Assembly: GCA_030529655.1 (NCBI GenBank)
Contig: JAUMWJ010000007.1
Coordinates: forward strand, 1 to 54,835
Length of the DNA: 54,835 bases
DNA from: Eubacteriales bacterium
GTDB taxonomy: Bacteria; Bacillota; Clostridia; Oscillospirales; Oscillospiraceae
Reading direction: 5' to 3'
The notes below the pieces were generated by a model. That model did no database searches. It saw nothing but the letters and a program-made list of their open reading frames with translations, and was not told where the DNA came from. Position 1 is the first letter of the stretch. Each line of letters starts with the position of its first letter. The position numbers were made by a program, and so were the translations under genes. Shown one piece after another: positions 1 through 54,835 of this stretch.

Positions 1-1921
1 GCATATCGCAGCTCAGATCCGCGATTTTCAAAGCAGGCAGACCATGCTGCCGTGCGCCAAAGAAATCGCCCGGGCCACGAAGCCGTAAATCCTCCTCTGA
101 TATTTTGAACCCGTCATTGGTCTGTGTCATGACCTTCAGCCGGCGGTGTGTTTCTTCATTTTTTGTGTCGGAGAGCAAGACGCAATAGGACTTGACGCTA
201 CCTCGCCCCACACGACCGCGGAGCTGATGGAGTTGTGAAAGACCGAACCGGTCAGCGTTTTCCACCACTATGGTGTTGGCGTTGGGTACATCTACGCCGA
301 CCTCGATGACGGTGGTGGAAACGAGAATGTCGCTGTTGCCGGAGGCAAAGGCGGACATCACGGCTTCTTTTTCCTTTGGCTTCATCTTGCCGTGCAGCAA
401 GCTGATACGCAAATCGGGGAAGATTTCGTCCTGCAGCTTTTTAGCATAGGCGGTGACGGCCTTGCGCTCATCGGGAATGGTTTCATCGTCACCTACCAGC
501 GGACAGACGATATACACCTGATGCCCCTGGGCAACCTGCTTGCGGAGGAAAGCGTAGATACGGTCACGGTAATTTTCGCCCACGGAAAAGGTACCCACCG
601 TTTGACGGCCCGGCGGTAATTCGTCCATGACGGAAACATCCAGATCACCGTAGATGACCAATGCCAATGTACGGGGAATGGGCGTAGCGGAGAGCACCAG
701 CATATGGGGATTCTCCGCTTTTTGCGACAGCTCGGCACGCTGATTGACACCAAAACGGTGCTGCTCATCGGTGATCACAAGGCCCAGACGCCGATACGAT
801 ACATCGGCGGTCAGCAAGGCGTGAGTGCCGATGCACAGACCAATTTCGCCGCTGCCCAGAGCGGCTAAAATCTCCTGCCGTTCTTTGGCACGGGTGGAGC
901 CGGTCAAAAGAGCACAGCGAATACCGAATCGAGCAAACAGCGGTGACAGATTTTCATAATGTTGACGAGCCAGAATCTCCGTGGGTGCCATCAGAGCAGA
1001 CTGCCACCCGTTTTGCGCGGCAAACCACACGCAGGCGGCAGCCACCATGGTTTTGCCGCTGCCCACATCGCCCTGACACAGGCGATTCATGGGCTTGCCG
1101 CTGACCATATCGGAAATGGCGTCGCTGATCGCCTTTTTTTGTGCATTGGTCAGCGAAAAGGGCAGCGCATCGTAGAAAGCAGTCATATCCGCAGCACGAC
1201 AGAGGGGACCTTCCACATCACGGCGGCGCTGACGCAGCATGGAAAGACCGCAGGTCAGCAAAAACAGCTCCTCAAAGGACAGACGGCGGCGTGCCATCTC
1301 CAGCGATTCAGGGGAAGTGGGGAAATGAATATTTTCATAGGCGTAGTTGGCATAGCAGAGTTGATGCGACTGACGCACATCGTCCGGCAGTATATCCGCC
1401 ATCAGCTCTCGACAGGCATCTAAGCCCTGCCGGACGGCCTTACCTAAAATCAGTTGACTGACACCGGCGGTCAGGGGATAAATCGGCATGATCCGTCCGG
1501 TGAGCATTTGCTGTTCTTCCGATTCCAAAATGGGATTGACCATCTGTCGGCGGATGAGATTGCCCTCCACCTTGCCGTAAAAAATATAGGACTGGCCGGC
1601 GTGTAAATTGCCCTTGCGGTATTCCTGATTAAAAAACACCACATCCATGGAGCCGCTGTCATCCACCACGCGCACCTTGACCAGCATTTTGCCGCCGCGA
1701 ATACGGTGTGCGGTGGGTTCGGCGGCAATCATGGCACGGACGCAGGCGTTTTCGCCCAACACCAGCTCACGAATGGGACGGGTAAGGGTACGATCCTCAT
1801 AGGCGCGAGGGAAGTAGGAGATCAGATCACGGAGCGTAAAAATGCCCAGTTTATTCAGCGCTTTGGCACGGGTTTCACCAATACCCTTGATATAGCGCAC
1901 ATCTGTTTGCAGATCCGGCAT
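1..1921 (-). CDS. recG: ATP-dependent DNA helicase RecG (3' end cut by window edge)
   Basis: RecG remodels stalled replication forks and branched DNA as a monomeric SF2 helicase in the cytoplasm. About 640 codons are visible; the family is usually near 680 residues, so only the C-terminal end is missing. The N-terminus carries the helix-hairpin-helix-like stretch KGIGETRAKAL, followed by the wedge domain. Walker A GDVGSGKT lies near residue 285, the RecG-type Walker B box DEQHRFG near residue 384, and LSATPIPRTLAL shortly after. The ATG at 1921 is preceded by a strong AAGGAGGT site. A promoter lies just upstream and is divergent from that of the next gene. Assignment is firm. Confidence 0.96.
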   Translation of the reverse strand, partial: MPDLQTDVRYIKGIGETRAKALNKLGIFTLRDLISYFPRAYEDRTLTRPIRELVLGENACVRAMIAAEPTAHRIRGGKMLVKVRVVDDSGSMDVVFFNQEYRKGNLHAGQSYIFYGKVEGNLIRRQMVNPILESEEQQMLTGRIMPIYPLTAGVSQLILGKAVRQGLDACRELMADILPDDVRQSHQLCYANYAYENIHFPTSPESLEMARRRLSFEELFLLTCGLSMLRQRRRDVEGPLCRAADMTAFYDALPFSLTNAQKKAISDAISDMVSGKPMNRLCQGDVGSGKTMVAAACVWFAAQNGWQSALMAPTEILARQHYENLSPLFARFGIRCALLTGSTRAKERQEILAALGSGEIGLCIGTHALLTADVSYRRLGLVITDEQHRFGVNQRAELSQKAENPHMLVLSATPIPRTLALVIYGDLDVSVMDELPPGRQTVGTFSVGENYRDRIYAFLRKQVAQGHQVYIVCPLVGDDETIPDERKAVTAYAKKLQDEIFPDLRISLLHGKMKPKEKEAVMSAFASGNSDILVSTTVIEVGVDVPNANTIVVENADRFGLSQLHQLRGRVGRGSVKSYCVLLSDTKNEETHRRLKVMTQTNDGFKISEEDLRLRGPGDFFGARQHGLPALKIADLSCDM

Positions 1922-1952
1922 GACGACGACCTCCTTTTCCGACGGTGTTTTT

Positions 1953-1981
1953 ATTGTATCATTTTTCGTAAAAAAACACAA
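1953..1981 (-). promoter_or_regulatory. Promoter of recG
   Basis: On the minus strand, TTGTGT (1981-1976) and TACAAT (1958-1953) are separated by 17 bp. The -10 lies about 30 bp before the recG start. The -35 sits only 12 bp from the -35 of the divergent promoter serving the gene at 2081. Confidence 0.6.
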
Positions 1982-1993
1982 GGTGAGAAGAAC

Positions 1994-2022
1994 TTGACAA
2001 GAGATTGTACATACGATATAAT
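1994..2022 (+). promoter_or_regulatory. Consensus housekeeping promoter
   Basis: TTGACA (1994-1999), a 17-bp spacer and TATAAT (2017-2022) match the sigma-A consensus at every position. Transcription would start near 2029, about 50 nt before the small membrane protein gene. Confidence 0.85.
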
Positions 2023-2080
2023 TTTTTTACAAATATATGTGTATTTGCGCAGAGAAAAAATGGAAGGATGGATTTTGAAC

Positions 2081-2422
2081 ATGGATGAGATGAACAATAC
2101 TCCGGAAGTGATCCCCGGTAAGGGTCAAGCAACCGCCTCTATGGTGTTGGGTATTATCGCAGTTGTGCTGTGGTGGTTTGGCTATTCTGCTCTGGTCAGC
2201 GTGGTTCTGGGCATTATCGGCCTGATCCTGGCCAGCAAGTCTAAGAAGGCCGGCTTTAACGGCGGCACTCGTAAGGCAGGCTTTGTGCTGTCTTTGATCG
2301 GACTGATCGGCGGCGCTATCATGTTTGTGGCATGTGTGGCTTGCGTTGGTGCATTTAGCTCTGTTATAGGCGCAGGTGCGTTCAGCGACGCGCTGAATGA
2401 GGCAATGGCCGGTCTGGAGTAA
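2081..2422 (+). CDS. Small two-helix membrane protein, DUF4190-like
   Basis: A 113-residue protein with a short polar N-terminus followed by two hydrophobic hairpins rich in Gly, Ile, Leu and Val (roughly residues 17-47 and 62-95), joined by a basic loop containing SKSKKAGFNGGTRKAGF. The pattern matches DUF4190-type small membrane proteins; no catalytic residues are visible and the function is unknown. An ATG at 2060 would add seven residues. 2081 is preferred because AAGGA lies upstream and the acidic N-terminus then begins cleanly, but both are possible. The gene has its own consensus promoter and terminator, so it is a single-gene transcript. Confidence 0.75.
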   Translation: MDEMNNTPEVIPGKGQATASMVLGIIAVVLWWFGYSALVSVVLGIIGLILASKSKKAGFNGGTRKAGFVLSLIGLIGGAIMFVACVACVGAFSSVIGAGAFSDALNEAMAGLE

Positions 2423-2436
2423 TCGGTACTTACATC

Positions 2437-2475
2437 AAATCACGCCGCATGGGTTTGCGGCGTGATTTCCTTTTG
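2437..2475 (+). terminator. Rho-independent terminator
   Basis: A 13-bp perfect stem (2437-2449 with 2456-2468, AAATCACGCCGCA arm) is followed by a pyrimidine-rich tract. It ends the transcript of the small membrane protein. Confidence 0.8.
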
Positions 2476-2486
2476 AGGGATGATCT

Positions 2487-3257
2487 ATGGCAACTTTAAC
2501 GGTTTTGGGGCGTGAAATTCCGCTTTACAGTCTGCTGACGGTGGCAGGTGCATTGCTGGCATGGGGCTATGTGGAATGGCGTGCTCGCAGACTGGGTCAT
2601 CAGAATACGGCAGATGTAGAGCTGTCTTTTCTATATGGCATGATCGGCGCCTTTTTAGGTGCGAAGCTGTTGTCTGTTTTGACGCAGATCCCTGCCATAC
2701 GCGCGGACTGGCCGCTGCTGTCCGTTTCCCCGTCTGTGTTTATGCAGAAATACCTGTACGCCGGATTTGTATTCTATGGCGGCATACTGGGCGCATTGCT
2801 GGCCTCGTGGTGCTATTGCCGCACCAAGCACATAGCATATGCCGACATGGAGCGGGTTCTGCTGCCGATTTGCCCGTTGATCCACGCTTTTGGCCGTGTA
2901 GGTTGTTTTCTTACCGGCTGCTGTTATGGGAAAAGCGTGCCGTGGGGATATGTGTATCACCACTCCGCTGTGGCACCAAACGGGGTACCGCTGCTGCCGG
3001 TACAGTTATTTGAGGCAGGATTTGAAGTGATCCTGTGTTTGATCGCCATTCTCCTATCGAAAAAGGAGCGGCGAGGCGGCACATTGACGGCAATTTATTT
3101 GGGGACATACGGCATATTCCGCTTTATTATCGAATTTTGGCGCGGCGATGCTTACCGTGGATTTATCGGTCCACTGTCCGTTTCGCAATGGATCGCCTTG
3201 GCGACCCTTTTGGGGATTGCGCTATGGCTGATACGCAAAAATAAAAAGACGGCGTAA
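2487..3257 (+). CDS. lgt: Prolipoprotein diacylglyceryl transferase-like (Lgt)
   Basis: Lgt transfers diacylglycerol from phosphatidylglycerol to the lipobox cysteine of prolipoproteins in the cytoplasmic membrane. The 256-residue protein is highly hydrophobic with about seven membrane segments. It has the Lgt-type YGGILGALL helix near residue 97, the signature GRVGCFLTGCCYG near residue 136, and the C-terminal RFIIEFWRGD box carrying the conserved Arg and Glu. The GCCYG form is the cysteine-rich variant I associate with clostridial Lgt-family members, so it may be a paralogue rather than the essential Lgt. Its stop codon lies inside the loop of the following terminator. Confidence 0.85.
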   Translation: MATLTVLGREIPLYSLLTVAGALLAWGYVEWRARRLGHQNTADVELSFLYGMIGAFLGAKLLSVLTQIPAIRADWPLLSVSPSVFMQKYLYAGFVFYGGILGALLASWCYCRTKHIAYADMERVLLPICPLIHAFGRVGCFLTGCCYGKSVPWGYVYHHSAVAPNGVPLLPVQLFEAGFEVILCLIAILLSKKERRGGTLTAIYLGTYGIFRFIIEFWRGDAYRGFIGPLSVSQWIALATLLGIALWLIRKNKKTA

Positions 3258-3268
3258 GCCGTCTTTTT
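3243..3268. terminator. Bidirectional terminator between lgt and folA
   Basis: AAAAAGACGGC / GCCGTCTTTTT (3243-3253 with 3258-3268) with a GTAA loop that contains the lgt stop codon. It has T-runs on both strands, so it can also end the convergent folA transcript. Confidence 0.85.
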
Positions 3269-3285
3269 ATTTTGCGATAGAAATG

Positions 3286-3750
3286 TCACCGGACATAATC
3301 CGCATATTGGAAGCACAGACCGTTTTCCTCCATCAGCTCGCTTTCGGCGGCAATATGAAAACCGTCAAGCGCAGGGAAAAAGGCATCGGCCTCGGGGTCG
3401 GCATAAACTCTGGTAAGGTACACCTTATCACAATAGGGGAGCATGGCACGGTAGATACTCTCACCGCCGATGACAAAGGCATCGTTGTCTGCTAAAGCAA
3501 GCGCCTCCTCTACAGAATGAACCGCCTCGGCACGCTCGGCGGTGAAATCCGGGTCGTGGGTGATGACAATATTGCGGCGATTGGGAAGTCCGCGACCACC
3601 GGGCAAGGATTGCAGCGTTTTGCGACCCATGATGACCGTGTGGCCGGAGGTCAGCGCCTTAAAGCGCTTCAAGTCGGCACTGATACGAAACAGCAGTTCG
3701 TTATCCTTGCCGATGCCGCCGTTTGCGGCAACTGCTGCGATAGCGTTCAT
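3286..3750 (-). CDS. folA: Dihydrofolate reductase
   Basis: Reduces dihydrofolate to tetrahydrofolate with NADPH, regenerating the cofactor consumed by ThyA. At 154 residues it has the usual length. Visible family features are the start MNAIAAVAANGGIGKDNELL, the IMGRKTLQSLPGGRGLPNRRN nucleotide-binding region (residues ~41-61), and FVIGGESIYRAMLPYCDKVYLT near residue 95. The start has a GAGGTGA site. It lies 9 bp downstream of thyA, so the two are almost certainly co-transcribed. Confidence 0.95.
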   Translation of the reverse strand: MNAIAAVAANGGIGKDNELLFRISADLKRFKALTSGHTVIMGRKTLQSLPGGRGLPNRRNIVITHDPDFTAERAEAVHSVEEALALADNDAFVIGGESIYRAMLPYCDKVYLTRVYADPEADAFFPALDGFHIAAESELMEENGLCFQYADYVR

Positions 3751-3759
3751 GACTTCACC

Positions 3760-4590
3760 TCAGATGGCAACGGGGATCTTATCGTCAAAGGGGTGGGGCT
3801 CGTAGCCCTCCAGGGAGAAGCTGTCACGGGTGAACTGATAGAAATCGGTAACAGACTTGTCCATCACAAATTTCGGGGCAGAACGACCCTCTTTTTCCAG
3901 CATCTTTTCAATGATGGGCACATGGCGGTCATAGATATGGGCATCGGCGATCACATGCACCAGTTCACCGGCCTGCAATCCGGCGGCCTGCGCCATCATG
4001 TGGACGAGGACGCTGTACTGCACCACATTCCAGTTGTTCGCCGCCAGCATATCCTGACTGCGCTGATTTAAAATGGCATTGAGGGTATTGCCGGACACAT
4101 TGAAGGTCATGGAGTAAGCACAGGGATACAGTGCCATCTCATGCAGATCTTCAAAGTTATAAATATTGGTGAGAATACGGCGGGAAGCGGGATTGTGCTT
4201 CAAATCATACAGCACGCGATCCACCTGATCCATCTCGCCCTCGGGGTACTGGTGCTTCACTCCTAACTGGTAGCCGTAGGCCTTGCCGATAGAACCGCTT
4301 TCATCCGCCCAGCTATCCCAGATATGACCGCGCAGATCGTGGATATTGTTGGACTTTTGCTGCCAGATCCACAGCAACTCGTCAATACAGGTTTTGAAAT
4401 AAGTGCGGCGAATGGTCAGGATGGGGAACTCCTCTTGCAGGTCATAGCGGTTGACGATGCCGAATTTCTTCACCGTGTGGGCAGGTGTGCCGTCATCCCA
4501 ATGGGGACGGACATTCAGATCGGTATCCCAGACACCGTTTTGCAGAATATCGCGGCAATTCTGTTTGAAGATTTCATCAGCGCGGCTCAT
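3760..4590 (-). CDS. thyA: Thymidylate synthase (divergent ThyA)
   Basis: Methylates dUMP to dTMP using methylenetetrahydrofolate. The 276-residue length is typical and the RSQDMLAANNWNVVQYSVL and HVIADAHIYDRH boxes are clear ThyA motifs. The nucleophile region reads ALYPCAYSMTFNV: the catalytic Cys is present, but the His and Gln that normally follow in PCHxxxQF are Ala and Thr. The family call remains good because the downstream motifs are intact, but the active-site neighbourhood is unusual. It sits between argS and folA in a minus-strand operon and has an AAGGAGGG site at its ATG. Confidence 0.92.
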   Translation of the reverse strand: MSRADEIFKQNCRDILQNGVWDTDLNVRPHWDDGTPAHTVKKFGIVNRYDLQEEFPILTIRRTYFKTCIDELLWIWQQKSNNIHDLRGHIWDSWADESGSIGKAYGYQLGVKHQYPEGEMDQVDRVLYDLKHNPASRRILTNIYNFEDLHEMALYPCAYSMTFNVSGNTLNAILNQRSQDMLAANNWNVVQYSVLVHMMAQAAGLQAGELVHVIADAHIYDRHVPIIEKMLEKEGRSAPKFVMDKSVTDFYQFTRDSFSLEGYEPHPFDDKIPVAI

Positions 4591-4606
4591 AGAGGTCCCT
4601 CCTTAT

Positions 4607-6349
4607 TTACATTTTATCCGGTGCGTTGCAGCCGATCAGCGTCATGCCGTTTTTCAGTACGGCGCGAGCGGTGTCCGCCAGCTTCAAACGAGCCAGCAGG
4701 ATCTGTTCACTCTCGCCCTTAATGCGGCAGGCATTATAGAACTTGTGGAACGCGGCAGCCAATTCAGTGAGGTAGCGGTTGATGAAGCTGGGGTCATAAT
4801 CGCGGGCGGCCAGACGGACCACCACGCAATACTGCGCCAACTGCTTGATCAGCGCTTTTTCGGTATCATCGGTCAATACGCTCAGGTCTACATCCCGGGC
4901 CTCGGGGACGGCATATCCCTCGGAAGCCAGATTCTTCAGCAGCGTGCAGATACGGGCGTGGGCATACTGCACATAGTAGACGGGATTCTCGCTGTCCTCA
5001 CGGACAGCCAAGCCAAGATCAAACTCCATCTGGGTTTCGGGCTTGGCGTTGAAGAAGTAGCGGCAGGCATCCACCGGCACCATATCCAGAAGATCGGTCA
5101 GACTGACCGCCTTGCCGGTACGCTTACTCATACGCACCACCTCGCCGTCCTGCACCAGCTTGACAAGCTGCATCAGCACGATGTCCAGACGGTCGGTGCC
5201 GTCAAGCCCCAGCGCGTCCATGGCACCTTTCAAACGTGCCACATGACCGTGGTGGTCAGCACCCCAGATGTTAATAACTTTATCGAAGCCGCGAACGGCA
5301 AATTTGTTGCGATGATAGGCGATGTCGGCGGCGAAGTAGGTATAGAAACCGTTGGCGCGGCGCAGCACATCGTCCTTCAGCTCCAGCTTGGCAATATCCT
5401 CATCGGACTTGCCGGCCTTTTTCAGATTTTCCGCCATGATCTGACTGGTCTTGAGCCACAGAGCACCGTCCTTTTCGTAGGTGTAGCCCTGCTCGGTCAG
5501 CATTTTCACGGAGTCGGCCACATAGCCGCTCTCATGCAGGGAGGATTCAAAGAACCACTGATCGTAGTGAATACCGTAGCGTTCCAGATCGGCTTTCATC
5601 TTGGGTATGTTGTGGGCGAGGCCGAACTGCGCCAACGCATCGTGACGGCTCTGCTCGTCGCAGTCCAGGTACTTGTCGCCTTCCTTGTCGTAGAAAAGCT
5701 GGGCAAGCTCACGAATGTCATCACCGTGGTAGCCGTCCTCGGGGAACTCTACCGCGTCCTCGCCCTTGATGATCTGGAAATAGCGGGCCTCCAGACTCTT
5801 GGCGAACTTCTCGATCTGATTGCCGGCATCGTTGACATAGAATTCACGCCACACTTCGGCACCGGATTTTGCCAGCACGGAGGCCAGCGTATCACCCAGC
5901 ACACCGCCACGGGCATTGCCCATGTGCATGGGGCCGGTGGGATTGGCGGAAACAAATTCCACCATGTACTTCTTGCCCTTGAGCATATCGTTGCAGCCGT
6001 AATCGGCACCCTCATTTTCAATGCAGGCAATGGTGTCGGCAAACCACTTGCTGCCCAGACGGAAATTCAGAAAACCGGGGCCGGCAATCTCCACCGAGGT
6101 GAAATAGGTGCCGTCGAGCACCATGTTTTCGGTGAGGATCTTCGCCACTTCACGGGGATTCTTACGCATGGCCTTGGCGGCAGCCAGACAGTAGGTGGTG
6201 GTGTAGTCGCCGTTGGCGGTGTCCTTGGGAATCTCCACAGAGGGAGTGACGCTGACGCCCTCAGGCAGCAAATCAGCCGCCACCGCTTTTTCATAAGCTG
6301 CCACGGTCAGATGGAGAATCTGGTCTTTGGCATTTTGGATCATATTCAT
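4607..6349 (-). CDS. argS: Arginyl-tRNA synthetase
   Basis: Class I aminoacyl-tRNA synthetase charging tRNA-Arg. The 580-residue protein has the N-terminal additional domain, the HIGH-type motif in ANPTGPMHMGNARGG (near residue 135), the KMSKS-equivalent VRMSKRTGK (near residue 375) and a helical anticodon-binding domain at the C-terminus. It follows the DUF1934 gene by 14 bp, the same pairing as ywiB-argS in Bacillus, and precedes thyA by 16 bp. Confidence 0.97.
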   Translation of the reverse strand: MNMIQNAKDQILHLTVAAYEKAVAADLLPEGVSVTPSVEIPKDTANGDYTTTYCLAAAKAMRKNPREVAKILTENMVLDGTYFTSVEIAGPGFLNFRLGSKWFADTIACIENEGADYGCNDMLKGKKYMVEFVSANPTGPMHMGNARGGVLGDTLASVLAKSGAEVWREFYVNDAGNQIEKFAKSLEARYFQIIKGEDAVEFPEDGYHGDDIRELAQLFYDKEGDKYLDCDEQSRHDALAQFGLAHNIPKMKADLERYGIHYDQWFFESSLHESGYVADSVKMLTEQGYTYEKDGALWLKTSQIMAENLKKAGKSDEDIAKLELKDDVLRRANGFYTYFAADIAYHRNKFAVRGFDKVINIWGADHHGHVARLKGAMDALGLDGTDRLDIVLMQLVKLVQDGEVVRMSKRTGKAVSLTDLLDMVPVDACRYFFNAKPETQMEFDLGLAVREDSENPVYYVQYAHARICTLLKNLASEGYAVPEARDVDLSVLTDDTEKALIKQLAQYCVVVRLAARDYDPSFINRYLTELAAAFHKFYNACRIKGESEQILLARLKLADTARAVLKNGMTLIGCNAPDKM

Positions 6350-6363
6350 GGTTCTCTTTCTCC

Positions 6364-6795
6364 TTATTCTTTCGTCAAGTCGATGTGGACGCGCAGCGCC
6401 GATACGGGCTGCATCCCCATCAAAAGCGTATATTCCAATGTAATGGTGCCGCTTTTCTTGCGGCCGAGATCGTAAGAAACTTCCTTGGTTACGACATTTA
6501 GCATCAACGAACCGGCGTCCGCCTTGATCTGGGTGGCTGTAGGCGTTTTGGGATCGAGCAGCATACCGTAACCGCCGCTGTCGGCTTCGTTGATCAGCAC
6601 AGCACGGTGATATTTCATTTCGATTTTCACATCCGAGTTGACGGCACTGCCATCTTCGGCGTTTTTCGCCTCATAGCGCAAGTGCCAGCCGTAATCAGTG
6701 CGTTCCACGGTGCCTGTGCCAACAAAACGGAGTTCATCAGCCACACCGCCAAAGGTGCTGTGGCTGGTGACTGCGACTTTTACATTTCCGTCCAT
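6364..6795 (-). CDS. DUF1934 (YwiB-like) beta-barrel protein
   Basis: A 143-residue protein made largely of alternating beta-strand-like sequence, ending in IDLTKE, with the motif TITLEYTLLMG near the C-terminus. The family has a calycin-like fold and no established function. Placement directly upstream of argS matches Bacillus ywiB-argS, which supports the call. The ATG at 6795 follows a GAGGTG site, and the gene lies 8 bp from murI. Confidence 0.82.
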   Translation of the reverse strand: MDGNVKVAVTSHSTFGGVADELRFVGTGTVERTDYGWHLRYEAKNAEDGSAVNSDVKIEMKYHRAVLINEADSGGYGMLLDPKTPTATQIKADAGSLMLNVVTKEVSYDLGRKKSGTITLEYTLLMGMQPVSALRVHIDLTKE

Positions 6796-6803
6796 AGCGC
6801 ACC

Positions 6804-7616
6804 TCAGTATGTTTCAATATCCACGGGAAGAACGGCCTTTTCCATCGGCTCGCGCAAAAAACAGCTTGCCAATGCACCAAAGTCGCTGGGTTGATCGCTG
6901 GCATAGAAGGTGGCTTCGCCTACCCGATCTTCTGCCAGCATATCCTGCGCCTTCAACGTGCGCTTCAGCTCCCAAGCGGCCTCCTCACCGGTGTCGATGA
7001 GCGTTACACCGGGCCCCATAATACGTCCGATAATATCGGTCAGCAGGGGATAGTGGGTACAGCCCAAGATCAGCGTGTCGATGCCTGTATCGCGCAGGGA
7101 CTCCAGATACTCGCGGGCTACCGTCTCGATCACGCTGTCACCCACCCGATAGCGTCCGTTCTCTACCAGCGGAACAAACAAGGGGCATGCCTTGCTGATC
7201 ACCTCAATGCTGCCATCCAATGCATGAATGGTGCGCTCATACGAGCCGGAACGGACAGAGGCGGCGGTGGCGATCAGACCAACACGCTTATTACGGGACT
7301 GACTGACAGCACGGCGACAGGCAGGCTCCACCACACCCAGGATCGGGAGGTCATTTTCCGATTGCAATGCAGGCAAAGCCGTGGTAGACACCGTGCCGCA
7401 GGCAACCACAATGGCCTTGATGTCAAACGAACGCAGAAAGCGTACATCCTGCCGGCCGTACTTGAGCAGAATTTCCTGAGAACGGCCACCGTAAGGTACA
7501 CGGGACGTGTCGCCAAAGTATATAATGTTTTCAGAGGGGAGAATGCTCCGCATCTGACGCACGGCGGTCAAGCCGCCCAGTCCGGAGTCAAACACCCCGA
7601 TGGGTCTGTTATCCAT
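6804..7616 (-). CDS. murI: Glutamate racemase
   Basis: Supplies D-glutamate for peptidoglycan precursors by cofactor-independent racemization. The 270-residue protein has the N-terminal IGVFDSGLGGLTAVRQM motif and the two catalytic-cysteine boxes VACGTVSTTAL (near residue 73) and LGCTHYPLL (near residue 184). It is the first gene of the murI-DUF1934-argS-thyA-folA minus-strand run and has an AAAGGAG site and an upstream promoter. Confidence 0.96.
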   Translation of the reverse strand: MDNRPIGVFDSGLGGLTAVRQMRSILPSENIIYFGDTSRVPYGGRSQEILLKYGRQDVRFLRSFDIKAIVVACGTVSTTALPALQSENDLPILGVVEPACRRAVSQSRNKRVGLIATAASVRSGSYERTIHALDGSIEVISKACPLFVPLVENGRYRVGDSVIETVAREYLESLRDTGIDTLILGCTHYPLLTDIIGRIMGPGVTLIDTGEEAAWELKRTLKAQDMLAEDRVGEATFYASDQPSDFGALASCFLREPMEKAVLPVDIETY

Positions 7617-7640
7617 GGCATATTCTCCTTTAACTTTACT

Positions 7641-7669
7641 ATTGTACTATGGATGACCCCACTTCACAA
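7641..7669 (-). promoter_or_regulatory. Promoter of the murI operon
   Basis: Minus strand: TTGTGA (7669-7664), 17-bp spacer, TACAAT (7646-7641), ending about 25 bp before the murI start. Confidence 0.6.
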
Positions 7670-7723
7670 GCAGAAATTGGAGTATTTTCGTGTTTTTTTC
7701 AGTAGTAATCCGAAAATCGCTTT

Positions 7724-7731
7724 GCTATAAT
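7724..7731 (+). promoter_or_regulatory. TATAAT -10 element upstream of the 136-aa gene
   Basis: TATAAT at 7726-7731 lies 38 bp before the ATG at 7770. No good -35 hexamer is present at the expected distance, so this may depend on an activator or another sigma factor. Confidence 0.45.
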
Positions 7732-7769
7732 GTAGTTAAATACAGAATTGCGGCCTGCGGAGGTGGCTT

Positions 7770-8180
7770 ATGGAGATCAAAATGACGGAAAAACAGTTCC
7801 GGCGTCTGCTGGATCTGGTATACATCGGGAACTGGGTGCTGAACTCCACACGGGGAGATGATCGCATCCGGCAGTATGACGAAGTGGAAAGCATTGTGTT
7901 TGCCAACTGCCTTGCCCACGGTATGACGCCACTGACGGAGCTGTACGAGGGGCAGATGATCCCATCCCGCGCCTTTGCTGAGGGCGGTATTCATGAGGCG
8001 ATCATGGCCTATGAGGATACGGCGTTTTTTGAGATTCTCGCCCAGGAGCTGGCGCTGCGTGACATGGACGATCCACCCATTACGGCAGAGAATTACGATG
8101 AAGTGATGGAGCGGATGAACGTCTATTTGGGCGAATTTGAGAGGCACGGAACGGACAACATCAGCGTGGATATAGAATGA
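7770..8180 (+). CDS. Unknown 136-aa acidic protein
   Basis: I do not recognise the family with certainty. The protein is acidic, predicted mostly helical and has no membrane segment or signal peptide. Notable stretches are FRRLLDLVYIGNWVLNS near the N-terminus and YDEVMERMNVYLGEFE near the C-terminus. A GGAGGTGG site lies just upstream of the ATG and the gene has its own -10 element and terminator, so it is a real monocistronic gene. Function unknown. Confidence 0.8.
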   Translation: MEIKMTEKQFRRLLDLVYIGNWVLNSTRGDDRIRQYDEVESIVFANCLAHGMTPLTELYEGQMIPSRAFAEGGIHEAIMAYEDTAFFEILAQELALRDMDDPPITAENYDEVMERMNVYLGEFERHGTDNISVDIE

Positions 8181-8181
8181 T

Positions 8182-8212
8182 AAAAATGGCTGTCTGCGGA
8201 CAGCCATTTTTT
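8182..8212. terminator. Bidirectional terminator
   Basis: AAAAATGGCTGTC / GACAGCCATTTTT stem (8182-8194 with 8199-8211) with a TGCG loop. It ends the unknown 136-aa gene and overlaps the stop codon of the convergent spmB. Confidence 0.88.
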
Positions 8213-8732
8213 ATGTGCCGAAAAACAGGCGCACAGCCAATGCGGCGGCGACAAAACCCGTAAGGTCGGCGGTCAACGCGGCGGGAATGGTATAGCGTGT
8301 GCGGCGGATGCCGGCGGCCCCAAAATAGACGGCAATGGTGTAAAAAGTGGTTTCCGTACAGCCCAGCATCACGGCCGCCGTGCGGCCGATATAGGAATCA
8401 GTGCCGTACTGCGCCATCAGCTCGCTGCCCACCGCCAATGCGCCGCTGCCGCTGATGGGACGGATCAGCAGGATGGCTGCTGTTTCCGGCGGAACTCCCA
8501 GCTTTTCCAAAAACGGCGCAAAAAGCTGTGTGAAATAGTCCATGGCGCCGGAAGCGCGGAACATATACACCGCCGAGAGCAATGCCACCAGAGCGGGGAA
8601 GATTTTCACCATGACGCTTAATCCTTCCCCTGCACCGGTAGTAAGCGCGCTGTACACATCCACCTTGCGCGTCAGGGAAAACAGTGCGGTGCCTGCCAAA
8701 ATAACAGGGACAATAAAGCCGGAGATGCTCAT
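8211..8732 (-). CDS. spmB: Spore maturation protein B
   Basis: The 173-residue membrane protein carries a nucleoside-recognition (Gate) domain. In Bacillus SpmA and SpmB together are needed for proper spore-core dehydration. The conserved core RPISGSGALAVGSELMAQYGTDSYIGR (near residue 90) and MLGCTETTFYTIAVYFGAAGI identify SpmB. The start codon lies one base after the spmA stop, implying translational coupling. Confidence 0.93.
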   Translation of the reverse strand: MSISGFIVPVILAGTALFSLTRKVDVYSALTTGAGEGLSVMVKIFPALVALLSAVYMFRASGAMDYFTQLFAPFLEKLGVPPETAAILLIRPISGSGALAVGSELMAQYGTDSYIGRTAAVMLGCTETTFYTIAVYFGAAGIRRTRYTIPAALTADLTGFVAAALAVRLFFGT

Positions 8733-8733
8733 A

Positions 8734-9312
8734 TTAAGTCCTCCAGAGTTTCGATAGGATCTTTGCCATCAGCAGCCCTGCCCCTACTGACAGAACGGAA
8801 GAAAACCACACAGCCGGCAGTATATCAAAGGGCGTGCGGCAGCCGTGAGCCGCACGGACACCGGCAATGGTGGTGGGGAGCAACTGGATCGAGGCGGTGT
8901 TAAGTACCACCAACAGGCACAGTTCGTCGGTAGCGGTGCCGTCTGCGCCGCGTGCCATGCGCCGTGCGGCCCGGATACCAAGCGGCGTGGCGGCATTGCC
9001 AAGCCCCAGCAGATTGGCGGAAATATTGGCGGATATGGCACTGAGGGTTTCCTCATCTTGACTGCTTCGCGGCATCATTCGCCGGAGAAAGGGACGAAAC
9101 AGCCGCGCCAAGAGTGCGGATAGTCCGCAGCGATTCATCATTTCCATCACACCCGTCCACAGACAGATGACACCTGCCATAGACAGGCACAGCTCCACGG
9201 CGGCAGCCGCGCCGTCCAATGCGGCTGTGCCGATTTGCCCGATATTTCCTGTGATTATCCCAAACAGCAGTGAAACAACAGCCATTCCCGTCCAAACCCA
9301 TGCCATTGCCAT
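8734..9312 (-). CDS. spmA: Spore maturation protein A
   Basis: Partner of SpmB in spore-core dehydration; a 192-residue protein with a Gate domain and several membrane helices. The family pattern ISANLLGLGNAATPLGIRA (near residue 98) is intact. The ATG at 9312 follows AGAGGTGAT; a second ATG two codons later is also possible, and longer readings upstream lack a site. A sigma-E-like promoter pattern precedes it, which fits sporulation expression. Confidence 0.92.
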   Translation of the reverse strand: MAMAWVWTGMAVVSLLFGIITGNIGQIGTAALDGAAAAVELCLSMAGVICLWTGVMEMMNRCGLSALLARLFRPFLRRMMPRSSQDEETLSAISANISANLLGLGNAATPLGIRAARRMARGADGTATDELCLLVVLNTASIQLLPTTIAGVRAAHGCRTPFDILPAVWFSSVLSVGAGLLMAKILSKLWRT

Positions 9313-9329
9313 ATCATCACCTCTGCCTA

Positions 9330-9357
9330 TATATATGCACCGCTTAAGGGAATATTT
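9330..9357 (-). promoter_or_regulatory. Possible sigma-E-type promoter of spmAB
   Basis: Minus strand: AAATATT (9357-9351), 13-bp spacer, CATATATA (9337-9330), about 17 bp before the spmA start. It resembles mother-cell sigma-E promoters (ATATT / CATACAAT type). No good sigma-A promoter is seen here. Confidence 0.4.
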
Positions 9358-9376
9358 TTGAATAAAATGTAAAAAT

Positions 9377-9383
9377 TGTCGAA
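9377..9383 (+). promoter_or_regulatory. Candidate Spo0A (0A) box
   Basis: An exact TGTCGAA heptamer lies 6 bp upstream of the abrB -35. In Bacillus, Spo0A~P represses abrB, so the context is meaningful, though a single heptamer can occur by chance. Confidence 0.4.
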
Positions 9384-9389
9384 ATTCTG

Positions 9390-9418
9390 TTGACTTTCCG
9401 AAGGCAATATGCCATAAT
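9390..9418 (+). promoter_or_regulatory. Promoter of the abrB-like gene
   Basis: TTGACT (9390-9395), 17-bp spacer, CATAAT (9413-9418), placing the start near 9425 and leaving a leader of about 57 nt. Confidence 0.7.
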
Positions 9419-9481
9419 TTTAACAAAGTCGCCAATATTAGGAAATTGGCTAACTACATATTAGGGAAATAGGAGAAAAAT

Positions 9482-9727
9482 ATGAAATCGACCGGTATCG
9501 TAAGAAAGGTGGATGAACTGGGACGGATCGTATTGCCTATTGAGCTGCGCCGCACCATGGACATTGCCGAAAAAGATGCTCTCGAGATCTATGTGGAGGG
9601 TTCTTCCGTGATTCTGAAGAAGTATCGTCCGAATTGTATGTTTTGTGACAGCAGTAAGGATGTACACGACTTCAAGGGAAAGAACATCTGCGGTAAATGT
9701 GTTCGTGAGCTGAAAGACACGCTGTAA
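9482..9727 (+). CDS. abrB: AbrB-family transition-state regulator with a Cys4 tail
   Basis: An 81-residue DNA-binding protein. Residues 1-50 form the AbrB swapped-hairpin domain (STGIVRKVDELGRIVLPIEL). The C-terminus has CMFC and CGKC pairs 17 residues apart, probably a small zinc site as in clostridial AbrB proteins. In Bacillus AbrB represses stationary-phase genes and is itself controlled by Spo0A; a TGTCGAA box is present upstream here. In Bacillus abrB is convergent with yabC (rsmI); here the mobile element starts a few bases after the stop codon, and rsmI lies beyond its other end. Confidence 0.9.
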   Translation: MKSTGIVRKVDELGRIVLPIELRRTMDIAEKDALEIYVEGSSVILKKYRPNCMFCDSSKDVHDFKGKNICGKCVRELKDTL

Positions 9728-9730
9728 CCA

Positions 9731-9777
9731 ACAAAAAAAGCACTTCACTTTTGCCACGTGTGCATAAAGAAGTAATT
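9731..9777 (+). repeat. Left terminal inverted repeat of the element
   Basis: The left end matches the reverse complement of 24035-24080 over about 46 bp, with shared blocks around GCACTTCAC, ACGTG and GAAGTAATT, one single-base gap and a TTTT/AAAA swap. Probably the recombinase binding region. Confidence 0.8.
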
Positions 9778-9790
9778 TAATCATGGAATG

Positions 9791-9825
9791 AGGAGTAGTC
9801 CGAAAAGGACTACTCCTTTCCTTTT
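9791..9825 (+). terminator. Terminator just inside the left end
   Basis: AGGAGTAGTCC / GGACTACTCCT (9791-9801 with 9807-9817), GAAAA loop, followed by TTTCCTTTT on the plus strand. It would stop abrB read-through from entering the element. Confidence 0.75.
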
Positions 9826-9838
9826 GCTGAGGTTATCC

Positions 9839-11539
9839 TTAGTTTTGCTCGTGCATATCAGCTAGCGTTTGTAATTCCTGTTGTGTGGGTCTTTCAAACA
9901 ACCCTACGCCGGTAAAGTAAATATCTACCTTGACGTGGCAGTGCCCATCATACTTATCGTTGTTATGAACTTCAATGCGTTGGATCATCATATTTACGAT
10001 TTCCGGTGTTAGCTCCCGCATTTCTGAATATTGGCGAAATCCATTTAAAAGCATCCTCACATCAACGGAGTTCTGCTCTGCTTTGGCAAGCTGTTCTTCC
10101 GCATCGGCAATGGATTGCTTCAACGCACGTTGCTCCGATTCATAATCAGCTGTCATCGTCATAAAACGTTCGTCGGAAATCACACCGTTCACATTCTTTT
10201 CAAACAGGCTGGAAATGTTGCGGTCTATTTCTTTGATACGTTTGTTGCTGTTGAGGATGGTGCTTTTCAATGCCTGAATATCACTATCTCTACCAGCGGC
10301 ATTGCGCATTTTGATTAGATTGAGAAAGTCCTGTTCGTAACATCGAATGAAATCAGCAATATCGCTGATTGCTTCCGTTACAAGCTTTTCAAGTACCACA
10401 TCACGGATAAAGTGGATCTTGCAGGTGCCACTCGCGCTATTGTAATTGGAACAACGGAAGAACTCCTGATCTTTCCTCAGGCTTTTGGAGGCGCAAAAAT
10501 ACATCTTTGCTCCGCAATCCGGGCAATACACCAACCCGCTGAACAGGCTTTTTCGTCCTGTGGCAGTCGGCCTGCGTTTGTTTTCCCTCAACACCTGTAC
10601 ACGCTCCCATACGTCTTCTGAAATAATTGGCTCTTGCATATTGGGAAGAATCTGCTGCTCTTCTGCCAGATTATGAACTGTTTTGTGAACCTTATAGCTG
10701 ATAGTCGTACTTTTGAAATTTACAGCACATCCAGTGTACTGTCGGTTTCCCAGAATGGATACGATTGTAGAACTACCCCAACGAAACGGCTTGACAGGAA
10801 GATCATTGCTTGTCTTTTTGCCTTTGGAGTGAAAATACTCCGTGGGAGTCATAACCTGTTCTTTTTCGAGCTGCCTTGCGATTTGTGCTGGCCCGCGTCC
10901 GGCAAGGCAAAGATCGTATATCCTGCGGACGACCTCTGCTGCTGGTTCGTCGATCAGCCAGTGATCCTCGTCATCGGGATTCTTCTTGTAGCCGTAAGGT
11001 ACGGCAGAAGAAATGCGCTTGCCGTTTTCTGCTTTCATACGATTTACCGCGCGAATTTTCTTTGATGTCTGTGCCGCATACCATTCGTTGAAAATATTAT
11101 GGAATGGCATCATTTCTGCACCAGTGTTCTGTTCGGTGTCCACATTCTCCTGAATGGCAATAAAACGTACGCCCAATGTTGGATACTTGATCTCAAGGTA
11201 CTGCCCGGCTTCCAGATAGTTTCTGCCGAAACGGGACAGATCCTTTACGATGACTGTTCCAATCTCGCCCCTTTCTATCATTTCTTCCATTCGGATGAAA
11301 TCTGGTCTATCGAAAGTAGTACCCGAAACGCCATCATCTACAAAGAACTCTGTGTTTGTGAAGCCGTGCCGCTTTGCAAAGTCGAGCAGCATCTTCTTCT
11401 GGTTTGTGATCGAGTTCGACTCGTCCTCAACCTTGCGCTTCCGTTTGGCTTTTTCCTCCGGCAGATCATCCTGAGATAAGCGGCAGTAAAGAGCCGTAAT
11501 TTTATTGTTTTGCCCTGTCATATTGTTTGCTGTTGTCAT
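9839..11539 (-). CDS. tnpX: Large serine recombinase (TnpX-like)
   Basis: Excises and integrates the element. The 566-residue protein has an N-terminal resolvase domain with ITALYCRLSQDD holding the catalytic Ser, VKDLSRFGRNYLEAGQYLE near residue 105, a recombinase domain, a zinc-ribbon with CPDC and a second Cys pair (near residue 345), a coiled coil, and a C-terminal DUF4368-like segment with KVDIYFTGVGLF. These domains in this order are typical of Tn4451 TnpX relatives. The ATG at 11539 follows AAAGGAG at good spacing; an upstream TTG would overlap that site. It is the last gene of the mobilization run and adjoins the left terminal repeat. Confidence 0.93.
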   Translation of the reverse strand: MTTANNMTGQNNKITALYCRLSQDDLPEEKAKRKRKVEDESNSITNQKKMLLDFAKRHGFTNTEFFVDDGVSGTTFDRPDFIRMEEMIERGEIGTVIVKDLSRFGRNYLEAGQYLEIKYPTLGVRFIAIQENVDTEQNTGAEMMPFHNIFNEWYAAQTSKKIRAVNRMKAENGKRISSAVPYGYKKNPDDEDHWLIDEPAAEVVRRIYDLCLAGRGPAQIARQLEKEQVMTPTEYFHSKGKKTSNDLPVKPFRWGSSTIVSILGNRQYTGCAVNFKSTTISYKVHKTVHNLAEEQQILPNMQEPIISEDVWERVQVLRENKRRPTATGRKSLFSGLVYCPDCGAKMYFCASKSLRKDQEFFRCSNYNSASGTCKIHFIRDVVLEKLVTEAISDIADFIRCYEQDFLNLIKMRNAAGRDSDIQALKSTILNSNKRIKEIDRNISSLFEKNVNGVISDERFMTMTADYESEQRALKQSIADAEEQLAKAEQNSVDVRMLLNGFRQYSEMRELTPEIVNMMIQRIEVHNNDKYDGHCHVKVDIYFTGVGLFERPTQQELQTLADMHEQN

Positions 11540-11624
11540 GTTATCTTTTCTCCTTTCAGACAACCGGGCATAGCAAAGGCAAATATAGCTTACTATGCCC
11601 AGTCGATATTGTGAAATGTGCGGA

Positions 11625-11813
11625 TCAGAGACTCTTACGTTTCAGAAGCTCCGTAAACTGATCCAGTACGGTCTGTTTTCCATCCGGATTAAAATGCGTC
11701 GTCACATCATAGATCGTCCCGCCGATTTTCATCGAAAATGAGTTATCGGCATGGACTAAAACATCCTCCGTAAGAGTCGGAGGATGAGGGGTAATATTCA
11801 GCTTTTCATTCAT
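11625..11813 (-). CDS. tnpW: Transposon-encoded protein TnpW-like
   Basis: A 62-residue protein, MNEKLNITPHPPTLTEDV at its start and ending DQFTELLKRKSL, with the GGTIYDVTTHFNPDGKQTV core typical of the small TnpW family found beside TnpX recombinases. Biochemical function is unknown. The ATG at 11813 has AAGGAGG at proper spacing, whereas the ATG at 11819 would abut it. The early coding sequence contains a segment complementary to this ribosome binding site and a second copy of the site, suggesting translational control. Confidence 0.8.
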   Translation of the reverse strand: MNEKLNITPHPPTLTEDVLVHADNSFSMKIGGTIYDVTTHFNPDGKQTVLDQFTELLKRKSL

Positions 11814-11825
11814 ATACATCCTCCT
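11762..11825 (-). promoter_or_regulatory. SD / anti-SD / anti-anti-SD arrangement in tnpW mRNA
   Basis: In the mRNA the site GGAGGATG (11824-11817) is followed by CATCCTCCG (11786-11778), which is complementary to it, and then by CGGAGGATG (11770-11762), which can pair with the same anti-SD. Two mutually exclusive stems are possible: one masks and one frees the ribosome binding site. Confidence 0.5.
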
Positions 11826-12697
11826 TATCGTTCTCGCTCTCGCTGGCGATGCAAAAATTTCTTGTAATAATCAACTGCTTTTAAGACAAACTCTTCCTGC
11901 TGCTGGACAGACAGATTCTGCGGCAGGCGGTCACGGAGCTTGTCCATTGGAATCTTCAGCGTTTCCCTCTGATTTGGTTTCTCCTGCGACAGCATCTCAG
12001 AGATTTCATAGTGAGAAAGGTTCCCGTCTTTATACAGGTTCTTCATATGAAAAGCTTGCGAATAAGATGGCGTACAGTCGTTTGCCCTGCATTCTTCCCA
12101 AACACACCGCTGCGCTTCATGGCTGAGATAGGATAGTTCCACGCCGACGGACAGCGCCATCTTGCCCTCGTCCATCCAATCCAGCAGTTCGGGGATGAGG
12201 TGTGTCAGACGGATATAGCGCTTTATTTGACGGGCACTATCATCAGCGGTTTCTGCTATCTGCTCATCGGTTCTTAACTTCGGGCCAACTTGGCCCGAAG
12301 TTATGTCTGTGCGTTTGCCTTGATGCTTCATAGCATCATATTTCATCTTGTACGCAAATGCTTTTTCAGACGGCAGAATATGCTCGCGATGCAGGTTGCT
12401 GTCTACCACCGCAATAGCGGCAGCGTCGCGATCAATGGCATGAATTAAGGCAGGTACTGTTTCCAGTCCTGCCTTTTGTGCTGCGTGTAAGCGGCGGTGT
12501 CCGCTTACTACCTCGTATTCATCTGTGGTATCCTCCAGTGGCCTGACAATCAGCGGAGAAAGAATGCCCTGTGTCTGGATGCTGTCAACCAGCGTGTTCA
12601 TCTCCTCGTTGTCGAGCACCTTGTAGGGATGTCCCTCAAAGGGGTGTAATTTTGATACCGGAATAGCTACCGGCTTTTTCATAGTGTTGTTTTTCAT
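11825..12697 (-). CDS. ParB/Spo0J-family protein
   Basis: A 290-residue protein with an N-terminal ParB nuclease-like/CTP-binding domain: PVSKLHPFEGHPYKV, VSGHRRLHAAQKAG (near residue 65) and VDSNLHREHILPSEKA (near residue 98), followed by a helix-turn-helix around DSARQIKRYIRLTHLIPELL. Such proteins accompany Tn4451-like mobilizable elements; no ParA is nearby, so partition in the classical sense is unlikely and a regulatory or maintenance role is inferred. Its ATG overlaps the relaxase stop codon by 4 bp. A 13-bp perfect inverted repeat lies within the gene. Confidence 0.87.
   Translation of the reverse strand: MKNNTMKKPVAIPVSKLHPFEGHPYKVLDNEEMNTLVDSIQTQGILSPLIVRPLEDTTDEYEVVSGHRRLHAAQKAGLETVPALIHAIDRDAAAIAVVDSNLHREHILPSEKAFAYKMKYDAMKHQGKRTDITSGQVGPKLRTDEQIAETADDSARQIKRYIRLTHLIPELLDWMDEGKMALSVGVELSYLSHEAQRCVWEECRANDCTPSYSQAFHMKNLYKDGNLSHYEISEMLSQEKPNQRETLKIPMDKLRDRLPQNLSVQQQEEFVLKAVDYYKKFLHRQRERER
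12276..12302. repeat. 27-bp near-perfect palindrome inside the parB-like gene
   Basis: Arms AACTTCGGGCCAA and TTGGCCCGAAGTT (12276-12288 and 12290-12302) around a single C. It falls in a linker between the ParB core and the helix-turn-helix, where coding constraint may be low, and could be a protein-binding site. Confidence 0.6.
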
Positions 12698-14073
12698 CGT
12701 TCGTAATTCCTCTCTTTCTTTTTGAGTGTCATATTGGTTTCTTCATAAATGGTTTGCTGCGGTACTTCATAGCCATCTACACGAGCCTCATTGGCAGTGA
12801 CTCTATCCAGTGTCTCTTGGATATGCTTTGAGTGCTCCTCTATCGTATAGTTGCATTTGAGGTACTTGCGCAGCTTGGACATCTCCTCTGTCAGCGATGC
12901 TTTCCTTTTCCGCAGTACCACCTTATCCTCAGGAGCGGCCCTGCGGATTTTATTTTGCAGTTTGGTGCGCTGTGCTGTCAGATCGTTGAGTCTGTCCTCC
13001 AGATCCTGCCTGTCAAAGTACAGATCATCCAGCGTGTTAACGCAATGGCGATCCATATAGTCAAGCTCTGCCGTGTACTGATCCAGCTTACGCAGTTCCT
13101 GCTTGAGATAGGGACTGGTCGGCTCATAGTACTGCGTTTCCGGGAAGATCCCCAGCTCATAACAGAAATACACGTAAAGATTACGAATGTACCTTGTGTA
13201 CCGAAACGGCGTGTAGTATTTGTCATAGCTGCGTGGCATATAGGGAGTGTAATCGACTATTGCTTCCTTGCTGCCGTAGTATGCACGACTGCCTACATGC
13301 TGCTCCCAATAGGTTGGTGTCCACTGCTCGTCCAAGGTATCCAATCGCGTAAAATGCTGATACTGTGGCAGCCGTATCTTCCAATGCTTGCCGCTGAAAT
13401 CTGTAATGTATCCCAGACGCTGCAGATATTGCTCGGCATCGGATACATTGACGCTGTTCGCAAATGCTTCGCGGATATCCTTGCGGTATACGTTGTACCT
13501 TGTAGGCTTGCCGTTTTTCTCATCCAGCCATACAGGCCGTGATGGTGCTTTATGCGGTCGGGTAATAATGGAAAGGCCATATTCCTGGCACAGCCGGTCT
13601 GATGTATCCCGCAAGCGTTGCTGTTCTTTCTTGGAGTAGTTATACTTACCACCGTCACGGAAGGATACGGAATTGAAAGCAAAGTGATTATGGATATGAT
13701 CTTTATCCAAATGCGTGGTGACCACGATTTGGAACCGATCGCCCCACATCTCCTTTGCCAGCTTAACACCGATCTCATGTGCCAGCTGCGGTTTCACTTC
13801 GCCTACCTTGAAGCTCTGGTAGCCATGCCATGCGATATAGTTATCGTTCTTGCCGTATTGCTTCTTGGTCAGGATCATCTGCTGTAAGGCGATAGGCTTT
13901 GCACAGTTGATGGTGGATACATATTCCTCGCGGGTCTTATCCTCTCGGCGGACATACTCGAAAACATTGAAGAAGTCCCCTGTTCCTTTCGGGACAGTCT
14001 TCTCCGGATTCTCCACATAGTCGATGAGATCGCGGAGCCGTCCTTTGATATGCCATAGGCTGGTTGTTGCCAT
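12694..14073 (-). CDS. Relaxase / mobilization nuclease
   Basis: Nicks oriT and leads strand transfer during mobilization. The 459-residue protein has the relaxase three-histidine motif in HLDKDHIHNHFAFNSVSF (near residue 125) and an N-terminal relaxase domain, followed by a long charged helical region. Family level is MobP/Relaxase-type (Pfam Relaxase). It overlaps the parB-like start by 4 bp and follows the mobC-like gene by one base, forming a tight operon mobC-relaxase-parB-tnpW-tnpX. Confidence 0.92.
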   Translation of the reverse strand: MATTSLWHIKGRLRDLIDYVENPEKTVPKGTGDFFNVFEYVRREDKTREEYVSTINCAKPIALQQMILTKKQYGKNDNYIAWHGYQSFKVGEVKPQLAHEIGVKLAKEMWGDRFQIVVTTHLDKDHIHNHFAFNSVSFRDGGKYNYSKKEQQRLRDTSDRLCQEYGLSIITRPHKAPSRPVWLDEKNGKPTRYNVYRKDIREAFANSVNVSDAEQYLQRLGYITDFSGKHWKIRLPQYQHFTRLDTLDEQWTPTYWEQHVGSRAYYGSKEAIVDYTPYMPRSYDKYYTPFRYTRYIRNLYVYFCYELGIFPETQYYEPTSPYLKQELRKLDQYTAELDYMDRHCVNTLDDLYFDRQDLEDRLNDLTAQRTKLQNKIRRAAPEDKVVLRKRKASLTEEMSKLRKYLKCNYTIEEHSKHIQETLDRVTANEARVDGYEVPQQTIYEETNMTLKKKERNYER

Positions 14074-14074
14074 A

Positions 14075-14335
14075 TCACATCACCTTCTGCAAACGCAAAA
14101 TGAGCTGTGCCAGTAACTTCTGTTTTTCCGGCGACAGCTCATCCAAAACGGTATACAGTTCATTCAGTAGTTCCCAGAATTCATCCGGTGGTTTTGCCTG
14201 CGGTGGCTGTTTGGAACAGCAGCGCAATACATAGGCAGTAGCAGATAGTCCGCTGCGTTTCGCGGCTTTCATGATTCGGTCTTTCTCGCTTGGCTGGAGC
14301 CGCAATTCCAGCCGAGCGGTCTTGTTATTCTTCAT
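14075..14335 (-). CDS. MobC-like relaxosome accessory protein
   Basis: An 86-residue protein with a ribbon-helix-helix start (ARLELRLQPSEKDRIMKAAK RSGLS region, residues 6-30) and a leucine-rich C-terminal helix. Such proteins bind oriT and assist the relaxase. It is the first gene of the mobilization operon, directly downstream of the candidate oriT, and has a GGAGGAGAT site. Confidence 0.82.
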   Translation of the reverse strand: MKNNKTARLELRLQPSEKDRIMKAAKRSGLSATAYVLRCCSKQPPQAKPPDEFWELLNELYTVLDELSPEKQKLLAQLILRLQKVM

Positions 14336-14367
14336 TTTATCTCCTCCTTTTCAGTTGTTGGGGTATT

Positions 14368-14475
14368 CAGGGGCGTCCCCTGGGTAAGGTCCACACCCGG
14401 CAGCGGTGTGGATCAGGGTGGATTTTGTACGGCAAAATCCGATGCTCGCTATCCCTGCGGACAGGGTGAAACGGG
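14368..14475. other. Candidate origin of transfer (oriT)
   Basis: A non-coding stretch beside mobC with three consecutive hairpins: CAGGGG/CCCCTG (14368-14382), TCCACACC/GGTGTGGA (14390-14412) and GGATTTTG/CAAAATCC (14420-14440), followed by a smaller CCCTG...CAGGG. Position and inverted-repeat density fit an oriT; the nick site cannot be assigned by eye. Confidence 0.5.
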
Positions 14476-14477
14476 CA

Positions 14478-14516
14478 TAAAAATAACACCTGCCGATTTT
14501 CACCGGTAGGTGTTAT
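14478..14516 (-). terminator. Terminator of the sigma-like gene
   Basis: ATAACACCTGCCG / CGGTAGGTGTTAT (about 14483-14495 with 14504-14516; one G-T pair) followed on the minus strand by ATTTTTATG. It separates the sigma-like gene from the mobilization operon. Confidence 0.8.
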
Positions 14517-15409
14517 ACGATCTTTGGCTCCGAAAAGCCAAGGTCTTCATTTGCGTACTTCTCGTAAGCCTGTCCAATCTTACGGATCCGCTTGAGTACG
14601 CCGCTATGGTTTTTGTAGCCCAGCTTATCGGCTACCTCTTGCAGGGTATAGCCCTGCATACGGAGTTCCAATATCTGTCGGTCTTTATCCGACAGAGTGG
14701 ATAGGAAGTCCTCTACAAATGTTTCACTTATCACCTCACTTTCGACATGGGCACTCTCATCCTCATGATCCCATTGCACACCGTTGTGCGCCAGCATATA
14801 GTCCTCTTGGAAACTCTCCAGTGATATCTGCGGATGCTGCGTACGGGTGTGATACCACTTGCGCATGAAGTCCGTTTTCTGATGACTCTTGCGGAAATCA
14901 AAGTCTTCAAAGCAGCGATGCTCCTGTGCCACCTGGATGACCTCATTCATATGATACTTCTCCATAGCAGCGGGGACTGCATGCGTCAGATAGAGATTCA
15001 CATCCGCTTCCGGCACATAGCCACACCACGAATCACAGTATTTGAGCAGTTTGTCGGCGGTAGGAAGTATCCTCTCGTCAATCAGCTCTCTGATCCAGAA
15101 GTCTGGGTTATGGGCAAATTTCCAGGCAGGATCGTACCCGGAGTATATCTCCATATACTCACTGAATCCCATATGCGGCCAGACCATGTAGGCGGCTGCG
15201 TCGATGATGAGCAGCAGGAACAGATCACTCTCCACGATCTCACACGCTGCGCGATTCATGACAAGCTGTTGGGGATTGCGCGGAAGAGAATTCAGTTCCT
15301 CACCGCAACAAGCCAGGAAACTTCGAGGGATAAAGTAGTAAAATGGAAGATACTCAATATTGCGAAACGGTGTGAGCGAACCATCCTTTCGCCTTAAAAC
15401 TATAGGCAT
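14513..15409 (-). CDS. Sigma-70 region 4-like regulator of the element
   Basis: A 298-residue protein. The C-terminal ~60 residues form a sigma region 4/LuxR-like helix-turn-helix (LSDKDRQILELRMQGYTLQEVADKLGY split around residues 235-262). The N-terminal ~200 residues match nothing I recognise and contain a hydrophobic stretch LFLLLIIDAAAYMVW near residue 64. Proteins of this kind are common in clostridial conjugative and mobilizable elements and probably regulate transfer genes. The ATG follows GAAAGGAGG, and an inverted repeat lies in the leader. Confidence 0.75.
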   Translation of the reverse strand: MPIVLRRKDGSLTPFRNIEYLPFYYFIPRSFLACCGEELNSLPRNPQQLVMNRAACEIVESDLFLLLIIDAAAYMVWPHMGFSEYMEIYSGYDPAWKFAHNPDFWIRELIDERILPTADKLLKYCDSWCGYVPEADVNLYLTHAVPAAMEKYHMNEVIQVAQEHRCFEDFDFRKSHQKTDFMRKWYHTRTQHPQISLESFQEDYMLAHNGVQWDHEDESAHVESEVISETFVEDFLSTLSDKDRQILELRMQGYTLQEVADKLGYKNHSGVLKRIRKIGQAYEKYANEDLGFSEPKIV

Positions 15410-15427
15410 ATTTCTCGCCTCCTTTCC

Positions 15428-15444
15428 AGAGGATAGTGTCCTCT
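15428..15444. repeat. Inverted repeat in the leader of the sigma-like gene
   Basis: AGAGGA / TCCTCT with a 5-bp centre, about 20 bp upstream of the start codon. Either an operator or a hairpin close to the ribosome binding site. Confidence 0.45.
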
Positions 15445-15497
15445 AATTGTGCTCGACATAACTGACGCCGAATTGTTCCTGCTTACAGAGAAAATTA

Positions 15498-15532
15498 TAA
15501 AAAAATAACTGTCCACGAATGTGGACAGTTAT
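15498..15532 (-). terminator. Terminator of the ABC transporter operon
   Basis: ATAACTGTCCAC / GTGGACAGTTAT (15505-15516 with 15521-15532), GAAT loop, followed on the minus strand by a run of seven or more T. Confidence 0.9.
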
Positions 15533-15547
15533 CGAATTATCTCTCAA

Positions 15548-16162
15548 TTACCTCTCACTAGTATTTACTTGAATGAATTTTCTGGTAGGGTAATTTGTTA
15601 CCTGTAGCCAAATATTACTTTGCCCGAGATTATTCCATTCTAAAGCTGAAAAGCGATATTGATAAAGATCAAATGGCAACACAATATCACACGCAGTACC
15701 ATCCTGCAATCGAATTCCAGTATTGTCATTCAATACTGGATTTATCACTTCAAGAAGATCCCAATCCATATTCATTAGCATATCTGTAGTATATAACAAC
15801 AGTTCTGTTAGCGGGAATCCTTCCGCGGTGCTATCCTGCTGTGAAATGGTAACTTCGACCAATGCAACCTTATCAGGGATTCGACTACGGTCACTTCCAT
15901 CATAAGCCAATGTTGAAGTGTATGTGTTGTAGTCTACGATCTCAAAGCCGTTGACCTTAAGCATATATCCGTCCGCCGCCAAATTATATCCCATATAATC
16001 TGAAGCAACCGGGACTGTTTCTCCAATCGAGTATGTCTTTTCCGTATTTGCCGCCCATCGTTTCTGGTAGTCTTGATTGATTGCTCTGTAACGAACCAAC
16101 CAAGCGCATACAAGAACTATTGTACCTGCGAGAGTCAGCCAAAGTTTCTTCTTATTCTTCAT
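15548..16162 (-). CDS. Membrane-anchored protein linked to the ABC transporter (DUF5028-like)
   Basis: A 204-residue protein with one N-terminal membrane anchor (residues ~6-24, KLWLTLAGTIVLVCAWL) and an extracytoplasmic domain of mixed beta character, including AADGYMLKVNGFEIVDYNTY. It resembles DUF5028-type proteins found beside similar ABC transporters, but I am not certain of the family. It overlaps the ATPase stop by 4 bp and is last in the operon before a strong terminator. Possible accessory or substrate-sensing protein. Confidence 0.7.
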   Translation of the reverse strand: MKNKKKLWLTLAGTIVLVCAWLVRYRAINQDYQKRWAANTEKTYSIGETVPVASDYMGYNLAADGYMLKVNGFEIVDYNTYTSTLAYDGSDRSRIPDKVALVEVTISQQDSTAEGFPLTELLLYTTDMLMNMDWDLLEVINPVLNDNTGIRLQDGTACDIVLPFDLYQYRFSALEWNNLGQSNIWLQVTNYPTRKFIQVNTSER

Positions 16163-16800
16163 TTACTTATCACCGATGTCACCTTTCCATCTCGCATTTG
16201 AATAATAACATCCGATACTCTTTGTACAAAGTCTGCATCGTGGCATGCGATAACCACCAATGCACCGCGTTCACGCTCCTCAAGGATTAACTGCGCAATC
16301 ATACTAACACCATGCTCATCCAATGCATTGGTAGGTTCATCTAGAATAAGTAGTTCCGGTTTTTCCATTATAGCGGCGGCAATACCCAGGCGTTGTTTCA
16401 TGCCCAAAGAATATTTTTTGAAAGGGCGGTTATCGTCTGATTGCAGTCCTACTGCTTGTAATGTATTTTGGATATCAGGAACTGAAATCAATTGATTTAG
16501 TCCCGCAAGTAGCTCCAGATTTTTAAAACCAGTATATTCATCTACGAAAGCTGGACTCTCAATCATCGCGCCTACAGATGCTGGGAAATCCAAATCTCTA
16601 CCCAAATGACAATTGTTCGCCAACACTTTACCTTCTGTCGCATAGATCAGTCCGCACATTAGCCGTAAAAGCATTGTCTTACCTGATCCGTTTTCCCCTT
16701 GCAATCCGTAGACTTTTCCGCTTTCGAAATTCAAATTGATGTCTTGTAACACTGTAGTCCCACGAATAGTTTTTGTGACATGCTCTACTACAATATTCAT
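16159..16800 (-). CDS. ABC transporter ATP-binding protein
   Basis: A 213-residue ATPase of the BcrA/lantibiotic-immunity type that would energize the two permeases upstream. Walker A GENGSGKT (near residue 37), signature YSLGMKQRLGIAAA (near residue 128), Walker B LLILDEPTNALD and the switch His in IACHD are all present. The ATG at 16800 follows AAGGATG; a longer reading would run into the permease gene. Located in the mobile element's cargo operon, with a 4-bp overlap to the next gene. Confidence 0.92.
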   Translation of the reverse strand: MNIVVEHVTKTIRGTTVLQDINLNFESGKVYGLQGENGSGKTMLLRLMCGLIYATEGKVLANNCHLGRDLDFPASVGAMIESPAFVDEYTGFKNLELLAGLNQLISVPDIQNTLQAVGLQSDDNRPFKKYSLGMKQRLGIAAAIMEKPELLILDEPTNALDEHGVSMIAQLILEERERGALVVIACHDADFVQRVSDVIIQMRDGKVTSVISK

Positions 16801-16813
16801 CGTATCATCATCC

Positions 16814-17662
16814 TTACTTTTCGAGAGATATGAGATCTTTTCTTTGAATAAGTATGTACCCAACACCCACTGACAAAAGCAATAGTAGTGATGCCGCAAT
16901 CAGTTCCTTTTCTGCAGCTAATCCGTTTGCATCAAAAAGCTGGCTACGCATTACCATCGCGCCGTTGCCAATCAACCATCCATTTGGGAAATATGCAGCG
17001 GCAATGTAAACCATAAAACATATCAGGAAACTGACCGCCGGGCGTATTACAAGGTTCAAACACGTCTGTATCATGCTTATTGCCGTAAGCGTTATAAATG
17101 GCAGTAACACGGCATACAGAATAACACTTGTTGGCATGAGCGAAATCTCATCACCCCACAAAACCTCCGAAAACAAAAATGTAGTAACCTTCGGAGTGTT
17201 GTTCAAATGAAATGTGATGGGTGTCAAAAACGCTGCACCAATTATTACCACCATTTCGCAAGCAAAGTAGATAGCACAACTTACTGTGCACCATATGCAT
17301 TTAGATAACCACCATTTCCCACGTGACGTGCGAATAAAAACCTGTTGCCCTTGTACGCTGATTCCCTGTGCAGAATATGCCGCCGTCAGATATAGGCAAA
17401 AGCCGCATAGAATAAGCCATTCAATCGGAATCAATACTTTTTCCTCAATAGAGCCATATTGCATGATAGCCATGCCGCGAAACATACACAGCATGTAGTC
17501 TCCAATAGACCCTTGGCCTGTTATGGATTCCGCATCGCAATAGAATTGTACAGAGCGATATACTGTGAATACTCGCACAGCAAATATTAGCACGGCAATC
17601 AGATATTTTTTCCACTGCAATCCTCGATGCAGATCGTAACTTATTAGCCTATAGAATCTCAT
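16814..17662 (-). CDS. ABC transporter permease (second)
   Basis: A 282-residue membrane protein with about six predicted hydrophobic segments and a C-terminal ISYLSKSKDD-free tail ending QRKDLISLEK. It has no recognisable catalytic motif and belongs to the ABC-2-like permeases that pair with BcrA-type ATPases. The ATG at 17662 follows AGAGGAAAT; it starts 14 bp before the end of the upstream permease gene, so the two are translationally linked. Confidence 0.82.
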   Translation of the reverse strand: MRFYRLISYDLHRGLQWKKYLIAVLIFAVRVFTVYRSVQFYCDAESITGQGSIGDYMLCMFRGMAIMQYGSIEEKVLIPIEWLILCGFCLYLTAAYSAQGISVQGQQVFIRTSRGKWWLSKCIWCTVSCAIYFACEMVVIIGAAFLTPITFHLNNTPKVTTFLFSEVLWGDEISLMPTSVILYAVLLPFITLTAISMIQTCLNLVIRPAVSFLICFMVYIAAAYFPNGWLIGNGAMVMRSQLFDANGLAAEKELIAASLLLLLSVGVGYILIQRKDLISLEK

Positions 17663-18491
17663 GTTTATTTCCTCTGTATAGTACCGCAAGGACAGATATC
17701 GCGGCCCAAAGAATAATTTCCAGAATCACGATCCATGTTGGACTGGGATTTGTGCTTGCCAAATTGCATAATCTCAGAGGAGAAAGTTCTATATACCAGT
17801 TTATTGCATCAGCAAACAACGGAGTGATAAAATCAAGCAGAAGAAATAGTATAAGAGGAGCCACAATCACAAAAAAACGATGTTTAACCTTATTTGCAAC
17901 GATAAGGCAAACGCTTGCAGCAACGCCTCCCCAAAGAAACTCAATTACGCACCAGATGATGGCATGTAGCCAAGGACGGGTATAGTATAATTGTGCTAAA
18001 AATGCCGTACCCGAGCAAATACCTGTAATAGGAACTGTGACCCGAGGTATACAAGCAGGGCAAATCATTGCAGATAAGAGCAAATTTGCAGTTACCGGAA
18101 ATGCAATCGCAGCGCCACCACTTATAAATACAGCCAACATTTTGGCTGTGAGATACTGGGAATACGGTACTCTGGTTAGGATATTATTTACCATATGAGA
18201 TTTATGGTCTTCATACAGTGACCACCCATAAGGCATGGCAGCTAAAAACGGCCACACAGCATAGAAAATTACAGATCCTACAGTGACTCCATTGATTCCA
18301 ATCCAATTAACAAACAAACCGCAGCCATCATATCCCCCTGGGGAATGCGCATATGATGCGCCCAAATCGCTGACGGTAAGTGCCGTTTGCACTAAATCAG
18401 CCGTGGCAAGAATACAACCAATTAGCAATGCATAACACATCATCTTATTGTGAAATGCTTTCCACATTTCAACCCTAATGCATCTTCCCAT
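17649..18491 (-). CDS. ABC transporter permease (first)
   Basis: A 280-residue membrane protein with multiple hydrophobic segments, N-terminus MGRCIRVEMWKAFHNKMM, typical of ABC-2-type permeases (a short amphipathic start, then a membrane helix). It probably forms a heterodimeric channel with the following permease. Substrate is unknown; antimicrobial peptide export or immunity is the usual role for this arrangement and is only inferred here. Confidence 0.82.
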   Translation of the reverse strand: MGRCIRVEMWKAFHNKMMCYALLIGCILATADLVQTALTVSDLGASYAHSPGGYDGCGLFVNWIGINGVTVGSVIFYAVWPFLAAMPYGWSLYEDHKSHMVNNILTRVPYSQYLTAKMLAVFISGGAAIAFPVTANLLLSAMICPACIPRVTVPITGICSGTAFLAQLYYTRPWLHAIIWCVIEFLWGGVAASVCLIVANKVKHRFFVIVAPLILFLLLDFITPLFADAINWYIELSPLRLCNLASTNPSPTWIVILEIILWAAISVLAVLYRGNKHEIL

Positions 18492-18563
18492 TATGCTATA
18501 CCTCCAGTCTAATTATATTTGGGGATAACATAGCTAAGTAAATACGAAATATTTTGGTTTAGA

Positions 18564-19625
18564 TTAATTAACTGGTATTTCCTGATTCCCAAACTGGACA
18601 TAATCAACATTGCTCAAGTCTATCGGGGCAGTAAGAATGTATACTGTTCGGCTTCCTGATGCTGTGTCGATCCCATTTCCCATGTTGGTCTTAATAATGC
18701 TACCGTCTTTCATTACTATTTGTACAGTTCCCGGAGTAGGTAGTACATTATCTTTATCGGGAGAGGTATAGTTATAAGACACCTCAAGATAAAACGGAGA
18801 AAGAATCATATCCTTCAGCGTTATGGACATATCCTCCCATTCAACAGTCTTCCCATTAAGCATCGCATTTACATCAAGGCCTTTCACATCTATCTCTTTC
18901 GGAGTTGTATTCTGTAAAGAAAAATCAAACGTCCAGTCACCTTCCAAAAATACAGAATATTCCTTATCTTGGTTCTGTAACCAGATGTTATGAATACAGA
19001 CCCTAATATCATTGCTTTTAGAGAACGAGGCAACTTTGACTTGTGCTACATATGATATAACTACGTTGAGAGAATTGTCTCCCGGAACCGGATCACTCCA
19101 TGTGCAATCTGACGTTCCAGATATTGGCTTGCCACTTTTTTGATCTACAATAAGGTCAACCCATTCATCGGGGTTGCCTAGCTGTAGTGTGTTGCCTTCT
19201 TCTGGAAGGGAAAGTTCAGTGCCTTCTGGTGCATCAACACGAAGGGAAATATAGCACATAACATCATCCGAAATTACAGCTAATGGTGTAATTGATGTGC
19301 CATTGGAAATGTACGTATTGCCTCCGCTTGCAAGAACTCGTGCCAACACTTCTTCCTGCCCTGGCTTTGAGGAATCAAAAACGCTCCTAAAATAATCAAG
19401 CAGATTTACGCCAGCTGCAGCAAGCGCAGTAACACTTAAAGCTAAAACAAGACACGCCGCAACTGCTATACTGGCAATTTTTCGAAAGCTATGGTGCTTC
19501 GTTGATTTCGAGTGGCAATCCTCTTTAGCATCTATAGCCATATCTTCTGACGAATACATCATCGACTCCATTATAAATTTGTCGGATACATTGCCAATTG
19601 CATTTGAAATATCATACTTTGTCAT
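18564..19625 (-). CDS. DUF4179-type anti-sigma factor
   Basis: A 353-residue protein with a ~75-residue cytoplasmic N-terminus, one membrane helix (IASIAVAACLVLALSVTALAA near residues 66-86) and a large extracytoplasmic domain that resembles DUF4179 proteins. It is expected to hold the cognate ECF sigma factor inactive until a surface signal is received. Its ATG overlaps the sigma stop codon (ATGA), strongly coupling the two. The ABC transporter genes follow and are the probable regulon. Confidence 0.85.
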   Translation of the reverse strand: MTKYDISNAIGNVSDKFIMESMMYSSEDMAIDAKEDCHSKSTKHHSFRKIASIAVAACLVLALSVTALAAAGVNLLDYFRSVFDSSKPGQEEVLARVLASGGNTYISNGTSITPLAVISDDVMCYISLRVDAPEGTELSLPEEGNTLQLGNPDEWVDLIVDQKSGKPISGTSDCTWSDPVPGDNSLNVVISYVAQVKVASFSKSNDIRVCIHNIWLQNQDKEYSVFLEGDWTFDFSLQNTTPKEIDVKGLDVNAMLNGKTVEWEDMSITLKDMILSPFYLEVSYNYTSPDKDNVLPTPGTVQIVMKDGSIIKTNMGNGIDTASGSRTVYILTAPIDLSNVDYVQFGNQEIPVN

Positions 19626-20194
19626 AATATCATTCCTTCTTTCTGCAAGTATTGTTGAAGGCAACCACGTATTCGTGAAAGACGTACGGTAACGCGGTGG
19701 GGTTTCCAGTGCATTTGCGAGGCAATTTCTGTCACAGAATCAAAGTACCAATAGCGCCGCATAAACATAAATCGATCTTCTTTGTTGAGCGTATGTAAAA
19801 ATGTCTCTATGGTTTTTGACAACTCTTTCGCCTGAAATTCTGTTACAGGATCGTAAGTGTTTCCCCGAATCAGTTCATCGAGCTCATCAAGCGCCAGCTC
19901 ATAAGTATTATTACGCTTAAACGCGGTGTTTGCGTAATAACGTTTGGTTGCTATATTCCGTGTAATACGAAATAAATACGCCGCCAAGGGATTTGGGGAT
20001 TCTGGCGGAATTCGTTCCCAAGCAGCAAGATATGTATCATTTTCGCATTCTTCTGTGTCCTGCTTATTGCCCACGATTTTATACGCTATTCTCTTTATTG
20101 CCGGGCCATATTTTGCGCTTACTTCTTCAATTGCTTGTTCTGAGCGATTGTAGAACAGCTCAATTATTGCGTTATCGTCCATTTGACTCGTCAC
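19622..20194 (-). CDS. ECF-type RNA polymerase sigma factor
   Basis: A 190-residue sigma-70-family protein. Region 2 spans about residues 10-80 (LAAYLFRITRNIATKRYY is typical of region 2.2-2.4), and region 4 is near the C-terminus (FDSVTEIASQMHWKPHRVTVRLSR region, residues ~150-175). First gene of the sigma/anti-sigma/ABC operon; it is likely autoregulated, although I could not identify a convincing promoter. Confidence 0.9.
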   Translation of the reverse strand: MTSQMDDNAIIELFYNRSEQAIEEVSAKYGPAIKRIAYKIVGNKQDTEECENDTYLAAWERIPPESPNPLAAYLFRITRNIATKRYYANTAFKRNNTYELALDELDELIRGNTYDPVTEFQAKELSKTIETFLHTLNKEDRFMFMRRYWYFDSVTEIASQMHWKPHRVTVRLSRIRGCLQQYLQKEGMIL

Positions 20195-20305
20195 CTCGTT
20201 TCCTCTCTATTTATATTCTACGGATTAAAGTCTGCATGTCTCACGTATTTGGCAAAAATTTTGAATACGAAAATTTTATCCACAATAAATCCGCTACAAT
20301 GTGCA

Positions 20306-20335
20306 AATGATACCAAATTTGTTTTTGGTATCATT
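20306..20335. repeat. Inverted repeat upstream of the ECF sigma gene
   Basis: AATGATACCAAA / TTTGGTATCATT with a 6-bp centre. It lies about 110 bp upstream of the sigma start and has no T-run on either side, so it is more likely an operator or leader hairpin than a terminator. Confidence 0.5.
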
Positions 20336-20458
20336 CTCTATCTTCTGTAAATAGAAATATGACATCCCCTGCGTTGAACAAATCATAGCATTGCTGACAT
20401 TTCGTGTAAATAATTATATAGTTATGCTGTTGTATGCATTGAAATTGTTCTCATCAAC

Positions 20459-20647
20459 CTATTCTGCATCAGTCTTGATAACACGTATTTTCTTTGTGGG
20501 TGCATCAATAATTTTCAAAATCAGATCATTGACATCCTCTGTCGGCTTGCCATCATGCAGATACTCATTCCGAGCCGTCATAAGGCACCCGACCAATAAT
20601 CTGTGTTCAAAATCGTCCAAATAAAAGTATTTCCGCTTTGTTTTCAT
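20459..20647 (-). CDS. 62-aa conserved small protein, copy 1 (apparently lacks an SD)
   Basis: Nearly identical for its first 50 residues to the protein at 23684-23872 (MKTKRKYFYLDDFEHRLLVG start); the C-termini diverge (IKTDAE here). Family function is unknown. The upstream regions are also related, but this copy lacks a segment of about 32 bp carrying the GGAGGT site found before copy 2, so the ATG directly follows the shared CCCTACAAT-like sequence. It may be poorly translated or a decaying duplicate. Located between the ECF operon and the AAA ATPase gene. Confidence 0.6.
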   Translation of the reverse strand: MKTKRKYFYLDDFEHRLLVGCLMTARNEYLHDGKPTEDVNDLILKIIDAPTKKIRVIKTDAE

Positions 20648-20692
20648 TATTGTAGGGAAAACAAAAAAGGAAATCGAATGTGCGGATAATGC

Positions 20693-20730
20693 AAAAGCAC
20701 CATCTTGGCATAACCAAGATGGTGCTTTTT
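20693..20730. terminator. Terminator of the AAA ATPase gene
   Basis: A 16-bp perfect stem, AAAAGCACCATCTTGG with its complement (20693-20708 with 20714-20729). T-runs are moderate on both sides; on the minus strand it lies 50 bp past the ATPase stop. Confidence 0.8.
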
Positions 20731-20781
20731 AAATGTCGTGCTATGAAATGATAATTAGAGTGTATCTTCTTAGAATTAAAA

Positions 20782-22119
20782 TTACGCATCCCTAATTTCC
20801 TGTAGCACCTTTACAAAATCAATCGGTTTTACAGTCGGCATGCCGCCATAATCGTTTGCCAAATATTTGCTCCGAATATTATTATTTATGTATGTTCGTT
20901 TTTCATAATTTGAAATGCACCGAACTTCCTTACTACCGTTCTCCGTCTCTCGAATTATATATGTCGCATCACGAGAAAACTCAGCCTGCATAAGAAGGGT
21001 GTTATGAGTTGTTAATATTATCTGACCACCAACTTCAGGACATATATTTGGATATATATCCTGAAAGATGCGTAGGAAAAGAAAGTCATGAATACCAGAA
21101 TCGGCCTCATCAATAACAATAGTTGCACCTAAACATGCGCATATTAGATAGCAAAGTACATTCAAAATCTGATGATTTCCCGTGGATTCCTTGGAAAAAG
21201 GGATATTTCTATAACAGCCCGAAATCATCTTTTCAAAGTAAAGTTGATAGTCTATCTTCTCATCGTTGTATTTACGTTTATAATATACTTTCTGAATACT
21301 TGAATTAATAGATGCGAATATCTGTGTAAGTACCTTTTCTGCAATATCCAGCTGATATTCGTCTCGCTTAGCAATTTCGCCAGCATCGGCGTTTTCAAAA
21401 ACTTCATAAGGGGCCCTGAGTTTAGACCACTGTCGTGAGCCGATTCCAAGGCTGCAAGATACCAATCTGAAGGCATCAATTACATCGTTAAAATTTACAG
21501 AAATATTTTCTCTGCCATAGGATTCCGACTTATCATGTAGTTCGTGTAAAATAATAGAAAACACAGAGTGCTTTCCCCAATACTTTCTGACAGACGACTT
21601 AATATCTAAATAAAAGTCCTTATTATTCACTATTGCATTATTTATAGACAAACTTTCTTTGGTACAATCAAAGTAAATTCCTCTACGGCGATGAATTGTA
21701 TATTCTAACCTTTCATGAACGATTTCATTCTCGCCAAATTCAATAATGTACTTTCCTGTTTTCCCAAAAATATTAAATTCATATTCGGCTAAAATATTTC
21801 CGGTACTACCAACCATACGATAATCATTAATAATTGCATTAATATCTCGGATTGAAGATAAAATGCGCTGTCGTATTTCAGAGCCAATCTCTTCATTTTT
21901 AAATACACTTTGGCTCAAAAATTCCTCATACGCATCCCTAATATCCATGGTTTGCAGTATTTCATTTAGCAGAACAAATGCAGATATCAGGTTCGACTTT
22001 CCGGCGCCATTTTCTCCATATATAATGGATACAGCTTTCGGGCTACCATTTTTATTTGTCAAATCAAATTCAATGTTGTCAAATGATCTAAAGTTCTTAA
22101 GACAAATTTTTGTAAACAT
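20782..22119 (-). CDS. AAA ATPase (OLD/AAA_15-like), possible defence protein
   Basis: A 445-residue ABC/SMC-like ATPase. N-terminal FTKICLKNFRSFDNIEFDL, Walker A GENGAGKSN (near residue 35), signature-like FSKESTGNHQILNVL (near residue 310), Walker B TIVIDEADSGIHD (near residue 335) and the switch His in ILTTHNTLLMQ are all present. There is no fused TOPRIM domain, so it is an AAA_15/AAA_21-type protein as found in many abortive-infection and defence loci. The ATG at 22119 is preferred over a GTG at 22134, because the GTG abuts the promoter -10 and would not be transcribed. It is divergent from an unknown gene at 22527. Confidence 0.82.
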   Translation of the reverse strand: MFTKICLKNFRSFDNIEFDLTNKNGSPKAVSIIYGENGAGKSNLISAFVLLNEILQTMDIRDAYEEFLSQSVFKNEEIGSEIRQRILSSIRDINAIINDYRMVGSTGNILAEYEFNIFGKTGKYIIEFGENEIVHERLEYTIHRRRGIYFDCTKESLSINNAIVNNKDFYLDIKSSVRKYWGKHSVFSIILHELHDKSESYGRENISVNFNDVIDAFRLVSCSLGIGSRQWSKLRAPYEVFENADAGEIAKRDEYQLDIAEKVLTQIFASINSSIQKVYYKRKYNDEKIDYQLYFEKMISGCYRNIPFSKESTGNHQILNVLCYLICACLGATIVIDEADSGIHDFLFLRIFQDIYPNICPEVGGQIILTTHNTLLMQAEFSRDATYIIRETENGSKEVRCISNYEKRTYINNNIRSKYLANDYGGMPTVKPIDFVKVLQEIRDA

Positions 22120-22134
22120 AAAATCACCCGACAC

Positions 22135-22163
22135 ATTATCTCACATTTGCAAGCATTTTTCAA
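22135..22163 (-). promoter_or_regulatory. Promoter of the AAA ATPase gene (near-leaderless transcript)
   Basis: Minus strand: TTGAAA (22163-22158), 17-bp spacer, GATAAT (22140-22135). Transcription should start near 22128, giving a 5' leader of only about 9 nt (GGTGATTTT) before the ATG at 22119. Confidence 0.75.
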
Positions 22164-22201
22164 GTCTTATTTTTGTAAAAAATCAAAATAATCGAGAATG
22201 T

Positions 22202-22218
22202 CGATAGCATTCCTATCG
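22202..22218. promoter_or_regulatory. Candidate operator between divergent promoters
   Basis: CGATAG / CTATCG around a 5-bp centre, midway between the two divergent -35 elements (22163 and 22245), a natural place for a shared regulator to bind. Confidence 0.45.
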
Positions 22219-22244
22219 CTATTTGCTTTTGTTTTAAATTTTTC

Positions 22245-22273
22245 TTGACAAAGCACAATTCGTGGTGTATGAT
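22245..22273 (+). promoter_or_regulatory. Strong promoter of the leader RNA / unknown gene
   Basis: TTGACA (22245-22250), 17-bp spacer, TATGAT (22268-22273); transcription should start near 22280. Confidence 0.8.
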
Positions 22274-22279
22274 ATTCAG

Positions 22280-22526
22280 TAGAATAATGCGGGAGTGTAC
22301 CTCCCACCCCATGTACCTTGAAAATGAAAATGAGCGCAAAAAAGACGCCATTGGCTAGGCGTCTTCCCGCGTCGGCAAAATATCCGGCTCACATATGCTA
22401 GTTTAAGTGGTATTAATTAGTATATCACAGCCTAAGCCAGGATGCAACATGAAATTTGCTGACAGGAAGGATAAATAAGCGGGAATTGCCTCATTTCATA
22501 ATATATTATTATGAAAGAGGGTTTTT
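22280..22526 (+). ncRNA. Structured leader RNA (about 247 nt), candidate regulatory RNA
   Basis: The 407-bp gap between the divergent genes is mostly this leader. Local GGGAG/CTCCC (22291-22305) competes with long-range GCGGGA/TCCCGC (22289-22294 with 22365-22370). A perfect AAGACGCC/GGCGTCTT hairpin (22342-22365) lies inside, then GTGGTAT/ATATCAC (about 22409-22430), and finally an SD-masking hairpin (22489-22520). No internal terminator with a T-run is seen, so it is more likely an mRNA leader than a separate small RNA. There are no tandem repeats of the type III antitoxin kind and no reverse transcriptase nearby. Confidence 0.5.
22489..22520 (+). promoter_or_regulatory. Hairpin masking the ribosome binding site
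   Basis: CCTC-A-TTTCATAA (22489-22501) pairs with TTATGAAA-GAGG (22509-22520), a 12-bp stem with one bulge and a 7-nt loop. The 3' arm contains the AAGAGGG site of the gene starting at 22527. Confidence 0.65.
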
Positions 22527-23474
22527 ATTATAAACTTTTCTGAATTCTACGAGCTCCCTATCCAAGGACATAGCGATATTGACTTCGTTGATATTCCGCT
22601 TGATACAGATGTGCCACTGTACATTGATCCTGAGCGCATTTCGCTGAGTGATCATCCTTATGCAGCGCAAGCTGCTCGGCGTATCGAGGACTTCTATGAC
22701 ACTCTTTTTGATGCAGCAATTCACTATGATGAGAACGCCTTGAATCATCTGCTGTCGTTTGGTCGTGAGCCAAATGAGACCCACCTTGGCTTATCCTCTT
22801 CACGTTCTTGTGGGCGAGGAACTTCTCCGGAAATTGTCCTACCAATTATTCGTGAAATGCTCAGAAAAAGGCTTTTTGACTCAGGTCTTATTACAGAGTT
22901 GAGCGATTTGCAACTATGGACACCTAATTTTGGGCCAGATCGGCTATCTGACCTAACCACGAATATCATCCGAGATGTTTTGTATGACTTTACGCTCGAG
23001 CAATATGAGGCTCTAGGGATTCCTCTCTCAGATGAATCTCAAACACAGGTTGCTTGGAATCCACAAAGCCACAGATGGGAACAATATGCTTTTCCCAAAT
23101 TATGTGCAAATCGACATCAGGTGCTACTGGTACCAAAGGACTTTGTAGGACGGAATATGTTATCCTCTCCGGGTGAATTGCTCCAAAAATACGCGCTTTC
23201 TTATCGGCAAAAAGAGCATCTCGATGAAAGAAGTCACCTCTGCCGCCGTCGAACAGATAGATATGGGCGTGAAACGTGGACTAAGCCAACCAAGAAGGAA
23301 CTTCGTCAAATTGAGGTGATTGGGCAATCCGAAAAAGAATATCTGTTGCGGCTTGGCTATCGACACCCACAGATGGTCCACGAGTTACATGCAGACAATC
23401 GGCGTTCCTCTTGCTTTATGAGGGACGAAGACCTTGATTACCTGCTCTATTTTCAACGCGATAATGTAATCTGA
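22527..23474 (+). CDS. Unknown 315-aa protein with probable ATT start
   Basis: Family not recognised. The reading frame is open from 22515, but between there and an internal GTG at 22611 it has no ATG, GTG or TTG codon. AAGAGGG ends 5 bp before an ATT at 22527, giving (M)INFSEFYELPIQGHSDIDF, a plausible N-terminus with conserved-looking acidic content (DIDFVDIPLDTD). Other notable stretches are FGPDRLSDLTTNIIRDVLYD (near residue 140) and a basic Arg-rich region near residue 235 (RSHLCRRRTDRYGRETW). No membrane segment or signal peptide. It is divergent from the AAA ATPase inside the mobile element; a role as effector of a two-gene defence module is possible but unproven. It could also be a mutated start codon. 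Confidence 0.65.
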   Translation: MINFSEFYELPIQGHSDIDFVDIPLDTDVPLYIDPERISLSDHPYAAQAARRIEDFYDTLFDAAIHYDENALNHLLSFGREPNETHLGLSSSRSCGRGTSPEIVLPIIREMLRKRLFDSGLITELSDLQLWTPNFGPDRLSDLTTNIIRDVLYDFTLEQYEALGIPLSDESQTQVAWNPQSHRWEQYAFPKLCANRHQVLLVPKDFVGRNMLSSPGELLQKYALSYRQKEHLDERSHLCRRRTDRYGRETWTKPTKKELRQIEVIGQSEKEYLLRLGYRHPQMVHELHADNRRSSCFMRDEDLDYLLYFQRDNVI

Positions 23475-23480
23475 TTTGAA

Positions 23481-23510
23481 GAGGCACACTCGCATGAGTG
23501 TGCCTCTTTC
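23481..23510 (+). terminator. Terminator of the unknown 315-aa gene
   Basis: GAGGCACACTC / GAGTGTGCCTC (23481-23491 with 23496-23506) with a GCAT loop, followed by TTTCCTTT. Confidence 0.88.
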
Positions 23511-23639
23511 CTTTATAGAGTTCATATTTTATACTTTGCCATCATCTTTCCCGACAAATTGCCCTACTTGTATAGGGCTATGTAACCTAACCACTCGGGA
23601 GCACAGTTGGTTCACTGAACCACTTCTAAACAAGTTACG

Positions 23640-23680
23640 AAAGGCGCATTGCTCAATACAAGTTTGAGCAATGCGCCTTT
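23640..23680 (-). terminator. Terminator of small-protein copy 2
   Basis: A 17-bp perfect stem (23640-23656 with 23664-23680, arm AAAGGCGCATTGCTCAA) immediately after the copy 2 gene on the minus strand. The trailing T-run is short. Confidence 0.75.
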
Positions 23681-23683
23681 CCA

Positions 23684-23872
23684 TTACACTCTTGCTTCTT
23701 CAATCACCCGTAGTTTCTTTGAGGGAGCGTCAATAATTTTCAGAATCAGATCATCAACATCCTCCGTTGGCTTTCCGTCATGTAAATATTCGTTCCGAGC
23801 AGTCATAAGGCAACCGACCAACAACCTGTGCTCAAAATCGTCCAGATAAAAGTATTTCCGCTTTGTTTTCAT
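23684..23872 (-). CDS. 62-aa conserved small protein, copy 2
   Basis: Paralogue of the protein at 20459-20647 and presumably the functional copy: an AAAGGAGGT site lies 9 bp upstream of the ATG at 23872. The protein is basic at the N-terminus (MKTKRKYFYLDDFEHRLL) and ends SKKLRVIEEARV; it is short, predicted helical, and has no recognisable domain. Longer in-frame readings upstream lack support. The two copies bracket the AAA ATPase and the unknown gene, suggesting they marked or mediated a cargo duplication or insertion. Confidence 0.75.
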   Translation of the reverse strand: MKTKRKYFYLDDFEHRLLVGCLMTARNEYLHDGKPTEDVDDLILKIIDAPSKKLRVIEEARV

Positions 23873-23955
23873 AGCCTCTCGACCTCCTTTTTTGATTTCT
23901 CCTTTATTGTAAGGGAAGCAAGCAGATAAATCGAATGTGTGAATTACTCGAAAGT

Positions 23956-23996
23956 AAAAAAACGCACAGAAAAGCAAAAATGCTTTTCCGTGCGTT
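23956..23996 (-). terminator. Terminator just inside the right end
   Basis: AACGCAC-A-GAAAAGCA pairs with TGCTTTTC-C-GTGCGTT (23961-23976 with 23981-23996) and is followed on the minus strand by a run of seven T. It would stop rsmI transcripts entering the element, mirroring the left-end terminator. Confidence 0.8.
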
Positions 23997-24034
23997 ATTT
24001 CTTTGCCTTTGCAATGCCACGATAGTGTTTTGGG

Positions 24035-24080
24035 AATTACTTCCTTATCCGCACGTAGCTTTTGTGAAGTGCTTTTTTGT
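24035..24080 (-). repeat. Right terminal inverted repeat of the element
   Basis: Reverse complement related to 9731-9777, ending 3 bp before the rsmI stop codon. Together they define the element ends. Confidence 0.8.
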
Positions 24081-24083
24081 GAC

Positions 24084-24917
24084 TTATAGTGACTCATGCA
24101 GCGCTGCATCGTACAGCTCATTGCGGTTAAGCCCTGTATCATCTGCCACCTGACGGACAGCGTCCTTCATACGACAGCCCTCTGTCCTGCGGCGCAGTAC
24201 CATCGCCACGCCTTCTGCCAGCGTAATGGCGGGGCCACTGTGTTTTTCGCATCCTGATACCACCAGTACATATTCGCCTCGGGGCTCGTTTTCTCCGTAA
24301 AACGCCACTGCATCGGACAGCGTCATACGCTGGGTTTGTTCATGCAGCTTGGTCAGCTCCCGGCACAGAGCCACAGGGCGATCGCCCAAAATGGCTAACA
24401 TATCCGACAATGTGGCGCGCAGTTTATGGGGTGCCTCATGAAAGACCATGGTGCGCTCTTCGCCGCACAAATTCTGCAGCTGCTCCTTGCGCTCAGAGCG
24501 ATTGGCGGAGAGGAACCCCTCAAAGGTGAAACGCCTTGTGGGAAGTCCCGACACCGATAGCGCCGTAATGCAGGCACAGCAGCCGGGGATGCTCTGTACC
24601 TCTACGCCGTTTTCGGCGCACAGACGAACCAGATCCTCGCCGGGATCGCTGATAGCCGGTGTACCGGCATCGGTGACTAATGCACAGGTTTCACCGTCCA
24701 GTATCCGCCTTAAAATCGTCTGTCCTGCGGCAGCGCGGTTATGCTCATGATAGCTGACAAGCGGCTTTTTAATGGAAAAATGATTCAGCAGCTTCATGGA
24801 TACACGGGTATCCTCGGCGGCGATAAAGTCCGCCTTTTGCAGCGTTTCCACCGCACGGGGCGAAAAATCGCCCAGATTGCCGATGGGTGTTGCCACCAGA
24901 TATAATGTACCGGTCAT
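24084..24917 (-). CDS. rsmI: 16S rRNA (cytidine-2'-O)-methyltransferase RsmI
   Basis: Methylates the 2'-hydroxyl of C1402 in 16S rRNA. The 277-residue protein has the tetrapyrrole-methylase fold: MTGTLYLVATPIGNLGDFS start, ALVTDAGTPAISDPGEDLV (near residue 75) and FEGFLSANRSERKEQL (near residue 150), then the C-terminal small domain ending ELYDAALHESL. The ATG at 24917 follows AAGGAG. Its stop codon is 3 bp from the right end of the mobile element, so the coding sequence survived insertion. It follows the yabB-like gene by 4 bp, as yabB and yabC are clustered in Bacillus. Confidence 0.95.
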   Translation of the reverse strand: MTGTLYLVATPIGNLGDFSPRAVETLQKADFIAAEDTRVSMKLLNHFSIKKPLVSYHEHNRAAAGQTILRRILDGETCALVTDAGTPAISDPGEDLVRLCAENGVEVQSIPGCCACITALSVSGLPTRRFTFEGFLSANRSERKEQLQNLCGEERTMVFHEAPHKLRATLSDMLAILGDRPVALCRELTKLHEQTQRMTLSDAVAFYGENEPRGEYVLVVSGCEKHSGPAITLAEGVAMVLRRRTEGCRMKDAVRQVADDTGLNRNELYDAALHESL

Positions 24918-24921
24918 GGGT

Positions 24922-25644
24922 TTACTCCTTATCTCGAAAATAGATGCGCTGCCATTCCTCGCTCTCTGCACCGTGGACATAGTGCAGCAGCGGCGGCTCT
25001 GCGGTCAAGCCGGAATGACCGCCTTTTTTGGCTTCCAGCAACAGCAATGACGGTGCGGCATCAGCCGTATTCTGCACAAATCGCAGGCGTTTCGGCTCCA
25101 ACCGATGGCGGCGCAGTGTATCCGTCAAGTCCACCAATCGCTCGGGGCGGAATACCACGGCAAACCGTCCACCGTAGCGCAAAAGATGGGATGCCGCGGC
25201 GCAGACATCCTCCAGCGTACAGGTGACTTCGCTGCGTGCGGCGCTGCGCGATGCCCGGGGCGAAATCAAACCGCTGCCGGCAGGGAAATAGGGCGGATTG
25301 GATACGACCAGATCGAAAGAGCCGGCAGGCGGCAGCTGCGATACATCACGCAGATCACCGTGGAGGCAGGTAATTTGTTTGTCCAACCCATTTAATGCGG
25401 CGTTGCGGAGGGAGAGTTCATGGGACGCTTTTTGCAGTTCTACATTGGTCATTTGCAGGGATGACTCACGCGCCAAAAGAAGCAGTCCCAGCAGCCCTGT
25501 GCCTGCGCCTAAATCGCATACTCGCTCATCTCGGTGCAGTTTAGGGAAAGCGCCCAGCAGAAAGGAGTCTGTGGAGGGTTGAAACAGCGTGTCGTTAAAA
25601 TAAAACCGATAGCCGCCGGGCCATAATTGATCCATGCGTTCCAT
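24922..25644 (-). CDS. tRNA1(Val) N6-adenine methyltransferase-like (YabB)
   Basis: A 240-residue Rossmann-fold methyltransferase related to TrmN6/YabB. SAM motif I VCDLGAGTGLLGLLLLAR (near residue 42) and the N6-adenine catalytic motif VVSNPPYFP (near residue 112) are clear. Directly upstream of rsmI on the same strand, reproducing the Bacillus yabB-yabC neighbourhood. Exact target base is inferred from family only. Confidence 0.9.
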   Translation of the reverse strand: MERMDQLWPGGYRFYFNDTLFQPSTDSFLLGAFPKLHRDERVCDLGAGTGLLGLLLLARESSLQMTNVELQKASHELSLRNAALNGLDKQITCLHGDLRDVSQLPPAGSFDLVVSNPPYFPAGSGLISPRASRSAARSEVTCTLEDVCAAASHLLRYGGRFAVVFRPERLVDLTDTLRRHRLEPKRLRFVQNTADAAPSLLLLEAKKGGHSGLTAEPPLLHYVHGAESEEWQRIYFRDKE

Positions 25645-25708
25645 GCTGCTTGCTCCTTTCGCTGTTTTGCCCTATTGTAATATAAAACAGTCCTCTACGC
25701 AAGAGCAG

Positions 25709-25740
25709 AAAAAATGCCGGACAAATGTCCGGCATTTTTT
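25709..25740. terminator. Bidirectional terminator after the ferredoxin
   Basis: A 15-bp perfect stem with arm AAAAAATGCCGGACA (25709-25723 with 25726-25740) and T-runs on both strands. On the minus strand it ends the ferredoxin transcript. Confidence 0.9.
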
Positions 25741-25754
25741 AGCTTGCTATGTAA

Positions 25755-25928
25755 TTAGTCAGCAGGATTGATAGCGCCGTTGGGGCAGGTATCTGCGCAA
25801 GAACCGCAGTCCAGGCAGGCATTAGCATCAATCACGAAAGAAGCATCGCCCTGGGAAATAGCACCAACGGGGCAAGCATCTGCGCAAGCGCCGCAGCTGA
25901 CGCAAGCAGAACCGATCTGATAAGCCAT
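25755..25928 (-). CDS. 2[4Fe-4S] ferredoxin (57 aa)
   Basis: A short clostridial-type ferredoxin with two CxxCxxCxxxC clusters: CVSCGACADACP (near residue 9) and CLDCGSCADTCP (near residue 38), each followed by a GAI motif. It carries two low-potential electrons for anaerobic redox enzymes in the cytoplasm. The ATG at 25928 follows GGAGGTG. It has its own promoter and terminator, so it is monocistronic. Confidence 0.96.
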   Translation of the reverse strand: MAYQIGSACVSCGACADACPVGAISQGDASFVIDANACLDCGSCADTCPNGAINPAD

Positions 25929-25958
25929 GTGAGCACCTCCATTAAGATTTGTATCATC

Positions 25959-25986
25959 ATTGTATCATGAAAATAAAAAAATGCAA
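25959..25986 (-). promoter_or_regulatory. Promoter of the ferredoxin gene
   Basis: Minus strand: TTGCAT (25986-25981), 16-bp spacer, TACAAT (25964-25959), about 31 bp before the start codon. Confidence 0.6.
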
Positions 25987-26072
25987 GACCCAGTATATAG
26001 AAAATATATAGATACGCTCTTTTTGCTGAAAACTGCCGAAAATGTCACTTGTTTACAAATTGTTTGCAAAAT

Positions 26073-26089
26073 AGTCAAAGAAAGTCAAA
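26073..26089 (+). promoter_or_regulatory. CtsR box 1
   Basis: AGTCAAAGAAAGTCAAA is a perfect match to the tandem heptamer RGTCAAANANRGTCAAA bound by CtsR. It lies 10 bp upstream of the -35. Confidence 0.85.
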
Positions 26090-26098
26090 ATTCACCGC

Positions 26099-26126
26099 TT
26101 GATTTTCGGAAAAGAAGTGCTATACT
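26099..26126 (+). promoter_or_regulatory. Promoter of the ctsR operon
   Basis: TTGATT (26099-26104), 16-bp spacer, TATACT (26121-26126). It is bracketed by CtsR boxes on both sides. Confidence 0.65.
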
Positions 26127-26135
26127 ATTCGCAAA

Positions 26136-26159
26136 GGTCAAAGAAAGACAAAGTCAAAG
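26136..26159 (+). promoter_or_regulatory. CtsR box 2
   Basis: GGTCAAAGAAAGACAAA (26136-26152) matches the CtsR consensus except for one base and is followed by a further GTCAAAG half-site (26153-26159). It covers the transcription start. Confidence 0.75.
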
Positions 26160-26177
26160 AACGGGAGGAATGATAAA

Positions 26178-26627
26178 ATGGGAATTTCCGATTTGATTGC
26201 CGGATTCATTCAGCAGGAGCTGGAGGAGATGGGCGGTGTGCTGGAGCTGCAGCGCAGCGATCTGGCACAGCGGTTTAACTGTGTACCCAGTCAGATTAAC
26301 TATGTGATGTCCACCCGATTTTCGCCTGAGAGGGGCTATATTGTAGAGAGTCGACGGGGCGGCAACGGATATATTCGCATTACCCGTGTGCAGGTGGATC
26401 GTCAGACGCTGCTGATGCATGTGATCAACTCTGTGGGCGATACGCTGGACATTGCCAGCGCAAGGGCGATCATCACCAATCTGGTGGAATCCGAGGCGAT
26501 TTCGCTAAATGTGGGGCGTGCCTTATTGGCAGCCATGGACGACAAAACGCTGCGTGCCGTACCGAAGGAGGCGCGCCATACCGTGCGAGCGGATCTGATG
26601 AAACAAGTTTTGATACAACTGGTTTAA
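26178..26627 (+). CDS. ctsR: Transcriptional repressor CtsR
   Basis: Represses class III heat-shock genes (clp and its own operon) until heat inactivates it. The 149-residue protein begins ISDLIAGFIQQELEEMGG, with a winged helix through residues ~15-65 (CVPSQINYVMSTRFSPERGY) and the heat-sensing glycine-rich loop SRRGGNGYIRI near residue 58. Two CtsR boxes flank its promoter, showing autoregulation. Operon: ctsR, mcsA-like, clpC. Confidence 0.96.
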   Translation: MGISDLIAGFIQQELEEMGGVLELQRSDLAQRFNCVPSQINYVMSTRFSPERGYIVESRRGGNGYIRITRVQVDRQTLLMHVINSVGDTLDIASARAIITNLVESEAISLNVGRALLAAMDDKTLRAVPKEARHTVRADLMKQVLIQLV

Positions 26628-26651
26628 ATTGACAGCAAGGAGGAAACGATA

Positions 26652-27074
26652 ATGAAATGTGAACGCTGTGGAAGAAACGAAGCTACCTTCTATTTTAAGA
26701 GTAATATCAACGGACAGATTGCCGAGCAGCATTTGTGCGCCGACTGCGCCCGTGAGATGGGCTATACCGAAAAATTGCGTCCACGCAATTTGTTCGAGGA
26801 CGACTTCTTCACCCGTCCCTTCCGCCTGTTTGAGCCGCTGTTTGAGCCATTGGGCGCAAGACTGCTGACGGAGTTCCCCGAACCGCTGTGCGAGGATGAA
26901 CAACCCCGTGTAGAGGTGCGGCCGAAGCAGTTGCTGGCAAATGAAGAACAGGAAAAGTGGAAAAGCGAACGGGAGTACAACGCACTGCAGGCACAGCTCA
27001 AGACGGCCATCGAGGAGGAAAACTTCGAGGAGGCGGCACGGCTGCGCGATGCGATTCGTGGGTTGAATCAGTAA
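26652..27074 (+). CDS. McsA-like zinc-finger / UVR-motif protein
   Basis: A 140-residue protein with one treble-clef-like zinc site (CERC at residues 3-6, CADC near residue 29) and a C-terminal UVR motif (EENFEEAARLRDAIRGL). McsA normally activates the arginine kinase McsB and modulates ClpC; full McsA has two Cys-pair zinc fingers, whereas only one is visible here and no mcsB follows. It may therefore act directly on ClpC or CtsR. Placed 24 bp after ctsR and 16 bp before clpC. Confidence 0.88.
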   Translation: MKCERCGRNEATFYFKSNINGQIAEQHLCADCAREMGYTEKLRPRNLFEDDFFTRPFRLFEPLFEPLGARLLTEFPEPLCEDEQPRVEVRPKQLLANEEQEKWKSEREYNALQAQLKTAIEEENFEEAARLRDAIRGLNQ

Positions 27075-27090
27075 GAGAGGAGCGATAACT

Positions 27091-29541
27091 ATGCGTGAAA
27101 ATAAATTTACACCTCGTGCAGAGGAAGCCCTGCGTTTGGCGCAGGAGGCCGCCGAGGAAATGGGACACGGCTATGTAGGCAGCGAGCATTTATTGCTGGG
27201 TCTCATGCGTGAGGAGGAGGGGATTGCCCACCGCGTCATGACGGAATACGGCCTGACGGATGAGATGATCTGCTCCATTTTGCAGCGCACTGTAGGTACG
27301 GGACTTGCCGGTGCCGCACCGTCACAGGGATTGACACCTCGCGCTAAGAGCGTGGTGGAGCTGGCGGTATCGGAGTCTATCCGTACGGGCTGCTCTTACA
27401 TCGGCACAGAGCATCTGCTCATGGGCATTTTGCGTGAAGGAAACAACATGGCGCTGCGGATTTTGCGCAGCGTAGGCGTAGACAGCCGCAAGATGTATGC
27501 CAGCGTGGTGAAGAAGCTGAACGATTCCCCTCGCACGGTAACAAGTGGGGCGGCCACGCCCAATAAAGAGGATGGAAAGAAGAATAAGACGCTGTCGGAA
27601 TTTACTCGTGACTTGAACGAAGCAGCTCGTGAGGGCAAGCTGGATCCCGTGATCGGACGGGAGCAGGAAGTGCAGCGTGTCATTCAGATTCTCTCTCGCC
27701 GCACGAAAAATAACCCTGTGCTGATCGGTGAACCGGGTGTCGGCAAAACCGCCATCGCCGAGGGATTGGCGCAGCGTATTGTGGCCGCCGATGTGCCGGA
27801 GGAGCTGCTGGACAAGAAAATTCTGTCACTGGATCTTTCGGGTATGGTGGCAGGCACCAAGTATCGAGGCGAATTTGAAGAGCGTATCAAGAACACGCTT
27901 TCAGAGGTCAAGCAGGCCGGCAATGTGATATTATTTATTGATGAGCTGCATACCATTGTAGGAGCCGGCAGTGCCGAGGGTGCGGTGGATGCCGCCAATA
28001 TCATTAAGCCGGCATTGGGACGCGGCGAGATTCGGGTGATCGGTGCTACCACACTGAATGAATACCGCAAATACATTGAAAAGGATGCCGCACTGGAACG
28101 CCGCTTCCAACCGGTGACAGTGGGCGAGCCCACCGTGGAAGCATCCGTGGAGATTTTGAAGGGCCTGCGTGACAAGTACGAGGCGCACCACAAGCTGACC
28201 ATTACCGATGAGGCCATTGATGCGGCAGTTACTTTGTCAAGTCGCTATATCAATGACCGATTCCTGCCGGACAAGGCCATTGACTTGATGGACGAGGCGG
28301 CCAGTCAGGTACGCATGAAGGCGGAATCTGCTTCGCCGGATCTGAAATCGCTGGAGGAGAAGATTGCCGCGCTGCACCGTGAAAAGGCGGAAGCTGTTGC
28401 GGCACAGGACTTTGAAAAGGCGGCACAGCTACGGGACATTGAGATGAATTACACCGAACAGGTGGAAATCGAACGGGACAACTGGCGTCGCCGGCTGCAA
28501 CAGAATCGCGGCAGCGTGACAGCAGACGATATTGCCGCTGTGGTGGCTGGCTGGACAGGTATCCCCGTGACACGACTGACCGAGGATGAGGGACAGCGTC
28601 TGCTGCGTTTGGAGGATACACTCCATGAGCGTGTGGTGGGTCAGGATGAGGCCGTCACTGCTGTGGCAAAGGCCATTCGCCGCGGCCGTGTGGGCCTGAA
28701 AGATCCCAAACGACCGATAGGTTCATTTTTGTTCCTCGGCCCTACCGGCGTGGGCAAAACGGAGCTGTGCAAGACGCTGGCGGAGAGTATGTTTGGCGAT
28801 GAAAATGCCATGATCCGCATTGATATGTCCGAATACATGGAAAAGCATACCGTGTCACGCCTGATCGGCTCCCCTCCGGGCTATGTGGGTCATGAGGAGG
28901 GCGGTCAGCTCACTGAAAAGGTGCGCCGCAAGCCATACAGCGTGGTGCTGTTCGACGAGATCGAAAAGGCCCATGAGGATGTGTGGAACATCCTGCTGCA
29001 AATTTTGGAGGATGGCATCGTCACCGATTCTCAGGGGCGGCGTGTGGACTTCAAAAACACGGTCATCGTTATGACCTCCAATGTGGGTGCCAAGAACATT
29101 ACTGCTGCTGACACGGCACGGCTGGGCTTTGATGGCGGCGACAAGGAAACGGACGAGGGCAAGCGCTTTGCCCGAATTCGTGAGGCGGTACTGGCAGAGC
29201 TCAAGCGTACCTTCCGCCCTGAGTTTCTCAACCGCATTGACGAAACCATTGTGTTCCGCCAGTTGGATGAGGAAAATATTCGCCAGATCGCACGGCGTAT
29301 GCTGGAAGTGACCGGCGCGCGTATGGCACAGCAGGGCATTACGCTGGAAGCGGATGATGATGCCGTGGCGGTGTTGGCAAGAGACGGCTTCGATGCTCAG
29401 TATGGCGCAAGACCTTTGCGCCGTGCCATTCAGAACACCGTGGAGGATGCGGTGGCAGAGCTGATGCTGGAGGGTAAGCTGCAACAGGGCGATACTGTCC
29501 ATGTACGCCTGACTGACGGCAAGGTGACCATTGAAAAGTGA
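27091..29541 (+). CDS. clpC: ATP-dependent Clp protease ATPase subunit ClpC
   Basis: Hexameric AAA+ unfoldase that feeds substrates to ClpP. The 816 residues comprise the N-terminal double Clp repeat (residues 1-145), AAA1 with Walker [10 protein letters not shown] (near residue 213), the middle domain with a UVR-like [19 protein letters not shown] segment, and AAA2 with Walker [10 protein letters not shown] (near residue 552), Walker [12 protein letters not shown] and a ClpP loop region. Last gene of the ctsR operon and under CtsR control. McsB, normally its arginine-kinase adaptor, is absent from the locus. Confidence 0.97.
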
Positions 29542-29550
29542 TAAAAAAGG

Positions 29551-29579
29551 TTGAGCCACGGCACAAACTGTGGTAAAAT
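29551..29579 (+). promoter_or_regulatory. Promoter downstream of clpC
   Basis: TTGAGC (29551-29556), 17-bp spacer, TAAAAT (29574-29579), about 40 bp before the next gene. Confidence 0.6.
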
Positions 29580-29618
29580 ACCTTTATCAATGAGTTGACA
29601 AATAGAAAGGAGTCATCT

Positions 29619-31358
29619 ATGAACGTTAACTGGAATGACCCTGATTTTGAGGGATTCAAGGCCCAGAATCCCTTTGCACGCAAGGGAAACCGCCCCAAAA
29701 AGGAACGCAGGGCCATCGGTACACCTGCCGGTCGCACCGCTATCAATTTGGTGGTGACGCTGCTGTTTGCGGCCGTCTACTACTATGTGGCGCTGCCGCC
29801 CATGAACTTCAAATCGGGTGAGTTTTACACCTTCTTTGTTCTGCTGGCTGTGGTATACTGCGTGTGCGCCATGCTCACCTCGGGTTTTCAGGGAACGGGC
29901 GCAAAAGGATATTTCGGCTTTGTGAAAAAACAGTGCAAGATTCCCTTTTTCCTGACCGTAGGGTTGTTGGCTGTGGCGATTGTGGGTTCCATTATCTCGT
30001 GGAAGCTGTTTCGTGCCGCCGATTACCGTGACCTGCTGGAAGTGGAAACCGGCGACTTTGCCGCCGAGGTAGAGGAGATCAGCTTCGATCAGATCCCCAT
30101 GCTGGACAGCAACAGCGCCAAAAAGCTGGGCAACCGCAAGCTGGGCGAACTGGCAGACATGGTGTCCCAGTTTGAGGTGGCGAATGACTACACCCAGATC
30201 AACTATAAGGGTCATCCCGTCCGTGTGACGCCTCTGCGCTACGGCGATATTATCAAGTGGTTCAATAACCGCGCAGAGGGTCTGCCTGCCTATCTGGTGA
30301 TCGACATGGTGAGCCAGAATGTGGATGTCCACCGCCTGGAAAACGGTATTCGCTATACCACCGCTGAGCATTTTGGACGCAATCTCTATCGCTATCTGCG
30401 CTTCCACTATCCCACCTATCTCTTTGATGAGCCCGCCTTTGAAATCGACGAACAGGGAAATCCCTTCTGGGTCTGCCCCCGTATCAGCCGGACCATCGGT
30501 CTGTTCGGCGGTACGGATATTATCGGCGCGGTGCTGGTGGATGCTGTCAGCGGCGAGTGCAACTACTACGAAGTGAACGATGTACCCCAGTGGGTGGATC
30601 ATGTATACACCGCCAATTTGATCATTCAGCAGTACGATTACCACGGCACCTATATTAACGGCTTTATCAACTCCCTGTTCGGCCAGCGTGATGTGACGGT
30701 CACCACCGACGGCTATAACTACATTGCCATCGGTGACGACGTGTATATGTATACGGGTATTACCTCTGTGGTCAGCGATGAATCCAACATCGGCTTCATC
30801 CTGTCCAATCAGCGTACCAAGGAGACCCATTTCTACTCCGTGGCAGGCGCAGAGGAGTATTCCGCCATGGATAGCGCACAGGGTCAGGTGCAGCAGATGA
30901 AGTATGAGGCGACTTTCCCACTGCTGCTGAACATTTCCGAGCAGCCCACTTATTTTATGGCGCTGAAGGATGCGGCAGGGCTGGTGAAGATGTACGCCAT
31001 GGTTAATGTCAGCCAGTACCAGATCGTGGCAACAGGCACCACTGTTGCCGAATGTGAAAGCAATTACCGCGTCATGCTGGCACGGAACAATCTGATCTCC
31101 GCCAACGACACGGAGGTACAGCCCTCCGACCAGCAGGAGGTGACCGGCGTGATCGCTGAGATCCGCAGCGCTGTCATTGAGGGCAATACCTGGTACTATC
31201 TGCGTCTGGAGCAGGGCAATGTATTCTATGCCGTTTCTGCCGCCAATCAGCGCGGCGCCGCCCTCTTGAGCGTGGGCGATACGGTGAAGGTGCAGTATAT
31301 GGCAGGGGAGGAGAGTATCCTCAACACCTACTCCGTGACCGTTGTGCCGAAGGCGTAA
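29619..31358 (+). CDS. Large unknown membrane protein (579 aa)
   Basis: Family not recognised. The basic N-terminus (NPFARKGNRPKKERR) is followed by three predicted membrane helices within the first ~125 residues, then a large domain presumably outside the membrane, containing the IINYKGHPVRVTPL-like and YHGTYINGFINSLFGQRDVT segments. The C-terminal ~80 residues (ending TYSVTVVPKA) look like a small beta domain. The ATG at 29619 follows AAAGGAG; the earlier start lacks a site. It is common for such proteins to be conserved hypothetical in Oscillospiraceae, but I cannot assign a role. It has its own promoter. Confidence 0.8.
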   Translation: MNVNWNDPDFEGFKAQNPFARKGNRPKKERRAIGTPAGRTAINLVVTLLFAAVYYYVALPPMNFKSGEFYTFFVLLAVVYCVCAMLTSGFQGTGAKGYFGFVKKQCKIPFFLTVGLLAVAIVGSIISWKLFRAADYRDLLEVETGDFAAEVEEISFDQIPMLDSNSAKKLGNRKLGELADMVSQFEVANDYTQINYKGHPVRVTPLRYGDIIKWFNNRAEGLPAYLVIDMVSQNVDVHRLENGIRYTTAEHFGRNLYRYLRFHYPTYLFDEPAFEIDEQGNPFWVCPRISRTIGLFGGTDIIGAVLVDAVSGECNYYEVNDVPQWVDHVYTANLIIQQYDYHGTYINGFINSLFGQRDVTVTTDGYNYIAIGDDVYMYTGITSVVSDESNIGFILSNQRTKETHFYSVAGAEEYSAMDSAQGQVQQMKYEATFPLLLNISEQPTYFMALKDAAGLVKMYAMVNVSQYQIVATGTTVAECESNYRVMLARNNLISANDTEVQPSDQQEVTGVIAEIRSAVIEGNTWYYLRLEQGNVFYAVSAANQRGAALLSVGDTVKVQYMAGEESILNTYSVTVVPKA

Positions 31359-31377
31359 AATTCATGGAGGGTGTTTT

Positions 31378-31653
31378 ATGAAAGCAAAGTGGAATGCCTT
31401 ATCTATGCCACAAAAAATCGTGACGATTGCTTCTTTGTGTATAGGTGTACTGGTTATCCTGTTTTCAGTATTACAGATATGCGGGATTTGGGATAAGGCG
31501 ATTTGTGTCTTTGAACCCTTGCTTGCAACAGTATTTTTGTGCCAAGCCTATTTGCAATGGCAATCGAGCAGAAAGATAGCGTATGGTTATATCGGAGTAG
31601 CAATATTTATTTTTATATGTTCCGTTGTGATACTTTTGAGCTATCTTAAATAA
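31378..31653 (+). CDS. Small membrane protein (91 aa)
   Basis: Unrecognised protein with a basic start (MKAKWNALSMPQK), then three hydrophobic segments (about residues 13-34, 42-58 and 67-88). The ATG at 31378 follows GGAGGG at good spacing. It lies 19 bp after the large membrane protein gene, so co-transcription is likely, but its lower GC content suggests a later arrival. Confidence 0.7.
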   Translation: MKAKWNALSMPQKIVTIASLCIGVLVILFSVLQICGIWDKAICVFEPLLATVFLCQAYLQWQSSRKIAYGYIGVAIFIFICSVVILLSYLK

Positions 31654-31689
31654 TGTAGATAAAGACGATTTTAAGATTATCGAGCAACA

Positions 31690-31739
31690 AGCAAAACCCG
31701 CCGAGAAGGAAAACAAATTCCTTTTCGGCGGGTTTTGCT
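31690..31739. terminator. Bidirectional terminator
   Basis: A 22-bp stem with one wobble pair (31690-31711 with 31718-31739; arm includes AAAACCCGCCGA). It separates the small membrane gene from the convergent methyltransferase gene. Confidence 0.85.
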
Positions 31740-31807
31740 TCGTCAAAAAGCCTCTTTTTGATAACAAAGAGGAATAATTGCGTCTGATATTACGGAAGGT
31801 TGTCGAA

Positions 31808-33028
31808 TTATACCACCTGAAACAGGAAGAATTTGAGATAATTGGTTTCCTCCACGCCCCACAAGATGGGGTGGTCGGCGCATTGCTGGCGCACCTCGAT
31901 TTGCCGCAACTGGACACCTGCATCCTTGGCAGCGCTGTGGAGCATCCTGATGAACAGCTCCTCCGAGGCAAAGTGAGAGCAGGAGCAGGTGGCAAGATAG
32001 CCGCCCCGGGGCAGCAGCTTCATGGCGCGGTAGTTGATCTCTTTATAGCCGGTCATGGCTTTGGCGATGGTCTTGCGGCTCTTGGTAAAGGCCGGCGGAT
32101 CGAGAATGATGAAGTCATAGCGGCGGGGCTGCTTCTCCAGCTCCGGCAGCAGCTCAAACACATTGGTGCAAACACACTCCATCACATCGTCCAAACCGTT
32201 GCGGCGGGCGTTTTCCCGAGCGCACTCCACGGCAAAATCGCTCACATCCACCGCTGTCACATGCTTGGCACCGCCTTTAGCGGCGTTGAGCGCAAAAGAA
32301 CCGGTGTGGGTAAAGCAGTCCAGCACCGTTTTGCCGCGGGCCAGCTTGCTGACAGCCAGACGGTTATACTTTTGGTCAAGGAAAAAGCCGGTTTTCTGTC
32401 CGTTGATGAAATCCACCGTATAGATGATGCCATTTTCGGTGATGTCAACGGTGGTGATGTCAGGCACAGATTCGCCAACGGGGACATACCATCCCTTGCT
32501 CTCAGTCATGCCCTCCTTTTCGCGGATCGACACATCGTTGCGCTCATAAATGCCTACAATATCCTGTCCGTCCTCACGCAAAACACGCAGAAGCTGAGAG
32601 AAAATCACATCCTTGCGCTGCTCGATGCCCAGCGACAGTACCTGTGCCACCAGCACATCCTCATAGCGATCTACGGTCAGACCGGGGAATTGGTCAGCTT
32701 CACCGAAGATGATACGGCAGCAACGGCTGTCCTGCTCGCCCATGACGGTTTTGCGGTAATCCCACGCGTACCGGACACGGCGACCCCAAAAGGCATCGTC
32801 AAATTTATCGTTGGCGTTGCGTGACACAAGGCGCACGCGGATGAGAGAATGGCTGTTATAAAATCCGGTGCCCAGATAGCTGCCCTTACGGCTGCGTATA
32901 TCCACCAGATCGCCGTCTTGTACCGCACCGTCAATGGCGGTGATCTCCGCCTCGTAAACCCAAGGGTGACCTTTGAGGATAGAGGCCTCGCCTTTGGGCG
33001 TGATGGTTACTGCTGCATAGGGACGCAT
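31808..33028 (-). CDS. Class I rRNA (cytosine-C5) methyltransferase, RlmI/YwbD-like
   Basis: A 406-residue SAM-dependent methyltransferase. An N-terminal PUA domain (ITPKGEASILKGHPWVYEAEI region), an EEHYR-like central domain (DRYEDVLVAQVLSLGIEQRK) and the catalytic Rossmann domain with SAM motif VLDCFTHTGSFALNAA (near residue 218) and IILDPPAFTKSRK (near residue 295) are visible. In E. coli RlmI makes m5C1962 in 23S rRNA; that target is inferred. The ATG at 33028 has AAAGGCGG at proper spacing. Confidence 0.9.
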   Translation of the reverse strand: MRPYAAVTITPKGEASILKGHPWVYEAEITAIDGAVQDGDLVDIRSRKGSYLGTGFYNSHSLIRVRLVSRNANDKFDDAFWGRRVRYAWDYRKTVMGEQDSRCCRIIFGEADQFPGLTVDRYEDVLVAQVLSLGIEQRKDVIFSQLLRVLREDGQDIVGIYERNDVSIREKEGMTESKGWYVPVGESVPDITTVDITENGIIYTVDFINGQKTGFFLDQKYNRLAVSKLARGKTVLDCFTHTGSFALNAAKGGAKHVTAVDVSDFAVECARENARRNGLDDVMECVCTNVFELLPELEKQPRRYDFIILDPPAFTKSRKTIAKAMTGYKEINYRAMKLLPRGGYLATCSCSHFASEELFIRMLHSAAKDAGVQLRQIEVRQQCADHPILWGVEETNYLKFFLFQVV

Positions 33029-33129
33029 GGCGTCCACCGCCTTTCCTGCGAAAATTTTCAAACATTGCCCCTATTCTATCACATTTTTTTGCGCTGCGCC
33101 ATATATTGAGGGAAGAAAGGGGTATGACT

Positions 33130-33873
33130 ATGCCTAAAATTTATTTAAGTCCCTCCACACAGGAGTATAATCCTTACATAACGGGAAACGGCTCGGAGGA
33201 ATATTTCATGAATCTGATTGCCGATGCCATGGAGCCGTATTTGCTCGCAAGCGGTATCCAATTCGACCGCAACACACCGGAAATGACCGCAGCCAGCTCC
33301 ATTGCGCAGGCCAATCGGGGACAGTATGACTTCTACCTTGCCTTGCACTCCAATGCCTCCGGAGACGGCAGTGTCGAGGGAAGAGCACGAGGTATTATCG
33401 CCTATTATTATCCCACCAGCACCAACGGACGGCGCGGTGCGGAGATCATCGCCGACAACCTCAAGGACATTTATCCGCTGCCCGATCGGGTAACGACGCG
33501 AGCTACTACTGCGTTAGGGGAGGTGCGTCAGCCGCGATTTCCTTCTGTGTTGGTGGAAATCGGGTATCACGATAATGTGGCGGATGCCCGATGGATCGAG
33601 AGTAATATTGAGAACATTGCCCGTAATCTGGTGCGGTCCATGACAGAGTATTTCGGGATTCCCTTCGTGGAGCCCACCGCGCCGCAGCCGGCGGTGGTAC
33701 GCACACAGGGCGGCGTGTTGAATCTGCGAAGCTTTCCCTCTACTGCAGGCAGTATCATTGCACGAATACCCAACGGTGCCAATGTGACAGTTTACGGACA
33801 GAACGGCGGTTGGTATGTGGTGCGTTATGGTGATCAGATCGGCTATGCCTCAGCGGCTTATATCCAAATATAG
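33130..33873 (+). CDS. N-acetylmuramoyl-L-alanine amidase with SH3b domain
   Basis: Cleaves the amide bond between muramic acid and the stem peptide. The 247-residue protein holds an Amidase_3-type zinc hydrolase domain (residues ~1-175: LSPSTQEYNPY, LALHSNASGDG, VLVEIGYHDN with the catalytic Glu) and a C-terminal bacterial SH3 domain (residues ~185-247: GGVLNLRSFPSTAGSIIARI, VVRYGDQIGYASAAYI) for wall binding. There is no N-terminal signal peptide, so export is unexplained; it may act during lysis or engulfment. The ATG at 33130 is preferred over 33124 because of AAAGGGG spacing. Confidence 0.88.
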   Translation: MPKIYLSPSTQEYNPYITGNGSEEYFMNLIADAMEPYLLASGIQFDRNTPEMTAASSIAQANRGQYDFYLALHSNASGDGSVEGRARGIIAYYYPTSTNGRRGAEIIADNLKDIYPLPDRVTTRATTALGEVRQPRFPSVLVEIGYHDNVADARWIESNIENIARNLVRSMTEYFGIPFVEPTAPQPAVVRTQGGVLNLRSFPSTAGSIIARIPNGANVTVYGQNGGWYVVRYGDQIGYASAAYIQI

Positions 33874-33907
33874 CAGTTAAAAATGCATCATTCACCAATA
33901 TTTAGAC

Positions 33908-33936
33908 TTGACACTTGCACGCATAAAGACTAAAAT
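33908..33936 (+). promoter_or_regulatory. Promoter of rny
   Basis: TTGACA (33908-33913), 17-bp spacer, TAAAAT (33931-33936), giving a leader of about 100 nt before rny. Confidence 0.8.
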
Positions 33937-34041
33937 TGAAAAGGATCATTATCGGAAGATGAGGGGATCTGCCGATTATTTTCTACACACGGACGACAAA
34001 TGTCGTTATGATACACAATACACACAGACAGGAGGAACCCA

Positions 34042-35595
34042 ATGATCAAATTATGGATCGCTATTGTTGCAGCGGTCATAGCTTTTGCTCTTGGCGTCCT
34101 CGCTTGTATTCTGATTTATCATCGCAAGCAAAAAAATGATGAACGCAAGATCGCCAATGCAGAGGAAGAAGCACTTCGCATTGTCAACGATGCCATCAAA
34201 ACGGCAGAGAGCAAGAAACGCGAAGCTCTGGTGGAAGCAAAGGAAGAAATTTTGCGCTCTCGAAATGAATACGAGAAGGAAGCAAAGGAGCGTCGTGCCG
34301 ACCTGCAAAAGCAGGAGCGCCGACTGCAGCAGAAGGAAGAAAACATCGATCGCAAGACCGAAGCCATTGAAAAGAAGGAAGAGGCTCTTGCTGACAAGCA
34401 CGCGGCTTTGGATAAGGAAGCCGAGGAAATCAAGATCATCAAGCGCAGTCAGACGGAAATGCTGGAGCGTATCTCCGGCTTTACCGCTGAGCAGGCCAAG
34501 GAGTATTTGATTGCTCAGGTGGAGTCTGAGGTCACCCATGAAACCGCGTTGAAGATCAAGGAGATCGAGGCACGCGCCAAGGACGAGGCGGAAAGCCGCG
34601 CCAAGGAGATCGTGGCTACCGCGATCCAGCGCTGTGCCGCCGACCATGTGGCTGAAATTACCGTCAGTGTGGTACCCCTGCCCAATGACGAGATGAAGGG
34701 CCGCATCATCGGCCGCGAGGGACGCAATATCCGTACACTGGAGACGCTGACCGGCGCCGATCTGATTATCGATGATACACCCGAAGCCATTACCGTGTCT
34801 TGCTTTGAGCCGGTGCGTCGTGAGATCGCCCGTCTGGCTCTGGAGAAGCTGATCGCCGACGGTCGTATTCACCCTACTCACATTGAGGAAATGGTGGAGA
34901 AGGCCCGCCGTGAAGTGGATGCTGTCATCCGCAGTGAGGGTGAGCGTGCTGTGCTGGAAACCGGCGTGCGCGGTCTGCATCCCGAACTGCAGAAGCTGTT
35001 GGGTCGCTTGCACTATCGTACCAGTTACGGTCAGAATGTGCTGCAGCATTCCATCGAGGTGTCCCATATTGCCGGTCTGATGGCTGCCGAATTGGGCGCC
35101 GATGTGCAGGCCGCCAAGCGTGCCGGTCTACTGCACGATCTAGGCAAGGCCATCGATCATGAGATGGAAGGTACCCATGTGGCACTGGGCGTGGAATTTG
35201 CCCGCAAGTATCGGGAAAAGGAAGAAATCATCCATGCCATTCAGGCACACCACGGCGATGTGGAGTGCAAGACGCTGGTCGCCTGCCTGGTGCAGGCCGC
35301 CGATGCCATTTCCGCTGCCCGTCCCGGTGCGCGCCGTGAGAATCTGGAGAACTACATCAAGCGTCTGGAAAAGCTGGAGGAAATCACCGGCAGCTATCCC
35401 GGTGTGGATAAGAGCTTTGCCATTCAGGCCGGCCGCGAGGTGCGTGTGATGGTCAAGCCCGAGCAGGTCAGCGAGGACGAAATGGTCATTCTGGCCCGCG
35501 AGCTTGCCAAGCGCATTGAAAACGAGCTGGAATATCCCGGCCAGATCAAGGTGCACGTGCTGCGTGAGACCAAGGTCGTGGAATACGCCAAGTAA
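34042..35595 (+). CDS. rny: Ribonuclease Y
   Basis: Membrane-anchored endoribonuclease that initiates mRNA decay in Firmicutes. The 517-residue protein has one N-terminal membrane helix (residues ~2-24), a long coiled coil (~30-170), a KH domain with [20 protein letters not shown] (near residue 215) and an HD phosphohydrolase domain with [15 protein letters not shown] (near residue 365). An AGGAGG site precedes the ATG. Followed by a strong terminator and originally by ymdB. Confidence 0.97.
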
Positions 35596-35602
35596 CGAAA
35601 CA

Positions 35603-35649
35603 AAAAAGGGCGCGTTGCAAAATGAAAAATTTTGCAACGCGCCCTTTTT
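35603..35649 (+). terminator. Terminator of rny
   Basis: A 21-bp perfect stem (35603-35623 with 35629-35649, arm AAAAAGGGCGCGTTGCAAAAT) with a GAAAA loop. Its 3' arm is one copy of the direct repeat flanking the CDF gene. Confidence 0.9.
35629..35648 (+). repeat. Direct repeat, left copy
   Basis: ATTTTGCAACGCGCCCTTTT, identical to 37052-37071. It corresponds to the 3' arm of the rny terminator; the two copies enclose the CDF transporter gene. Confidence 0.85.
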
Positions 35650-35738
35650 CTGAGATATTCTGAGATATAAAACAGTTCAAAATATCCTTATGCCTGTGTT
35701 CGCCCGTCATTTTTCAGTTTGACTCGGAAAATAAAATA

Positions 35739-36629
35739 TTACTTTCCCGTAATGTGCAAATAAACCTTGCATTCAGAAAATTCAGCATTCAGTTCTTCCA
35801 AAATTTTGTCGATCAGCCGCTGCATTTCCGCATACGTTGTTTCGGGGAGAAAATCGAAATCAAAGTCCACGATGACCGTCTGTCCGAAGCGATGGGAATT
35901 GATACTGTTGAGAAGATTAAATTCGTGATAATGTGCATTGACGACTTTCAGAATTTTCATCTGCGCATCTTCTTCAAGCGTAAGATCGGAAAGTTCGTGA
36001 ACGCCGACGCGGATGCGTCCGATTGTGCGAATCACCGTAATCACGGCAATCAGTATGGAAATGACGGGTTCCACATAGACAACGCCCGACCAGGAGCGTA
36101 AAATCATGGCAAGAAGCACCGAGAGCATAATGCCGGCATCGAAAGCAAAGGAAGAAACCATGCCTTCAAACACCGTTTTTGCCACCTTTGTTTTCGCCTT
36201 CTTGTAAGCGCTGTATGCGGAGAGCAGAATTCCAACGTCCGCCAGCACGCAGATAATCTTGAAAATCACGGCGACGATGATCAGGTCACTGACACCCGAA
36301 GGCACGATGATTCTATATACGGCAAAGCCCAAAATAAACAGCGAACCGAGCACCATCAGAAAGTCACAGAAGACTGTTGCCAAAACTTCAAGACGATCAC
36401 TGCCGTAGTTGTAAGTGAATTTCAGATTTTTCTGCAGCTTTTTGTTGAGAAAATAGCAGATTCCCGTCCTCGTCAGATTGCAGGTCGATGTCAGCATATC
36501 CATTAGCATGGAAATTGAAAATGTCAGAATTACGGATACGATCAGTGCAACGTAATTCAGAATTTCCATCAAAAAGTTCAGAAAAGCACTTGCTTGCGCT
36601 TTCTCATATTTTTCAGCATCTTCGTTCAT
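35739..36629 (-). CDS. Cation diffusion facilitator (CDF) transporter
   Basis: Exports a divalent metal such as Zn, Mn or Fe by proton antiport. The 296-residue protein has six predicted helices (residues ~15-210) and a C-terminal cytoplasmic domain with IVDFDFDFLPETTYAEM, typical of CDF proteins. Residues FDAGIMLSVLLAM occupy the TM5 region, with the Asp expected in the metal site. The gene is clearly more AT-rich than neighbours, lies on the opposite strand and is bracketed by 20-bp direct repeats, so it appears inserted between rny and ymdB. The ATG at 36629 follows AAAAGGAG at rather long spacing. Confidence 0.85.
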   Translation of the reverse strand: MNEDAEKYEKAQASAFLNFLMEILNYVALIVSVILTFSISMLMDMLTSTCNLTRTGICYFLNKKLQKNLKFTYNYGSDRLEVLATVFCDFLMVLGSLFILGFAVYRIIVPSGVSDLIIVAVIFKIICVLADVGILLSAYSAYKKAKTKVAKTVFEGMVSSFAFDAGIMLSVLLAMILRSWSGVVYVEPVISILIAVITVIRTIGRIRVGVHELSDLTLEEDAQMKILKVVNAHYHEFNLLNSINSHRFGQTVIVDFDFDFLPETTYAEMQRLIDKILEELNAEFSECKVYLHITGK

Positions 36630-37051
36630 TTCAAAATTTTCTCCTTTTTCTTTTTTATAATAATCTCACTACTTTGTGAAACAGTACTGTACTCGGTTTA
36701 ATAATCCTCATAAACGGTTTGAACGCCAAACTTGTCGTTCGGCAGGTACGGAAGATATTCGGAAAATACACCGATAATCAACTTGTTACTTTGGGGTTAA
36801 TAATTGTTTGCTGAGTCTGCAAAATACAGCTCGGAAACATAAGAATATAAAAGTTATACACAAGTATTCAACAACTGTCAAGACAATGTTGGCTTGAGCT
36901 GAATGAACATTATCAGACTGTTCTTGCTCATACAAACACGTTGAGTTTTTGTGCTGTTTATGATATGATTATAATGTATAGTTGTGGCATGGTACGAAAA
37001 TCGAAAGATAGCCCGAAACCAACTGTGACCGAACAGAAATACAAATAGATC

Positions 37052-37071
37052 ATTTTGCAACGCGCCCTTTT
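37052..37071 (+). repeat. Direct repeat, right copy
   Basis: Identical to 35629-35648. It can form a small hairpin with AGGGCGTG just downstream, and the ymdB -35 begins 5 bp after it. Confidence 0.85.
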
Positions 37072-37075
37072 CTGG

Positions 37076-37103
37076 TTGCAAGAGGGCGTGTATGTGTTAT
37101 AAT
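37076..37103 (+). promoter_or_regulatory. Promoter of ymdB
   Basis: TTGCAA (37076-37081), 16-bp spacer, TATAAT (37098-37103), about 36 bp before the ATG. Confidence 0.65.
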
Positions 37104-37139
37104 ATACTATATTTTTATAGTATAGAAGGGAGCAATACC

Positions 37140-37916
37140 ATGCTCTACCACATTTTAGCCATCGGCGATGTGACAAGCGAAGCCGGCACAGCGCATCTGG
37201 CACGCCATCTGCGGCAGATCAAGAAGCTGAAAAGTATCGACTTTACCGTCGTTAACGGCGAAAATATTTCCGGCACGGGGTTGACCCCTGCCCAGGCAGA
37301 TGACCTTTTTGCTGCCGGTGCCGATGTGATCACGCTTGGTAACCACACCTGGGGCAAGATGCAGATTGGCGACTATCTGGAGGAGAACCGCTATATCCTG
37401 CGCCCAGCCAACTTTGCGCCCCGTACCCCCGGCCGGGGCTGGGCAGTTTACGACTGCGGCGCATTCAGTGTGGGCGTGATGGTGCTGATCGGGAGATGCG
37501 ATCTGGACTGGAAGGCAGACAACCCGTTTACCACCGCGGACAAGCTGCTGACAAACGGAGACAAACCCACCTTTACCCTGCTGGATTTCCATGCGCAGGC
37601 CACCAGTGAAAAGCTGGCACTTGCCTACTATCTGGACGGACGGATTTCCGCCATGTGGGGTACCCATACCCATGTGCCTACCGCCGATGAGCGGGTGTTC
37701 CCCAAGGGGACGGGCTATATTACCGACTTGGGTATGACCGGCGCGGTGGAATCGGTGCTGGGGATCCGGCCGGAGCAGTCCGTGGAAACCTTTTTGGGCG
37801 GTTTACCGGGAAGATACCGTCCGGCTGACGGCCCTTGCAAGGCACAGGGCTGTATTTTCACGCTGGACAGCGATACCGGTTTGTGCGTGGATGTGGAGCG
37901 CATTGACATTCGATAA
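37140..37916 (+). CDS. ymdB: YmdB-family metallophosphoesterase
   Basis: A 258-residue phosphodiesterase of the TIGR00282/YmdB family; in Bacillus it hydrolyses 2',3'-cyclic nucleotides and influences biofilm and motility choice. Visible metal motifs are AIGDVTSEAG (first metal Asp), VVNGENISGTGLT (Asn and Glu), TLGNHTWGK (Gly-Asn-His) and MWGTHTHVPTADERV (Gly-x-His-x-His) near residues 175-190. The ATG at 37140 follows GAAGGGAG. In Bacillus ymdB directly follows rny; here the CDF insertion separates them. Confidence 0.93.
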   Translation: MLYHILAIGDVTSEAGTAHLARHLRQIKKLKSIDFTVVNGENISGTGLTPAQADDLFAAGADVITLGNHTWGKMQIGDYLEENRYILRPANFAPRTPGRGWAVYDCGAFSVGVMVLIGRCDLDWKADNPFTTADKLLTNGDKPTFTLLDFHAQATSEKLALAYYLDGRISAMWGTHTHVPTADERVFPKGTGYITDLGMTGAVESVLGIRPEQSVETFLGGLPGRYRPADGPCKAQGCIFTLDSDTGLCVDVERIDIR

Positions 37917-37933
37917 CAGAGGAGGCAATTAAA

Positions 37934-38419
37934 ATGTCCGTTGAAAAAGTAAGAGAGTATCTGACCCCCTACGGTGTGGCAGACCGTATGCAGGAGTTTG
38001 AAGTGTCCAGCGCCACGGTAGAGCTGGCTGCTGTTGCCGTGGGCGTGGAAGGCGCACGCATTGCCAAGACGCTGAGCTTTAAGGTAGATGAACAGCCCAT
38101 TTTGGTGGTGGCTGCCGGTGATGCCAAGGTGGACAACAGCAAATATAAGCACTATTTCCACGCTAAGGCCAAGATGCTGACCCACGAAGAAGCGGTGGAG
38201 CGCATCGGCCATGCCGTAGGCGGCGTGTGTCCCTTTGCCCTGCCGGAGGATGTGAAAACTTATCTGGATGTGTCTCTCAGGCGTTTTGACACCGTGTTTC
38301 CTGCTGTGGGAAGCCCGGCATCCGCCATTGAGCTGACTTGCGATGAATTGGAGAAGTGCTGCGGTGCCAACTTCGTGGAGTGGGTAGACGTTTGCAAGGG
38401 CTGGCAGGAAGAAGCGTAA
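37934..38419 (+). CDS. YbaK/EbsC-family aminoacyl-tRNA deacylase
   Basis: A 161-residue editing-domain protein of the YbaK/INS superfamily, which clears misacylated tRNA (Cys-, Ala- or similar on tRNA-Pro). The family pattern is seen in ARIAKTLSFKVDEQPILVVAAGDAKVD, around residues 42-68, with the conserved Lys of KTL, and in VGGVCPFALPEDVKTYLD near residue 95. 17 bp downstream of ymdB. The ProS encoded at 40085 lacks an INS editing domain, so this protein is a plausible trans-editor. Confidence 0.88.
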   Translation: MSVEKVREYLTPYGVADRMQEFEVSSATVELAAVAVGVEGARIAKTLSFKVDEQPILVVAAGDAKVDNSKYKHYFHAKAKMLTHEEAVERIGHAVGGVCPFALPEDVKTYLDVSLRRFDTVFPAVGSPASAIELTCDELEKCCGANFVEWVDVCKGWQEEA

Positions 38420-38420
38420 T

Positions 38421-39506
38421 ATGGTACGGATTTTACACGCAGCGGACTTCCATCTGGACAGCGCATACGGTGCGCTGAGCATGGAACAAGCGGTACAGCG
38501 CCGCAAGGAAAGCCGAGAAAATCTGGCACGGTTGGTGGACTATGGTAACGACCATCAGGCGCAATTAATGCTGCTCAGTGGCGATTTGTTTGACTCCGAT
38601 GCCACTTTTGGGCAAACCGGTGAGATGCTGACAGAGGAGCTGGGGCGTTTTCACGGTGAAGTGGTGATCGCACCGGGCAACCATGACTATTACGACCGGC
38701 GCAGTGCCTATGCAAAGCTCCTGTGGCCGGAAAACGTACATATTTTCAGACAGGATGTCATGGAGAGCATTGCCTTTCCGCAGTATGGCTGTGTGGTGCA
38801 CGGTGCGGCATTCCTGAGTGAAAATGCCGAAGAACTGCCGCTTGAAAATGTGGCTGAAGATGACGGATTGCTCCATCTGGGCGTACTGCACGGGGATGTG
38901 GGCAGCAAGGACAGCCGCTATCGCCCGATTTCGGTGCAGCAGATCGCCCAGAGCGGTCTTGCCTATCTGGCACTGGGTCATGTGCATGGCTGCAGCGGCG
39001 TATTGCAGGCAGGAAAGACGGCCTATGCTTATCCCGGATGTCTGGAGGGACGCGGCTTTGACGAACTGGGTGACAAGGGCTTTCTGTTTGGCGAGGTGGA
39101 CAGCGCCGGCGTCAAATTGCGCTTCATTCCCTTTGCCAAGCGCCGCTATCAGATTTTAAATGTAGATCTCACAGAAAGCGAACAGCCGGTGGAGACCATC
39201 TGCCGTCAGTTACCTCTGCGGACAGAGGATGATATTTACCGTATTTTGCTGGTAGGGGAGAGTACTGAGCCGATTCGGGCAGAAAAAATCCAAGAGGAAT
39301 TGGCGGAGCGGTTCTATCACCTGGAAGTGCGGGATCAGACCCGTCTGCGGCAGGATCTGTGGGCGCGGTGCGATGATGACACCCTGCGTGGTTTGTTCCT
39401 GCGGCAGATGCGGGAAAAGTACGATGCCGCCACCGATGATACGCAGCGTCAGCGTATCGAGCAGGCGGTACGGTTTGGACTGGCTGCCATGGACAACAGA
39501 GAATAA
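38421..39506 (+). CDS. SbcD/YhaO-like DNA-repair exonuclease
   Basis: A 361-residue calcineurin-like phosphoesterase. Metal motifs are LHAADFHLDSAY (DxH), LLSGDLFDSD (GD), APGNHDYYDRR (GNHD) and ALGHVHGCSG (GHxH near residue 190). The best fit is YhaO rather than SbcD because of length and the DFHLDS start. In Bacillus yhaO pairs with the SMC-like yhaN; no partner gene follows here. It starts 1 bp after the deacylase stop codon, so it is coupled to it. Confidence 0.87.
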   Translation: MVRILHAADFHLDSAYGALSMEQAVQRRKESRENLARLVDYGNDHQAQLMLLSGDLFDSDATFGQTGEMLTEELGRFHGEVVIAPGNHDYYDRRSAYAKLLWPENVHIFRQDVMESIAFPQYGCVVHGAAFLSENAEELPLENVAEDDGLLHLGVLHGDVGSKDSRYRPISVQQIAQSGLAYLALGHVHGCSGVLQAGKTAYAYPGCLEGRGFDELGDKGFLFGEVDSAGVKLRFIPFAKRRYQILNVDLTESEQPVETICRQLPLRTEDDIYRILLVGESTEPIRAEKIQEELAERFYHLEVRDQTRLRQDLWARCDDDTLRGLFLRQMREKYDAATDDTQRQRIEQAVRFGLAAMDNRE

Positions 39507-39512
39507 GATAAT

Positions 39513-39543
39513 AAAATGACACCGCTTTTGGCGGTGTCATTTT
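39513..39543. terminator. Bidirectional terminator
   Basis: AAAATGACACCGC / GCGGTGTCATTTT (39513-39525 with 39531-39543) with a 5-bp loop. It serves the yhaO-like gene and the convergent small gene. Confidence 0.85.
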
Positions 39544-39712
39544 ATTCGATGGGGTATGTATGCTCCTTGCTGATAACATTGCGAGCAGCGTTAGCCTGCT
39601 GTGTGGCAATTTGCAGCGTCTGCTTAGCGCTGCCGAAATTCTGTTCCTCCATGCTCTTTAGCGCGCGGTGAATTGCCTTGAGCAATAGATAACAAAGATC
39701 TTCATAATCCAT
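39542..39712 (-). CDS. Unknown 56-aa protein
   Basis: MDYEDLCYLLLKAIHRALKS start, then a Gln/Ala-rich helix (SAKQTLQIATQQANAARN). The ATG at 39712 follows GGAGGAAAT. Short, helical and soluble; no family recognised. Divergent from the ribbon-helix-helix gene, with shared GTCA-type repeats in between, suggesting joint regulation. Confidence 0.7.
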   Translation of the reverse strand: MDYEDLCYLLLKAIHRALKSMEEQNFGSAKQTLQIATQQANAARNVISKEHTYPIE

Positions 39713-39729
39713 AATATTTCCTCCGGTAT

Positions 39730-39797
39730 GCGTCAAGATTGCGTCATTTATACATAATAGGATAATATGACGCTAAAATTTTGTCAATACTTCGTCA
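39730..39797. promoter_or_regulatory. Cluster of CGTCA/TGACG half-sites between divergent small genes
   Basis: GCGTCA at 39730-39735 and 39741-39746, TGACGC at 39768-39773, TTGTCA at 39781-39786 and TCGTCA at 39792-39797. Five related half-sites in 68 bp, directly next to a gene for a ribbon-helix-helix protein that could bind them. Confidence 0.5.
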
Positions 39798-39814
39798 TAT
39801 GGAGGATTGATAAG

Positions 39815-39988
39815 ATGGCAGATAATAAAATGAGATACACGCTGCGCGTGGAGCAGGAACTGCTGGATAAGCTGGGATATATTGCCGAGTATGAGGGTCG
39901 CACAAAGAACAGAGAGTTAGAGCAACTGATCAAGCGCCGCATTCGGGAGTTCGAAGCGGAGCACGGTGCAATTGAGGAAGAAAAGTAA
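39815..39988 (+). CDS. Arc-type ribbon-helix-helix protein (57 aa)
   Basis: MRYTLRVEQELLDKLGYIAE followed by YEGRTKNRELEQLIKRRIREFE matches the Arc/MetJ fold, with a short beta-strand and two helices. The ATG at 39815 follows GGAGGATTG. It could be a DNA-binding repressor of itself and the divergent 56-aa gene. It may be an antitoxin-like unit, but no toxin domain is recognisable in the partner. Confidence 0.75.
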   Translation: MADNKMRYTLRVEQELLDKLGYIAEYEGRTKNRELEQLIKRRIREFEAEHGAIEEEK

Positions 39989-40008
39989 AGGGATCGGATG
40001 GCGCAGTC

Positions 40009-40037
40009 TTGACAAAAACACCGCTGACCGATACAAT
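40009..40037 (+). promoter_or_regulatory. Promoter of proS
   Basis: TTGACA (40009-40014), 17-bp spacer, TACAAT (40032-40037). Only about 40 nt of leader, so there is no room for a T-box. Confidence 0.8.
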
Positions 40038-40084
40038 ATGATATTGGTAAAAATTCGTGAAAACGAGGAAATAGAGGTACAATC

Positions 40085-41524
40085 ATGGCCAAAGACCAGA
40101 GAAATGTAGAAGCAATCACCTCCATGGAGGAGGATTTTACCAAATGGTATACTGACATCTGCCTGAAGGCGGAACTGGTGGACTATGCCAGCGTCAAGGG
40201 ATTTCTGATTCTTCGCCCCTATGGCTACGCCATCTGGGAAAACATCCAGCGTCTGATGGATGCCGAGTTCAAAAAGACCGGTCACACCAATGTGGCCATG
40301 CCCGTTCTGATTCCCGAGAGCCTTCTGAAGAAGGAGGGCGAACTGGTGCAGGGCTTTGCTCCCGAGGTGGCCTGGGTCACTCACGGCGGCAGCGAGAAGC
40401 TGGAGGAGCGTCTGGCATTCCGTCCCACCTCTGAGACCATGTTCTGCGACCATTGGTCTCATGTGCTGCACTCCTACCGTGAACTGCCCATGCTCTATAA
40501 CCAGTGGTGCTCCGTGATCCGCTGGGAAAAGACCACCCGTCCGTTCCTGCGCAGCCGTGAGTTCTGGTGGCAGGAGGGCCACACCATTCATGAGACCGCC
40601 GAGGAGGCGCAGGCCGAGACTGAGCAGCAGCTCAACTGCTACGCTGACTTTTGCCAGAACTATCTGGCGATGCCCGTGGTAAAGGGCCGCAAGACCGACA
40701 AGGAAAAGTTCGCCGGTGCGGAAGCTACCTACACCATCGAGTGCATGATGAAAGACCACAAGGCCCTGCAGTCCGGCACCAGCCACTATTTCGGCGATAA
40801 ATTCAGCCGCGCTTACGACGTGACCTTTACCGGCCGCGACAACAAGCTGCAGTATCCGTTCCAGACCTCCTGGGGCGCAAGCTCCCGTCTGATCGGTGCG
40901 GTTATTATGACCCACTCCGATAACAACGGTCTGGTGCTGCCTCCCGCTATCGCTCCTATTCAAGTGGTGGTGCTGCCTATCGCACAGCACAAGCCCGGTG
41001 TCATTGATGCCGCTGCTTCTCTGCGTGATCGCCTGATCGCTACCGGCCTGCGTGTGAAGATGGACGACAGTGAGCAGTCTGCCGGTTGGAAGTTTGCTCA
41101 GTACGAGATGAAAGGCGTGCCTCTGCGTGTGGAGATCGGCCCTAAGGATATGGAAAAGGAGCAGTGCTGCATCGCTCGCCGCGATACCGGTGAGAAGGTG
41201 TTTGTGCCTCTTAATGAGCTGGAAACCAAGGTGGCAGAGCTGCTGCAGGATGTCCATGACAATCTGTACAACATGGCCGCTAAGAATCTGGAGGACAACA
41301 GCTTTGACATGACCTCCTGGGAGGAAGTCAAGGAAATGGCGCAGGGCAAGGGCGGCTTTGCACGTACCAAGTGGTGCGGCAGCTTAGATTGCGAGCTGGC
41401 GATGAAAGAAAAGGCTGGTGTCAGCAGTCGCTGTATGCCTCTCAAGCAGTCCGGCACCACCGGTAAGTGCGTGGTGTGCGGTAAAGATTGCACCACTGAC
41501 ATCTACTGGGGCGTGGCATACTGA
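40085..41524 (+). CDS. proS: Prolyl-tRNA synthetase (archaeal/eukaryote-type, ProS3)
   Basis: Class II synthetase charging tRNA-Pro. The 479-residue protein has motif 2-type FLRSREFWWQEGHT near residue 160, an anticodon-binding domain and a C-terminal zinc-ribbon-like region with CGSLDC and CVVCGKDC, all hallmarks of the type without the inserted editing domain. A YbaK-family deacylase gene lies 2 kb upstream. Stops just before a terminator whose stem overlaps the S10 operon promoter. Confidence 0.95.
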   Translation: MAKDQRNVEAITSMEEDFTKWYTDICLKAELVDYASVKGFLILRPYGYAIWENIQRLMDAEFKKTGHTNVAMPVLIPESLLKKEGELVQGFAPEVAWVTHGGSEKLEERLAFRPTSETMFCDHWSHVLHSYRELPMLYNQWCSVIRWEKTTRPFLRSREFWWQEGHTIHETAEEAQAETEQQLNCYADFCQNYLAMPVVKGRKTDKEKFAGAEATYTIECMMKDHKALQSGTSHYFGDKFSRAYDVTFTGRDNKLQYPFQTSWGASSRLIGAVIMTHSDNNGLVLPPAIAPIQVVVLPIAQHKPGVIDAAASLRDRLIATGLRVKMDDSEQSAGWKFAQYEMKGVPLRVEIGPKDMEKEQCCIARRDTGEKVFVPLNELETKVAELLQDVHDNLYNMAAKNLEDNSFDMTSWEEVKEMAQGKGGFARTKWCGSLDCELAMKEKAGVSSRCMPLKQSGTTGKCVVCGKDCTTDIYWGVAY

Positions 41525-41621
41525 TTTTTCCGGCAAGCACAAGATGTTGTGCCGGAAAACCGTTGTAAAACCCCACAAAATTACACCCTGAAAATTTTTG
41601 CAAATTTCACAAAAATATTTT

Positions 41622-41660
41622 GGAAATCCCCTTGACAAACAAGGGGATTTCCTTTATTAT
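41622..41660 (+). terminator. proS terminator overlapping the S10 operon promoter
   Basis: A 13-bp perfect inverted repeat GGAAATCCCCTTG / CAAGGGGATTTCC (41622-41634 with 41640-41652), followed by TTTATTATT. A second stem, TTTTCCGGCA / TGCCGGAAAA, sits closer to proS (41526-41559). Confidence 0.75.
41632..41660 (+). promoter_or_regulatory. Promoter of the S10-spc ribosomal operon
   Basis: TTGACA (41632-41637) lies in the loop and left arm of the hairpin above, with a 17-bp spacer and TATTAT (41655-41660) in its T-run. Confidence 0.75.
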
Positions 41661-41666
41661 TACATG

Positions 41667-41950
41667 GTACGCGCGGAATGGGTGCTGCACACCCGGAAGC
41701 GTTTACAATGCGATGAACCGGGAGATTGCTCCGCAAGGAGGTAACTTTCGGGGAGTATGTCCGATAATCGGGCGGCTGAGAGATTCTGTTACGTCAGCGT
41801 AGATCGCTGCGCCAGAAGCGCACCGGCCATTCGTGCCGGTGTTTCTTATGAGCCGGAATGATACGCACGGAACAGCGTATAAAGAATTTCTCGCCGTACG
41901 GAAGTTGGTCAAAGCAAAACAAACCGTACGAAAATGGAGGAACAAACCAA
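41667..41950 (+). promoter_or_regulatory. S10 operon leader with attenuator
   Basis: A long untranslated leader of about 284 nt. It contains GGGTG/CACCC (about 41679-41695) and a late terminator-like stem CACCGGC / GCCGGTG (41821-41827 with 41835-41841) followed by TTTCTT, upstream of the rpsJ ribosome binding site. The layout suggests attenuation by a ribosomal protein, such as L4 in other bacteria; the ligand is an inference. A CTGAGA string here is not a TPP riboswitch, as other parts are absent. Confidence 0.55.
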
Positions 41951-42259
41951 ATGGCAAAAGAAATGATTCGCATTCGCCTGAAGGCCTATGACCACCAGGT
42001 CATCGACCAGAGTGCAGAGAAGATCGTTGAGACCGCTAAGCGCACCGGCGCTACCGTGTCCGGCCCCATCCCTCTGCCCACCAAGAAGGAGATCGTCACC
42101 ATCCTGCGTGCAACGCACAAGTATAAGGACAGCCGTGAGCAGTTCGAGCGTCGCACCCACAAGAGACTGATCGACATCACCAATTCCACTCCTAAGACCG
42201 TTGAGGCCCTAATGTCTCTGGATCTGCCCGCCGGTGTGGAAATCGAGATCAAGCTGTAA
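41951..42259 (+). CDS. rpsJ: 30S ribosomal protein S10
   Basis: Head protein of the 30S subunit, also the NusE transcription factor. The 102 residues are full length, with [20 protein letters not shown] and [19 protein letters not shown] typical of S10. It is the first gene of the operon and follows the long leader; the ATG has AATGGAGG upstream. A 191-bp structured gap separates it from rplC. Confidence 0.97.
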
Positions 42260-42450
42260 TTTATACATTATATAAGTACACGATCTCAAAACGAGCCCCT
42301 GCCGCCACGGTGGCGGCGAAAACAAAACATTGCTTGCAACCCAAGTCCGTCGACTTGCGTGAGACGGACGGGTTACGTCGGCAGAGCAAGCGGTTTCTAC
42401 CCAATGGAAATTGAACTATGCCGACCAATAACCTTTAAGGAGGATCATAC
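42260..42450 (+). promoter_or_regulatory. Structured RNA element between rpsJ and rplC
   Basis: Stems: GCCGCC/GGCGGC (42301-42317), GCTTGC/GCAAGC (42332-42337 with 42386-42391) enclosing AACCC + GTCCGTC pairing with GACGGAC + GGGTT (42338-42374), and a competing GTCGGC/GCCGAC (42377-42382 with 42420-42425). It has no T-run, so it is not a simple terminator. Probably a ribosomal-protein binding or translation-control site for rplC. Confidence 0.55.
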
Positions 42451-43170
42451 ATGAAAGCAATCATCGGCAAGAAAGTTGGCATGTCTCAGATCTTCGACGA
42501 AAACGGCAAGGTCATTCCCGTAACTGTGATTGAAGCGGGTCCCTGTGTCGTCGTGCAGAAGAAGACTTCCGAAAAGGAAGGCTATGAGGCTGTTCAGCTG
42601 GGCTATGAGGACATTGCAGAGCGCAAGCTGTCCAAGCCCGAAATGGGCCACCTGAACAAGGCTGGCGTGGCCCCCAAGAAGTACCTGCGTGAGTTCAACC
42701 TGGAGAATGCTGCTGAGCTGAACATCGGCGACATCATCAAGGCTGACACCTTCGCTGAGGGTGACTTCGTTGACGTGACCGGCACCAGCAAGGGTCACGG
42801 TTATCAGGGCGTTATCAAGCGCCACGGCGCACAGCGCACTCCCATGACCCACGGCGGCGGCCCCGTCCATCGTCACGCTGGTTCTATGGGTTCCACTACT
42901 GACCCCTCCCGTATCTTCAAGGGAAAGATCGGTGCCGGTCAGATGGGCTGCGACACTGTCACCATCCAGAACCTGGATATCGTGAAGGTCGACCCCGAGC
43001 TGAACCTGATCGCTGTTCGCGGCGCGATCCCCGGCCCCAAGGGCGGCTTGGTTACCATCAAGTCCACCGTTAAGGTCCATCGTGTTAAGAACGTTGAGTC
43101 CGGCATCAGCAACAACCCGCAGAAGGCTTCCGGCCGTAATCCCCAGAAGGCATCTGCACGTAATAAGTAA
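42451..43170 (+). CDS. rplC: 50S ribosomal protein L3
   Basis: Early assembly protein near the peptidyl transferase centre. Family core GKKVGMSQIFDENGKVIPVT, GHGYQGVIKRHGAQRTPMTHGG and GRIFKGKIGAGQMG-like region are visible. At 239 residues it is longer than the usual ~210 because of a Lys/Asn/Ala-rich C-terminal tail with a repeated NPQKASxRN motif. An AAGGAGG site precedes the ATG. Confidence 0.97.
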   Translation: MKAIIGKKVGMSQIFDENGKVIPVTVIEAGPCVVVQKKTSEKEGYEAVQLGYEDIAERKLSKPEMGHLNKAGVAPKKYLREFNLENAAELNIGDIIKADTFAEGDFVDVTGTSKGHGYQGVIKRHGAQRTPMTHGGGPVHRHAGSMGSTTDPSRIFKGKIGAGQMGCDTVTIQNLDIVKVDPELNLIAVRGAIPGPKGGLVTIKSTVKVHRVKNVESGISNNPQKASGRNPQKASARNK

Positions 43171-43190
43171 GGAAAGGAGTGCTTAAGTAA

Positions 43191-43814
43191 ATGTCTACTA
43201 TCAAAGTTTTGAACATGGCCGGCGCTGAGGTCGGTACTGTTGAACTGAATGACAGCATCTTCGGCATTGAGCCCAACGGCGCCGTCGTTCATGAAGTGGT
43301 GAAGAACCACCTGGCAAATTGCAGACAGGGCACTCAGAGCGCTCTGACCCGCGGCGAGGTTTCCGGCGGTGGCAAGAAGCCTTGGCGTCAGAAGGGTACC
43401 GGTCATGCTCGTCAGGGCAGCACCCGTGCTCCCCAGTGGACCCACGGCGGCGTGGTGTTCGCTCCCAAGCCCCGCAGCTACTCTTACGTTCTGAATAAGA
43501 AGGTCAAGAGACTGGCTATGAAGTCTGCTCTGTCCGCTAAGGCCGCTGCAGGCGAAATCATTGTTGTTGATTCTATCAAGATGGACAGCATCAAGACCAA
43601 GGACTTCCGCGCTTTCCTGAACGCCGTTAAGGCTGACGGTAAGGCTCTGGTGGTTACCCCCGCCAAGGACGAGATCGTCATCAAGAGCGCACGCAATATC
43701 CCCGGTGTTGTGACCACCATGGCTAACCTGATGAATGTTTATGACATCCTGAACGCCAAGAACCTGGTCATCGACAAGGAAGCCCTCGCAGTAATCGAGG
43801 AGGTGTTCGCATAA
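43191..43814 (+). CDS. rplD: 50S ribosomal protein L4
   Basis: Lines the exit tunnel and in E. coli autoregulates the S10 operon. The 207 residues carry the conserved [21 protein letters not shown] loop core, which binds 23S rRNA. Its stop codon overlaps the rplW start by one base. Confidence 0.97.
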
Positions 43815-44110
43815 TGGCTAACGTTTACGACATCATTATTCGTCCCATCATCACCGAGCGCTCCATGGCTGCCACTGGCGAGAAGAAGTACGTCTTCGAA
43901 GTGGCTCCCACCGCCGGCAAGATCGAGATCAAGAACGCCGTTGAGACCATCTTCGGTGTGAAAGTCGCTAAGGTCAACACCATCAACTACGATGGCAAGG
44001 CCAAGCGCATGGGCGCTGCCCGTCCCGGCAAGCGCAAGAGCTGGAAGAAAGCTTATGTCCAGTTGACTCAGGATTCCAAGACCATCGAGTTCTTCGAGGG
44101 TATGGTGTAA
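43814..44110 (+). CDS. rplW: 50S ribosomal protein L23
   Basis: Exit-tunnel rim protein that binds trigger factor and SRP. The 98 residues include [24 protein letters not shown] near the N-terminus. Its ATG overlaps the rplD stop (TAATG), implying coupling. Confidence 0.96.
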
Positions 44111-44130
44111 GAAAGGAAGGAGTGTAAAGA

Positions 44131-44967
44131 ATGTCTATTAAAACTTTTAAGCCGACCACCCCTTCCCGCAGACACATGACTGTCAACGGCTTCGACGGCA
44201 TCGATAAGCACGCCAAGCCTGAAGCCAGCCTGACTGAGGTTCTGAAGAAGAACGCTGGTCGTAACAGCTACGGTCGCATCACCGTTCGCCATCGCGGCGG
44301 CGGCGAAAAGCGCAAGTATCGTATCATCGACTTCAAGCGTGACAAGATGGACATTGAGGCCACTGTCATCCGCCTGGAGTACGATCCCAACCGCAGCGCC
44401 AACATTGCGCTGGTGCAGTATGAAGACGGCGAGAAGCGTTACATCATCGCTCCCGTTGGCCTGAAGGCCGGCGACAAGGTGATCTCCTCTGCCGCTGCCG
44501 ACATCAAGCCCGGCAACTGCCTGCCTATCGCCAACATTCCCGTTGGTACTGTGATCCACAACATCGAGATGCACCCCGGCAAGGGCGCCCAGCTGGTTCG
44601 CTCCGCCGGTGCCTACGCTCAGCTGATGGCTAAAGAAGGCGAGAACGCCCAGATCCGTATGCCCTCCGGCGAGGTTCGCATCATCCGCACCAACTGCATG
44701 GCCTGCATTGGACAGGTCGGCAATCTGGAGCACGAGAACATCCAGATCGGTAAGGCCGGTCGTAAGCGTCACATGGGTTGGCGTCCCACCGTTCGCGGTA
44801 GCGTCATGAACCCCTGCGATCACCCCCACGGCGGTGGTGAAGGCAAGTCCCCTGTCGGCCGTCCCGGCCCTGTTACTCCTTGGGGTAAGCCTGCCCTGGG
44901 TTACAAGACCCGTAAGACCAAGAATCCCACTGACAAGTTCATTGTCAAGCGTCGTAATCAGAAGTAA
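44131..44967 (+). CDS. rplB: 50S ribosomal protein L2
   Basis: Required for subunit association and peptidyl transfer. The 278 residues carry [21 protein letters not shown] and the C-terminal [20 protein letters not shown] motif with the catalytically important His. Preceded by AAAGGAAGGAG. Confidence 0.98.
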
Positions 44968-44982
44968 GGAGGCAAAGAGAAT

Positions 44983-45246
44983 ATGAGCAGATCTATCAAA
45001 AAAGGCCCGTATGTTGCCCCTGAGCTGCTGAAGCGGGTTGAAGAAATGAACGCAAAGGGCGAGAAGAACGTGCTGAAGACCTGGAGCCGCAGCTCCACCA
45101 TCTTCCCCGCCTTCGTCGGCCACACTATCGCAGTACACGACGGTCGCCGTCATGTTCCTGTATACGTACAGGAAGACATGGTTGGTCACAAGCTGGGTGA
45201 GTTCGCTCCCACTCGTACCTTCCGCGGCCACGCAAAGTCTAAGTAA
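44983..45246 (+). CDS. rpsS: 30S ribosomal protein S19
   Basis: Head protein that contacts S13 and the A-site region. 87 residues, with [38 protein letters not shown] and [14 protein letters not shown] all typical. AAGGAGG precedes the ATG. Confidence 0.97.
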
Positions 45247-45260
45247 GGAGGATGCAGAAC

Positions 45261-45596
45261 ATGGAAGCTAAAGCTTATTTGAGATACGTCCGCATCTCTC
45301 CCCGCAAGGTCCAGATCGTTTGCGATCTGATCCGCGGCAAGGATGCTCAGACCGCTATGGCGATCCTGATGCAGACCCCCAAGGCTGCCTCCGAGCCCCT
45401 GGTGAAGCTCCTCAAGAGCGCTTGCGCTAACGCTGAGAACAACTTCAACATGGACCCCGAGAAGCTGGTGGTCACTCAGGTATTCGCTACCCCCGGCCCC
45501 ATTCTGAAGCGCATGATGCCTCGTGCACAGGGCCGTGCTTATCGCATTAACAAGAGAACCTCTCACGTGACGCTGGCCGTCGCTGAGAGAGACTAA
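45261..45596 (+). CDS. rplV: 50S ribosomal protein L22
   Basis: Forms part of the exit-tunnel constriction; its loop is a site of macrolide resistance. 111 residues with [21 protein letters not shown] and [20 protein letters not shown]. The ATG at 45261 is chosen because an AAGGAGG site lies at the right distance, whereas an ATG at 45252 would abut it. Confidence 0.96.
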
Positions 45597-45613
45597 AGGG
45601 AGGAGACAGTTTT

Positions 45614-46441
45614 ATGGGACAGAAAGTGAATCCCCACGGCATGCGCGTGGGCGTCATCAAAGACTGGGATTCCCGTTGGTATGCCAGCAATGAAAAGGTT
45701 GGCGATCTGCTGGTCGAGGACCACAAGATCCGCGTTTACCTGAAGAAGCTCCTCTTTGCCGCGGGCGTTTCCAAGATCGAAATCGAGCGCAGCAATGAGG
45801 TCGTTACCATCTATCTGCACGTGGCTCGCCCCGGTGTCGTGATCGGCAAGGGCGGCACCCAGATCGAAGAGTATCGCCAGAGCGTTGAGAAGCTGATCGG
45901 CAAGACCGTGAAGCTGAACATCGTCGAGGTCCGCAACCCCGATATGGACGCTCAGCTGGTGGCAGAGAACATCGCAGCTCAGCTGGAGAAGCGTATTTCT
46001 CACCGCCGCGCTATGAAGAATGCCATGGGCCGCGCTATGCGCGCCGGCGCCAAGGGCATCAAGGTCAACTGCAGTGGTCGTCTGGGCGGTCGTGAAATCG
46101 CCGGCAGCGAGCACTATCATGAGGGTACTATCCCCCTGCAGACCCTGCGTGCCGACATCGACTACGGCTTCGCTGAGGCTGCTACCACCTTCGGCCGCAT
46201 CGGCGTGAAGGTTTGGATCTACAAGGGCGAGATCCTGAGCCAGGCCCTGCGCACCACTCCGCGCACGCTGGACACCAGCAAGCCCTATCAGGAGCGCCGT
46301 GAGCGCCGCGGCCGCCGTGACGGCGAGCGTCGTGGTGGTTTCCATCGTGACGGTCAGAACAACGGCTTCAACCGTGACCGCGCTCCCCGCCAGGGTGGCT
46401 TCCGCAAGCCCGCAGAAAAGAAAGAAGGAGGCGCACAGTAA
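45614..46441 (+). CDS. rpsC: 30S ribosomal protein S3 with Arg/Gly-rich tail
   Basis: mRNA-entry protein with helicase activity. The core shows [19 protein letters not shown], the KH motif [13 protein letters not shown] (near residue 77), and the [19 protein letters not shown] region. At 275 residues it is about 50 residues longer than usual; the extra tail is rich in Arg, Gly and Asn ([20 protein letters not shown] region), resembling RGG-type RNA-binding sequences. Its stop codon overlaps the rplP start. Confidence 0.97.
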
Positions 46442-46875
46442 TGCTTCTGCCTAAGAGAGTTAAGTACCGCAGAGTACACCGTGGCCGCCTGACCGGTAAG
46501 GCCATGAGAGGCAACAAGATCACCTACGGTGAATTTGGCCTCGTTGCGCTGGAACCCTCTTGGATTACCAGCAATCAGATCGAAGCAGCCCGTATCGCCA
46601 TGACTCGTTATACCAAGCGTGGCGGTCAGGTCTGGATCAAGATCTTCCCCGATAAGCCCATCACCGAGAAGCCTGCTGAGACCCGTATGGGTTCCGGTAA
46701 AGGTTCTCCCGAGTATTGGGTAGCAGTTGTTAAGCCCGGCCGTGTCATGTTTGAGATCGCCGGTGTTTCCGAAGAGGTCGCCCGCGAGGCTCTGCGTCTG
46801 GCCAGCCACAAGCTGCCCATCAAGACCAAGATCGTCAAGCGTGAGGATCTCGAAGCCCAGGAAGTAGGTGAATGA
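46441..46875 (+). CDS. rplP: 50S ribosomal protein L16
   Basis: Contacts the A-site tRNA elbow. 144 residues with [18 protein letters not shown], the [20 protein letters not shown] segment and [18 protein letters not shown]. Translationally coupled to rpsC (TAATG). Confidence 0.97.
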
Positions 46876-46876
46876 G

Positions 46877-47068
46877 ATGAAGGCTACTGAAGTACGTGCA
46901 ATGAGCGTTGAGCAGCTCAATGAAAAGCTCGACTCCCTGAAGAAGGATTTGTTCTTCCTGCGTATGCAGCACGCAACCAACCAGCTGGACAATCCTCTCA
47001 AGATCGCTGAAACCAAGCGTGATATCGCCCGCGTGAAGACCGTTATCCGTGAAAAGGAGGAGAAGTAA
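46877..47068 (+). CDS. rpmC: 50S ribosomal protein L29
   Basis: A small two-helix protein near the tunnel exit. 63 residues, with [20 protein letters not shown] as the family signature. The ATG at 46877 starts 1 bp after the rplP stop; AGGTGA lies within the end of rplP. Confidence 0.95.
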
Positions 47069-47069
47069 A

Positions 47070-47333
47070 ATGGAAGAGAAGAGAATTTCCTCCCGCAAGA
47101 CCAGAGTTGGTAAGGTCGTGTCCGACAAGATGGATAAGACCGTGGTCGTTGCTATCGAAGACCGTGTCGCTCATCCTCTGTACAAGAAGATCGTCGGCCG
47201 GACCTATAAGCTGAAGGCCCACGACGAAGAGAATACCTGCGGTGTAGGTGATATTGTTAAAGTGATGGAGACTCGTCCCCTGTCCAAGGATAAGCGTTGG
47301 CGCGTGGTCGAGATCATCGAGAAGGCGAAGTAA
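47070..47333 (+). CDS. rpsQ: 30S ribosomal protein S17
   Basis: Primary 16S rRNA-binding protein. 87 residues with [22 protein letters not shown] and [22 protein letters not shown]. The ATG at 47070 begins 1 bp after the rpmC stop, with AAAGGAGGAG upstream. Confidence 0.96.
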
Positions 47334-47348
47334 GGAGGTAGCCGTAGT

Positions 47349-47717
47349 ATGATTCAGCAAGAGTCTTATCTGAAGGTTGCCGATAATACCGGCGCCAAGG
47401 AAATTAAGTGCATCCGCGTTCTGGGCGGCTCTAAGGTGAAGTACGGCAACATCGGTGATGTGATCGTCGCTTCCGTCCGCAAGAGCACTCCCGGCGGTCA
47501 GGTCAAGAAGGGCGAGGTCGTCAAGGCCGTTATCGTCCGCAGCGCCAAGGGCATCCGTCGTGCCGACGGTACCTATGTTCGTTTCGACGACAACGCTGCT
47601 GTTCTGATCAAGGACGACAAGAACCCCAGAGGTACCCGTATCTTTGGGCCCGTTGCTCGTGAGCTGCGCGACAAGGATTACATGAAGATCCTGTCCCTCG
47701 CTCCCGAAGTTATTTAA
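47349..47717 (+). CDS. rplN: 50S ribosomal protein L14
   Basis: Subunit-interface protein. 122 residues with [20 protein letters not shown] and the [20 protein letters not shown] end, all family-typical. Confidence 0.97.
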
Positions 47718-47731
47718 GGAGGGGCCTGAGA

Positions 47732-48046
47732 ATGAATAATCTGAAGATTAAGAAGAACGACAAGGTCGTCGTTCTGTCCGGTAAGGACAAGGGCAAGCAG
47801 GGCAAGGTGCTGGGCACCGTTCCCAGCGAAGCCAAGGTCGTGGTGGAAGGCATCAACATGGTGACCTGCCACATTAAGCCCCGCAAGCAGGGTGAAGAGG
47901 GCGGCATCGTCAAGCGCGAGGCAGCTATCTACGCCAGCAAGGTGCAGGTCGTCTGCCCCAAGTGCGACAAGGGCACCCGCGTGGCTTACAAGATCGTTGA
48001 CGGCAAGAAGGTCCGCATCTGCAAGAAGTGCGGCGCTGAACTGTAA
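47732..48046 (+). CDS. rplX: 50S ribosomal protein L24
   Basis: Assembly-initiator protein with a KOW motif (KKNDKVVVLSGKDKGKQGKV). 104 residues. The C-terminus has CPKC and CKKC, a probable zinc site seen in some L24 proteins. Confidence 0.96.
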   Translation: MNNLKIKKNDKVVVLSGKDKGKQGKVLGTVPSEAKVVVEGINMVTCHIKPRKQGEEGGIVKREAAIYASKVQVVCPKCDKGTRVAYKIVDGKKVRICKKCGAEL

Positions 48047-48064
48047 GAAAGGAGAGAGTAAGAA

Positions 48065-48604
48065 ATGGCACGACTGAAAGTAAAGTATACTGAAGAAGTA
48101 GCTCCCGCTCTCTTCAAGAAGTTCGGTTACAAGAGCACCATGCAGGTTCCCAAGATCGACAAGGTCGTGGTGAACGTGGGCTGCGGTGAAGCTAAGGAAA
48201 ACCCCAAGGTTCTGGACGCTGTTGCGAAGGATCTGGGCGACATCACCGGTCAGAAGGCCGTGATCACCCTGGCTAAGAAGTCCGTCGCTAACTTCAAACT
48301 GCGTGAAGGTATGCCCGTCGGCGCAAAGGTCACTCTGCGCGGCGAAAAGATGTGGGAGTTCCTGGATCGTCTGTTCAACGTGGCTCTGCCCCGTGTCCGC
48401 GACTTCCGCGGCATCAGCGCCAACGCTTTCGACGGCCGCGGCAACTATGCCCTGGGCATCAAGGAGCAGCTGATCTTCCCCGAGATCGAGTACGATAAGA
48501 TCGACAAGATCCGCGGCATGGACATCGTCATCTGCACCACCGCTCAGACCGATGAAGAAGCACGCGAGCTGCTGACCCTGGTCGGCGCTCCCTTTGAACG
48601 CTGA
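48065..48604 (+). CDS. rplE: 50S ribosomal protein L5
   Basis: Binds 5S rRNA in the central protuberance. 179 residues with [39 protein letters not shown] and [19 protein letters not shown]. Confidence 0.97.
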
Positions 48605-48621
48605 TTAGGAGGAATGGAATC

Positions 48622-48807
48622 ATGGCAAAAACGTCTATGAAGCTGAAGCAGCAGGCTCCGGCCAAGTTCTCCACCCGTAAGTACAACCGTTGCAAGATCT
48701 GCGGCCGTCCCCACGCTTACCTGCGTGACTACGGTGTCTGCCGTATCTGCTTCCGCACGCTGGCTTACAAGGGCGAGATTCCCGGTGTCCGCAAGGCTTC
48801 CTGGTAA
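48622..48807 (+). CDS. rpsN: 30S ribosomal protein S14, zinc-binding type
   Basis: 61 residues with [20 protein letters not shown], the CxxC...CxxC zinc site of the short (type Z) S14, suited to zinc-replete growth. Followed by a 165-bp structured gap before rpsH. Confidence 0.96.
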
Positions 48808-48972
48808 AACAGCACTACCGTATCAAAGAGGCAAAGCCTCTTGATATAAAAGGATGGCGAAAGGTCACTGGTAATTAAACACCGGATCAACGGACGGTGG
48901 ACTAAATTTCCAGTGATACCTCGCTGCCTGAACAGACAAATGTCTGTAACTCTAAATTAGGAGGAAATTATT
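48808..48972 (+). promoter_or_regulatory. Structured RNA element upstream of rpsH (candidate S8 binding site)
   Basis: A hairpin TATCA-A-AGAGGC / GCCTCT-TGATA near 48820-48846, then a multi-part helix: GGCGA with TCGC, AGGTCACTGG with CCAGTGATACCT (48862-48871 with 48910-48921) and inner CACCG/CGGTG (48880-48899), and last ACAGACA/TGTCTGT (48932-48947). The internal GATAC beside a helix resembles the S8-binding motif in 16S helix 21, so autogenous control by S8 is suggested. Confidence 0.5.
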
Positions 48973-49371
48973 ATGCACATCACTGACCCTGTTGCTGATA
49001 TGCTGACTCGTATCCGCAACGCAAACAACGCAAAGCACGAATCCGTTGACGTTCCCGCTTCCAACATGAAGAAGAGCATTGCTCAGATCCTGCTGGACGA
49101 GGGTTACATCAAGGCATTCCAGATCGTGGACGACGGTACCCAGGGCATCATCCGTATTACCCTGAAGTACAACGCCGGCAAGGAGAAGGTTATCTCCGGT
49201 CTGCGCCGCGTGTCCAAGCCCGGCCTGCGCGTATACGTGGGCGCCGATGAGCTGCCCAAGGTTTTGCGCGGCCTCGGTATCGCAATCGTTTCCACTTCCA
49301 AGGGCGTCATGACCGACAAGGCTGCTCGCGCAGCTCACGTTGGCGGCGAAGTCCTGGCATTCATTTGGTAA
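48973..49371 (+). CDS. rpsH: 30S ribosomal protein S8
   Basis: Primary 16S-binding protein and, in E. coli, translational repressor of the spc operon. 132 residues with [20 protein letters not shown] and the [21 protein letters not shown]-terminal region. Placed after a structured element that may bind it. Confidence 0.97.
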
Positions 49372-49386
49372 GGAGGTATTTGAACA

Positions 49387-49932
49387 ATGTCTAGAATTGG
49401 TAGAATGCCCATTACCGTCCCCGCAGGCGTGGAAGTTTCCATCGCTGAGGGTAACGTTGTCACCGTAAAGGGCAGCAAGGGCACCCTGACTCAGGCTCTG
49501 TGCTCCGACATGATTCTGGAGCAGGAAGGCAACGTCATCACTGTTAAGCGCCCCTCCGACGATAAGGCTCATTGTGCTCTGCACGGCATGACTCGTGCCC
49601 TGCTGCACAACATGGTCGTCGGCGTCAGCGAAGGCTTCAAGAAGGAGCTGGAGATCAATGGTGTTGGTTACCGTGCCACTAAGGAAGGTAACAAGCTGGT
49701 CATGAACCTGGGTTATTCCCACCAGGTCATCATGGAAGAAATCGACGGCATCACCATCGATGTTCCTGCTCAGAACAAGATCGTGATTTCCGGTCCCGAT
49801 AAGCAGAAGGTCGGCCAGTTCGCAGCAGAAGTCCGCGAAAAGCGTCCTCCCGAACCTTACAAGGGCAAGGGTATCAAGTATGTTGATGAAGTCATCCGCC
49901 GCAAGGTTGGTAAGACTGGCGCTAAGAAGTAA
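49387..49932 (+). CDS. rplF: 50S ribosomal protein L6
   Basis: Binds near the sarcin-ricin loop. 181 residues, two related domains; [18 protein letters not shown] and [20 protein letters not shown] are family-typical. AAGGAGG upstream. Confidence 0.97.
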
Positions 49933-49947
49933 GGAGGTGTGCCGTAA

Positions 49948-50307
49948 ATGATTAAAAGACCCAACACAAACGCACAGCGTTTGAAGCGTCATAAGAGAGT
50001 TCGCTCCAAGGTGTTCGGCACTACCGAGCGTCCCCGTCTGAACGTCTTCCGCAGCGAGAAGAACATTTATGCTCAGGTCATCGACGATGTGGCCGGCAAC
50101 ACGCTGGTTTCCGCTTCCTCTCTGGATAAGGAAATCGAAGGCAACGGCGGCAACAAGGTTGCTGCTCGCGCTGTCGGTAAGCTGGTTGCTGAGCGCTGCA
50201 AGGCCAAGGGTATCGATACCGTCGTGTTTGACCGCGGTGGTTATCTGTATCACGGTCGTGTTGCTGAGCTGGCTGAAGGTGCCCGCGAGGGCGGCCTGGA
50301 ATTCTAA
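49948..50307 (+). CDS. rplR: 50S ribosomal protein L18
   Basis: 5S rRNA-binding protein. 119 residues with [20 protein letters not shown] and [21 protein letters not shown]. Confidence 0.97.
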
Positions 50308-50326
50308 GAGAGGAGGATAACTGACA

Positions 50327-50827
50327 ATGGCAAGATTTGAAAGAGAACAAAGCGAATATATCGAAAGAGTCGTAGCTACTAACCGCGTATCCAAGACGGT
50401 CAAGGGCGGTCGTGTCATGAAGTTCTCCGCTCTGATGGTCGTCGGCGACGGCAAGGGCAAGGTCGGCTTCGGCCTGGGCAAGGCTGCTGAAGTTCCCGAA
50501 GCAATCCGCAAGGGTATTGAGGACGCCAAGAAGAACATGATCAACATTTCCCTGTCCGGCAGCACTATTCCTCACGAGATCATCGGTGAGGCCGGTGCAG
50601 GCCGTGTGCTGATGAAGCCCGCAGCTCCCGGTACCGGCGTGATCGCCGGCGGTCCTGTGCGTATCATCTGCGAAGCCGCCGGTATCAAGGATATTCGTAC
50701 CAAGTGCCTGCGTTCCAACACCGCAGTTAACGTCGTGGCCGCTACCTTCGAGGGCCTGAAGGCTCTGCGCACGCCGGAAGAGGTCGCTCGTATCCGCGGT
50801 AAGAGCGTAGACGAGATCGTAGGCTAA
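50327..50827 (+). CDS. rpsE: 30S ribosomal protein S5
   Basis: Fidelity protein in the 30S body, known for spectinomycin resistance sites. 166 residues with [20 protein letters not shown] (double-stranded RNA-binding fold) and [20 protein letters not shown]. Confidence 0.97.
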
Positions 50828-50841
50828 GGAGGGCGTGAAAC

Positions 50842-51024
50842 ATGGCTAATCTGAACATCAAGCTCGTCAAGAGCCTTAACGGCAGACTGGAAAAGCACAT
50901 CGCCACTGCCAACTCTCTGGGCCTGCGTAAGATCGGTGACACCACCGTTCAGCCCGACAACGCACAGACCAAGGGCAAGATCGCAAAGATCGGTTATCTG
51001 CTCCAGGTCACCGAAGTAGAATAA
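50842..51024 (+). CDS. rpmD: 50S ribosomal protein L30
   Basis: 60 residues, ferredoxin-like fold, start [28 protein letters not shown] upstream; 14 bp after rpsE. Confidence 0.94.
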
Positions 51025-51038
51025 GGAGGTGCGAGAGA

Positions 51039-51479
51039 ATGAAATTGAATGAACTGTCTCCCGCAGTTGGCTCCACCAAGGAAGCCTATCGCAAGGGCCG
51101 TGGTCACGGCTCCGGCAACGGCAAGACTGCAGGCCGCGGTCACAAGGGCCAGAAGGCTCGTTCCGGCGGCGGCACCAGAATCGGCTTCGAGGGCGGCCAG
51201 ATGCCTCTGGCACGCCGCATCCCCAAGCGCGGTTTCAACAACATTTTTGCTAAGCCCCTGGAAATCATCAACCTGAGCGCCCTCAATAAGTTTGAGGACG
51301 GCGAGATCGTCACCGCTGAAGCCCTGCTTGCAAAGGGTATCCTGAGCAAGTGTGAGTACGGCTACAAGGTCCTCGGTAACGGTACCGTTACTAAGAAGGT
51401 GACCGTGCAGGCCGCTGCTTTCTCCCAGGCTGCTAAGGAAGCGATCGAAGCAGCTGGTGGAAAGGCAGAGGTGATGTAA
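51039..51479 (+). CDS. rplO: 50S ribosomal protein L15
   Basis: Assembly protein with a long basic extension. 146 residues with [20 protein letters not shown], the [20 protein letters not shown] segment and [17 protein letters not shown]. Confidence 0.97.
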
Positions 51480-51480
51480 G

Positions 51481-52764
51481 GTGATTCAGACAATTCGCAA
51501 GGCCTGGGGGATTCCCGAACTTCGCAAAAAGATCATCTTCACCGCACTGATTCTGCTGATTTTCCGTATCGGCAATGCCATCCCTGTTCCCTATGTGGAT
51601 ACCGGTTTGATGGCAAACTATATCAATCAGATGAGCACCACCATTCTGGGCCTGTATAATGTCATGTCCGGTGGTGCATTCGCTGAAGCAACCATCTTCG
51701 CCCTGGGCGTTCAGCCCTACATCAACAGCTCCATCATCATTCAGCTGCTGACCATCGCCATCCCTGCTCTGGAGCGTCTGGCTCGTGAGGGCGGCGAAGA
51801 GGGCAAGAAGAAAATCCAGTCCATTACCCGCTATGCTACCATTGCCATTGCTGTTCTGCAGGGCTGGGGCTATTACATGCTGATGAACCGCTACGGTATC
51901 CTGACGCAGACCGGTATTTGGGTCGCTCTGGTCATTATCGTGTCCTTCATCGCAGGCTCCGCTTTCGTCATGTGGATGGGCGAGCAGATCACCGAGTTCG
52001 GTGTAGGCAACGGTATCTCCATCATCCTGTTTGCAGGTATTCTCAGCCGCGTACCCACCATGGTTTCCTCCATGGCATCCGGTATCAAGGCAGGTACCCT
52101 GCAGTGGTGGATGGCTCTGCTGGTAGTGGCTGGCATCCTGGCTCTGGTCGTTCTGATCACCTGGGTCAACGGTGCTGAGCGCCGTATCCCCGTGCAGTAT
52201 GCCAAGCGCCAGGTGGGCCGTAAGATGTACGGCGGTCAGGCATCTACCCTTCCTATGAAGGTGAATATGTCCGGCGTTCTGCCCATCATCTTCGCGCAGT
52301 CCATCGCCATGATCATTCCTACCGTAGCGGCATTCCTGCCTGCTCCCAAGGAAGGTACCTTTGGTTACTGGTTGGTCAACGCTGTGGACAGCAAGTCCGT
52401 GGTGTACATGATCGTCTACTTCCTGATGATCATTGCATTCAGCTACTTCTATGCTACCATTCAGTTTAACCCCATTGAGATCTCCAACAACCTGAAGAAG
52501 AACGGCGGTTTCATTCCCGGCTTCCGTCCCGGCAAGCCCACCGCAGACTTCATTCATAAGGTCCTCAATAAGGTTACCCTGTTCGGTGCGATTTATCTGG
52601 GCATCGTGGCGATCCTGCCTCTGCTGATCGGCAAGATCGTCGGCCAGTCCGCTCTGTCCATCGGCGGTACTTCCGTCATCATCGTTGTCGGTGTTGCACT
52701 GGAAACTGTTCAGGCTTTGGAATCCCAGATGCTGATGCGTCAGTATAAGGGCTTCTTGGAATAA
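51481..52764 (+). CDS. secY: Preprotein translocase subunit SecY
   Basis: Channel subunit of the Sec translocon with ten membrane helices. 427 residues; GIPELRKKIIFTALILLIFR start, ITEFGVGNGISIILFAGI and the cytoplasmic RRIPVQYAKRQVG loop are characteristic. Begins with GTG at 51481, 1 bp after rplO, with GAGGTG within the end of rplO. Genes for SecE and SecG are not in the window. Confidence 0.97.
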   Translation: MIQTIRKAWGIPELRKKIIFTALILLIFRIGNAIPVPYVDTGLMANYINQMSTTILGLYNVMSGGAFAEATIFALGVQPYINSSIIIQLLTIAIPALERLAREGGEEGKKKIQSITRYATIAIAVLQGWGYYMLMNRYGILTQTGIWVALVIIVSFIAGSAFVMWMGEQITEFGVGNGISIILFAGILSRVPTMVSSMASGIKAGTLQWWMALLVVAGILALVVLITWVNGAERRIPVQYAKRQVGRKMYGGQASTLPMKVNMSGVLPIIFAQSIAMIIPTVAAFLPAPKEGTFGYWLVNAVDSKSVVYMIVYFLMIIAFSYFYATIQFNPIEISNNLKKNGGFIPGFRPGKPTADFIHKVLNKVTLFGAIYLGIVAILPLLIGKIVGQSALSIGGTSVIIVVGVALETVQALESQMLMRQYKGFLE

Positions 52765-52777
52765 GAGGTAATATATC

Positions 52778-53410
52778 ATGAAACTGATCCTTTTAGGTGC
52801 TCCGGGTGCCGGCAAGGGCACTCAGGCAGAGATTCTCAAGAACAAGCTGGATATCCCCACCATCTCCACCGGCAACATTCTGCGTGCTGCCGTGAAGAAT
52901 GGTACTCCCACCGGTCTGAAAGCCAAGGAGTACATGGATGCCGGTAAGCTGGTACCCGATGAAGTTATCATCGGCATCATCAATGAGCGTCTGCAGGAGT
53001 CCGATTGCGCCAATGGTTATATTCTTGACGGCGTGCCTCGCACGATCGCTCAGGCTGAGGCCATGGAGCGTGCGGGTATTAGTTTCGACGCTGTTGTCGC
53101 CATCGAAGTGCCCGATGAGAAAATCATCGATCGCATGGGCGGCCGCCGTGTCTGCGAGGCTTGCGGCGCAAGCTATCACATTGTGAATGTCCCTCCCAAG
53201 ACCGAGGGCGTGTGCGATGTGTGCGGCGGCAAGCTGGTGCAGCGCAAGGATGATAATCCCGAAACGGTGAAGCACCGTTTGGTGGAGTATCATACAACCA
53301 CAGAGCCCCTCAAGGGTTTTTACGAGGCCCGTGGGATTCTGAAAACTGTGGATGATCAGCCTTCTGTGGAGGCGACCACACAGGCGATCCTGGCAGCTCT
53401 GGGGAGATAA
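52778..53410 (+). CDS. adk: Adenylate kinase (zinc-LID type)
   Basis: Interconverts ATP + AMP and 2 ADP. 210 residues with the P-loop [14 protein letters not shown] at the start, the [14 protein letters not shown] region and a LID domain with CEAC and CDVC pairs (near residues 128 and 147) forming the structural zinc site of Gram-positive Adk. Typical position between secY and map. Confidence 0.97.
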
Positions 53411-53413
53411 GAA

Positions 53414-54175
53414 ATGATCACTCTTAAGTCCAGCCACGAGATCGAACTGATGCGTCGGGCGGGAAAAATTACCGCGGCTGCCCGTGCCCTGGCACGGGAT
53501 ATGGTAAAACCCGGCGTAACAACCCAACAAATTGACAAAGCAGTGTTCCAGTTCATTAAGTCACAGGGTGCGACACCTTCTTTTCTGCACTACAACGGCT
53601 ATCCTGCCAGTGTATGTGTCAGCGTGAACGATGAGATCATCCACGGCATTCCCGGTAAGAGGGTGCTGCAGGAAGGCGACATCGTCAGCGTGGATGTGGG
53701 TGCCTATATCGGTGGGTTTCACGGCGACTGCGCCGGAACCTATCCCTGCGGTCAGGTATCTGACGAAGCCATGCGTCTCATTCGTGTGACGCAGGAGAGC
53801 TTCTTTGAAGGTATGAAGTACGCCCGTGAGGGCTACCGCCTGTCGGATATTTCCGCTGCTGTGCAAAAGTATGTGGAGGCTAACGGCTTCAGCGTAGTGC
53901 GCGAGTATGTCGGTCACGGCATCGGACGCAATATGCATGAGGCACCTGAGGTTCCCAACTACGGTAAGCCCGGTCACGGTCCGCGCCTGCTGCGCGGTAT
54001 GACCATTGCCGTGGAGCCCATGGTCAACGCCGGCAGCGCCGCCATCCTGCAGATGTCGGATGGCTGGACGGTGAAAACCGCCGACGGTAAGTATGCCGCC
54101 CACTATGAAAACACCGTATTGATCACCGCCGGAGAGCCGGAGCTTCTGACGGTTGCCGAGGGGTCATTGGTGTAA
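53414..54175 (+). CDS. map: Methionine aminopeptidase, type I
   Basis: Removes the initiator Met. 253 residues in a pita-bread fold. Metal ligands are visible in SVDVGAYIGGFHGDCAGTYP (both Asp), the GHGIGRNMHEAPEVPNYG motif (His) and AVEPMVNAGSA (Glu), with the last Glu near YENTVLITA. 3 bp after adk. Confidence 0.97.
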   Translation: MITLKSSHEIELMRRAGKITAAARALARDMVKPGVTTQQIDKAVFQFIKSQGATPSFLHYNGYPASVCVSVNDEIIHGIPGKRVLQEGDIVSVDVGAYIGGFHGDCAGTYPCGQVSDEAMRLIRVTQESFFEGMKYAREGYRLSDISAAVQKYVEANGFSVVREYVGHGIGRNMHEAPEVPNYGKPGHGPRLLRGMTIAVEPMVNAGSAAILQMSDGWTVKTADGKYAAHYENTVLITAGEPELLTVAEGSLV

Positions 54176-54178
54176 GAT

Positions 54179-54460
54179 ATGGACATTGCTAAATCGAACA
54201 TCGTAAAATCTACCGCCGGCAGGGACGCAGGGAAATTCTTCTTCGTTCTTGAAACGCAAGGAGATTTCCTCCTGCTGGCTGACGGCAAGACAAGACGCGT
54301 GGAAACCCCGAAACGCAAACGGCAAAAGCACGTGACGCTGGTGGGTGAAAGCCACAGTCTGGTTGCTGAGAAGATCAGAAGCGGCGAAAAAATCACAAAT
54401 AGTGAGCTTCGTAAAGCCATAGCCGCGATCAGCGGCGGTAATCAAGACCAGGAGGGATAA
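54179..54460 (+). CDS. KOW-domain (L14e-like) RNA-binding protein
   Basis: 93 residues; an N-terminal KOW-like motif [24 protein letters not shown] followed by the basic [12 protein letters not shown] and a polar helical tail. Usually annotated as a KOW domain or L14e-like RNA-binding protein and found at this same place, between map and infA, in many Firmicutes. Specific function is unknown. 3 bp after map, 4 bp before infA. Confidence 0.85.
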
Positions 54461-54464
54461 CAAC

Positions 54465-54810
<346 letters not shown>

Positions 54811-54835
54811 GTAAGAAATTTGGAGGTGCTTTAAA

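Follow-up and report, generated by a model that had tools for sequence, protein, structure and literature searches.

What is the role of two divergent genes, one encoding an AbiLi-like ATPase and the other a 315-residue protein, that a serine-recombinase element of ~14.3 kb carries side by side as cargo, close to one of its ends? The window, i.e. the whole stretch of DNA analysed (54,835 nt), contains this element (Table 1). That the pair sits on mobile DNA had been claimed in the first-pass annotation of the window, and it is borne out by the genes for a serine recombinase, a ParB-like protein and a relaxase and by the imperfect terminal inverted repeats that mark the element. The part singled out in that annotation, 22119-23474, leaves out the body of the ATPase gene. 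The annotation also did not report that the pair is flanked by two copies of a ~61-aa frame, which are 86% identical over 170 nt (20478-20647 versus 23703-23872) and differ by 20 synonymous and 4 non-synonymous changes in 57 codons. Copies of this frame are widespread in the family, being present in 29 of 200 genomes; the right-hand copy in the window has no Pfam match.

Table 1. Features of the mobile element and of the divergent gene pair in the window
Feature	Position	Strand	Remarks
Left terminal inverted repeat	9734..9777	+	imperfect
Large serine recombinase	9839..11563	-	Resolvase, Recombinase, DUF4368
Relaxase	12694..14073	-	MobA/VirD2-like
Left copy of ~61-aa frame	20462..20647	-	MKTKRKYFYLDDFEHRLL...; flanks the pair
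AbiLi-like AAA_21/AAA_15 ATPase	20782..22119	-	445 aa; ATG at 22119, stop ending at 20782
Promoter-like site for the ATPase	22163-22135	-	TTGAAA-17-GATAAT, 10/12
17-bp palindrome	22202..22218	+	CGATAGCATTCCTATCG; 6-bp arms, 5-nt loop; terminator-like in the scan
Strong promoter-like site for the 315-codon gene	22245..22273	+	TTGACA-17-TATGAT, 11/12
Antisense terminator-like hairpin	22365-22342	-	AAGACGCC/GGCGTCTT; T run to the left; corresponding hairpins in relatives
Candidate antisense promoter	22419..22447	-	TTGCAT-17-TATACT, 8/12, TG before the -10; predicted RNA ~78 nt
Sense-leader hairpin burying the Shine-Dalgarno sequence	22489..22520	+	CCTCATTTCATAATA / TATTATGAAAGAGG
Short (nuclease-less) PDC-M36A frame	22527..23474	+	315 codons, open; no standard start where relatives start
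Right copy of ~61-aa frame	23684..23872	-	flanks the pair
Right terminal inverted repeat	24035..24078	-	imperfect

The 315-codon frame is open, as the first-pass annotation had described it, but its product does not belong to an unrecognised family: it matches PDC-M36A, a candidate defence family in PADLOC (profiles PDLC04597 and PDLC04598), with an E-value of 7.9e-19 over residues 5-225, and no other PADLOC profile at E up to 1. It also matches the viral families phrog_27295 (E = 1.6e-37, residues 3-241) and phrog_30194. The likeness to PDC-M36A and phrog_27295 is one of homology over residues ~5-225 of 315. A known housekeeping family, which by the first-pass annotation would have spoken against its idea, was not found for the partner; the matches are to the defence candidate and to viral families. 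The match to PDLC04597 spans positions 9-228 of 457, and the protein stops at residue 315, before the nuclease-like domain. Long forms of the family (~480 aa) have an extra C-terminal PD-(D/E)XK-like, weakly Mrr-like domain with the motif GRKRIDI...ECKNY, which is missing from the 315-aa protein. All 30 members of our alignment A7 (27 long and 3 short forms) match PDC-M36A; Pfam Mrr_cat is touched by 14 of them at the loose limit of E = 1 (best E = 0.0011), the sole member displayed in full scoring under the Pfam cut-off. Eight residues (D28, E81, G88, G96, D138, D142, W184 and P203) are invariant in 12 short forms and likewise in 46 short and long forms taken together. Short forms were found on plasmids, a viral contig and the window's element, long forms in genomes of many phyla. 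No second homologue of the 315-aa protein was detected in the window's own genome at E = 0.001. Phage records gave no match for this protein or its relative in L028, and viral contigs gave none when it was the single query; alignment queries against these contigs retrieved five loci and then one already among them. Neither of the two profiles compared with solved structures had a significant match, and PDC-M36 or PDC-M36A is named in no paper of the literature searched.

The product of the other gene had been described as an OLD/AAA_15-like ATPase of 445 residues. Its size and the AAA_15 match (E = 6.3e-8) stand, but AAA_21 (E = 9.6e-17, residues 31-377 of 445) matches better, as does AbiLi, the best PADLOC match (E = 2.4e-39). 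Toprim is absent from its Pfam matches at E up to 1, and because this C-terminal match is missing we rejected its identification as an OLD-family nuclease. ATPases of relatives also match AbiLi (2e-40 in L031 and 4e-70 in L123), and viral contigs searched with the window's ATPase as a single protein yielded no relative. The reading frame also takes in a GTG (22134), 15 nt upstream of the ATG.

The first-pass annotation had made its two-gene module depend on co-occurrence of both families in other genomes. Among 300 genomes of the family they occur together solely in the window's own genome, which suggested no co-occurrence, but this was overturned by three further loci with the divergent pair: L031 (a Butyricicoccus MAG; ATPase 46% and partner 43% identical to those of the window), L122 (genome G450; 42% and 39%) and L123 (genome G626; partner 26% identical, ATPase AbiLi-like and distant). 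Among 394 genomes of the order, both families are present together in the window's own genome and in G450, where they are adjacent. At the limits used, the two families were detected in just 4 and 6 of these 394 genomes, a rarity that makes it unlikely for them to have become neighbours repeatedly by chance.

For the comparison of loci we defined eight lineages, grouped by similarity and not by tree: the window, L031, L027, L028-L030, L032, L122, L123 and L113. The ATPase is missing from the compared stretches of four of them (L027, L028-L030, L032 and L113), its place being taken in L027 and L028 by a divergent HTH protein. Among plasmids (67 records with a match), no divergent ATPase is annotated in the 14 loci inspected, as far as the incomplete PLSDB tables go; a same-strand 'AAA family ATPase' in L011 was taken for a partition protein. 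We found no short form in the stretches analysed around the ATPases of G294, G207, G645, G567, G572 and an E. faecalis plasmid, and the window's ATPase is closer to the unpaired ones of G294 (58%) and G207 (51%) than to the paired ones of L031 (46%) and L122 (42%). These observations, together with the position of both genes between copies of a frame common in the family, would fit two unrelated defence or maintenance genes that repeatedly come to lie side by side in an integration hotspot, RNA-level control being a matter of the M36A gene alone. What speaks against such independence is that the same divergent order and a similar gap (407-438 bp) are kept in three diverged loci (407 bp in the window; 420, 438 and 588 bp in the other three), and that the best ATPase promoter match lies 44-54 nt from the ATPase start in all four paired loci (50-54 nt in the three others). 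We place independent cargo on the unlikely side, with appreciable weight of its own; the rival explanations weighed here and below are not all mutually exclusive. The pairing itself is real but optional.

The 407-bp divergent region has both promoters reported in the first-pass annotation, with 11 and 10 of 12 consensus positions matched. The hexamers and spacing of the promoter of the 315-codon gene are identical in L031, and when the 440 nt upstream in the window are shuffled with dinucleotide composition kept, ~1% of the shuffles contain a sense-strand match of 11/12. Over positions 20000-24200 there are 23 promoter-like sites versus 13.7 ± 3.2 in shuffles, and 7 terminator-like sites versus 3.0 ± 1.8. 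The palindrome reported between the promoters is present too, but it is weak, with arms of only 6 bp, and we rejected it as an operator because the alignment with L031, the single relative compared, does not retain it.

At the position where L027 and L028, relatives of 60-61% identity, start their short forms, the window has no ATG, GTG or TTG, and the listing program opens the frame only at GTG 22611 (287 aa). The window's copy would thus have either a non-standard start codon or a damaged start; intact relatives exist. Together with the weak antisense promoter of the window (see below), this might mean that the frame is a recently damaged copy, functionless at this locus. We hold such decay to be improbable, since the frame stays open through all 315 codons and aligns with relatives over almost its whole length (residues 2-308 or 2-311, at 60-61% identity), and a strong sense promoter and a Shine-Dalgarno-like AAAGAGG (22514-22520) are in place. 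Still, with its weak antisense promoter and non-standard start, the window's copy may be poorly expressed or decayed.

The first-pass annotation had proposed layered expression control. Such control is recognizable at the RNA level, where the relatives show it better than the window does. Upstream of the short forms we found a predicted promoter on the antisense strand, facing the gene, followed by a predicted terminator; the predicted antisense RNA is ~66-132 nt long. These units are present in six of the eight lineages versus 0.12 expected from dinucleotide shuffles, compared with a single sense-strand unit (0.04 expected). The corresponding numbers are two of six (0.12 expected) for short forms of Gram-positive plasmids, none of eight for actinobacterial short forms, for which a sigma70-type search may not be suitable, and 1 of 41 (0.10 expected) for long forms. 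The near-copies L029, L030 and L015 were omitted from this combined test, as were L124 and L033, whose starts are uncertain. When terminators alone were considered, 9 of 21 short forms (0.7 expected) and 4 of 51 long forms (0.8 expected) were positive; under the strict loop and tail rule of this test the window, L029, L030 and L011 score no terminator. In the window the antisense promoter is weak, below the promoter threshold, and the combined test is failed. Its antisense terminator and the hairpin over the Shine-Dalgarno sequence were not reported in the first-pass annotation. The unit of L123 lies ~340-390 nt upstream, past a small frame.

The second signal is complementarity within the leader. 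In five of the eight lineages an arm further upstream is complementary to the ribosome-binding region, and the arms vary in sequence among lineages yet remain complementary. Duplexes with z < -2 were obtained for 9 of 22 short forms and 2 of 34 long forms, and inverted repeats with z < -2 for 9 of 22 and 1 of 34, respectively. The start of L122 was set 6 nt late in this duplex test across forms, whereas the separate arm-pairing analysis used the right one. The long set was reduced from 79 loci to 41 for the combined test, to 34 with ATG starts for the duplex test and to 51 for the terminator-only test by leaving out fragments, short forms, unclear starts and loci with short upstream sequence. 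L029 and L030 count as rows of their own in the terminator-only and duplex tests, and in the latter so does L015. Staphylococcal upstream regions were rejected as independent evidence and treated as one lineage, because 46 of 49 records are at least 99% identical. The inverted-repeat score of the window is unremarkable (z = -1.1), L123 is weak (z = -1.5 and +0.2), no complementarity to the ribosome-binding region was found in L031 (z = -0.2), and L113 gave no signal in the duplex, inverted-repeat or promoter-plus-terminator tests. In L032, pairing with the ribosome-binding region involves an arm other than its inverted-repeat arms. Sense promoters matching at least 10 of 12 positions are present upstream in the window, L031, L029 and L123 and were not found in L027, L028, L032, L122 and L113, which makes a long sense leader uncertain in the latter five. 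The presence of antisense units and ribosome-binding-region pairing upstream of short forms, and seldom of long ones, is new.

Other identities of the antisense units were also considered. We rejected peptide genes because none of the three longest frames per unit has a Shine-Dalgarno sequence, including the longest one (33 codons, L027). Searches with known RNA families gave three matches in the window (19500-24500), all far below gathering scores, and among 11 relatives the gathering score was reached solely by rli28 and rliF on a Listeria plasmid. The former lies upstream of that plasmid's short M36A but was dropped as its antisense RNA; the facing strand matches RatA weakly, and a short hydrophobic peptide can be read in the sequence, both of which point to a separate type I module. 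A more general alternative is that the inverted repeats form an ordinary ligand- or ribosome-responsive attenuator, the antisense promoter being a by-product of AT-rich sequence from which no antisense RNA is made. The arms of L028, L027 and L122 can indeed form a leader hairpin competing with ribosome-binding-region pairing, and the antisense promoter of the window is weak; nevertheless, six antisense units against 0.12 in shuffles, versus one against 0.04 on the sense strand, make attenuation alone decidedly improbable. Finally, it is highly unlikely that the short form acts as a decoy, blocking or titrating away the host's full-length PDC-M36A nucleases and thereby aiding establishment of the plasmid or element: its lack of the nuclease-like domain and the distribution of short and long forms would suit this role, but the conserved N-terminal residues are retained, RNA-level silencing would be odd for a helpful decoy and, at the limit used, no further homologue turned up in the genome of the window.

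Starting from the short/long split, the recurring divergent pair, the antisense units and the leader complementarity computed in related lineages, we tentatively favour, at a little under an even chance, a mobile-element conflict effector that is silenced at the RNA level and has the AbiLi-like ATPase as an optional partner. The locus would be an optional two-gene conflict module carried by the serine-recombinase element, and its right-hand gene encodes the N-terminal part of PDC-M36A, free of the C-terminal nuclease-like domain. The short form would be a latent effector, either a growth-arresting, abortive-infection-like protein or an addiction toxin of the plasmid or element. Two brakes may hold it back: the 5′ leader of its mRNA would pair with the ribosome-binding region, and a short antisense RNA, running from a promoter within the leader to a terminator of its own, would cover the upstream leader. 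The antisense RNA would then set the partner of the blocking arm, which is either an alternative upstream arm, permitting translation, or the ribosome-binding region, switching it off. That the RNA is made and controls translation we infer from the sequence patterns above. The divergent ATPase, with its own promoter, might be an accessory sensor or activator; it is presumably dispensable, because half of the compared lineages lack it. Likewise putative are a toxic action of the short form and its connection with phage or with the ATPase; silencing by opposing small RNAs, of which relatives show sequence signs, is what would be expected of a dangerous protein.

Parts of this scheme have known counterparts. 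The ATPase resembles the AbiLi component of AbiL, a lactococcal two-gene abortive infection system, in which abiLi and abiLii are described as putatively bicistronic (PMC3985639). In the window, by contrast, the partner is divergent and of another family; AbiLii was not found in one operon with the ATPase, the ~61-aa frame being the only notable frame before the next same-strand gene. The predicted antisense RNA, upstream and from a facing promoter, is reminiscent of the type I toxin-antitoxin pair SymE-SymR and of EcoRI Rna0, whose RNAs are described as pairing with 5′ mRNA regions (PMC3874152). Usual type I toxins, however, are described as hydrophobic and shorter than 60 aa (PMC6563280), unlike the ~315-aa protein of the window. 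A poorly translated abortive-infection mRNA is exemplified by abiD1, the translation of which is reported to stay inefficient up to its activation by a phage protein (PMC2661086), and a toxic protein held back by a non-coding RNA by AbiF of a C. difficile prophage (PMC12373285). In the account of AbiF the RNA binds the protein, whereas the RNA proposed here would oppose the leader. A PADLOC search with the 315-aa protein, taken to E up to 1, returned neither AbiD1 nor AbiF.

Compared with the long forms of PDC-M36A, which have the PD-(D/E)XK-like C-terminus and seldom show signs of RNA control, the short form lacks that domain and has such signs. The existence of nuclease-less forms, on mobile DNA, beside an AbiLi-like ATPase and with signs of RNA silencing, suggests that the N-terminal domain has an activity of its own. 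As a long shot, short M36A proteins could constitute a novel class of large effectors restrained by an RNA that, besides acting as an antisense brake, also binds them (cf. type III systems and AbiF); an arm shared with the RNA's own promoter would let the complex stop its own transcription. Long forms would then combine the same sensor domain with a nuclease, and the AbiLi-like ATPase would be an alternative effector or trigger. If the tentatively favoured scheme of an RNA-silenced effector is true, antisense-RNA control would be extended from small peptide toxins to a family of ~315-aa effectors, one that would span Gram-positive plasmids and clostridial elements.

In the first-pass annotation, the 315-residue protein divergent from the ATPase was said to be of an unrecognised family. 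This stands for Pfam and NCBIfam, where it has no match at E up to 1, but not for PADLOC, which returns PDC-M36A (E = 7.9e-19), or for PHROGs, which returns phrog_27295 (E = 1.6e-37) and phrog_30194 (E = 8.2e-13), neither with an assigned function. Searching a four-sequence alignment against genome contigs yielded 74 loci (L-numbers below) from many phyla, and viral contigs yielded five; at least 51 of the 79 encode proteins of 440-530 aa. In 18 aligned long forms of the common type, the shared region is followed by a C-terminal domain with the motif GRKRIDI...ECKNY, while those of L018, L019, L020 and L100 carry a distinct but broadly similar motif, GxGPVDFKxSxG...(V/L)ExK. Pfam Mrr_cat is touched by 14 of 30 scanned members (27 long, three short) at E up to 1, the best E being 0.0011, and, as we read the motifs, both types probably represent PD-(D/E)XK domains. 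The window protein belongs with short forms of ~280-345 aa, which have lost this domain and end before it. They come from Clostridia (L027-L032, L122, L123), a viral contig (L113), Gram-positive plasmids (L007-L011, L014, L015, L137) and actinobacterial plasmids or contigs (L012, L013, L016, L085, L093, L095, L124-L126). Eight residues (D28, E81, G88, G96, D138, D142, W184 and P203) do not vary among 12 short forms, nor among 46 forms of either length, so the short forms are not simply debris. Profile searches found no solved structure related by sequence to the M36A family or the ATPase. The long form of L019 lies among large proteins; we take the 1586-aa one to resemble a large methyltransferase, the 2128-aa one to be helicase-like and the preceding one to be a second helicase-like protein, and the gene set looks like a multi-gene defence cluster.

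Both genes, and the 407-bp gap between them, proved real. The 445-aa ATPase is of the AAA_21/AAA_15 type, with AbiLi as its closest PADLOC family (E = 2.4e-39). The open frames of the pair hold up, but a standard start for the 315-codon frame does not: ATG, GTG and TTG are all absent at the position where relatives start. Placement inside a mobile element was borne out, since both genes are housed in a ~14.3-kb element that has imperfect terminal inverted repeats at its ends and also encodes a large serine recombinase, a ParB-like protein and a relaxase. The pair is flanked on either side by a copy of a ~61-aa frame. The two copies share 86% identity across 170 nt; their differences among 57 codons are 20 synonymous and four non-synonymous, and they look old and separately maintained. 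The frame is matched in 29 of 200 family genomes, its own included; the right copy has no Pfam match.

A search of 300 family genomes with the 315-aa protein matched six (E 0.001), and one with the ATPase matched three (E 1e-30); only the window's own genome had both. The same divergent pair, 420 bp apart, is present on a Butyricicoccus MAG contig (L031), with the ATPase 46% and the partner 43% identical. Among 394 genomes of the order, the L028 query gave four matches (E 1e-20) and the ATPase six (E 1e-40). Genome G450 (locus L122) carries both genes, divergent and 438 bp apart. In genome G626 (L123), 588 bp lie between a 26%-identical short form and a different AbiLi-like ATPase in divergent orientation (E = 4e-70 against AbiLi). 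The nearest lineages to the window (L027, L017) have an HTH protein of 353-360 aa in the divergent position, not an ATPase; such a protein replaces the ATPase in L027 and L028, was not clustered in L029 and L030, near-copies of L028, and is absent along with the ATPase from L032 and L113. From 67 plasmid records, 14 loci were inspected, and none shows a divergent ATPase. The ATPases of genomes G294, G207, G645, G567 and G572 and of an E. faecalis plasmid had no short form next to them; the contig of G583 stops 262 bp beyond its ATPase. The pair is thus real but optional: it recurs in four of eight lineages (window, L031, L122, L123) and the others (L027, L028-L030, L032, L113) lack the ATPase. 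Independent lineages are few, six to eight, and were grouped without a tree. The 195-aa gene of the E. faecalis plasmid L127 has only weak PADLOC matches, a partner different from that of the window.

Positions and sequences of the features discussed
Locus	Position (strand)	Feature	Sequence
Window	9734-9777; 24035-24078	Terminal inverted repeats	
Window	15548-20194	ABC-transporter ATPase, apparent membrane proteins, sigma-70-like factor, in the same element	
Window	20478-20647; 23703-23872	~61-aa frame, two copies	MKTKRKYFYLDDFEHRLLVGCL...
Window	20782-22119 (-)	AbiLi-like ATPase gene	
Window	~22311-22358 (+)	Possible 15-codon leader frame, read by eye	MYLENENERKKDAIG
Window	22365-22342	Antisense terminator hairpin	
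Window	22527-23474 (+)	315-codon open frame, to stop	
L008	4412-4747	Putative type I toxin-antitoxin gene	
L017	11429-12511	Divergent HTH protein	
L019	1370-16706	460-aa long form between 1586-aa and 2128-aa proteins; another large protein before	
L027	4483-5544	Divergent HTH protein	
L123	5756-5959	67-aa frame	VKKRVTVTQESETGRNE...
L127	5001-6959	31%-identical ATPase, then directly a 195-aa gene	
L122		Complementary arms	AAAGAGATACC/GGTATCTCTTT
L028		Complementary arms	CCTCCTTAAAAATC vs TTTTTAAGGAG
Window		Complementary arms	CCTCATTTCATAATA/TATTATGAAAGAGG

The first sign of antisense units was terminator-like hairpins upstream of short forms, pointing away from the gene. Under a strict rule, 9 of the 21 short-form loci carry such a hairpin on the antisense strand within 260 nt, where dinucleotide shuffles predict 0.7; among long forms the count is 4 of 51, with 0.8 predicted. 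The sense-strand counts are two short (0.3 expected) and one long (0.5 expected). When a sigma70-like promoter 15-170 nt before the terminator was also required, six of the eight lineages passed (0.12 expected), together with two of six Gram-positive plasmid forms (0.12 expected), one of 41 long forms (0.10 expected) and none of eight actinobacterial forms; the sense strand gave one lineage of eight (0.04 expected). These promoters and terminators are consensus matches. Five of the six passing lineages have an exact TATAAT. The unit of L123, with TAACAT as its -10, lies further upstream, beyond a 67-aa frame that has no Pfam match and separates it from the short-form gene; small frames directly upstream also occur in several actinobacterial plasmid copies. 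Window and L113 fail. The window keeps the antisense terminator hairpin, its best placed promoter (TTGCAT-17-TATACT) falling below the limit; its copy has neither a standard start nor a strong antisense promoter. None of the three longest listed frames per antisense unit has a Shine-Dalgarno sequence, the longest (L027) being 33 codons. The possible 15-codon frame of the window comes after the strong sense promoter, and its end falls within the antisense terminator hairpin. Plasmid short forms adjoin other type I toxin-antitoxin genes, in L008 and downstream in L009 and L137: for Listeria (L008) this is Rfam rli28, accompanied by a weak RatA match, and for staphylococci an annotated Fst toxin.

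Leader pairing is likewise in excess in the short forms. Of the 22 short-form loci, nine have z < -2 relative to shuffles for the duplex between the ribosome-binding region and an upstream arm (mean -1.67), versus 2 of 34 long ones (mean 0.14), and inverted repeats reach z < -2 at 9 of 22 (mean -1.57) versus 1 of 34 (mean -0.04). Counted by lineage, with L028-L030 taken once, the duplex test is passed by window, L027, L028, L032 and L122 and failed by L031, L123 and L113; the inverted-repeat test is passed by L031, L027, L028, L032 and L122 and failed by window, L123 and L113. Since these tests were designed after the first examples had been seen, a fair comparison is the one with the long forms and with the shuffles. 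Complementarity of the arms is kept despite sequence change between lineages. In L122, L027 and L028 a single arm can pair with either a further upstream arm or the ribosome-binding region. Such a choice is the logic of an attenuator, and an antisense RNA could switch it; L032 uses different arms for its two pairings. A sense promoter of >= 10/12 was found upstream of the unit in window, L031, L029 and L123, and none in L027, L028, L032, L122 or L113. Both the antisense-unit and the leader-pairing signals are a matter of sequence and energy arithmetic.

PDC-M36A is already a PADLOC candidate family. The names PDC-M36, PDC-M36A, PDLC04597, phrog_27295 and staphylococcal WP_000176962 are absent from the open PubMed Central papers searched; because the search was by name only, a paper using another name would be missed. 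Within that search, the class of short forms appears undescribed, as do its signs of RNA-level control and the optional partnership with AbiLi-like ATPases.

Known systems offer precedents. Silencing of a kind comparable to that proposed for short forms is known for SymE-SymR and, via Rna0, the EcoRI system (PMC3874152). The abortive-infection mRNA of abiD1 is poorly translated until activated by phage (PMC2661086), and AbiF of a C. difficile prophage is a toxic Abi protein held back by a non-coding RNA (PMC12373285). Fusobacterium AbiLii is toxic in E. coli and is not neutralised by its AbiLi (PMC3985639), a result compatible with an AbiLi-like ATPase not being an antitoxin. As the most likely working explanation, held tentatively, we propose that the short form is a latent effector on mobile DNA, that leader structure and antisense RNA would keep its gene silent, and that the AbiLi-like ATPase would be an optional partner. 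The results on sense promoters, L032 and L123 count against this proposal. If it holds, the short form would be expressed, normally silenced and toxic, with the ATPase playing some part where present, and the system may serve phage defence or addiction.
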